IMG/VR virus record: IMGVR_UViG_3300031673_000410
Location: 1-26,412 of that record
DNA: 26,412 bases
Origin: a virus
Direction: 5' to 3' (one strand)
Each line of letters opens with the position of its first letter. The stretch's first letter is position 1. The translations under genes were made by a program, and so were the position numbers. Of the stretch, positions 1 through 26,412 are shown one piece after another. The notes below the pieces were generated by a model. The model did no database searches and had not been told where the DNA came from. It saw nothing but the letters and a program-made list of their open reading frames with translations.

Positions 1-2
1 AG

Positions 3-920
3 TCTCAGCTGTACTTCAGCACCGACGCCTTCGTCCAGGCGTTCGTCCTGGCCAAGAGGTTCACGACGTCAAAGCTAAGGTGCGACCTGCTGCTCGTGAA
101 GCCGCAGGCCGACCCGGACAACCTGTTCCCGGTAGTGCTGGGTTATGACATATCGACAAGGATAACGTTCAACCTGAACACGGCCGACAACCCGGCGGCA
201 TTATCGAAGGAATACCATATCGAGGGCGTAGAGCACGAGTGGGACGCCAGCGACGGGCTCTGGCAGACATGGTGGCAATTGTGGACCGTCAACCGGTACA
301 AGGCCTTTTCGGTACTCCACGACGGATATTTCCGCAACTATTCCGATGAAGGTACCTATCAGGAAATGCACGATGAGGCGGAGGCAAACTACGTCGAGAA
401 TGACGGCTCCAGTCACAATCCGTACACCGACCCCGACGAGATAGTCGTCGGGCAGCAGTTGTACTACAGCTTCCTCGGATTCAACGGCAGCCTGTGGCGT
501 GGCTTCCTTGAGTTCGATACGTCTCTTTTGCTGCCGACAGACTCACCTATAGCAGCCTTCGTCCTCATGCACGTCAAGGAGAGCTTCATCGACGACAGGC
601 CATGGAATCTCGTGGTTGTCGACCCGAGCACGCTGGCCAATCCTCTGGCCGCCACAGACTATGGCGTCCTTGAGCCGGAGACCGTGCAGCAAGGCGCCGA
701 GACGATGATTCATGGCGGGCTGTGGCTGGTCTTGGAGCTGAACTCTAGCGGCCTAAATCTGCTTGCGCCTGAAGGCATCACGAGATTCGGGCTCAGGAGC
801 CATTGGGACATAGTCGAGAGCGACAATGACGAGGAAGACGGGTATACGAACGAATATGCTCGATTCGATAACATCAACACGAACTACCCGCCCAGGCTGG
901 TGATACAGCTGGCGGAGTAG
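3..920 (+). CDS. Phage tail-associated protein, C-terminal part (5' end outside window)
   Basis: The frame is open from the first bases of the window to TAG at 918-920, so the gene begins upstream and 305 residues are seen. An internal GTG at 96 has no ribosome binding site and is not taken as the start. Around window residues 65-95 there is a stretch of the form YHIEGVEHEWD...GLWQTWWQLW. This resembles the end of the receptor-binding or baseplate-hub type domain in many minor tail proteins (an (Y/F)xIEGIxH...W.T.WQL pattern). The rest is aromatic-rich beta-type sequence with no recognised enzyme motif. Lysis genes follow directly, as is usual at the end of a tail module. Tail assignment is by resemblance and position; the exact role is unknown. 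Confidence 0.6.
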   Translation, partial: SQLYFSTDAFVQAFVLAKRFTTSKLRCDLLLVKPQADPDNLFPVVLGYDISTRITFNLNTADNPAALSKEYHIEGVEHEWDASDGLWQTWWQLWTVNRYKAFSVLHDGYFRNYSDEGTYQEMHDEAEANYVENDGSSHNPYTDPDEIVVGQQLYYSFLGFNGSLWRGFLEFDTSLLLPTDSPIAAFVLMHVKESFIDDRPWNLVVVDPSTLANPLAATDYGVLEPETVQQGAETMIHGGLWLVLELNSSGLNLLAPEGITRFGLRSHWDIVESDNDEEDGYTNEYARFDNINTNYPPRLVIQLAE

Positions 921-931
921 AGGAGGGGAAC

Positions 932-1135
932 ATGGCGACATACGGAAGGAGTGGGACTGCCACCCCTGACCCAACGGACGTGGCGATAGCAGCTAACGCA
1001 ATAGCTATCGATGCCATGATGGACCAGGTGAAATATTGGCGCCAAAGACTGGCGCATCTGGATGACAATGTAGTCGAGGTTGACGACATCCGGATGGATG
1101 ACGAAATACGCAATCATGAAAGGGACACAGAATGA
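932..1135 (+). CDS. Small hypothetical protein (67 aa)
   Basis: ATG at 932 follows AGGAGGGG with good spacing, and the stop overlaps the next ATG by four bases (ATGA), so the gene is translationally coupled to the peptidase downstream. The protein has an alanine-rich helix near residues 18-30, then an acidic, charged C-terminal half (DDNVVEVDD...DDEIRNHERD). No signal peptide, membrane segment or cysteine is seen. I recognise no family. It may be an accessory to the adjacent lysis or tail genes, by position only. Confidence 0.6.
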   Translation: MATYGRSGTATPDPTDVAIAANAIAIDAMMDQVKYWRQRLAHLDDNVVEVDDIRMDDEIRNHERDTE

Positions 1136-1707
1136 TAATCGACAAGGCAACCATCAAAGACATGGGCCTGGAGCCGGCTGACATCATCCGCGTTAAGGGC
1201 ACCGGCACGTTCGGGCTATTGGCGCGCTCGGTGTTCGTGCCTTGGACTGACCGGCATCACCACGCCCTTGTCTGGAGGAAGAGTGGGGACGACTACATCA
1301 TACTCGAGTCCGTCAACAAAGGGTTGGCTGTCGGAAGGCTGTCAATGTACGCCGGAAGCGACGTCACATTCTACAGGGCAGTCAGCCTGGACTTTGCCAC
1401 ACGTGAGCGTGCGTGCGAAGAGCTGACCAGGTACGGACGGGCGCCGTATGACTACGCCCTGTACATCAGGCTGGTCCGGAACATCATCAAGGCTGAACTG
1501 GGCGTGCTCAGGTCGGGGCACTGGTTCCGCAAGCTGCACGCCTACGAGCTGCCGTACGGGGAGGACGGATGGCTAGTGTGCACCGAGGCTGTCGCCCTGG
1601 CATTCAGGCTTGTGAACTGGTCTCTGGTGCCCGACGGCGTTATGGCGCTGCCGAGCGCGATAGAGCAGGCGAGCCTAGACGGACTCATCAGGGAGGTCAC
1701 GGCATGA
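1132..1707 (+). CDS. Permuted papain-like (YiiX/NlpC-P60-type) cysteine peptidase, probable endolysin or virion lysin
   Basis: The 191-residue protein has the circularly permuted order of YiiX-like NlpC/P60 enzymes: a His block first (HHH at 42-44 before ALVWR), then an ILES strand (Glu59), then the nucleophile Cys150 in WLVCTEAVA, which matches the CSELV-type motif of that family. Family members are amidases or endopeptidases acting on peptidoglycan or on lipid/peptide amides. The next gene encodes a coiled-coil membrane protein, which makes a two-gene lysis unit plausible. ATG 1132 overlaps the upstream stop. No signal peptide is seen, so export would need the holin-like partner. Fold-level assignment is fairly good; substrate is inferred. 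Confidence 0.6.
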   Translation: MIIDKATIKDMGLEPADIIRVKGTGTFGLLARSVFVPWTDRHHHALVWRKSGDDYIILESVNKGLAVGRLSMYAGSDVTFYRAVSLDFATRERACEELTRYGRAPYDYALYIRLVRNIIKAELGVLRSGHWFRKLHAYELPYGEDGWLVCTEAVALAFRLVNWSLVPDGVMALPSAIEQASLDGLIREVTA

Positions 1708-2009
1708 ACAAGCAGGACGTGCAGGGCATCAAGGAAGAGGTGGCGCAGCTATCGACACGACTGGACAACATCGAGGGCTACTTCCAGAACTTCGACACCA
1801 CCCTCAACAACCACATGAACGACTACAAGCGGGAGCAGGAACTGCAGGCTGGCAGGCTGGCAGATGTCGAGAAGAGCATGAAGGGCATGTGCCGCATGTT
1901 CAACTGGGGATTCTGGGTGCTGTTCGGCCTGAACATTCTGGTGCTAGGCGCCGGAGGAGCTCTGCTTGTCGCATTGGCACTGGAATATATGAAACGAGGA
2001 GGGACATAA
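1704..2009 (+). CDS. Coiled-coil protein with C-terminal membrane segment, holin-like (XhlA type)
   Basis: ATG 1704 overlaps the peptidase stop (ATGA) and has GGGAGG upstream; a longer in-frame extension to 1569 lies inside the peptidase gene and is rejected. The 101-residue product has a heptad-like N-terminal helix (about 5-60, VAQLSTRLDNIEGYFQNFDTTL...), then a hydrophobic segment at about 68-94 (WVLFGLNILVLGAGGALLVALAL) and a short basic tail. This layout is that of XhlA/hemolysin-type holin accessory proteins. Position directly after a cell-wall peptidase supports a role in lysis. A virion-tail membrane-contact protein is the alternative. Confidence 0.6.
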   Translation: MNKQDVQGIKEEVAQLSTRLDNIEGYFQNFDTTLNNHMNDYKREQELQAGRLADVEKSMKGMCRMFNWGFWVLFGLNILVLGAGGALLVALALEYMKRGGT

Positions 2010-2905
2010 TGAGCACAGGAGTATGGCCAAAGGAGAGGCACGACGAACTAACGGCGCTCAGGGAGGCAGGCACAACGACGAAGGCAATCGCGGAGATGGT
2101 GGGCTGCTCCGAGCAGGTGGCCAGCTACCATCTGAAGGACATTGAGCCGCTGTCTAAGATGCTTGACATACTGCCCGACTACGACAAGGAGATTCTGCAG
2201 ATTCCGGACCGGCCGTGCGCCCTGACCGCCGACTGGCATGCGCCGTACTTCAGCAAGCTGTGGCTGAGGCGGCTGATTGCCGTGTGCACAAAGCTCGGCG
2301 TGAGGGACCTGGCGATAGTGGGCGACTTTGCCGACATGTCCTGGATTAGCAGGTTCGTCCGCAAGGAGCAGAGAGGCGGCGGGCTTGACCAGGACGCGCG
2401 CATAATCTACAAGACCCTGGACATGCTGCTCAACATATTCGATGACGTGTGGTGGTGCTTCGGCAATCACGAGGACAGGCTGCCCCAGCGACTGGGCGGA
2501 CATGACATGCTGCAGGCGTCAGCCGAGGCCGTAGGCCGCAGGACGCCGGGAAGACTGCACGTGAGCGACATACCGACTCTGCTGCTCGGCGACAAGTGGA
2601 GGCTCGAGCACCCGAAGACATTCTCGAGGGACGGCGCCAAGGTCGCGGCATCGGCGGCCAGCATCTACCTCAAGAACATAGCCTGCGCCCACGGCCACCA
2701 CTTCGGCTTCAAGTACGACGTCAGCGGCAGGTACCTCGGCATTGACCTTGGTGGCATGTTCGACGTCAGCAAGCAGGAGTACCTGTTCAAGACCGGCATC
2801 ACCACCATGCCGCAGTGGCAACCGGGCTTCTGGGTGTACAGGAACGGCAAGGTCCTCCCGCTCGAAGACTCGATGACTGACTGGAAGGACTACAGCGTTG
2901 ACTGA
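2009..2905 (+). CDS. HTH-containing calcineurin-like metallophosphoesterase
   Basis: ATG 2009 overlaps the upstream TAA (TAATG) and follows an AGGAGGG site; the longer frame from 1889 is a shadow of the previous gene. The 298-residue protein starts with a helix-turn-helix (about 12-45: LTALREAGTTTKAIAEMVGCSEQVASYHL). A metallophosphoesterase domain follows with the metal-binding motifs in order: DWH (75-77), GDF (105-107), GNHED (152-156), His201 and GHH (229-231). Such enzymes hydrolyse phosphomonoesters or phosphodiesters of nucleotides, nucleic acids or proteins with two metal ions. The HTH suggests a DNA- or RNA-directed substrate. It does not resemble the longer SbcD. Catalytic family is secure; substrate is unknown. 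Confidence 0.85.
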   Translation: MSTGVWPKERHDELTALREAGTTTKAIAEMVGCSEQVASYHLKDIEPLSKMLDILPDYDKEILQIPDRPCALTADWHAPYFSKLWLRRLIAVCTKLGVRDLAIVGDFADMSWISRFVRKEQRGGGLDQDARIIYKTLDMLLNIFDDVWWCFGNHEDRLPQRLGGHDMLQASAEAVGRRTPGRLHVSDIPTLLLGDKWRLEHPKTFSRDGAKVAASAASIYLKNIACAHGHHFGFKYDVSGRYLGIDLGGMFDVSKQEYLFKTGITTMPQWQPGFWVYRNGKVLPLEDSMTDWKDYSVD

Positions 2906-2933
2906 GCGCCTGGTGCACGGCGGAAGGCGGCCT

Positions 2934-2968
2934 TGTACATATGTACACTTTAATATAGGCGGTATAAT
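2934..2968 (+). promoter_or_regulatory. Palindromic operator and TATAAT box upstream of vsr
   Basis: TGTACATATGTACA at 2934-2947 is a perfect 14-base palindrome. A TATAAT box lies 15 bases downstream at 2963-2968, so a -35 region would fall in or beside the palindrome; no good TTGACA is visible at 17-base spacing. Near-identical palindromes lie upstream of small genes at 18862-18875 and 19334-19347. This is most simply a repressor site controlling the Vsr-like gene that starts at 3018. Confidence 0.6.
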
Positions 2969-3017
2969 GAATACGACCGGCGCAACTGTTGTCGAGCCGT
3001 TTTGTTGAGGAGATGCC

Positions 3018-3416
3018 ATGACTGATACAGTAGACAAGAACACCCGGTCGAAGATAATGGCTTCCATCAAGTCGCAGGGCACCAAGATGGAGCTCGCAGT
3101 CAAGCCGGTCCTCGAGGCCCTGGGCTTTGAGTACCAGCCGAAGGATGTCTTCGGCAAGCCTGACTTCGCCCACAAGGAGCAGATGATTGCCGTCTTCCTG
3201 GACGGCTGCTTCTGGCACGGCTGCCTGGAGCACTACAACGAGCCAGGGACCAACTCCAAGTTCTGGGCCGATAAGATAGCCGCCAACAAGAAGCGCGACC
3301 TGGCAGCCACCAACCTGCTGGAGGGCTCTGGCTGGAGGGTCATCCGAATATGGGAGCACGACCTGGGCGACCTGGTGGCTGAGTTCATCAGCAGAGAGGT
3401 AGGACTAAAGTCCTAG
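3018..3416 (+). CDS. vsr: Very-short-patch repair (Vsr-like) DNA mismatch endonuclease
   Basis: The 132-residue product aligns along its whole length with Vsr nickases: an N-terminal TRSKIM..I segment (9-17), Glu25, GKPDF with Asp49, the FLDGCFWHGC block (60-69) with His67 and metal-binding Cys64/Cys69, then NSKFWADKIAANKKRD (79-94) and GWRVIRIWEHDL (105-116). In E. coli Vsr the corresponding residues Glu25, Asp51 and His69 form the active site. Vsr nicks 5' of the T in T:G mismatches that arise from deamination of 5-methylcytosine, and DNA polymerase I and ligase finish the repair. A C5-cytosine methyltransferase is encoded at 10686, about 7 kb away. ATG 3018 has GAGGAGATGCC upstream. It has its own promoter region. 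Confidence 0.93.
   Translation: MTDTVDKNTRSKIMASIKSQGTKMELAVKPVLEALGFEYQPKDVFGKPDFAHKEQMIAVFLDGCFWHGCLEHYNEPGTNSKFWADKIAANKKRDLAATNLLEGSGWRVIRIWEHDLGDLVAEFISREVGLKS
3400..3415 (+). terminator. Small hairpin over the vsr stop codon, possible terminator
   Basis: TAGGAC (3400-3405) and GTCCTA (3410-3415) form a perfect six-base-pair hairpin with a TAAA loop that includes the vsr stop codon. No T-run follows, so it is not a canonical intrinsic terminator. It marks the boundary before a long gene-free region. Confidence 0.3.
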
Positions 3417-3978
3417 GTCAACATAGTACTAACGACCCGCTCCCGAACACTGCGTCGAAGCCTATAATGTATATGTAAGGTTGAATAAGGAGCGAATAAG
3501 AGAACGAAGAAAACAGGACGCAGGCCACGAATGAGAAGGCCAACCAACGCTAAAGCCGGCAGGGCAGGTGAGATTCCTGGTCGACCGGGTCTCGGGAGAG
3601 TCGCCGAGGCGAGCGGGGCAAGGTCCTCGAATAAGAGGAACGCTCAACCCGAACAGGGTGACCAGCCAAGGTCACATACGTGAGCCAACTAGGTACGCGT
3701 TACGGACCGCCTGAGCAATCAGATTAAGGTCGCACTCGACAAACCGAACGAGACTCGTAACATTCCGCGGCTGGTCTTCAGCAGTATAGCCAAAGGCATC
3801 AGACTGACGTGCCCTCCCACACAGCGACATTGGGACGTCGGCTGACTGAGTGCCACCTCCCATCCGATAAGACCGGATGGCCTTGGAGCACCGACCGGCG
3901 CTGTCTCTCGCACAGTGGCATTGGAGCGTCAGTCTGAAGCCCTTGGTTACACGCGAATATAATGTAAGGAGGCACACG
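3417..3978 (+). ncRNA. 562-base gene-free region, candidate structured RNA
   Basis: No convincing + strand gene lies between vsr and the small gene at 3979. A long minus-strand frame crosses it but lacks a ribosome binding site and is a shadow. TATAAT occurs at 3463-3468 and again at 3958-3963, without clear -35 boxes. Between them are many short inverted repeats: TCCTC/GAGGA around a six-base loop near 3623-3640, GTGACC/GGTCAC around AGCCAA near 3658-3675, the palindrome GGTCGACC near 3580, and a large nested arm at 3799-3937. The size and density of hairpins would suit a large phage non-coding RNA or a long regulatory leader. I cannot match it to a known RNA family by eye. Confidence 0.35.
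3799..3937 (+). repeat. Nested inverted-repeat arm with an internal diverged direct repeat
   Basis: TCAGACTGACG (3799-3809) is exactly complementary to CGTCAGTCTGA (3927-3937). Inside, TGCCA (3851-3855) pairs with TGGCA (3916-3920), and CCATCCG (3860-3866) with CGGATGG (3874-3880) around a seven-base loop. Two 22-base copies of a C(A/G)CACAG(C/T)G(A/G)CATTGG... repeat at 3818-3839 and 3909-3930 differ at five positions, all transitions. The arm ends about 40 bases before the start codon of the next gene. Confidence 0.6.
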
Positions 3979-4230
3979 ATGACAAACCAGCAAATAGCCG
4001 AACAGAATGCCAAAAGGCAGAGAGCCCAGGAAGAAAACGCCTGGAGGGATGCCGAGACGCCCATCAAGACGAATAGGGCGCTCGTTATGAAGGAGCACTT
4101 CACGGCAGACGAGCGAGACCTCATCCACTACGCACTCGAGCAATATGCCAAGACAATGCAAAAGGACTTCCCGGGCTACAGCATCACCATGAGCACATTG
4201 GAGCTCAAGGAGATATTCGCCCGACAGTAG
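3979..4230 (+). CDS. Small hypothetical protein (83 aa)
   Basis: ATG 3979 follows AAGGAGG at good spacing; the in-frame extension to 3877 lies in the structured leader and has no start signal. The protein is charged and helical: a Gln/Lys/Arg/Glu-rich N-terminal helix (NQQIAEQNAKRQRAQEENAWRD), then EHFTADERDLIHYALEQYAKTMQKDFPGY. No cysteines, membrane segments or known motifs are present. It is the first of a run of small genes, each with its own leader. Function unknown. Confidence 0.65.
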   Translation: MTNQQIAEQNAKRQRAQEENAWRDAETPIKTNRALVMKEHFTADERDLIHYALEQYAKTMQKDFPGYSITMSTLELKEIFARQ

Positions 4231-4233
4231 CCC

Positions 4234-4297
4234 ACTAGAACACCGACAACCTGCCCACGAGCGAGAGTTCATGGGCAGACGTGGACGTTCTAGTCCA
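4234..4297 (+). promoter_or_regulatory. Structured leader with two competing foldings
   Basis: ACTAGAAC (4234-4241) pairs with GTTCTAGT (4287-4294), enclosing CTGCCCA (4251-4257) paired with TGGGCAG (4272-4278). The right-hand strand GTTCTAG is also the loop and edge of a local hairpin, TGGAC-GTTCTA-GTCCA (4282-4297), which ends directly at the AAGGAGG ribosome binding site. The two folds exclude each other. The same arrangement, with different stem bases, recurs at 4608-4707. No T-tract follows, so an intrinsic terminator is unlikely. Confidence 0.55.
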
Positions 4298-4308
4298 AGG
4301 AGGAAACG

Positions 4309-4611
4309 ATGAACAGAATACAGGCGAGGATAGACACGAGGGAAGCACAGTTGAAGCAGGCCACCCAAGAGGCAATCGACAAGGTGACGGCCAACTGCGA
4401 CAATACCGACCAAGAAGAGCTGGCCCAGTTCCAGGAGCAGAAGTCGCTGGCACAGGCGACAGGCGTCATCACCATGGACGAGGCTCAGACACTGTACGCC
4501 ATCTTCGGAGGCGAGACCGCAAGCACAAACCAATGGAAGCAGCGGACCCTGGCCGAGAAGATAACGGCCCTCGAGGTGATATTCGAGATTCACCAGAAGA
4601 TGAACAGCTAG
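4309..4611 (+). CDS. Small helical hypothetical protein (100 aa)
   Basis: ATG 4309 follows AAGGAGGAAACG. The product is almost entirely predicted helix: residues 1-50 form a coiled-coil-like run (RIDTREAQLKQATQEAIDKV...QEELAQFQEQKSLAQ), followed by VITMDEAQTLYAIFGGE and a second helix LAEKITALEVIFEIHQKM. Membrane segments and enzyme motifs are absent. The structured leader at 4234-4297 suggests separate translational control. Function unknown. Confidence 0.65.
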   Translation: MNRIQARIDTREAQLKQATQEAIDKVTANCDNTDQEELAQFQEQKSLAQATGVITMDEAQTLYAIFGGETASTNQWKQRTLAEKITALEVIFEIHQKMNS

Positions 4612-4707
4612 AATATCGACTCAGCCCAGGTCAAGAGACGGCAAACGCACCTTCGGGAGCGTAGCGAGTCTATGACGGACCTGGGCTGCGATGGGCATTC
4701 TAGCCCA
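4608..4707 (+). promoter_or_regulatory. Structured leader, second copy of the competing-fold architecture
   Basis: CTAGAAT (4608-4614, starting at the upstream stop codon) pairs with ATTCTAG (4697-4703). Inside, CAGCCCAGGTC (4622-4632) pairs perfectly with GACCTGGGCTG (4678-4688), and at the tip ACGCACC-TTCG-GGAGCGT (4645-4662) is a UUCG tetraloop hairpin with one mismatch. The right strand can instead form the local hairpin TGGGC-ATTCTA-GCCCA (4692-4707). Compared with the leader at 4234-4297, the local stem changes A-T to G-C on both sides and the outer pair changes C-G to T-A, so both pairings are kept by compensatory changes. Confidence 0.6.
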
Positions 4708-4710
4708 GCT

Positions 4711-4743
4711 GGCAAGCCCTTACCGTAACCACTCGGAAGGCAC
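4711..4743 (+). repeat. Leader repeat, copy 1 (partner at 5568-5599)
   Basis: The block GGCAAGCCCTTACCGT, four variable bases, then ACTCGGAAGGCAC at 4711-4743 recurs at 5568-5599 with a three-base variable part. Within it CCTT(A)CCG can pair with CGGAAGG. Each copy lies a short distance upstream of the ribosome binding site of a small gene (4760 and 5618). Confidence 0.7.
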
Positions 4744-4759
4744 AGCAAGGAGTCAAACG

Positions 4760-5203
4760 ATGGGAACCAAAAGCTACGTGTACAGCGCCCGAACCACGGA
4801 GAAGGGACTCGCCCTTCTCAACAAGACCAAAGGCACCCGCAGCTGGGACGCCTTCATCAACGAGGCAGTGGCCGACCACTACAAGCTTGACCTCGGCATC
4901 ATAGGCCTACCGCCAAGCAAGTTCCTCGAAGAGCAGAAAGCCAAGAAGGCAGCCAAGGTAGCCGAGAAGGCAGCCAAGGCAGTGCTCGCCGCCACCGAGA
5001 AGAAAGCCAAGGCTGAGGCGAAAGTCAAAGCCGATAAGGCGAAAGTTGCCGAGAAGGCGAAAGCCGACAAGGCCAAGGCAGCCGAGAAAGCCAAGGCTGA
5101 GAAAGCCAAGGCAGCCAAACCGGTCACCCCTGAACCCGAACCAACCCCCGAGCCTGAGACCACACCCGAGCCCGAACAGGTAGAGGAAACACCCGAAGCC
5201 TAA
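4760..5203 (+). CDS. Lys/Ala-rich histone-H1-like protein with Pro/Glu tail
   Basis: ATG 4760 follows AAGGAG; the frame extension to 4691 runs through the leader structure and is rejected. The 147-residue product has three parts. Residues 1-58 look like a small folded domain (TTEKGLALLNKTKGTRSWDAFINEAVADHY), possibly ribbon-helix-helix-like. Residues about 59-122 are repetitive AKKAAKVAEKAAKA / ADKAKAAEKAKAEKAK sequence, as in histone H1-like and Hc1-type DNA-binding tails, although the many Glu and Asp residues would also suit a long single helix. Residues 123-147 are a PEPEPTPEPETTPEPE-type linker. It may bind and compact nucleic acid. The repeat may vary in length between relatives. Confidence 0.7.
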   Translation: MGTKSYVYSARTTEKGLALLNKTKGTRSWDAFINEAVADHYKLDLGIIGLPPSKFLEEQKAKKAAKVAEKAAKAVLAATEKKAKAEAKVKADKAKVAEKAKADKAKAAEKAKAEKAKAAKPVTPEPEPTPEPETTPEPEQVEETPEA

Positions 5204-5262
5204 GCGGCAGGTCCGAGGCCCATCAGCGCCCAAGCAACTGATGGGCCTAAACGTACCGCTTA
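5201..5262 (+). promoter_or_regulatory. Nested inverted-repeat leader
   Basis: TAAGCGG (5201-5207, containing the stop codon of the upstream gene) pairs with CCGCTTA (5256-5262). Inside, AGGCCCATCAG (5216-5226) pairs perfectly with CTGATGGGCCT (5238-5248) around an 11-base loop. AAAGGAGG follows a few bases later. The geometry (outer 7 pairs, 7-8-base spacers, inner 7-11 pairs) matches the leaders at 4234 and 4608 without shared sequence. Confidence 0.55.
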
Positions 5263-5278
5263 TCGAAAGGAGGAAGGC

Positions 5279-5563
5279 ATGAACACACTGAGCACAGCAT
5301 TCGTGGGGCTTCAGGCGACAGACGCCTTCCTCACAATGTGGGCAGTCAACCACGGCTTCACGGAAGTCAACCCGATAATGGCCCCCATCGCAGGCACGTG
5401 GTGGTCACCTGTCGTCAAGATAGTGCCCGCGATTATCGTTGGCGTAGTGATAGCTAGGCTGACGCGAAGATGGCCCAGGATTCGCAACGTGGCGAGTGTG
5501 GGGATGGGCGTGGCGGTCGTCTTCATGATGGGTATACTCACGAGCAACTTGCTCGAGATGTAG
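5279..5563 (+). CDS. DUF5658-like small membrane protein
   Basis: ATG 5279 follows AAAGGAGGAAGGC. The 94-residue protein has a first helix carrying ATDAFLTMWAVNHGFTEVNPIMAP (residues 13-36), matching the D..LT......G..E.NP.M signature of DUF5658 membrane proteins. Two further hydrophobic segments follow (about 42-60, VVKIVPAIIVGVVIARL, and about 70-90, VASVGMGVAVVFMMGIL), separated by a basic loop (TRRWPRIR). A three-helix inner-membrane protein is predicted. The family has no established function; in a phage it could act in superinfection control or lysis, but that is a guess. Confidence 0.72.
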   Translation: MNTLSTAFVGLQATDAFLTMWAVNHGFTEVNPIMAPIAGTWWSPVVKIVPAIIVGVVIARLTRRWPRIRNVASVGMGVAVVFMMGILTSNLLEM

Positions 5564-5567
5564 AGTC

Positions 5568-5599
5568 GGCAAGCCCTTACCGTGAGACTCGGAAGGCAC
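5568..5599 (+). repeat. Leader repeat, copy 2 (partner at 4711-4743)
   Basis: This is the second copy of the GGCAAGCCCTTACCGT...ACTCGGAAGGCAC block, 19 bases before the GTG start of the next gene. CCTT(A)CCG pairs with CGGAAGG. In this copy GAGTC of the upstream sequence (5563-5567) can also pair with GACTC inside the repeat, giving an alternative fold. Confidence 0.65.
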
Positions 5600-5617
5600 G
5601 ACGAATGGAGGCCAATA

Positions 5618-5845
5618 GTGGCAAAAGAACGGACACCCGAACAACAGGCCATCGTGGACAAGATGGACGCGGCAGCGGTCGTGGCGGGGAAGGCCATGAA
5701 GAAGCTCGACGCCAAGGCAGTCAAGGTGGTCGCCGAATGGATGGCGGCCAACTTCGTAGCCGCAGGGTACAAGAGATTGTGCCGCCTGCTCGTCGCCACA
5801 GTCAAGGCGACACCTCCGGCGAAGACCGAAGAACCGGAAAGCTAG
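5618..5845 (+). CDS. Small hypothetical protein (75 aa), GTG start
   Basis: The start is GTG 5618, chosen because TGGAGG lies six to seven bases upstream; an earlier GTG at 5582 lies inside the leader repeat. The product is Ala/Lys-rich and helical (QQAIVDKMDAAAVVAGKAMKKLDAKAVKVVAEWMAANFVAAGYKRLCRLLVATVKATPP). The middle could be amphipathic. No known motif is seen. The Ala/Lys composition resembles the neighbour at 4760, but there is no alignable domain. Confidence 0.55.
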   Translation: MAKERTPEQQAIVDKMDAAAVVAGKAMKKLDAKAVKVVAEWMAANFVAAGYKRLCRLLVATVKATPPAKTEEPES

Positions 5846-5857
5846 CCAGCTGACCCT

Positions 5858-5930
5858 CCGTCCAGGAGCAATCAGCCGCAAAGCGTGAGGCGTGAAGCCA
5901 ATCAGTCGCAGAGCGTGAGTTCCTGGGCGG
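5858..5930 (+). repeat. Hairpin leader containing a 21-base tandem repeat
   Basis: CCGTCCAGGA (5858-5867) pairs with TCCTGGGCGG (5921-5930) with one G-T wobble. The loop holds two direct copies of CAATCAG(C/T)CGCA(A/G)AGCGTGAG at 5869-5889 and 5899-5919, with a 30-base period and two transitions between them. It lies between small genes, about 20 bases before a GAGGAGG site. Confidence 0.6.
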
Positions 5931-5961
5931 CAGTGAGCGGACAAGCTCAGAGGAGGGAACG

Positions 5962-6477
5962 ATGACAATAGAGCACAAGATTGTACCAAGGACGCCCGAC
6001 GAGGTATGCAAGCAGTGCAACCAATGCTACGAAGGAACCTGCGTGGCCATGCAGGTGCCACATTCCGACAAAAAGCGCATGGCACGAGAATGCGGCAACT
6101 TCGGCATGGAGTGCGATGACAAGCAACTGAAGGTCATCCGCTTCAGGAAGTTCGCCTTGCAGTACCGAACGCCACCAGGACAGTACGTCTACACCACCGA
6201 AGAGGCAAAGAACAAGGCGTACGTACTCAAGTCAGACGGCACCACCGTCGACCTGCCCGAACAGCCAACGCTAGCCGAGGCTCAGAAGGCGGTAGGCGGC
6301 TACATCGAGAAGATGCCCACCAACCTGTGCAGGACACCAAGGCTCACAGTCTACGCCAACGAAGAGGGACGGATGCAGGCATTGCCTGTCAACCGCAAAG
6401 CCACCGACTTGCTCGGATTCACGGTTGTAGGCGACGTGCTCGTGCTGCAGGGTTGGAAGACCACGAAGGCCGGCTAG
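5962..6477 (+). CDS. Cys-rich N-terminus plus DUF3846-like domain
   Basis: ATG 5962 follows GAGGAGGGAACG. The 171-residue protein starts with a cysteine cluster (VCKQCNQCYEGTC at 15-27, ARECGNFGMEC at 41-51), likely a metal-binding finger. The C-terminal part (about 100-168) has the DUF3846 pattern: QKAVGGYIEKMP, LTVYANEEGRMQALPVNRKATDL, then VVGDVLVLQ. DUF3846 domains are common in phages and plasmids and have no defined role. The combination with a Cys cluster is uncommon to my knowledge. Function unknown. Confidence 0.7.
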   Translation: MTIEHKIVPRTPDEVCKQCNQCYEGTCVAMQVPHSDKKRMARECGNFGMECDDKQLKVIRFRKFALQYRTPPGQYVYTTEEAKNKAYVLKSDGTTVDLPEQPTLAEAQKAVGGYIEKMPTNLCRTPRLTVYANEEGRMQALPVNRKATDLLGFTVVGDVLVLQGWKTTKAG

Positions 6478-6481
6478 AAGC

Positions 6482-6569
6482 CACCAGGTCAGAATCTGGG
6501 CACCCCGGACGTGAGGCCAATAGGATTACACTCGCGGCCAGTTTGGAGTGCCCAGAATCGCGACCGGTG
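6482..6569 (+). promoter_or_regulatory. Nested leader carrying copy 1 of the CAATAGGATTAYACTC element
   Basis: CACC(A)GGTC (6482-6490) pairs with GACCGGTG (6562-6569); inside, TCTGGGCAC (6495-6503) pairs with GTGCCCAGA (6548-6556). The enclosed sequence carries CAATAGGATTACACTC (6518-6533), followed by the partner box CAGAATCGCGAC (6553-6564). Both boxes recur at 11687-11722 and 21184-21219, always upstream of a small gene. CACTC of the element (6529-6533) can pair with GAGTG (6546-6550). TACACT could act as a -10 box, but no conserved -35 is seen. Confidence 0.55.
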
Positions 6570-6587
6570 AGAACAGAGGAGGTGCCA

Positions 6588-6773
6588 ATGGAGCATAATC
6601 CGGAGACGTGCCTGGTCTGCCAAGACACGGGAGACTGGGCCAACACACCCGACACGGAGAGATTCCTGGAGGCGCATCAGAAGAACGGCTACGAGTTCCG
6701 GGTGGACGGAGGCCGCCTGATTGAGCTCTTGGCGCCCGCGAGGCCGTGCCGGCAGTTCGTGCCAACACAATAG
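6588..6773 (+). CDS. Small hypothetical protein with one CxxC (61 aa)
   Basis: ATG 6588 has GAGGAGG upstream; longer in-frame readings run back through the preceding gene and are rejected. The product has a CLVC motif at 8-11 followed by QDTGDW, reminiscent of one half of a zinc finger or DnaJ-type knuckle, and a second lone Cys near residue 54. The middle (ERFLEAHQKNGYEFRVDGGRLIELLAP) looks like a small alpha/beta unit. I recognise no family. Confidence 0.55.
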   Translation: MEHNPETCLVCQDTGDWANTPDTERFLEAHQKNGYEFRVDGGRLIELLAPARPCRQFVPTQ

Positions 6774-6825
6774 AATATCCCAAGCCTTGCCCCGCTCGCC
6801 TGGGCTACCCGCCCGAGGAGGAATG

Positions 6826-7338
6826 ATGAAGCAGTTCAACAGAGACTTCTTCGCAGGGTGGCTGACGGGCGTCGCCACGATTGTGGCCGCCGTCCTCATC
6901 AGCCTGCTTGCGTCCTGTGCGCCGACCGACGTGCCACGGGTAGACATGCCTGTCAGGATGGTGGTGTCTCCGGCAACGGCGGCGCCTATCTGCCAAGGCT
7001 CGGACCCAGTCTACAGGCTGTCGGACATCAACATCGACCAGCCGGAGACATACCCGCCAATGCCCGACGGCACGTTCGCCTACGTGGACGACAGCGCCCA
7101 CAGGCGGCATTACGAGCTGTCGGCAACCGTGTCTGAAGTGGTGGGCGTAGGCAAGGACAGTGCGATGCACAGGAACGCCGTCTCCACCGCAGTCTTGTTC
7201 GATGACGGCACGGGGCTGGTGCTGCTGTCGTTCGCATGGCTCGACGTGACGAGCGGCCCGGCCAAGGTGACCTACAGCATCCCGCCGGCAGGAGACCCGA
7301 CAGCGCCGACGGCTGTCCTGATTCACAGCATTAGATAG
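6826..7338 (+). CDS. Predicted phage-encoded lipoprotein
   Basis: Two tandem ATGs (6823, 6826) follow GAGGAGG; the second has the better spacing. The 170-residue product begins with basic MKQFNRDFF, then a hydrophobic stretch (12-29) ending in LLAS-Cys31, a good lipobox for signal peptidase II. The mature part is a beta-rich domain without cysteines apart from one near residue 57. It contains SATVSEVVGVGKDSAMHRNAVSTAVLFDDGTGLVLLSFAWLDV, which has the look of a small OB-like barrel. Phage lipoproteins in small-gene regions often act in superinfection exclusion or lysogenic conversion; that role is inference. A spanin-like role is less likely at this distance from the lysis genes. Confidence 0.65.
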   Translation: MKQFNRDFFAGWLTGVATIVAAVLISLLASCAPTDVPRVDMPVRMVVSPATAAPICQGSDPVYRLSDINIDQPETYPPMPDGTFAYVDDSAHRRHYELSATVSEVVGVGKDSAMHRNAVSTAVLFDDGTGLVLLSFAWLDVTSGPAKVTYSIPPAGDPTAPTAVLIHSIR

Positions 7339-7344
7339 CAATCC

Positions 7345-7376
7345 GGGGAGCGCGTAACCGGCAGGTTACAGGCCCC
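7345..7376 (+). promoter_or_regulatory. Small nested hairpin leader
   Basis: GTAACC (7354-7359) and GGTTAC (7364-7369) form a perfect hairpin with a four-base GGCA loop, enclosed by GGGG (7345-7348) paired with CCCC (7373-7376). It sits between the lipoprotein gene and the next ribosome binding site and continues the pattern of one inverted-repeat leader per small gene. Confidence 0.45.
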
Positions 7377-7407
7377 AATGTCGAATACAAAATACGAGGA
7401 GGAAACG

Positions 7408-7698
7408 ATGAGCGAACAAGCACAGCAGTACCAGGAAAGCAGGGGACAGACAGGCCCGATGTACGTCTACCCGGTGTCCAGTGGAGGAGTGACCTGCGGC
7501 TACCCGAAGAGGCCGTCCATCAAGGGGCTGAAGGCGCTGGTCAAGGAGATAGACTGCTCAGTGCTCAAGGTGACCCGGCAGGGCAAGTCTCCGACGTTCT
7601 ACATCGAGGGACCTGTCGCCGAGGTCGAGCGCATAACGGCGTGGGCCGACGGATGGATGGTTGACTACCGGCATTCTCACCCTCAGGACGGCCGATGA
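7408..7698 (+). CDS. Small hypothetical protein (96 aa) upstream of the recombinase
   Basis: ATG 7408 follows GAGGAGGAAACG; the upstream in-frame ATG 7378 has no such site. The stop overlaps the recombinase start (ATGA at 7695-7698), so the two are probably co-translated. The sequence has VSSGGVTCGYPKRPSIKGLKALVKEIDCSVLKVTRQGKSPTFYIEGPVAEVERITAWADGW, a small alpha/beta pattern (strand-helix-strand-strand-helix) that could be a compact regulatory fold. It might be an accessory or directionality factor because of the coupling, but it lacks a clear HTH. Function unknown. Confidence 0.6.
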   Translation: MSEQAQQYQESRGQTGPMYVYPVSSGGVTCGYPKRPSIKGLKALVKEIDCSVLKVTRQGKSPTFYIEGPVAEVERITAWADGWMVDYRHSHPQDGR

Positions 7699-8870
7699 AC
7701 ACCCAGGTCCGAGGGGACGAAACGGTGGCAGGAACGGCAGACGGTGTTATAATGACAGTGTGTTCAAAAGACGAAGATTATGTCAAGATGAATGTCGGCA
7801 AGGAGCTCGAGCCCGTGGTAGAGGCGCTCACGATGTTGAGCCCGTCGAGCACAGAGCTGGTGACCTCGTTGGTCAAGCAGCTGGCAGTGCGCGAGGGGAT
7901 AGACATGGGCCTGGACCGGAAGGCGAGAATCTCGTGTCCGATGGACGGCGTGCCCATGTGGCAGGCCAAGCTCAAGCAGGAGAGCTACTCTCCGGGCACA
8001 ATCCGCGTGTACATGAGCACCATCAAGATGTGCCTTGCGGACCACCCGACGCCGTCGCGACTGGACCTGCAGCAGTGGCTCGCCACCAGGATGGAGGCGC
8101 GCTCGGCAGGCCGTGTCGCGACAGACCGGAAGGCGCTGCGCTCGCTGTTCTCGTTCCTGAAGGAAGAGGGCTTGTGGCCGGTGGACCCGACGGACCGCAT
8201 CAAGAGCATCAAGGTGCCAAGGCGGTCGAAGGAGCCGCCGACGCTGGAAGAGGTGTGCAAGCTCCTCGAGTACGAGTGCCACGGGGTGGCCCAGACTCAG
8301 AAGTACCGGGTGATGACACAGCTGCTCGCCACGTCGGGGCTCAGGCTGTCGGAGGCGTGCGGGCTCAGGAAGGACTGCGTGCTGTTCACGAGGCACGAGC
8401 TGAAGGTCATAGGCAAGGGCAACAAGGAAGGCACGGTGCCGATGATAGCGGCGGCCGAGGTCCTGCTCCAGGGCTGGATGGAAGAGCACCCGGACAAGGA
8501 CTCGCCCTACGTCTTCCCCGGCGATTCAAAATCGGGGTACTGGTCCATCTCATCATACGAAAAGACGCTGAAGAGGGCCTGCGTGAAGTTCGGGATGCGC
8601 AACTTCCACCCGCACACGCTGAGGCACTTCTTCGCCACATACACCCTGTCTCACGGGGCGAAATTAGAAGTTGTATCCAAGATATTGAGGCACGCCAGCG
8701 TGGGCACAACAGCGGATGTCTACCGGCATGTTTTGACGGGCGAAATGCACGAGGCGTCGAGGCAATTCGCCCCGCAAGTAATGGGCGTGCCGGGCCAGTT
8801 GCGGCTGGCGGACCCGCGAGTCATAGACGTGGAGGTAAAAGAGATTGGTACCACGAAAGCGACTGAATAA
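7695..8870 (+). CDS. int: Tyrosine recombinase (phage integrase / XerD-like)
   Basis: The 391-residue product has an N-terminal SAM-like core-binding domain (about 85-170, WQAKLKQESYSPGTIRVYMSTI...LRSLFSFLKEEGLWPVDPT) and a catalytic domain with the complete active-site set: Arg217 (TSGLRLSEA), Lys241/244 (GKGNKEG), His307-x-x-Arg310 (HTLRHFFATY), His333 (LRHAS) and Tyr343 (DVYRHV). It should catalyse site-specific recombination, most simply integration and excision, or resolution of genome multimers. Residues 1-80 are an additional N-terminal arm. A possible internal promoter (7725-7753) could drive a shorter form from Met20 or Met32. The gene follows directly on the small-gene array. No attP could be identified by eye. 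Confidence 0.93.
   Translation: MNTQVRGDETVAGTADGVIMTVCSKDEDYVKMNVGKELEPVVEALTMLSPSSTELVTSLVKQLAVREGIDMGLDRKARISCPMDGVPMWQAKLKQESYSPGTIRVYMSTIKMCLADHPTPSRLDLQQWLATRMEARSAGRVATDRKALRSLFSFLKEEGLWPVDPTDRIKSIKVPRRSKEPPTLEEVCKLLEYECHGVAQTQKYRVMTQLLATSGLRLSEACGLRKDCVLFTRHELKVIGKGNKEGTVPMIAAAEVLLQGWMEEHPDKDSPYVFPGDSKSGYWSISSYEKTLKRACVKFGMRNFHPHTLRHFFATYTLSHGAKLEVVSKILRHASVGTTADVYRHVLTGEMHEASRQFAPQVMGVPGQLRLADPRVIDVEVKEIGTTKATE
7725..7753 (+). promoter_or_regulatory. Possible internal promoter at the start of the recombinase gene
   Basis: TATAAT at 7748-7753 has GTGGCA (four of six bases of TTGACA) exactly 17 bases upstream at 7725-7730. It lies within codons 11-20 of the recombinase frame. If used, translation would begin at ATG 7788 or another internal start, removing about 30 residues outside the core domains. 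Confidence 0.35.
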
Positions 8871-9561
8871 AGTCATTAGTTGTAGTCGTTGCGGCAAAGA
8901 GTTCAATCCAACAACTGCTAATCAGAAGTTTTGCTCCAGAGACTGTGGCGGCAGAGGGCACAGACTGCTTAAGACAACTAGCCGTGTTTGTGCCTATTGC
9001 GGCAAGACATTTGAGTCACGGAGCACGCATGACCTGGCCTACTGTAGTTATAAGTGCCAGATGAGCATGCACAGCGACACAGAGTATTTTGATGGCATGC
9101 GCAGGACAGCCATTGGCTTTGACGAGAACGCGTGCTGGGTATGCGGTAAAATAGGCGCCAAGATTCAAGTCCATCACGTTGTAGGTCATGCCGACGATAT
9201 GACCGAGCCACTGCTTGTCGTGCTTTGCAGGGGATGCCATCACCTTGTGACCCATCTTGGCAGGCGCATATTCCTGGATGACCCCGGCAAGGTGGCTGAC
9301 CTGCTGACCTTGGCGAGATTCGCCAAGCAGTTGCCTGACGCAAAGACAGTCGTCAGGTATGAGGAAACGCAGGAGGCAAATAACATGCCCGACAATGGCG
9401 CCCAGGTCTCATCGCCTGGCCTCCGCCGGCGCGAATCCGCCCAAGCGCGCGAGACGGCTGGAGACAGCCCAAGCGCCAATGGCCACAAGGCCAGGGCGGC
9501 AGACGCCGGTCGGCGTCCAAAGTCGGGCACCATAATTCAATTGCATGAGGAGGTAGAGTAA
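8845..9561 (+). CDS. Zinc-finger HNH endonuclease, TTG start
   Basis: The start is TTG 8845, inside the recombinase gene's 3' end, chosen because GGAGGT at 8831-8836 is well placed and no ATG occurs before the zinc fingers. Order: zinc motif 1 (Cys13, 16, 30, 34), zinc motif 2 (Cys49, 52, 67, 71), then an HNH domain with CWVC (97-100), VHHV (109-112) and CRGCHH (128-133). Such enzymes cut DNA, commonly as homing endonucleases. Bases 8870-9340 are visibly richer in A/T than neighbouring genes, which suggests recent acquisition. From residue 181 the sequence returns to G+C-rich, Arg-rich, disordered-looking text, and ATG 9385 there has its own AGGAGG, so the tail may be a separate product. Confidence 0.82.
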   Translation: MVPRKRLNKVISCSRCGKEFNPTTANQKFCSRDCGGRGHRLLKTTSRVCAYCGKTFESRSTHDLAYCSYKCQMSMHSDTEYFDGMRRTAIGFDENACWVCGKIGAKIQVHHVVGHADDMTEPLLVVLCRGCHHLVTHLGRRIFLDDPGKVADLLTLARFAKQLPDAKTVVRYEETQEANNMPDNGAQVSSPGLRRRESAQARETAGDSPSANGHKARAADAGRRPKSGTIIQLHEEVE

Positions 9562-9562
9562 A

Positions 9563-9742
9563 ATGACAACAATAGAAGCAGTGACAATCGAGCACCTGCA
9601 CTGCAACGAGTGCGACAGCGTTCAGCCGCACGTCCTGCAACCCGGGGTGGCGTACCATTGCCTAAATTGCCGGGCGCTAGGGCTCGACACAAAGAAGCTG
9701 CTGGAGCACGACCGGAGATATCGCCCTGACCCAAGGGATTAA
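9563..9742 (+). CDS. Small zinc-ribbon protein (59 aa)
   Basis: ATG 9563 follows GAGGAGGTAGAG. The translated 59 residues contain HCNEC (13-17, CxxC) and HCLNC (32-36, CxxC) separated by about 15 residues, a minimal four-cysteine zinc ribbon, followed by a charged tail (KKLLEHDRRYRPDPRD). Small zinc ribbons of this type in phages often bind nucleic acid or host polymerase; that is inference. It sits between the HNH gene and the nuclease/methyltransferase pair with short spacers on both sides. Confidence 0.65.
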   Translation: MTTIEAVTIEHLHCNECDSVQPHVLQPGVAYHCLNCRALGLDTKKLLEHDRRYRPDPRD

Positions 9743-9752
9743 GGAGGCACAG

Positions 9753-9962
9753 ATGAGCAGCAAAAAGCACCGCAACCACACCCGTGAAGAGCTGCTGAAG
9801 CAGCGCGCTGTCGATGACAGCAGGCACGGCATCCAGAAGCCGGCGGCGAATATCGGCGCGCCTCATGCAACCGGCACGACAATTCTGTATAATCCATTCA
9901 GGCGTCAGAGATTCCTGCACAAGGGAATAGTCATAGTTCGGGCGCCGCTATCGAGTAAATAG
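9753..9962 (+). CDS. Small basic hypothetical protein (69 aa)
   Basis: ATG 9753 follows TAAGGAGGCACAG, and the gene lies in a tight series with clear ribosome binding sites on both sides. The product is basic at the N-terminus (MSSKKHRNHTREELLKQRAVDDSRHG) and has a short hydrophobic/aromatic C-terminal part (TTILYNPFRRQRFLHKGIVIVRAP). Neither cysteines nor a membrane segment are seen. Function unknown. Confidence 0.5.
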   Translation: MSSKKHRNHTREELLKQRAVDDSRHGIQKPAANIGAPHATGTTILYNPFRRQRFLHKGIVIVRAPLSSK

Positions 9963-9975
9963 AAGGAGGGACATC

Positions 9976-10689
9976 ATGGCACAGTCACCGACGGCCGCAC
10001 ACCAGCGGTACCGAAACAAGAACGGGGCAATAGTACCCGGCGTGACTACAGTCATCGGCCTGCTCGCGAAGCCTGCGCTCGTACCATGGGCGTGGAAGCT
10101 TGGCATGCAGGGCGAGGACATGAACAAGGTCCGCGACATGGCGGCGGACATCGGCACGGCGGCGCACTACATGGCCGAGTGCATGTTCAAGGGCAATAAG
10201 CCCGACTTCCAGCACACGACGCCTTACGTCGTGGCGGCAGCCATGAAGATGATGCCGGACCTCGAGAGGTACATCAAGGCCAACCCGTCGAAGACGCTGG
10301 CCAGCGAGGAGAACGTCGTCAGCGAGAAGTGGCAATACGGCGGGTGCATCGACTGGGTATGCGTGCCGGAGGCCACCGGCCTCGTGACCATCAGGGACAT
10401 CAAGACCAGCAAGGGAATATATGCCGAATACCTGATACAGATAGCGGCATACGAGCAGGCCTGGAACGAGGTCCATCCCGACATGCCGATACAGGCCAAA
10501 GAGGCCATCCACATGGACAAGGAGACAGGCCTCTTGACCGTCCACCCGTTCTGCGACCTGGCGACCGAGTTCGAGATATTCAAGCACCTGCGGGCCATAT
10601 ACGTGCTGCAGAAGAAGGCCGACCCGAACCGGAACAAGCCGCAGACTAACAGCTACCGGAAGGTCAGCAAGTTCGGAGGTGCCGTATGA
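9976..10689 (+). CDS. PD-(D/E)XK nuclease of RecB/Cas4-like exonuclease type
   Basis: ATG 9976 follows GAAGGAGGGACATC. The 237-residue protein carries the ordered motifs of RecB-family exonucleases: GTAAH (60-64, His64), Glu117 in SEKWQYGGCIDW with Asp126, IRDIKTS (139-145, Asp141 and Lys143), and QIAAYEQAW (155-163, the Q..xY motif). No four-Cys iron-sulfur set like that of Cas4/AddB is apparent. Phage enzymes of this kind usually work in recombination or end-processing. Its stop overlaps the methyltransferase start (ATGA), so a restriction-like partnership is an alternative, but the motif spacing fits the exonuclease family better. Confidence 0.83.
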   Translation: MAQSPTAAHQRYRNKNGAIVPGVTTVIGLLAKPALVPWAWKLGMQGEDMNKVRDMAADIGTAAHYMAECMFKGNKPDFQHTTPYVVAAAMKMMPDLERYIKANPSKTLASEENVVSEKWQYGGCIDWVCVPEATGLVTIRDIKTSKGIYAEYLIQIAAYEQAWNEVHPDMPIQAKEAIHMDKETGLLTVHPFCDLATEFEIFKHLRAIYVLQKKADPNRNKPQTNSYRKVSKFGGAV

Positions 10690-11642
10690 CGAAGGGCCTC
10701 GAGACGTTCGTCGACTGGTTCGCCGGCATCGGCGGCTTCCGCCTGGCGGGCGAGACTAACGGATTAAAATGCAAAGGAGCATGCGAGAATGACAAACGGG
10801 CAAGGCAAACATACGCAAAGAATTTCGGACACGAGCCTGAGTTCGGGGACGCCAGGGACGTCGACCCGGCCTCTATTCCAGACCATGACCTCTTCTGTGC
10901 AGGCTTCCCCTGCCAGTCCTTCAGCACAGCGGGAAAGAAGCTCGGCTTCCAAGACGCCCGCGGCACCCTCTTCTTTGAGATATGTCGAATACTTGACGCT
11001 AGGCGGCCAAATTACTTCCTGCTTGAGAACGTTAAGGGCCTTCTGCTCGCGCCTTTCCGAGACGCCTCCGGAAAAATCATGCCCGAGACTGCCGGATGGG
11101 TGTTCTATCGAATCCTGGAGACGCTGGGGGACTTGGGGTATACTGTCCAGTGGCAGGTGCTTGACAGCCGACATTGGGTTGCCCAGCACCGAGAGAGAAC
11201 ATACATTATCGGAAATTCTCGAGCCGTGCCCTTCCCAGAAGTATTTCCGCTCTTCGATGATACAAGAGAGATGGCAGACAATACTCCATGGAGGTCAATG
11301 CCGCTAGGCAACGTGGCCTCATGGTCGCAGCCGCCGTCGCTACGCACGAACCCGAACCCATGGCACCAAGGCCAGACGGGCAGGGTGTACGGGCCAGGCA
11401 GCACGTGCCCGACGCTGTCGACAGGCCGCGAGCCGATGCTCGACGACGGCGGCAGGCTGCGGGTGCTGACGCCGGTCGAGAGGGAGAGGCTGATGGGCTT
11501 CCCCGACGGATGGACGGATGGCGTCAGCGACGACCAGAGGTTCAAGCAGACGGGGAATGCCGTCGTGACGAAAGTCGCCGCTGAGGTGATAAGGGCGCTG
11601 GCGGAATGCCACGCCAACGGCGGAAGGAGGGCCACGACGTGA
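10686..11642 (+). CDS. C5-cytosine DNA methyltransferase
   Basis: The 318-residue protein has the canonical motifs in order: I, WFAGIGGFR (11-19); IV, AGFPCQSFS (72-80) with catalytic Cys76; VI, LENVKG (113-118); VIII, QHRERTYIIG (167-176); a short target-recognition region (about 180-255); IX, LTPVERERLMGFPDGW; and X, KQTGNAVV near the C-terminus. It transfers a methyl group from S-adenosylmethionine to C5 of cytosine in a specific sequence that cannot be predicted here. No obvious cognate restriction enzyme is present, so it probably protects phage DNA. A Vsr homologue at 3018 is the natural repair partner. The gene is coupled by ATGA to the upstream nuclease, and its first half is less G+C-rich than its second. 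Confidence 0.95.
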   Translation: MTKGLETFVDWFAGIGGFRLAGETNGLKCKGACENDKRARQTYAKNFGHEPEFGDARDVDPASIPDHDLFCAGFPCQSFSTAGKKLGFQDARGTLFFEICRILDARRPNYFLLENVKGLLLAPFRDASGKIMPETAGWVFYRILETLGDLGYTVQWQVLDSRHWVAQHRERTYIIGNSRAVPFPEVFPLFDDTREMADNTPWRSMPLGNVASWSQPPSLRTNPNPWHQGQTGRVYGPGSTCPTLSTGREPMLDDGGRLRVLTPVERERLMGFPDGWTDGVSDDQRFKQTGNAVVTKVAAEVIRALAECHANGGRRATT

Positions 11643-11686
11643 CGTGCGGCCCCACGACAAGAATCTGGGTACGTCCGGCCGAAAGG

Positions 11687-11730
11687 CAATAGGATTATAC
11701 TCGAGACGGCAGGATTCGCGTCAAGCGAGT
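11687..11730 (+). promoter_or_regulatory. CAATAGGATTATACTC element, copy 2
   Basis: CAATAGGATTATACTC (11687-11702) is followed after seven bases by CAGGATTCGCGTC (11710-11722), exactly as at 21184-21219. The two AGGATT cores are 20 bases apart. ACTCG (11699-11703) pairs with CGAGT (11726-11730), and GACG with CGTC inside that. AGAATCTGGG about 28 bases upstream of the element is also shared with copy 1 at 6492. TATACT (11696-11701) could be a -10 box; no -35 consensus is seen. The element lies in the 117-base gap before the gene at 11760. Confidence 0.6.
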
Positions 11731-11759
11731 CCGCCGATATTGAACGAAGGAGGAATGAA

Positions 11760-12197
11760 ATGGCGACAAAAGGCAGCAAGAGCAAGGAAGAGCCGGCGGC
11801 AGAGCAAGAGCCGGAAGAGAACGAGGCCGAACTGTTCGACCGCGACACGGAAGAGGCGCAATCACTGGCCGACCTAGCGGGCACCGGCGGCGGCATGTTC
11901 GAGGGGCCACTGGTCAAAATGGAGGCAATCAAGGGCCGGAAGCATATTGTGCTCGACTTCAGGATGATGCCAAGCACATTCAATGAGGGAGGCACCTATG
12001 CCTGCATCCAGATAAAGATTGGCGGCGCACTTCAGGTCGTCAACACCAACGCTCAGGTCATACTGAAGGGCCTGGCGGCGACGGACAAGAATAGGCTGCC
12101 GGTGCCGAACGCCTTCGTCATGCGCGAGGGCAAGAAGGCCGGGAGCAAGCCGTACTGGGACTTCGCCGGGAGCGACGAGCTGAAGGACCTAAAATAG
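11760..12197 (+). CDS. Acidic protein, possible ssDNA-binding or recombination accessory
   Basis: ATG 11760 follows GAAGGAGGAATGAA. The 145-residue product has a disordered acidic/basic N-terminus (about 1-40, KGSKSKEEPAAEQEPEENEAELFDRD). A beta-rich domain follows (about 50-140) with KGRKHIVLDFRMMPSTFNEGGTYACIQIKIGGALQVVNTNAQVILKGLAAT and KPYWDFAGSDELKD. Alternating strands with conserved-looking aromatic and glycine positions suggest an OB-like fold. Its place between the nuclease/methyltransferase and the replication genes would suit an ssDNA-binding protein, but this is inference; I recognise no definite family. It has its own candidate promoter element upstream. Confidence 0.6.
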   Translation: MATKGSKSKEEPAAEQEPEENEAELFDRDTEEAQSLADLAGTGGGMFEGPLVKMEAIKGRKHIVLDFRMMPSTFNEGGTYACIQIKIGGALQVVNTNAQVILKGLAATDKNRLPVPNAFVMREGKKAGSKPYWDFAGSDELKDLK

Positions 12198-12484
12198 TGA
12201 GGTGGCCATTAGGCTGCCCCGACAAGACATGCAGGAAGCTGGCGCGGAAGCCGCTGGTCATCGGGTTCATGTGCGTCGGAAGGCTCTCGACTCCGACCGG
12301 CCACGTGATTCCCGGCGTGAACGACCTGTGCTTCTGCTTCAAGCAGAGAGCTTGCCTCAACAGGTGGCACATGAACAGGGCCGACATCGGCATGCTGGCC
12401 AAGCTGCTCGACAAGGCAATGAAGAACGACGCGGAGGATAATCGTGAGCAGAGTGCTATACATCTACGTGACAAGGCACCATGA
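12197..12484 (+). CDS. Cys-rich small protein (95 aa), GTG start
   Basis: The GTG start at 12197 overlaps the upstream TAG by one base, and only a weak GAAGGA site precedes it. Six cysteines at 7, 12, 26, 45, 47 and 53, with His58, suggest metal binding (GCPDKTC, FMC, LCFCFKQRAC). The tail beyond residue 80 overlaps the next gene by 41 bases and looks less constrained. A + strand frame from 12202 is a shadow. Function unknown; a zinc-binding accessory of the replication region is the simplest guess. Confidence 0.55.
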   Translation: MRWPLGCPDKTCRKLARKPLVIGFMCVGRLSTPTGHVIPGVNDLCFCFKQRACLNRWHMNRADIGMLAKLLDKAMKNDAEDNREQSAIHLRDKAP

Positions 12485-12689
12485 CATCGGCAACAAATTT
12501 GACTCGGCCAGGGAAGCGCAGGTCTACCTGACCGAACCGGCCAGCGCCGGCTCGCTGCTGATGGTCGACAATGTGGCCCATGCCATAACCGGCATCACTA
12601 AGTGCCCGGGCGACGCGCCGGACGTGCTCATGGTGACGCACAAGACGGCCGAGCATTATATCGTGCCGGTAAGAGAGCAAGTGCTATGA
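12444..12689 (+). CDS. Small hypothetical protein (81 aa), GTG start
   Basis: GTG 12444 has GCGGAGG seven bases upstream inside the preceding gene. The sequence reads as a small alpha/beta fold: VLYIYVTRHHDIGNKFDSAREAQVYLTEPASAGSLLMVDNVAHAITGI, then VLMVTHKTAEHYIVPVREQV. The strand-helix-strand pattern is clear, but I see no catalytic motif. It is part of a run of short overlapping genes ahead of the primase gene. Function unknown. Confidence 0.55.
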   Translation: MSRVLYIYVTRHHDIGNKFDSAREAQVYLTEPASAGSLLMVDNVAHAITGITKCPGDAPDVLMVTHKTAEHYIVPVREQVL

Positions 12690-12711
12690 CAGCCGCGACA
12701 AGGAGACGACA

Positions 12712-12993
12712 GTGCCGTACATAGACCACGACAAAAGGCGTCCGATAGACGACGCGGCGACGAAGATGGCCGCCGAGATTCTGGCCATGCCGGAGAGGGA
12801 GAGGGACGGGGCCTTCAACTATGCCGTGACCCGCCTTGTCGTCAAGGTATTCGGCAGGGTGGGATACAGCAATTTCGTGCGGGTGGCCGGCGGCCTTGAC
12901 GAGGTCAAGGCGGAATACCGCAGGCGCATAGTCGCCCCATACGAGGACATGAAGAATGACCAGAACGGAGACGTATATGGCACCGAAATGTAG
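12712..12993 (+). CDS. DUF6899-like phage protein (93 aa), GTG start
   Basis: GTG 12712 follows AAGGAGACGACA. The product starts MPYIDHDKRRPIDD and ends with EYRRRIVAPYEDMKNDQNGDVY, with GAFNYAVTRLVVKVFG in the middle. This MPYI...NY(A)ITRL...Y(R)R...PYE..K...NGDVY pattern is that of a widespread small phage protein family, which I believe is DUF6899. No biochemical role is established for it. It is often found near nucleotide-metabolism or replication genes, as here. Confidence 0.65.
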   Translation: MPYIDHDKRRPIDDAATKMAAEILAMPERERDGAFNYAVTRLVVKVFGRVGYSNFVRVAGGLDEVKAEYRRRIVAPYEDMKNDQNGDVYGTEM

Positions 12994-13378
12994 AGAAGCA
13001 TTTTACATCGCCAGCAAGTGGGAGAACAAAGACAACGTGGCCAGACTGGCGGCCGAACTAGAGAAAATGGGCCACAGCATCAGCCACAAGTGGTTCGCGG
13101 TCGAGGCGGCCTATATGCAAGATGCCCCGATGCACGCCAGGCTAGACCTGCACGGAGTGCGAGACTGCACGACATTCGTAGCCCTGTTCGATGCGGACTT
13201 TTCGTTCCTGAATGCCTATGTCGAATTGGGCATGGCGCTGGCCCTGAGCAAGAAGGTGTTCATCGTCGGCCAGGCCGACAAGAACTGCCTGTTCACGCGG
13301 CTGGAGGAGCCTGACGCATTCATCGAGAGGTTCGACGGCGTCGACTCGTTCCTGGCATTCATGCGGAGCGGAAATTGA
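12977..13378 (+). CDS. Nucleoside 2-deoxyribosyltransferase-like protein
   Basis: ATG 12977 is chosen over ATG 12956 because CGGAG lies seven to eight bases upstream. The 133-residue protein has the family layout: a first strand FYIASKWENKDNVARLAAELEKMGHSISHKW (9-39), central acidic residues around 57-74 (RLDLHGVRDCTTFVALFDAD), and the catalytic-Glu helix AYVELGMALALSKKVFIVG (80-98, Glu83). Enzymes of this fold cleave or exchange the N-glycosidic bond of deoxynucleosides or deoxynucleotides, so it may salvage or remodel nucleotide pools for phage replication. The relation to TIR/NADase-like folds leaves other N-glycosidase substrates possible. Confidence 0.75.
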   Translation: MAPKCREAFYIASKWENKDNVARLAAELEKMGHSISHKWFAVEAAYMQDAPMHARLDLHGVRDCTTFVALFDADFSFLNAYVELGMALALSKKVFIVGQADKNCLFTRLEEPDAFIERFDGVDSFLAFMRSGN

Positions 13379-13710
13379 TGGCAAGCACCAAGGCCCGGAG
13401 CATGGTCAAGGCCATGACGTGGCGGGCGCTGTCCGTAGCAGTCACCACGGCATTCGTGTGGCTCGTCACCGGCAGCCGCAATACGGCGATGATTGTCATG
13501 ACGTTCGATATAGTGTTCATGACTGGCCTGTATTATGCGCATGAGCGAGCATGGAAAGCCATCATCTGGGGCAAGTACCCGACAGACTGGACCAAGTACG
13601 GCTGGGAAAGGAAAGCCGATGAAGGCATTCAAGTGCAGGGCGGAGAGGCGGAACCTGACGGCCTATGGCATGGTCGTAGAGAAGACGACAGGAGGCACCC
13701 TGTATTTTGA
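13378..13710 (+). CDS. DUF2061-type membrane protein
   Basis: ATG 13378 overlaps the upstream TGA. Residues 6-55 match DUF2061: RSMVKAMTWRALSVAVTTAFVWLVTGSRNTAMIVMTFDIVFMTGLYYAHERAW, two membrane helices with the characteristic K..TWR and YY.HER.W ends. The role of DUF2061 proteins is unknown. Beyond about residue 75 the frame continues through a region overlapped by another small frame (13619), and that tail (GIQVQGGEAEPDGLWHGRRED) looks uncharacteristic. The functional protein may be essentially the first 75 residues. Confidence 0.75.
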   Translation: MASTKARSMVKAMTWRALSVAVTTAFVWLVTGSRNTAMIVMTFDIVFMTGLYYAHERAWKAIIWGKYPTDWTKYGWERKADEGIQVQGGEAEPDGLWHGRREDDRRHPVF

Positions 13711-13834
13711 CGTGTATTGGAGATGGCACGCATGGCGAATAGGACTGCAGACCCGAAGATGCCGGGAAAGGACGCCGACCTGTTCAGGTGGGCAGACTTC
13801 TACCTCGGACTCGGCTGCTCCGTCATCCCGCTGA
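13619..13834 (+). CDS. Possible small overlapping gene
   Basis: ATG 13619 lies inside the DUF2061 gene's 3' end, with only GGAAAGG as a ribosome binding site. The first 40 residues (MKAFKCRAERRNLTAYGMVV..., then TLYFDVYWRWHAWRIG) use codons typical of this genome and look like a compact beta-rich peptide, whereas the remaining residues are read out of frame within the primase gene. Either a genuine short gene with an overlapping tail, or a chance frame. Confidence 0.3.
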   Translation: MKAFKCRAERRNLTAYGMVVEKTTGGTLYFDVYWRWHAWRIGLQTRRCRERTPTCSGGQTSTSDSAAPSSR

Positions 13835-15684
13835 GGGAAGGCAAGCTGCCGGCGGTCCAGTGGAAGGAGTTCCAGGAGCACAAGGCCGACCGCGGCCAGT
13901 TGATGAAATGGTTCGCCGGCGACACCGGCTGGGGAATGGCCATCGTGTGCGGCAAGGTGTCGGGCAATCTCGTCAGGATAGACTTCGACGAGCCGGCTGA
14001 CTATGTGGAACTCAAGTCAAAGATGCCCATTGCGCCCACGTTCAAGTCGCAGCGCAAGGGAGGCGGATACGGCATGCTCCTCAGGTCTACCGAGACGGTG
14101 CCGCTACTTCCGCAGAACACGTTCAAAGACTATCCGAAGCTAGAGGTCAGAGGCGAAGGCGGAATCACGGTCGTGCCGCCGACGCCGGGATACGAATGGC
14201 TAGGCCAGTTCACCACAATCAAGGAGACTGACGTTCCGGCCATGCTTACGAGGTTGTTCGGGTTCGACCTCTCAAAGAGAGGTATGCTCAGAGACGCAGT
14301 CGAGAGGACCGGCGGTAACGAACTGACCGCCCTGCTCAAAGACACAGAACAAGGGGAGCGTTCTAACAACCTCGTAAAGATTGCCGGAATGCTGCGGGCC
14401 AGAGGCATCGACCTGGAGACGGGCCTCGAGGTCATGGAGCACAACTTCGAGGAGCATTGGCCGCACGACGACATGACGTGGGGCGAGGCTCGCGACACGT
14501 TCGAGCGGGCCTGGAAGCGGTACGAGCATGAAGGCGTCCGCCTGACCGGCGGGGGCAAGCCCGGAGGCGCGGCATGGGCCGACGAGGAAGACGACGACGA
14601 GGTCGTGGTCCAGCGCCTGTCCGAGATTAAGAAGAAGACGGAAGAGGAGACTGTTCTGGTCGAGAAGGTCGTCTGCGCCGGCGAGATGGGAAACACGGTC
14701 ATCGCGGCCCCGGCCAAGGTCGGCAAGACCTCACTCTGCCTCGACATGTCGATAACGGCCAGCCGCGGAGACCTCGTCTGGGGCGGCCTTCGGGTCATGA
14801 AGGCGCTGAGGATAGCCTACATCGACCAGGAGCGCAAGGCAGGGCAGATACTCGAGAACAAGGACATAATGACGCAGGTCATCGGCGAACCCAACGACAA
14901 GAACCTCATAATCCTCACGCAGAAGTCGGGAGACTTCAACATCGGTCACCAGAAGACGCTTTCCCGCCTGTACAGCACCTTGAAAGACTTCAGGCCGGAC
15001 CTCATCATACTCGACGGGTGGGCCTGGTTCTGTCAAGACCCGAGCGACCCCGACAAGGTGAGGAAAGCGCTCAGCTGGCTGAAGAAGACGAGGCAGTCGC
15101 TCGATTGCGCCTCCATCATAATCCACCACTTCAAGAAGTCGCAGACGCAGTTCGGAACGAGCGGGGCCAACGGCGAGTTCATCGACATGCTCGACCAGAT
15201 AGGCGGCATGAAGAGGCTGTCGGACCAGGCCCACACGGCGCTGGTCTATGTGCCCATAAACAACTACGACACGTTCAATGTCCTGAGCGGCAGGACGAAC
15301 AAGCCCAGTTGGGACCCGCCGAAGACGGTCATCGACTATGACCACATGACCCTTACGCATAAGGTCATCACGGCCGAAGAAGGCAGGGAACTGTTCGACG
15401 CCGAGACCTACCGCAACCTGTGGGGCACGTCAAGCGCCGAGAGCCGGCAGGTCAAGGGCATGATAAACGTCATCAAGCTGAGGTTCGGCCTCAACCAGAG
15501 CGAGCTGGCCTCAAAGCTTGGCGTCACGCAGTCTGTCGTGTCGAAATGGTATTCGGGCCAGCAGAATCCGAGCAAGGAAATCATAAAGAAGCTGGAGGAG
15601 CTTTACGTGGCAGCCAAGCAGCGGCCGGCTAAAGCTGCCAAGATGCCGAGGCCGGCCAGGCAGACGAAAGGACTGGGAGACTAA
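13732..15684 (+). CDS. Prim-Pol/RecA-like replicative primase-helicase with C-terminal XRE HTH
   Basis: ATG 13732 is preferred (GGAG nine bases upstream) over TTG 13717 and ATG 13723. The 650-residue product has three modules. Residues 15-160: a bifunctional primase-polymerase (Prim-Pol) domain with the metal-binding IDFDE (83-87, Asp84/Asp86) and QRKGGGYG and EVRGEGGITVVPPT motifs. Residues 310-550: a RecA/RepA-like ATPase (AAA_25 type) with PAKVGKTS (327-334) and LIILDGW (424-430). Residues 577-610: a classic HTH (GLNQSELASKLGVTQSVVSKWYSG) like XRE/Cro repressors, then a basic tail. It should synthesise primers and unwind DNA at phage replication forks. The fused HTH may target it to an origin or regulate its gene. 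UDG-PolA follows. Confidence 0.85.
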   Translation: MANRTADPKMPGKDADLFRWADFYLGLGCSVIPLREGKLPAVQWKEFQEHKADRGQLMKWFAGDTGWGMAIVCGKVSGNLVRIDFDEPADYVELKSKMPIAPTFKSQRKGGGYGMLLRSTETVPLLPQNTFKDYPKLEVRGEGGITVVPPTPGYEWLGQFTTIKETDVPAMLTRLFGFDLSKRGMLRDAVERTGGNELTALLKDTEQGERSNNLVKIAGMLRARGIDLETGLEVMEHNFEEHWPHDDMTWGEARDTFERAWKRYEHEGVRLTGGGKPGGAAWADEEDDDEVVVQRLSEIKKKTEEETVLVEKVVCAGEMGNTVIAAPAKVGKTSLCLDMSITASRGDLVWGGLRVMKALRIAYIDQERKAGQILENKDIMTQVIGEPNDKNLIILTQKSGDFNIGHQKTLSRLYSTLKDFRPDLIILDGWAWFCQDPSDPDKVRKALSWLKKTRQSLDCASIIIHHFKKSQTQFGTSGANGEFIDMLDQIGGMKRLSDQAHTALVYVPINNYDTFNVLSGRTNKPSWDPPKTVIDYDHMTLTHKVITAEEGRELFDAETYRNLWGTSSAESRQVKGMINVIKLRFGLNQSELASKLGVTQSVVSKWYSGQQNPSKEIIKKLEELYVAAKQRPAKAAKMPRPARQTKGLGD

Positions 15685-15695
15685 TGGAGGCAGCA

Positions 15696-15911
15696 ATGGA
15701 ATGTCATGACGGCAAAATCAGGCGCCTGTCGCAGACGGTGTCAGACGCCAGGAAGAGGATAGAAGCGGCCGAATTGCAGACAGACAATACGGACGATGCA
15801 ATGGAATGCCACAAGGGCAAGACATGCGTTATCGAAAGTCGCATATTCTGTCAGGAGGGCTATTGCTCGGAATGCGAGATAGCCCGGAAAGCAGACGAGG
15901 TCCTGAGATGA
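15696..15911 (+). CDS. Small Cys/His protein with internal MECHxGK repeat
   Basis: ATG 15696 is chosen because GGAGG lies five bases upstream; ATG 15684, overlapping the primase stop, is an alternative giving four more residues. The 71-residue product begins MECHDGK and repeats MECHKGK at about residue 36, followed by TC, FC and YCSEC. This suggests metal binding by Cys/His residues duplicated within the protein. The stop overlaps the next ATG (ATGA). Function unknown. Confidence 0.55.
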   Translation: MECHDGKIRRLSQTVSDARKRIEAAELQTDNTDDAMECHKGKTCVIESRIFCQEGYCSECEIARKADEVLR

Positions 15912-16012
15912 AGAGGCTAATGGTCCTGTGGCCACTTTATGAATTGTGCGTGCTTGCGGTTTTCGTCGGCATTGTCTATGCGATGGCCCATTTCATGCAG
16001 AAGGCAGGATAG
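15908..16012 (+). CDS. Tiny single-span membrane protein (34 aa)
   Basis: ATG 15908 overlaps the upstream TGA as ATGA. The translation is MKRLMVLWPLYE, then a hydrophobic helix (about 12-28: LCVLAVFVGIVYAMAHF) and MQKAG: one membrane span with a short basic N-terminus. Translational coupling and position suggest a real microprotein, but nothing indicates its role. Confidence 0.5.
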   Translation: MKRLMVLWPLYELCVLAVFVGIVYAMAHFMQKAG

Positions 16013-16016
16013 GCCG

Positions 16017-18248
16017 ATGGCCGAGCGAATACTAAAGGATAAGCCGCATCCCGGAAAGCCGGGCCGCTATTGCGGCCAGTGCCTTTACAGGGATGAGCGC
16101 CTGGTCCGAGGCGGAGGTCCTGTCGGCGGCGTCGCGATATTCGGCGAGGGGCCTGGCCAGACCGACGCCAAGACGGGCCGATGCTATTCCGGCCTGACGG
16201 GCATCCGCCTGGAGAAGCAACTCGCGAAGGCCGGCATAGACATCAAGGCGTGCTGGCTGGACAATGTCGTCCAGTGCCACGTGCCGAAATCTAGGGCGCC
16301 GACAAAGACAGCCATGCGGTGCTGCAGGCCACTGCTGGAAGAGGTGCTCGCCAAGTGCCAGCCGCACACGGTCATCGCCCTCGGTTCGGCGGCGCTCGAG
16401 GCATTCTATCCGGGAGGCAAGGTCACGGAGTATCATGGCGCGAAGATTTGCGGCGACGGCTATTTCCTATTCCCGATGTTCAAGCCGGACGCGCAGGACG
16501 AGAATCCTGACTACCTTCGCGTCCTGGCAAGAGATTATATAGGCATGCCGAAAAGGGCGACCTTGGAGCCAATCCAGGGCGACTACACGCTGTCCAGGAG
16601 ATGGTTCACCGTCTCCAACGACAGATTCGCGATAGACACGGAGACCACCGGACTTGAGCTTGACTCGAAGCTAAAGGGAATATCGTTCTCCGACGAGCCG
16701 GGCACGGCCGTCTACATACCGGCCAGGTACGCCAGGCACGGGGTCACGTTCGAGGACAAGTGCGTCATGCAGAACGCCAAGTACGACCTCGGCATACTGC
16801 AGTCGAACGGTGTGGCGTCGATAGACTCATGGGCCAGCGTGGACGACACCATGCTGCTGGCGTACGTCATGGAGAAGAAGCCGCTGGGCCTCAAGACGCT
16901 GGCCGTGCAGGAACTGGCGCTGGAGATGACGCACTTCAGGGACGTGGCCGAAGGGGACAGCCTGGAGGGCGTCAGCGACGAGGACACGGTCGACTACGCA
17001 TGCGCCGACGCGGACGCCACGCTGAGGCTCTGGGAATGCCTTTGGAGGCAGGCCGTGCCGAGGGAGAGGCGGCTCTACGAGAAGATGGAGAAGCCGCTCC
17101 CGCCGATACTGGCCAAGATGGAGCTGGCCGGCGTCAATATCGACATACCGTACCTGCACAGGCTCGGGGCCGAGATAGACGAGGAGACGGGGCAGATAGA
17201 GGCCCACCTCGAGTACGAGTTCGGCCTGGACCCGCACTCGCTCGGCAAGCCGAAGAAGATGCAGGAGTTCATATACGGAACCCTCAAGCTGCCCATATCC
17301 GCCCTGACGGACCCGGACAACCCTTCCTGCAGCCGGCGGATACTGGAGCGCATAAGGGACAAGCATTCCGCCGTCGACCTCGTGCTGAGGCACAACGAGC
17401 TGGCGGCGCTCAAGAACAACTTCGTCACGGGACTCATCGACAAGACCCGCGACGGCAAGGCGCACCCGAAGTTCAACCAGGCGAGGGTGAAGACGGGCCG
17501 CATGTCGTCGAGCGGCCCCAACTTCCAGGGCCTGCCGAGCAGGCGGACCAGCGACTTCAGGCGGGCCATAGTCGCGCCTGAGGGCATGGTCGTGGCGGCG
17601 TTCGACAACTCGCAGATTGACCTCCGCTCGCTGGCCCACATCTCGCAGTGCCCGGTGATGAACGGAATTTTCGACAGGGGCGAGGACATGCACGCCGCCA
17701 CCTCGATGCTCATATACGGCGACCTCGAGGGCACGCACAGGTTCGAGGCGAAGGCGGCCAACTTCATGCCGGTGTACGGAGGCACAAAGTTCGGGCTGTC
17801 GCGCAGGACCGGCCTGCCGGAGGAGACCGCCCAGGAGTTCCTCGACAAGTGGTACGCCAAATACTACGGCGTGACGCAGTGGCTCGAGAGGCTACGGACG
17901 CAGGCGCTCCGCGACGGGTTTGTCGAGACGATATACGGGCGCAGGCTGCACATACCGGAGCTGTTCACGAGGACGCAGGCGCACGCCCTGAGGATAGCGC
18001 AGAACATGCCGATACAGGGCACCAGCGCCGACGTGATGAAGCTCCAGATGATAGCCGTCGCCGCGATAGCGATGCCGTTCGTCCAGATACACGACGAGCT
18101 TGCCTTCTACCTGCCCAAGGGCAAGGGGCTGAAGGCGACGCTCCGCGAGCTGAAGGCGGCAATGGAGGGCATCGAGTGCCCGTTCAGGCTGGTCGTGGAC
18201 GTCAAGGTCGGCCCGACGCTGGGCGACCTCGAGAAGATGGAGCTGTGA
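16017..18248 (+). CDS. Uracil-DNA glycosylase / DNA polymerase A fusion
   Basis: ATG 16017 gives a 743-residue protein; longer frames read through the membrane microprotein. Residues 1-175 are a family-4-like uracil-DNA glycosylase: CGQC (19-22), GEGPGQTD (43-50), NVVQC (83-87) and CC (102-103), giving four candidate FeS ligands, and ALGSAA (121-126). The usual HP(S/A) motif is KPD (156-158), so activity may be altered. Residues 200-345 are a 3'-5' exonuclease (Asp207-Glu209, Asn253-x3-Asp257, Tyr327-x3-Asp331). Residues 350-743 are a family A polymerase: motif A FDNSQIDLR (529-537), motif B R575-x3-K579-x3-F583-x2-YxG-like, motif C HDE (692-694). No 5' nuclease domain is present. It is the probable replicative polymerase with uracil surveillance built in. 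Confidence 0.92.
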   Translation: MAERILKDKPHPGKPGRYCGQCLYRDERLVRGGGPVGGVAIFGEGPGQTDAKTGRCYSGLTGIRLEKQLAKAGIDIKACWLDNVVQCHVPKSRAPTKTAMRCCRPLLEEVLAKCQPHTVIALGSAALEAFYPGGKVTEYHGAKICGDGYFLFPMFKPDAQDENPDYLRVLARDYIGMPKRATLEPIQGDYTLSRRWFTVSNDRFAIDTETTGLELDSKLKGISFSDEPGTAVYIPARYARHGVTFEDKCVMQNAKYDLGILQSNGVASIDSWASVDDTMLLAYVMEKKPLGLKTLAVQELALEMTHFRDVAEGDSLEGVSDEDTVDYACADADATLRLWECLWRQAVPRERRLYEKMEKPLPPILAKMELAGVNIDIPYLHRLGAEIDEETGQIEAHLEYEFGLDPHSLGKPKKMQEFIYGTLKLPISALTDPDNPSCSRRILERIRDKHSAVDLVLRHNELAALKNNFVTGLIDKTRDGKAHPKFNQARVKTGRMSSSGPNFQGLPSRRTSDFRRAIVAPEGMVVAAFDNSQIDLRSLAHISQCPVMNGIFDRGEDMHAATSMLIYGDLEGTHRFEAKAANFMPVYGGTKFGLSRRTGLPEETAQEFLDKWYAKYYGVTQWLERLRTQALRDGFVETIYGRRLHIPELFTRTQAHALRIAQNMPIQGTSADVMKLQMIAVAAIAMPFVQIHDELAFYLPKGKGLKATLRELKAAMEGIECPFRLVVDVKVGPTLGDLEKMEL

Positions 18249-18385
18249 GCAAGTGCTCAGGCATGGCCATGGTCGGACAGCAGTGCCCGAACGAGGCAAT
18301 GTGGCGCAACCAATATGGAGTCGAGGTGTGCGACCAACACAGGGCGCTACTCGACGCATTCACGTGGGAGAACAGACTAACCTGA
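18245..18385 (+). CDS. Tiny treble-clef-like zinc protein (46 aa), GTG start
   Basis: GTG 18245 overlaps the polymerase stop (GTGA) with GGAG just upstream. The 46 residues contain Cys4, Cys14 and Cys29-x2-His32 with the spacing C-x9-C-x14-C-x2-H (KCSGMAMVGQQCPNEAMW...YGVEVCDQH). Small treble-clef zinc fingers in phages often have this C...C...A......G...C..H form. Coupling to the polymerase gene suggests co-expression. Function unknown. Confidence 0.6.
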   Translation: MSKCSGMAMVGQQCPNEAMWRNQYGVEVCDQHRALLDAFTWENRLT

Positions 18386-18410
18386 AAATGGGAAGCGATA
18401 AGGAGAGAAG

Positions 18411-18590
18411 ATGAACAAGGCCACGTTCGACAGGATACTCAGGCGCGAGGGGCTGCGGAACCAGAGGCTGCTCGACGGCCTGTGGACGGACGTCCCGCCG
18501 GCCAGGCGGGCGGAGCTGGACGAGGCCACGCTGCTGATGGCGGTCGACAAGTCGGCCGAGAGGCAGGCGGGCCAGGCAAGGAAGAACTGA
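18411..18590 (+). CDS. Small charged helical protein (59 aa)
   Basis: ATG 18411 follows AAGGAGAGAAG. The translation is MNKATFDRILRREGLRNQRLLDGLWTDVP, followed by PARRAELDEATLLMAVDKSAERQAGQARKN: two amphipathic charged helices without cysteines. It is followed 13 bases later by the next gene with its own GGAGG. Codon use (AGG, CTG, GCC) matches neighbours. Function unknown. Confidence 0.55.
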   Translation: MNKATFDRILRREGLRNQRLLDGLWTDVPPARRAELDEATLLMAVDKSAERQAGQARKN

Positions 18591-18603
18591 AGGGAGGCAA
18601 GAC

Positions 18604-18822
18604 ATGGACGACAATCGAAGGAAGAGGCTGCACGAGACGCTGGTCAAGCCGGTGGGAGACTACACGCCGGAGGAGACGGAGTTCATCGACGCCATGATGA
18701 AGGGCAACCCTGTCAGGTTCGCCGAGGTGCTCGAGGACGAGGTCAGGGCGCTGAGGGCGACGGCCGACAGGCTGAGGGCCGGGAGCGACGCCGGAATAAC
18801 GGTCGGAATAACTCCGGAATAA
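18604..18822 (+). CDS. Small acidic protein (72 aa), paralogue of the product at 19061
   Basis: ATG 18604 follows GGGAGGCAAGAC. The central part, TLVKPVGDYTPEETEFIDAMM...NPVRFAEVLEDEVRALRATADRL, aligns with VLMKPVGEYTGDEDRLVRDTM...EPVAFADLLVECAADLRRRLEDL of the gene at 19061 over about 48 residues, so the two are duplicates. The core is (V/L)(V/M)KPVG(D/E)YT followed by two helices. The C-terminus (AGITVGITPE) is encoded by GGAATAA repeats described separately. I know no family with this core. Confidence 0.65.
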   Translation: MDDNRRKRLHETLVKPVGDYTPEETEFIDAMMKGNPVRFAEVLEDEVRALRATADRLRAGSDAGITVGITPE

Positions 18823-18829
18823 TATTCCG
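18793..18829 (+). repeat. Three GGAATAA repeats ending in a perfect palindrome
   Basis: GGAATAA occurs at 18793-18799, 18805-18811 and 18816-18822; the last is part of CGGAATA-A-TATTCCG (18815-18829), a perfect seven-base-pair inverted repeat over the stop codon of the upstream gene. No T-run follows. It may be a protein-binding array or mRNA-end hairpin ahead of the operator at 18862. Confidence 0.5.
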
Positions 18830-18854
18830 ACGCCGGCTTCAGAAAAGGCCTCTG

Positions 18855-18916
18855 TATAGAGTATACATATGTACTTATGACATATGGCAGGGAGCGCCTT
18901 CATCAACGAATGCTCC
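18855..18916 (+). promoter_or_regulatory. Operator-like palindrome (copy 2) and leader hairpin
   Basis: TATACATATGTACT (18862-18875) matches TGTACATATGTACA at 12 of 14 positions, keeping the TACATATGTA core. TATAGA (18855-18860), a possible -10 box, directly abuts it. Downstream, GGAGC (18891-18895) pairs with GCTCC (18912-18916) before the ribosome binding site. The element lies in the 113-base gap between the gene ending at 18822 and the one starting at 18936. Confidence 0.5.
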
Positions 18917-18935
18917 GTGCCGGGAAGGAGAGAAG

Positions 18936-19061
18936 ATGAACATGACGGTCGGTAAGGCATGCCCGAGGTGCGGAGGGCCGACATCGGCGCTGTACGACGA
19001 ACTACACGAGGTAGAGCGAGACATCAGCGCAGTCAAGCGACTCACCGGACAGGAGGACTGA
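18936..19061 (+). CDS. Tiny CxxC protein (41 aa)
   Basis: ATG 18936 follows GGAAGGAGAGAAG. The translation MNMTVGKACPRCGGPTSALYDELHEVERDISAVKRLTGQED has one zinc-knuckle-like CPRCGGPT (9-16) followed by a charged helix. Two such proteins could share a metal ion as a dimer. The stop overlaps the next start (TGATG), so the two are coupled. It lies just downstream of an operator-like palindrome. Confidence 0.55.
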   Translation: MNMTVGKACPRCGGPTSALYDELHEVERDISAVKRLTGQED

Positions 19062-19258
19062 TGGTCATTACACTGAAGGCAAGAGAGGCACTGAAGGGCG
19101 TCCTGATGAAGCCGGTGGGAGAGTACACCGGAGACGAGGACAGGCTGGTCAGGGACACGATGGCCAGGGAGCCGGTGGCGTTCGCCGACCTGCTGGTCGA
19201 GTGCGCCGCGGACCTGAGGCGGCGGCTGGAGGACCTGAAGGCCAAACAACTCAAGTGA
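19061..19258 (+). CDS. Small acidic protein (65 aa), paralogue of the product at 18604
   Basis: ATG 19061 overlaps the upstream TGA and has AGGAGG four bases away; the longer frame from 18959 is a shadow. The sequence MVITLKAREALKGVLMKPVGEYTGDEDRLVRDTMAREPVAFADLLVECAADLRRRLEDLKAKQLK shares the MKPVGEYT core and the two following helices with the product at 18604. The two copies are separated by an operator, a CxxC microprotein and repeats. Function unknown. Confidence 0.6.
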   Translation: MVITLKAREALKGVLMKPVGEYTGDEDRLVRDTMAREPVAFADLLVECAADLRRRLEDLKAKQLK

Positions 19259-19263
19259 GAGAA

Positions 19264-19300
19264 GTTGCGCCGGAAGGCCAAAAGCCTCGCAACAGTTGCG
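19264..19300 (+). promoter_or_regulatory. Three-part alternating inverted repeat, attenuator-like
   Basis: GTTGCG (19264-19269), CGCAAC (19288-19293) and GTTGCG (19295-19300) are arranged so that the middle element can pair with either flank. The first pairing also contains AGGC-CAAAA-GCCT (19275-19287). No T-tract follows. It sits between the gene ending at 19258 and the operator at 19334. Confidence 0.4.
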
Positions 19301-19325
19301 GGGGCCGTATTCAGAATGACCCCTC

Positions 19326-19347
19326 TATTATAGTGTACATATATACA
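19326..19347 (+). promoter_or_regulatory. Operator-like palindrome (copy 3) overlapping a -10 box
   Basis: TGTACATATATACA (19334-19347) matches the palindrome TGTACATATGTACA (2934) at 13 of 14 positions. TATTAT (19326-19331) or TATAGT (19329-19334) would be the -10 box, overlapping the operator's first base, so a bound protein would block transcription of the HTH gene at 19412. Confidence 0.55.
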
Positions 19348-19352
19348 TTGGC

Positions 19353-19398
19353 GCCTACGCCTCAGGCGGCGGGTACCGCCACTACAGAGTGCGTAGGC
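19353..19398 (+). promoter_or_regulatory. Nested hairpin leader of the HTH gene
   Basis: GCCTACGC (19353-19360) pairs perfectly with GCGTAGGC (19391-19398) and encloses GGCGG...CCGCC (19365-19380). GAGGAGG follows within two bases. The geometry is that of the leaders in the 4-7.4 kb region. Confidence 0.5.
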
Positions 19399-19411
19399 CG
19401 AGGAGGAATAG

Positions 19412-19999
19412 ATGCAAAGGGAGCTGTACTTTGAGGTCACCACGATGGGCCACTTCTCGGAGAGGCCGGCGCTGGTCAGGGAGGACAAGCCGGTCGAGCC
19501 TGGAGGGTGCCACTGGTTCGGGTCGTGCGGCGACTGCCGGTGGGAGGACTGCATAGTCAACAGGCCGGTGGGGTACGCGACAGAGAAGGGCAAGAGGCTC
19601 AGGGGGGCGGCGTTGGCGGGCATGCTGCAGGCGGGGATGCCGGTCGAGTGGCTGGCCGAGTTCTTCGGCATTGACGAGGAGCTGCTGCTGTCAGAGTCAA
19701 AGCCCTACGCCGGCGGCCAGCCGACATGCAGGCGCAACTCCTTCCGCGACCGTGAGGAGATGATGGCGGAGGCGGTGCGCAGGAGGCTCGGTGGCGAGTC
19801 CGAGATGGGCGTGGCCAACGACCTTGGCGTGTCGCCCAGGCAGGTGAGGCGGTGGTTCCAGAGGACCATAGGCGACAGCCTGCCGAGCGGTGTCAGGCGT
19901 ACCAACGGCAATCAGTGGAGAGGGCACAGTCTGGCGCCAGGCAGGGCGTCTGTGGCCATCCAGCGGAGGTGCGACGTTGTGCGCTGCGCATTCGAATAG
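19412..19999 (+). CDS. Putative DNA-binding regulator with Cys cluster and two HTH segments
   Basis: ATG 19412 follows GAGGAGGAATAG. The 195-residue product has a cysteine cluster (Cys33, 39, 42, 47: CHWFGSCGDCRWEDC), likely metal-binding. One helix-turn-helix-like segment lies at 66-92 (ALAGMLQAGMPVEWLAEFFGIDEELL), and a stronger one, homeodomain/Hin-like, at 117-151 (MMAEAVRRRLGGESEMGVANDLGVSPRQVRRWFQRTIG). Its own promoter overlaps an operator-like palindrome that also occurs upstream of the genes at 3018 and 18936, so it is the best candidate in the window for the protein that binds those sites. A terminase-like or recombinase-accessory role cannot be excluded. Confidence 0.68.
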   Translation: MQRELYFEVTTMGHFSERPALVREDKPVEPGGCHWFGSCGDCRWEDCIVNRPVGYATEKGKRLRGAALAGMLQAGMPVEWLAEFFGIDEELLLSESKPYAGGQPTCRRNSFRDREEMMAEAVRRRLGGESEMGVANDLGVSPRQVRRWFQRTIGDSLPSGVRRTNGNQWRGHSLAPGRASVAIQRRCDVVRCAFE

Positions 20000-20249
20000 T
20001 CTAACGCGTGGCTCCTCTGCCTGCGCCAGTCTCAGTCCGCAGGCAATAGGTACTGGGAAGCCTGTAACCCGCGCGAAACGAGACACCCAGTCCTATCTGG
20101 TCCTATATCGGAAGGAATTACGAGGGCCCGTGCCTCCCCTGCCGGCGTGCTGCACTATTTTAATGCGCACCGAATATGGGGTTTTCGGAGGCTCGATATG
20201 CAATTGATGCAAACAATTAGAGCGCACGTTCTAGCGCTCGGAGGCGTGT
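20000..20249 (+). other. 250-base intergenic region with inverted repeats before the ligase gene
   Basis: No gene is seen. TGCCTGC near 20020 pairs with GCAGGCA near 20038. AATTG and CAATT flank a seven-base loop near 20203-20218. At 20220-20239, GAGCGC and GCGCTC close a loop of ACGTTCTA directly before GGAGG of the ligase gene; the ACGTTCTAG string and its position before the ribosome binding site are the same as in the leader at 4285-4293. No clear promoter consensus was found; TATTTTAAT near 20156 is A/T-rich. Confidence 0.45.
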
Positions 20250-21182
20250 ATGAATGACAACAAGTGGGCGATGCTGTGCAAGCTGAGGGTAGCGCCGTTC
20301 GACGACCCGCTCTGGCGGTGGGAGCGCAAGCTTGACGGCTGCCGGCTGAGGGTCGACATAGACGGCCGCAGCGGCATAGGCCTGACGGCCAGGAGCGGCG
20401 CCGACAAGACGGCCCAGTTCCCGGACGTGGTTCAGGCGTTGGCCCTGACCGTCGACTGGGGAGCGGCGCCTATGATACTCGACGGCGAGGTCGTGAGCGC
20501 CGATGGCCTCAGCTTCCAGGAGTTCAACCAGAGGCGGATGAACAGGACCGAGGACGTGGCGCTGACGGCCGTGGAGTTGCCGGCCGCCTACGTGGCCTTC
20601 GACGTCCTGAGCGCCTGGGGCAGGGACATGGAGCCGAGGTCTCTGGCCGACAGGCTGGTCGTCCTCGGCCAGGTCAGGCCGTCATGGTGCAAGGCGCCGG
20701 AGTGTTCGGACAGCGGCGTCGAGCTGTTCAAGCGCGCCGTGTCTGAGGGCTGGGAGGGCGTGGTCGGCAAGCGGTTGCTGGAGCCGTACCTCCCGAACAG
20801 GCGGGCGTGGGTCAAGGTCAAGCTGTGGCACGAGGGCGTGTTCGACTGCGTTGGCTACACGTTCGGCGCCGGCAAGAGGGAGAAGCTGTTCGGCGCCCTG
20901 GTCTTCCAGAGCGAGGACGGCAGGCTCAAGTCTGAGGTTGGCACCGGGTTCGACGACGCCACCCTGGAGTCGCTGCTCGGGTTCATGAGCGGCAGGCGCA
21001 CGAGCCTGATGCTGGTAGGCGGCGCGATGCCTGCGCCCGTCGGCGTGAACGTCGAGCCGTTCAAGGTCAGGGTCAAGTATTGCGAGGTCACGAACGCCGG
21101 TTCGCTCAGGTTCCCGGTCTACCTTGGCAAGAGCGACGGTGAGAGGCTCCCAGACACGAGCAGGGGCGCCTCAAGGCACTAG
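20250..21182 (+). CDS. ATP-dependent DNA ligase
   Basis: ATG 20250 follows CGGAGG. The 310-residue protein has the nucleotidyltransferase motifs: I, ERKLDGCR with adenylated Lys27; LDGE (78-81); III/IIIa, AYVAFDVL (113-120); IV, EGVVGK (169-174); and V, WVKVK (187-191). A small OB-fold C-terminal domain follows (about 195-300). Size and motifs fit the compact two-domain ATP-dependent ligases of phages. It would seal nicks during replication and finish the repair started by the Vsr-like and UDG-polymerase proteins. A structured leader just before the ribosome binding site suggests separate control. Confidence 0.92.
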   Translation: MNDNKWAMLCKLRVAPFDDPLWRWERKLDGCRLRVDIDGRSGIGLTARSGADKTAQFPDVVQALALTVDWGAAPMILDGEVVSADGLSFQEFNQRRMNRTEDVALTAVELPAAYVAFDVLSAWGRDMEPRSLADRLVVLGQVRPSWCKAPECSDSGVELFKRAVSEGWEGVVGKRLLEPYLPNRRAWVKVKLWHEGVFDCVGYTFGAGKREKLFGALVFQSEDGRLKSEVGTGFDDATLESLLGFMSGRRTSLMLVGGAMPAPVGVNVEPFKVRVKYCEVTNAGSLRFPVYLGKSDGERLPDTSRGASRH

Positions 21183-21183
21183 T

Positions 21184-21231
21184 CAATAGGATTATACTCT
21201 CAAGTCCAGGATTCGCGTCCTGTGGCTTGGG
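21184..21231 (+). promoter_or_regulatory. CAATAGGATTATACTC element, copy 3
   Basis: CAATAGGATTATACTC (21184-21199), seven bases, then CAGGATTCGCGTC (21207-21219): identical boxes and spacing to copy 2 at 11687. CTCAAG (21199-21204) pairs with CTTGGG (21226-21231, one wobble), enclosing CAGGA-TTCGCG-TCCTG (21207-21222). TATACT (21193-21198) could be a -10 box. The next gene starts at 21247. Confidence 0.6.
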
Positions 21232-21246
21232 CGAATAGGAGGAAGC

Positions 21247-21531
21247 ATGAGGCCAGGAATGAACGGCGCCAAGTATGACGTGGTGTCGAGGGACGCCGAT
21301 AAGGTGGTCCTGCGTGACGTCGGTCCGTGGAGTCAGCACCCGACCGTGACCAACGACGCGGAGCAGGTGGTCGAGGACGTGGCGCAGTGGGCCGGTGCTC
21401 GGCGCATACTGTACTACGACAGCGACGGCGAGCTCACCGAGCTGAGGCACGAGGGGACCAGGTTCGCTGGGTTCGCCTTCGTCAAACCCGAGGGGACGAA
21501 ACGAGGGAGGCCAGACGATAATGGTGTATAA
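21247..21531 (+). CDS. Small hypothetical protein (94 aa)
   Basis: ATG 21247 follows TAGGAGGAAGC. The product reads KYDVVSRDADKVVLRDVGPWSQHPTVTNDAEQVVEDVAQWAGARRILYYDSDGELTELRHEGTRFAGFAFV, an alpha/beta pattern seen in phage proteins of unknown role that are annotated only as hypothetical. The W..HPTVTNDAE and ILYYDS(D)GE strings are the most family-like parts. It overlaps the following gene by 11 bases. Function unknown. Confidence 0.65.
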   Translation: MRPGMNGAKYDVVSRDADKVVLRDVGPWSQHPTVTNDAEQVVEDVAQWAGARRILYYDSDGELTELRHEGTRFAGFAFVKPEGTKRGRPDDNGV

Positions 21532-22087
21532 TGAAAACGTGATAGAGGATAAGGCTCCCGTTCTCAGGTTAGCCGTCTCAGGTAAGATGCGGTCCAGCAA
21601 GGACTCAACTGCCGTCAGACTGGTCGAGCGGTACGGCTTCATACGCTATGCGTTCGCGGACCGCCTCAAGGAGGTGGCTCGGGAGCTGTTCGGCATGCCT
21701 GAGGGCACCAAGAACCGCCACCTGCTTGTTGAGCTCGGGCGCAAGATGTGCGAGGTAGACAAGCTAGTGTGGGTCAACTACGTGCTGGGCAAGATACCGC
21801 TCAGGCAGGACGTGGTCATCACGGACATGCGCTTCAAGTACGAGTACCTCGCCCTCAAGGCGTTCGACTTCATAATGGTGCGCGTCAACATCGACGAATG
21901 GGAGCGAGAGCGGAGGGTCCAGAAGTACGGGTCGCCGGTCGACCTGGCGCTGCTCAAGGACAAGAGCGAGACGGACCTGGACGGCGAGCGCTTCGACTTC
22001 ACGCTTGACGGCACAACCTACGAGGGACTGCACGAGGGCATTGCCAAGATGATGACTGCGCTCGGGAGGAAGGCGGCCAATGACTGA
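21521..22087 (+). CDS. Deoxynucleoside-monophosphate kinase-like protein
   Basis: ATG 21521 follows GGGAGG at somewhat long spacing. The 188-residue product starts with a P-loop-like SGKMRSSKDST (20-30), resembling the SGK..SGKDT motif of T4 gp1-type dNMP kinases but with Ser26 in place of the second glycine. FADRLKEVARELFG (45-58) and VVITDMRFKYEY (about 97-108, TD.R.. motif) also fit that family. It should phosphorylate dNMPs to dNDPs for replication. The altered P-loop leaves activity uncertain. TATAATG lies within codons 3-5, possibly a promoter. Confidence 0.75.
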   Translation: MVYNENVIEDKAPVLRLAVSGKMRSSKDSTAVRLVERYGFIRYAFADRLKEVARELFGMPEGTKNRHLLVELGRKMCEVDKLVWVNYVLGKIPLRQDVVITDMRFKYEYLALKAFDFIMVRVNIDEWERERRVQKYGSPVDLALLKDKSETDLDGERFDFTLDGTTYEGLHEGIAKMMTALGRKAAND

Positions 22088-22526
22088 AGGACAGGAATAC
22101 GAGACACGGGTCGCGCTGCCCAAGCCCAAGAGGCCGGTGGGACGGCCGCCAAAGCATGGTGCTTTCACTGGCTCCGAGCTTGCGCTGCTGGTGCCCATCA
22201 AGCGGAACGACATAATCGAGGTGCTCACAGGCTCCAAGGTCATGGTCGGACCGGCGGACATGGTGGCTGTCAGCATGCTTGCCGGGTGCCTTTCGAAGAT
22301 GGAACTGCTGGACAGGTTCTTCGCCTCGCAGGGCATATTCGACAGCGACAATGAGATACGGCAGGGGCCGTTCAAGGTGTACCTTGCGGCGATGAACGCG
22401 GCTGTCAGGCTGCTGACGCAACTTGGCATGACGCCGGATTCCCGCATCAAGCTTGGCATCGGGATGCTGCAGTCGAACAAGGACCTGGCCTCGATGATGA
22501 GCGAAGACGAGGAGGACCCGTCATGA
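22080..22526 (+). CDS. terS: P27-family terminase small subunit
   Basis: ATG 22080 overlaps the upstream stop. The 148-residue protein starts with a basic RPVGRPPKHG linker (18-27). A helical core follows, with DMVAVSMLAGCLSKMELLDRFFASQGI and, near the C-terminus, YLAAMNAAVRLLTQLGMTPDSRIKLGI, matching the (A..)L...LG(L/M)TP.SR..L signature of P27-type small terminases. It would recognise phage DNA for packaging. Position two genes before the large terminase supports this. Confidence 0.82.
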   Translation: MTEGQEYETRVALPKPKRPVGRPPKHGAFTGSELALLVPIKRNDIIEVLTGSKVMVGPADMVAVSMLAGCLSKMELLDRFFASQGIFDSDNEIRQGPFKVYLAAMNAAVRLLTQLGMTPDSRIKLGIGMLQSNKDLASMMSEDEEDPS

Positions 22527-22729
22527 TAAACTGGAGACTACAACCGACCGCCTGCGGAGGCGGCGCGTTGCGCATATTTGACATGAGGACCGGGAGCAAC
22601 ATCATAATCATGTTCAACGATACCGACAAGCTGCTCAGGATGCTCGATGACATAGCCGATGGCGTCGAGACGCTCAGTCGAGAGCAGGCTCCTGAGGCGT
22701 TTGTTCGCGTGTTCCCGGAGAGGTTCTAA
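22523..22729 (+). CDS. Small hypothetical protein (68 aa) between terminase genes
   Basis: ATG 22523 overlaps the terS stop (ATGA), with GAGGA upstream, and its stop overlaps the next ATG (TAATG). The product has LRIFDMRTGSNIIIMFNDTDKLLRMLDDIADGV and a C-terminal APEAFVRVFPERF, a short alpha/beta pattern. No metal or membrane motif is present. It could be a packaging accessory by position only. Confidence 0.55.
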   Translation: MINWRLQPTACGGGALRIFDMRTGSNIIIMFNDTDKLLRMLDDIADGVETLSREQAPEAFVRVFPERF

Positions 22730-23031
22730 TGGCGAAATACCCAGGCAACCATGCCGGCGTTCATAACTCACATTGGAGAGGCGGCGTCTGTCTTGACAGT
22801 GACGGTTATGTGTTAGTCAAAAGACGCGAGCATCCAAGGGCAGACATCAGAGGGTATGTTAAGCGGTCCATATTGGTGTGGGAAAAGGCGCACGATGGCG
22901 TGTCATTCCCAGAAGGCATGGAGCCTCACCACAAGAATGAAGTTAAGGACGACGACAGGCCTGAGAATATAGAACCGAAGACACATGCAGGTCATACTCG
23001 AGACCATAATTTGAGGAGTGCCAATGACTAA
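22729..23031 (+). CDS. HNH_3-type endonuclease between terS and terL
   Basis: The 100-residue protein has WRGGVCLDSDGYVLVK, EHPRADIRGYVKRSILVWEKAH and then the active-site region PEGMEPHHKNEVKDDDRPENIEPKTHAGH (His67-His68, Asn70, Asn80, His86, His89), typical of compact HNH_3 homing endonucleases. Its bases are clearly more A/T-rich than both terminase genes, suggesting lateral gain. HNH proteins beside terminases can be needed for packaging in cos phages, but this subtype is more often free-standing and mobile. Both roles remain open. Its 3' end overlaps the terL start. Confidence 0.88.
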   Translation: MAKYPGNHAGVHNSHWRGGVCLDSDGYVLVKRREHPRADIRGYVKRSILVWEKAHDGVSFPEGMEPHHKNEVKDDDRPENIEPKTHAGHTRDHNLRSAND

Positions 23032-24466
23032 GCCGACGGAGATAACGCCCGAAAAGGCCAAGCAGTACAAGACGGACATAATCGCGTTCCTTGAGGAGCA
23101 GTACATCTGCCCCGAGACCGGCAAGCTAATAGTCCTTGAAGACTGGCAGAAGGAGCTCATACTCTGGCCCCTGTTCTACGACCTGCAGCCTGACGGGCGG
23201 CGCAAGTACACGCTGGCTCTGCTGGGCATGCCAAAGAAGCACGGCAAGAGCACGCTGGCCTCTGGCATAGGTGTCTGGTTTTGCTTTGCAGGCGAACCTC
23301 ATGGCGAGGTCATCATTGCCGCGAATAATCTTGACCAAGCTTCTTTGATTATATACGAGAAGATACGGCAGGCGTTCAAGCTGAACCCGAACCTGCTGGC
23401 CTCTGCGCGGCTGCTCAAGACCGGCATCGAGATGAAGGGGACTGGCACGGTATGCCGGCCCATAGCCCACAAGTACCAGACGGCGGCTGGTGTCAACCCG
23501 ACCCTGGTGCTGTTCGACGAGCTGTGGGGGTTCCCCGGGCGTGAGTTCTATGACGAGCTCACGACGTCGCCGGCTAGGCAGAATCCGCTGGGCCTCATAG
23601 TGACATACGCCGGCTACGACAAGGAGTCGCTGCTGTACGAGATATACAAGACGGGCAAGGCCCACACCGACCCGCGAATGTTCTACCTGTGGTTCCACGA
23701 CACCAAGGCGTCATGGATTAGCCAGGAGTACCTGGACACCCAGAGGATGCGGTTGCCCCCGAACTCGTACGCCAGGTTCCACGAGAACCGGTGGTCGGCG
23801 GCAGAGGGCACGTTCGTGACCGAGGACGACATCGCCCGCCTGCATTCCGTGCCCTGGTCAATACAGTACGCCCCGGACCAGAGTCGTCCGCTGCTCGAGT
23901 ACATTGAGTCGTGCGACGCCGGCCTGAGTCATGACCGGACCGCCAGGTGCGTCGGGCACTACGACCCGATGGACGGGCGAGTGTACGTTGACAGCCTGCG
24001 GTACTGGCAGGGGACGAAGACGCAGCACGTGGACATGTCCAGCGTGGAGGCTGACCTGAAGGACACCGGCACCACGTTCAGGGCCAACAAGCTGGTCATC
24101 GACCCGTGGCAGATGGAGTACGTCATGCAGCGGCTGAAGCCGTACTTCGTCATCGAGCCGTTCAACTTCAACGCTGACATGATGTTCATGTCCCAGACGC
24201 TGATAACCATGCTCAGGAACGGCACGCTCGTGTGCTACACGGAGCCTGAGCTCGACAAGGAGCTCAAGGAGATTATAGCGAAGCAGACAGGGCAGGGCTG
24301 GAGGATAGAGCACGTCAGGGGCAAGAAGAACGACCTCGTCATCGCCGTCGGCATGATGGCTGTGGCGGCTATCCGCAATGCTGGCGTGTCAGACTTCGAC
24401 TTTCTGGAGGATAAGAACCCACTACCCCCTGTTGGCTTCAGGGGCATAAGGGGGAAGGAGTTTTGA
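23024..24466 (+). CDS. terL: Terminase large subunit
   Basis: ATG 23024 follows GAGGAG; the frame also allows GTG 23018, less well placed. The 480-residue protein has the ATPase motifs LGMPKKHGKST (67-77, Walker A) and LVLFDE (161-166, Walker B with Glu166). Its RNase H-like nuclease acidic residues are at Asp298 (SCDAGLSHD), Asp360 (VIDPWQ) and Asp437 (KKNDLVIAVG). It packages DNA into the prohead and cuts the concatemer. It is complete, of normal length for Terminase_1-like enzymes, and follows terS and an HNH gene in the usual order. Confidence 0.95.
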   Translation: MTKPTEITPEKAKQYKTDIIAFLEEQYICPETGKLIVLEDWQKELILWPLFYDLQPDGRRKYTLALLGMPKKHGKSTLASGIGVWFCFAGEPHGEVIIAANNLDQASLIIYEKIRQAFKLNPNLLASARLLKTGIEMKGTGTVCRPIAHKYQTAAGVNPTLVLFDELWGFPGREFYDELTTSPARQNPLGLIVTYAGYDKESLLYEIYKTGKAHTDPRMFYLWFHDTKASWISQEYLDTQRMRLPPNSYARFHENRWSAAEGTFVTEDDIARLHSVPWSIQYAPDQSRPLLEYIESCDAGLSHDRTARCVGHYDPMDGRVYVDSLRYWQGTKTQHVDMSSVEADLKDTGTTFRANKLVIDPWQMEYVMQRLKPYFVIEPFNFNADMMFMSQTLITMLRNGTLVCYTEPELDKELKEIIAKQTGQGWRIEHVRGKKNDLVIAVGMMAVAAIRNAGVSDFDFLEDKNPLPPVGFRGIRGKEF

Positions 24467-24468
24467 AG

Positions 24469-26412
24469 ATGAGCCTACAGTCAAGGATTCAAGCATTCAT
24501 GGGCAAGGACCCAAAGCCCGAGACCAAGGTTGAACTTGGCGCCACGGGGACGTCGGTGTTCGCTGGTCTCTTGTACGAAGAGGAGTACAACGCCGACCTC
24601 AGGGGTGAGAAGGCCATTAAGACTTATGACAAGATGCGGCGGTCAGACGGCCAGGTCAAGGCCGGTCTTCTTGCGAGCAAGCTGCCGCTGATGGTGGCTC
24701 GCTGGGACATAACACCGGCAAGCGAGGACCAGGCCGACGTGAACATTGCCAGCGCGGTCAGGGACGACTTGTTCGACAACATGTCCATCACCTGGGACGA
24801 CTTCCTCAGGCATGCGCTCATTATGCTCGACTTTGGTTACATGGTATTCGAGAAGGTGTGGGAGCTCAGGGACGGGCGCTATACGTGGGACAAGCTCGCG
24901 CCACGATTGCCGAAGTCGATAACGGAGTGGCACATCAAGGACAACGGAGACCTGGACTACATCATCCAGCAGGCTCAGTTCAAGGACGGATTCAGGCAGG
25001 TGCCTTTGCCTGCCTCTAAGCTGCTCGTCTTCACCCACGAACGGGAGGGCAGCAACTTCACCGGCATCAGCCTGTTGAGGGCTGCGTACAAGCACTGGTG
25101 GTACAAGAACAACCTGTATGCCATAGACGGCATTGCGTCAGAGCGTCACGGCGTCGGACTGGCCGACTTCACGTACCCAGACCAGGCGACACAGGCGCAG
25201 AAGGACGCGGTCAAGGCCATAGGCGAACGGCTGCACGCCCACGAGCGTGCGTATACGGCTCACCCTGAGTCTGTGAAGTTCGACCTGAAGGGCGTCGCCG
25301 GTCAGCTGCACGACATCATGAAGAGCGTGGACCACCACGACCTGCAGATTGTCCGCAGCATCCTGGCTCAGTTCATGAACCTCGGCACAAAGCAAGGCTC
25401 GTATGCCCTGAGTCAAGACCAGTCGCAGTTCTTCTTGATGGCCTTGCAGTCTGTCGGCAGGAACATCTGCAACACAATCAACCGGCATTGCATCCGCGAG
25501 ATGGTCGACCTCAACTGGTACGTCAAGAGGTACCCGAAGCTGACCATCAGCGGTCTCGACAGCCCGGACGTCCTGGCGTATGCCGGGGCCATAGGCGCAT
25601 TGATGACATCGGGCGCCATCACACCGGACATAGACACTGAGAACGAGCTGAGGCGGATGGTAAAGCTGCCCCACAAGAAGGTGGCCGCGGTGCCGAAGCC
25701 TGAGCAGCCGGTGGCGATGCGGGCGACAGACTTCTGGCGGGAGCCGACCAGCGTCGAGCAGTCGGTGGCGTTCGCCGACATCAAGGGGGCTCTGGACACA
25801 TTCGAGGAGCAGTTCATCAAGGCGGTACAGCCGATACAGCGCAAGCAGACGGCGGCCATGGTAAGCAAGGTCGCGGACTACATAGCGAAAGGCAACATCG
25901 ACAAGCTGGCGGAGATAGACGTGCCGCTCAAGGACAAGGTGGCTGACGCCATCGAGGTCCTGCTTTCGGGGCTCGTGGACTACGGCGCCGAGCAGGTCAA
26001 GGCTGAGGCCAAGCGGCAGGGAGCGACAATGAAGGCGGTTGACGTCGAGCCGCCAGACCCGGCTTCGTTCACCAGGGTCAGGGCCCTGTCGATAGCCAAC
26101 ATCTTGGCGAACAGGATGCGGTCGGCCATGTCTTGGGAGGCGCTGCGGCAGACAAGGGCCGGGGCGCTGGACACCGGTCAGCTGACGGCGTCAGTCGACG
26201 AGCTGTCGGACAGCGAGCTGCTCAAGGTGTCGAAGGAGTCGGCCGGAGAGGCCGTCAACATGGGCAGGCAAGAGCAGGCAAAGATGATGGGCATCAAGCG
26301 CATCACGTCGAGCGCGCTGCTCGACGATAACACGTGCGACTACTGCAGGGAGATGGACGGCAAGTCTTGGGCGCCCGGCGGACAGCCGACCGGGGTGCAC
26401 GAGCCGCCGTAC
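24469..26412 (+). CDS. Portal protein (DUF935/Mu gp29-like) fused to a MuF-type head domain, 3' end outside window
   Basis: ATG 24469 lies two bases after the terL stop, with GGGAAGGAG upstream. The frame stays open to the window edge (648 residues seen). Residues about 25-400 match the DUF935/Mu gp29 portal family: RSDGQVKAGLLASKLPLMVARWDI, FLRHALIMLDFGYMVFEKVWE, PASKLLVFTHEREGSNFTGISLLRAAYKHWWYKNN. After a linker, residues about 470-648 look like a minor head (MuF/SPP1 gp7-like) domain with the late ITSSALLDDNTCDYCREMDGK segment (Cys623, Cys626). Portals form the dodecameric DNA gate; MuF proteins accompany them in the capsid. Here both seem to be one chain. Confidence 0.88.
   Translation, partial: MSLQSRIQAFMGKDPKPETKVELGATGTSVFAGLLYEEEYNADLRGEKAIKTYDKMRRSDGQVKAGLLASKLPLMVARWDITPASEDQADVNIASAVRDDLFDNMSITWDDFLRHALIMLDFGYMVFEKVWELRDGRYTWDKLAPRLPKSITEWHIKDNGDLDYIIQQAQFKDGFRQVPLPASKLLVFTHEREGSNFTGISLLRAAYKHWWYKNNLYAIDGIASERHGVGLADFTYPDQATQAQKDAVKAIGERLHAHERAYTAHPESVKFDLKGVAGQLHDIMKSVDHHDLQIVRSILAQFMNLGTKQGSYALSQDQSQFFLMALQSVGRNICNTINRHCIREMVDLNWYVKRYPKLTISGLDSPDVLAYAGAIGALMTSGAITPDIDTENELRRMVKLPHKKVAAVPKPEQPVAMRATDFWREPTSVEQSVAFADIKGALDTFEEQFIKAVQPIQRKQTAAMVSKVADYIAKGNIDKLAEIDVPLKDKVADAIEVLLSGLVDYGAEQVKAEAKRQGATMKAVDVEPPDPASFTRVRALSIANILANRMRSAMSWEALRQTRAGALDTGQLTASVDELSDSELLKVSKESAGEAVNMGRQEQAKMMGIKRITSSALLDDNTCDYCREMDGKSWAPGGQPTGVHEPPY

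Follow-up and report, generated by a model that had tools for sequence, protein, structure and literature searches.

Gene, domain architecture and genome context

The window, by which we mean the whole stretch of DNA that was analyzed, is an IMG/VR virus record of 26,412 bases. Its plus strand encodes, at 16017..18248, a fusion of a uracil-DNA glycosylase (UDG) domain to a family A DNA polymerase (PolA). The frame, open without interruption from 15939 through 18248, corresponds to one protein. Alignment with the orthologs begins at the ATG at 16017 and does not extend upstream, so we take this codon as the start, which gives a chain of 743 residues. Pfam recognizes three domains, each above its cut-off: UDG (residues 39–160), DNA_pol_A_exo1 (203–345) and DNA_pol_A (379–734). 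The N-terminal, family-4-type UDG domain comprises residues 1–180 (16017..16556; PF03167, AlphaFold and PDB 1ui1). The 3'-5' exonuclease domain follows at 16623..17051 (PF01612) and contains Asp207, Glu209, Asp277 and Asp331, while the polymerase domain at 17151..18218 (PF00476, 253 bits) contains Asp530, Lys579 and His692-Asp693 and has structural matches to the Klenow and Bst enzymes. All of these residues sit in invariant alignment columns, and the sequence carries motifs A, B and C of family A polymerases together with the exonuclease acids; judged by these positions, both domains look intact. The AlphaFold model of the full chain (pLDDT 91.0, pTM 0.89) finds its best PDB matches in Klenow or Bst polymerase. 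Neither the window nor its kin contigs, which are those of the same or sister phages reached through TerL, gave a match to the 5'-nuclease domain (PF02739). The score against the aminoadenine polymerase DpoZ (NCBIfam NF038380) is 118.8 bits, below the cut-off of 500.

Other features of the genome were recorded alongside. A Vsr mismatch endonuclease and a C5-cytosine methyltransferase (3018–3416 and 10686–11642) occur in the same phage, and Vsr is also present in contigs G001, G002 and G005. In the region 13717–15684, Prim-Pol and AAA ATPase domains are joined to a C-terminal HTH, a combination with almost no relatives in phage records; 12956–13378 gives a weak nucleoside 2-deoxyribosyltransferase match under the Pfam cut-off. 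One 33,511-base contig (L130 and L135) has two separate stretches that are 99.98% identical to the window in circularly permuted order, which suggests a circularly mapping genome of about 39 kb. The TerL scan of genome contigs found no host.

Fold and family of the N-terminal domain

The Pfam UDG match scores 62 bits (cut-off 24.3, E = 7e-17), and the closest solved structure by sequence is Thermus thermophilus UDGa (1ui0, E = 3e-17). The AlphaFold model of the domain (pLDDT 89.7) is predicted to adopt the UDG fold of family 4, with UDGa again the closest PDB fold (1ui1, TM 0.80). Four cysteines are candidate FeS ligands: Cys19 and Cys22 form a CxxC at 16071..16082, Cys87 lies within motif 3, and Cys103 is encoded at 16323..16325. 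In fused homologs, Cys makes up at least 90% of each of these columns (66 aligned domains for the CxxC), so at the level of sequence the window protein has the four-cysteine set of family 4. The NCBIfam profile for UDG family 4 (TIGR00758) gives 66.1 bits, below its cut-off of 125.3.

Active-site residues

The Thermus UDGa pocket was mapped by Xia et al. in 2017 and comprises E41, G42, E47, F54, N80 and H155, together with N89 (PMC5387724). These align with Glu44, Gly45, Asp50, Tyr57, Asn83, Ser92 and Lys156 of the window protein, with Ser92 in the place of N89 and Lys156 in that of H155. Motif 1, GEGPGQTD (residues 43–50, 16143..16166), departs from the family pattern GE(G/A)PGxxE in ending with Asp rather than Glu. 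Tyr57 (16185..16187) stands at the uracil-stacking position; the corresponding F54Y substitution is tolerated in Thermus UDGa, with activity largely kept (PMC5387724). Motif 3, NVVQCHVPKS (residues 83–92, 16263..16292), keeps the Asn of N80. Motif 2 and the Leu loop read KPDAQDENPD (residues 156–165, 16482..16511) where the family has HP(A/S)xxLRxP, so that Lys156 of KPD (residues 156–158) stands where the catalytic His is expected and the Thermus stretch HPAYLLRNP becomes KPDAQDENP. The alignment column for this position is 93% His in fused homologs. Counted over 86 non-redundant fused domains, 76 have His, and among the 86 Lys is found in the window protein alone.

Two of the replaced residues are tied to catalysis in the Thermus enzyme. 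Its H155S mutant loses more than 1000-fold in k2 and N89A also lowers k2, with Km slightly reduced at most in both; the remaining single mutants of Table 1, F54Y excepted, lose at least 17-fold in efficiency, their separate constants being unmeasured (PMC5387724). Thus both k2-linked residues are replaced in the window protein. The equivalent His is likewise needed in UdgX, where H178A is inactive (PMC10776899).

The alignments were made with MAFFT at 25–30% identity, with the key motif anchored by identical flanks. A misalignment of KPD was rejected because the flanking FPMFxP is letter-for-letter the same in Thermus UDGa, and an assembly error was rejected since the His position is Gln in two sister contigs that are independent of the window.

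The preliminary description, made from the same DNA, had named the one-chain fusion, the four cysteines, GEGPGQTD and KPD in place of HP(S/A), and had proposed structure prediction against Thermus UDG as a check; all of these hold up, and the UDG fold was found. Its account of the altered motif was correct for KPD and too narrow otherwise, since Asn89, Glu47 and the loop are changed as well.

Orthologs in sister phages and selection on the domain

Single-protein pattern scans (P0001) of viral and genome contigs yielded no relatives, and UDG-only alignments offered no stretch conserved enough for scanning. Two sister phages among the kin contigs, L132 and L134, encode full-length orthologs with 50% identity and the same gene order. 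At the seven Thermus pocket positions (E41, G42, E47, F54, N80, N89 and H155) both have Ala, Gly, Asp, Tyr, Asp, Thr and Gln. Their motif 1 therefore reads GAGPG, the uracil-reading Asn has become Asp, and motif 2 with its loop is QPNAYDDNPD. Asn89 and the Leu-Arg insertion loop are missing from all three proteins alike, whereas the four FeS cysteines are all retained, as is almost every structural column. The orthologs are 61–63% identical to the window protein in the UDG domain, 60–61% in the exonuclease and 41% in the polymerase.

Between L132 and L134, the UDG domain has a dN/dS (NG86) of 0.086; the polymerase value is 0.40. Synonymous divergence between the two genes (L132:4079-6292 and L134:4371-6581) varies along their length, from 0.93 in the UDG domain to 0.13 in the exonuclease and 0.36 in the polymerase. 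This pattern points to a probable mosaic gene, and we therefore lean only on the UDG value. Eight active-site and Leu-loop columns are changed at six positions in the window protein and at all eight in L132, against 3 and 2, respectively, of the other 23 family-conserved columns, the 31 columns having been split by hand after the alignment was seen. Judged from these substitution patterns, the UDG domain is under strong purifying selection despite its lost catalytic residues.

The gene is absent from contig G001, whose compared parts match the window at 3717–14349 and 20168–26412. We do not read this as a deletion, since the gap that separates the two matches coincides with the end of the contig.

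Distribution of UDG-PolA fusions

Phage records place a UDG domain N-terminal to PolA in Serratia Serbin, Yersinia P744, Pseudomonas PMBT14, STP12, Lebethron, Microcystis Mel-JY34, Bacillus SPO1L1 and Brevundimonas StAshley. One alignment-based scan of IMG/VR viral contigs returned 80 loci, the majority of them fused, and BFVD holds more phage polymerases with a UDG fold. Even the naming of a PDB molecule, "Phage SPO1 DNA polymerase-related protein", reflects the link. The architecture is already known from SPO1 and many other phages, and the rarity implied by the preliminary description gives way to a widespread arrangement. What is new here, as read from the sequences, is a set of sister orthologs in which catalytic residues are lost and all four FeS cysteines are kept. 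No functional study of phage PolA-fused UDG domains was found in the literature searched, most subscription papers lying outside it.

On the polymerase tree, which was built by a quick method and has several long branches, the window's among them, the His label needs at least seven changes (starred branches). Asn80 is also gone in seven of the seven other non-His fused domains outside the window clade (two of these are gaps, and because the rows are related the Fisher value serves as no more than a guide); among non-His fused domains, it is kept by the window protein only. Furthermore, hmmsearch finds in the PolAs L103–L129 a weak UDG-like N-terminal match of about 65 residues that lacks motif 1 and the FeS cysteines, within a shrunken UDG-like N-terminus of about 140 residues. 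The query set of the accompanying profile comparison took in unrelated L014 frames; the hmmsearch matches are independent of it. Taken together, the non-His domains and the shrunken N-termini indicate repeated loss of the glycosylase residues in phage PolAs, with part of the fold retained.

A different pocket is seen in the UDG-PolAs of L004 (2890–5496), L005 (2860–5481), L006 (2836–5340), L007 and L008 (2836–5352), which coherently show GDxPN, F54 to Gly and N80 to Pro, and keep N89, the His and the cysteines. Their neighbors include thymidylate synthase, a "pyrimidine hmase" homolog and dCMP deaminase, and the pocket may suit a 5-substituted uracil. Many fused IMG/VR loci (for example, L025, L033, L054 and L083) lie beside thymidylate synthase, dCMP deaminase and a Cas4-type exonuclease; unlike these, the window does not show thymidylate synthase and dCMP deaminase.

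A probable non-catalytic module of the polymerase

The domain, a family-4-type UDG fold with its FeS ligands, has probably ceased to act as a glycosylase and probably persists as a non-catalytic part of a phage replicative PolA. Normal uracil excision appears unlikely from the residues present. Fold, metal ligands and sequence have stayed under selection after the catalytic loss, and the domain therefore probably does something else; DNA holding or partner docking is the simplest reading for a domain attached to a polymerase. It occupies the place of the 5'-nuclease domain of the cellular enzyme, and its most likely job would be either to hold DNA, whether template or upstream duplex, near the polymerase for processivity or to dock a replication partner. 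A parallel, offered as analogy and not membership, is vaccinia D4, whose role with its polymerase does not depend on the catalytic site: the vaccinia UNG protein is required for replication and its catalytic site is not (PMC2630940). We infer both the loss of glycosylase activity and the retention of a holding or docking function.

A vestigial domain, decaying and helping only the folding or solubility of the polymerase, would be in keeping with the decay that recurs in other phages, down to the remnants of about 140 residues. For the window protein and its sisters we consider this unlikely, given that the identity of the UDG domain, its low dN/dS and the kept FeS ligands amount to more constraint than the polymerase shows, and that the structural columns reveal no progressing decay. 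The preliminary description had itself offered two readings, a uracil sensor that stalls the polymerase and excision by a changed mechanism. In the former, the domain would bind template uracil without excising it and stall synthesis or recruit, as a functional analog of archaeal PolB read-ahead. The window protein does keep Glu44, Gly45, Tyr57 and Asn83, the near-normal Km of Thermus H155S is compatible with binding (PMC5387724), and a polymerase fusion is a natural site for a sensor. However, the sister orthologs have exchanged Glu41 for Ala and Asn80 for Asp, the Asn is gone in all seven other non-His fused domains (the two gaps included), and the base-flipping Leu loop is lost. The window protein on its own could still be a sensor; since the orthologs do not share the uracil-reading Asn, conservation of such a role is unsupported, and we regard the reading as improbable overall.

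Excision by a changed mechanism is weakened. Lys156, or Gln in the sisters, would have to stabilize the leaving base or serve as the nucleophile of a lyase-type reaction, perhaps on another base. UDG families without a His at the motif-2 position exist, TDG/Mug-type enzymes function without it, and human UNG accepts cytosine once its reading Asn is changed to Asp. The pocket is largely present in the window protein, which retains most uracil-binding residues, and a Lys or a Gln might conceivably stabilize the leaving group to a small extent. Against this, His155 is not the only loss: the second catalytic residue, Asn89, which positions the water, and the loop that penetrates the DNA are missing too, and the replacement is not conserved, being Lys in one protein and Gln in its sisters. 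Such an enzyme is very unlikely. There is a similarly slim chance that these phages represent a polymerase lineage with a non-cutting FeS base reader, the window protein reading uracil and its sisters, with Asn changed to Asp, another base such as cytosine; if so, the lineage would gate synthesis on template chemistry. A uracil- or hmU-rich phage genome is unsupported: thymidylate synthase, ThyX and, for the dUTPases, the trimeric family that the profile search covered (PF00692) were not found in the window and kin contigs, records that are possibly fragmentary.

For the non-catalytic module, the value of the ortholog set is that lost catalytic residues combined with strong purifying selection separate a glycosylase job from a replication job. 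The latter becomes directly testable through domain deletion and through His-bearing versus His-less members.

Comparison with known systems

Thermus UDGa (family 4, 1ui0/1ui1) shares with the window protein its fold, FeS cysteines, GEGPG and Asn80, and differs in His155, Asn89, Glu47 and the Leu-Arg loop, all replaced in the window protein, which is also fused to PolA. UdgX is close in sequence and fold and has the GE-P motif 1; the window protein has lost the motif-2 His and lacks the cross-linking loop, the extended motif-3 loop with His109, as no insertion appears in the alignment and the score is 45.8 bits against a cut-off of 189.95. The SPO1-type fusions (SPO1L1, Serbin, PMBT14, P744 and others) have the same UDG fold N-terminal to an exonuclease-polymerase PolA, but most keep the motif-2 His, and SPO1L1 is without the FeS cysteines that the window protein keeps. 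The family A DNA polymerase of phage phiLo (PDB 9qhs, 2026) has a solved structure and, like the window protein, carries a UDG fold in its N-terminal region; the two match by profile (E = 8e-27) and by fold. At 1142 residues, the phiLo enzyme is a distant relative. Vaccinia D4 is a family 1 UDG. As the D4/UNG processivity subunit, it serves viral replication independently of catalysis (PMC2630940, PMC1936997), but it is a separate protein tethered by A20 and still an active enzyme, whereas the window's domain is part of the polymerase chain and has probably lost its activity.
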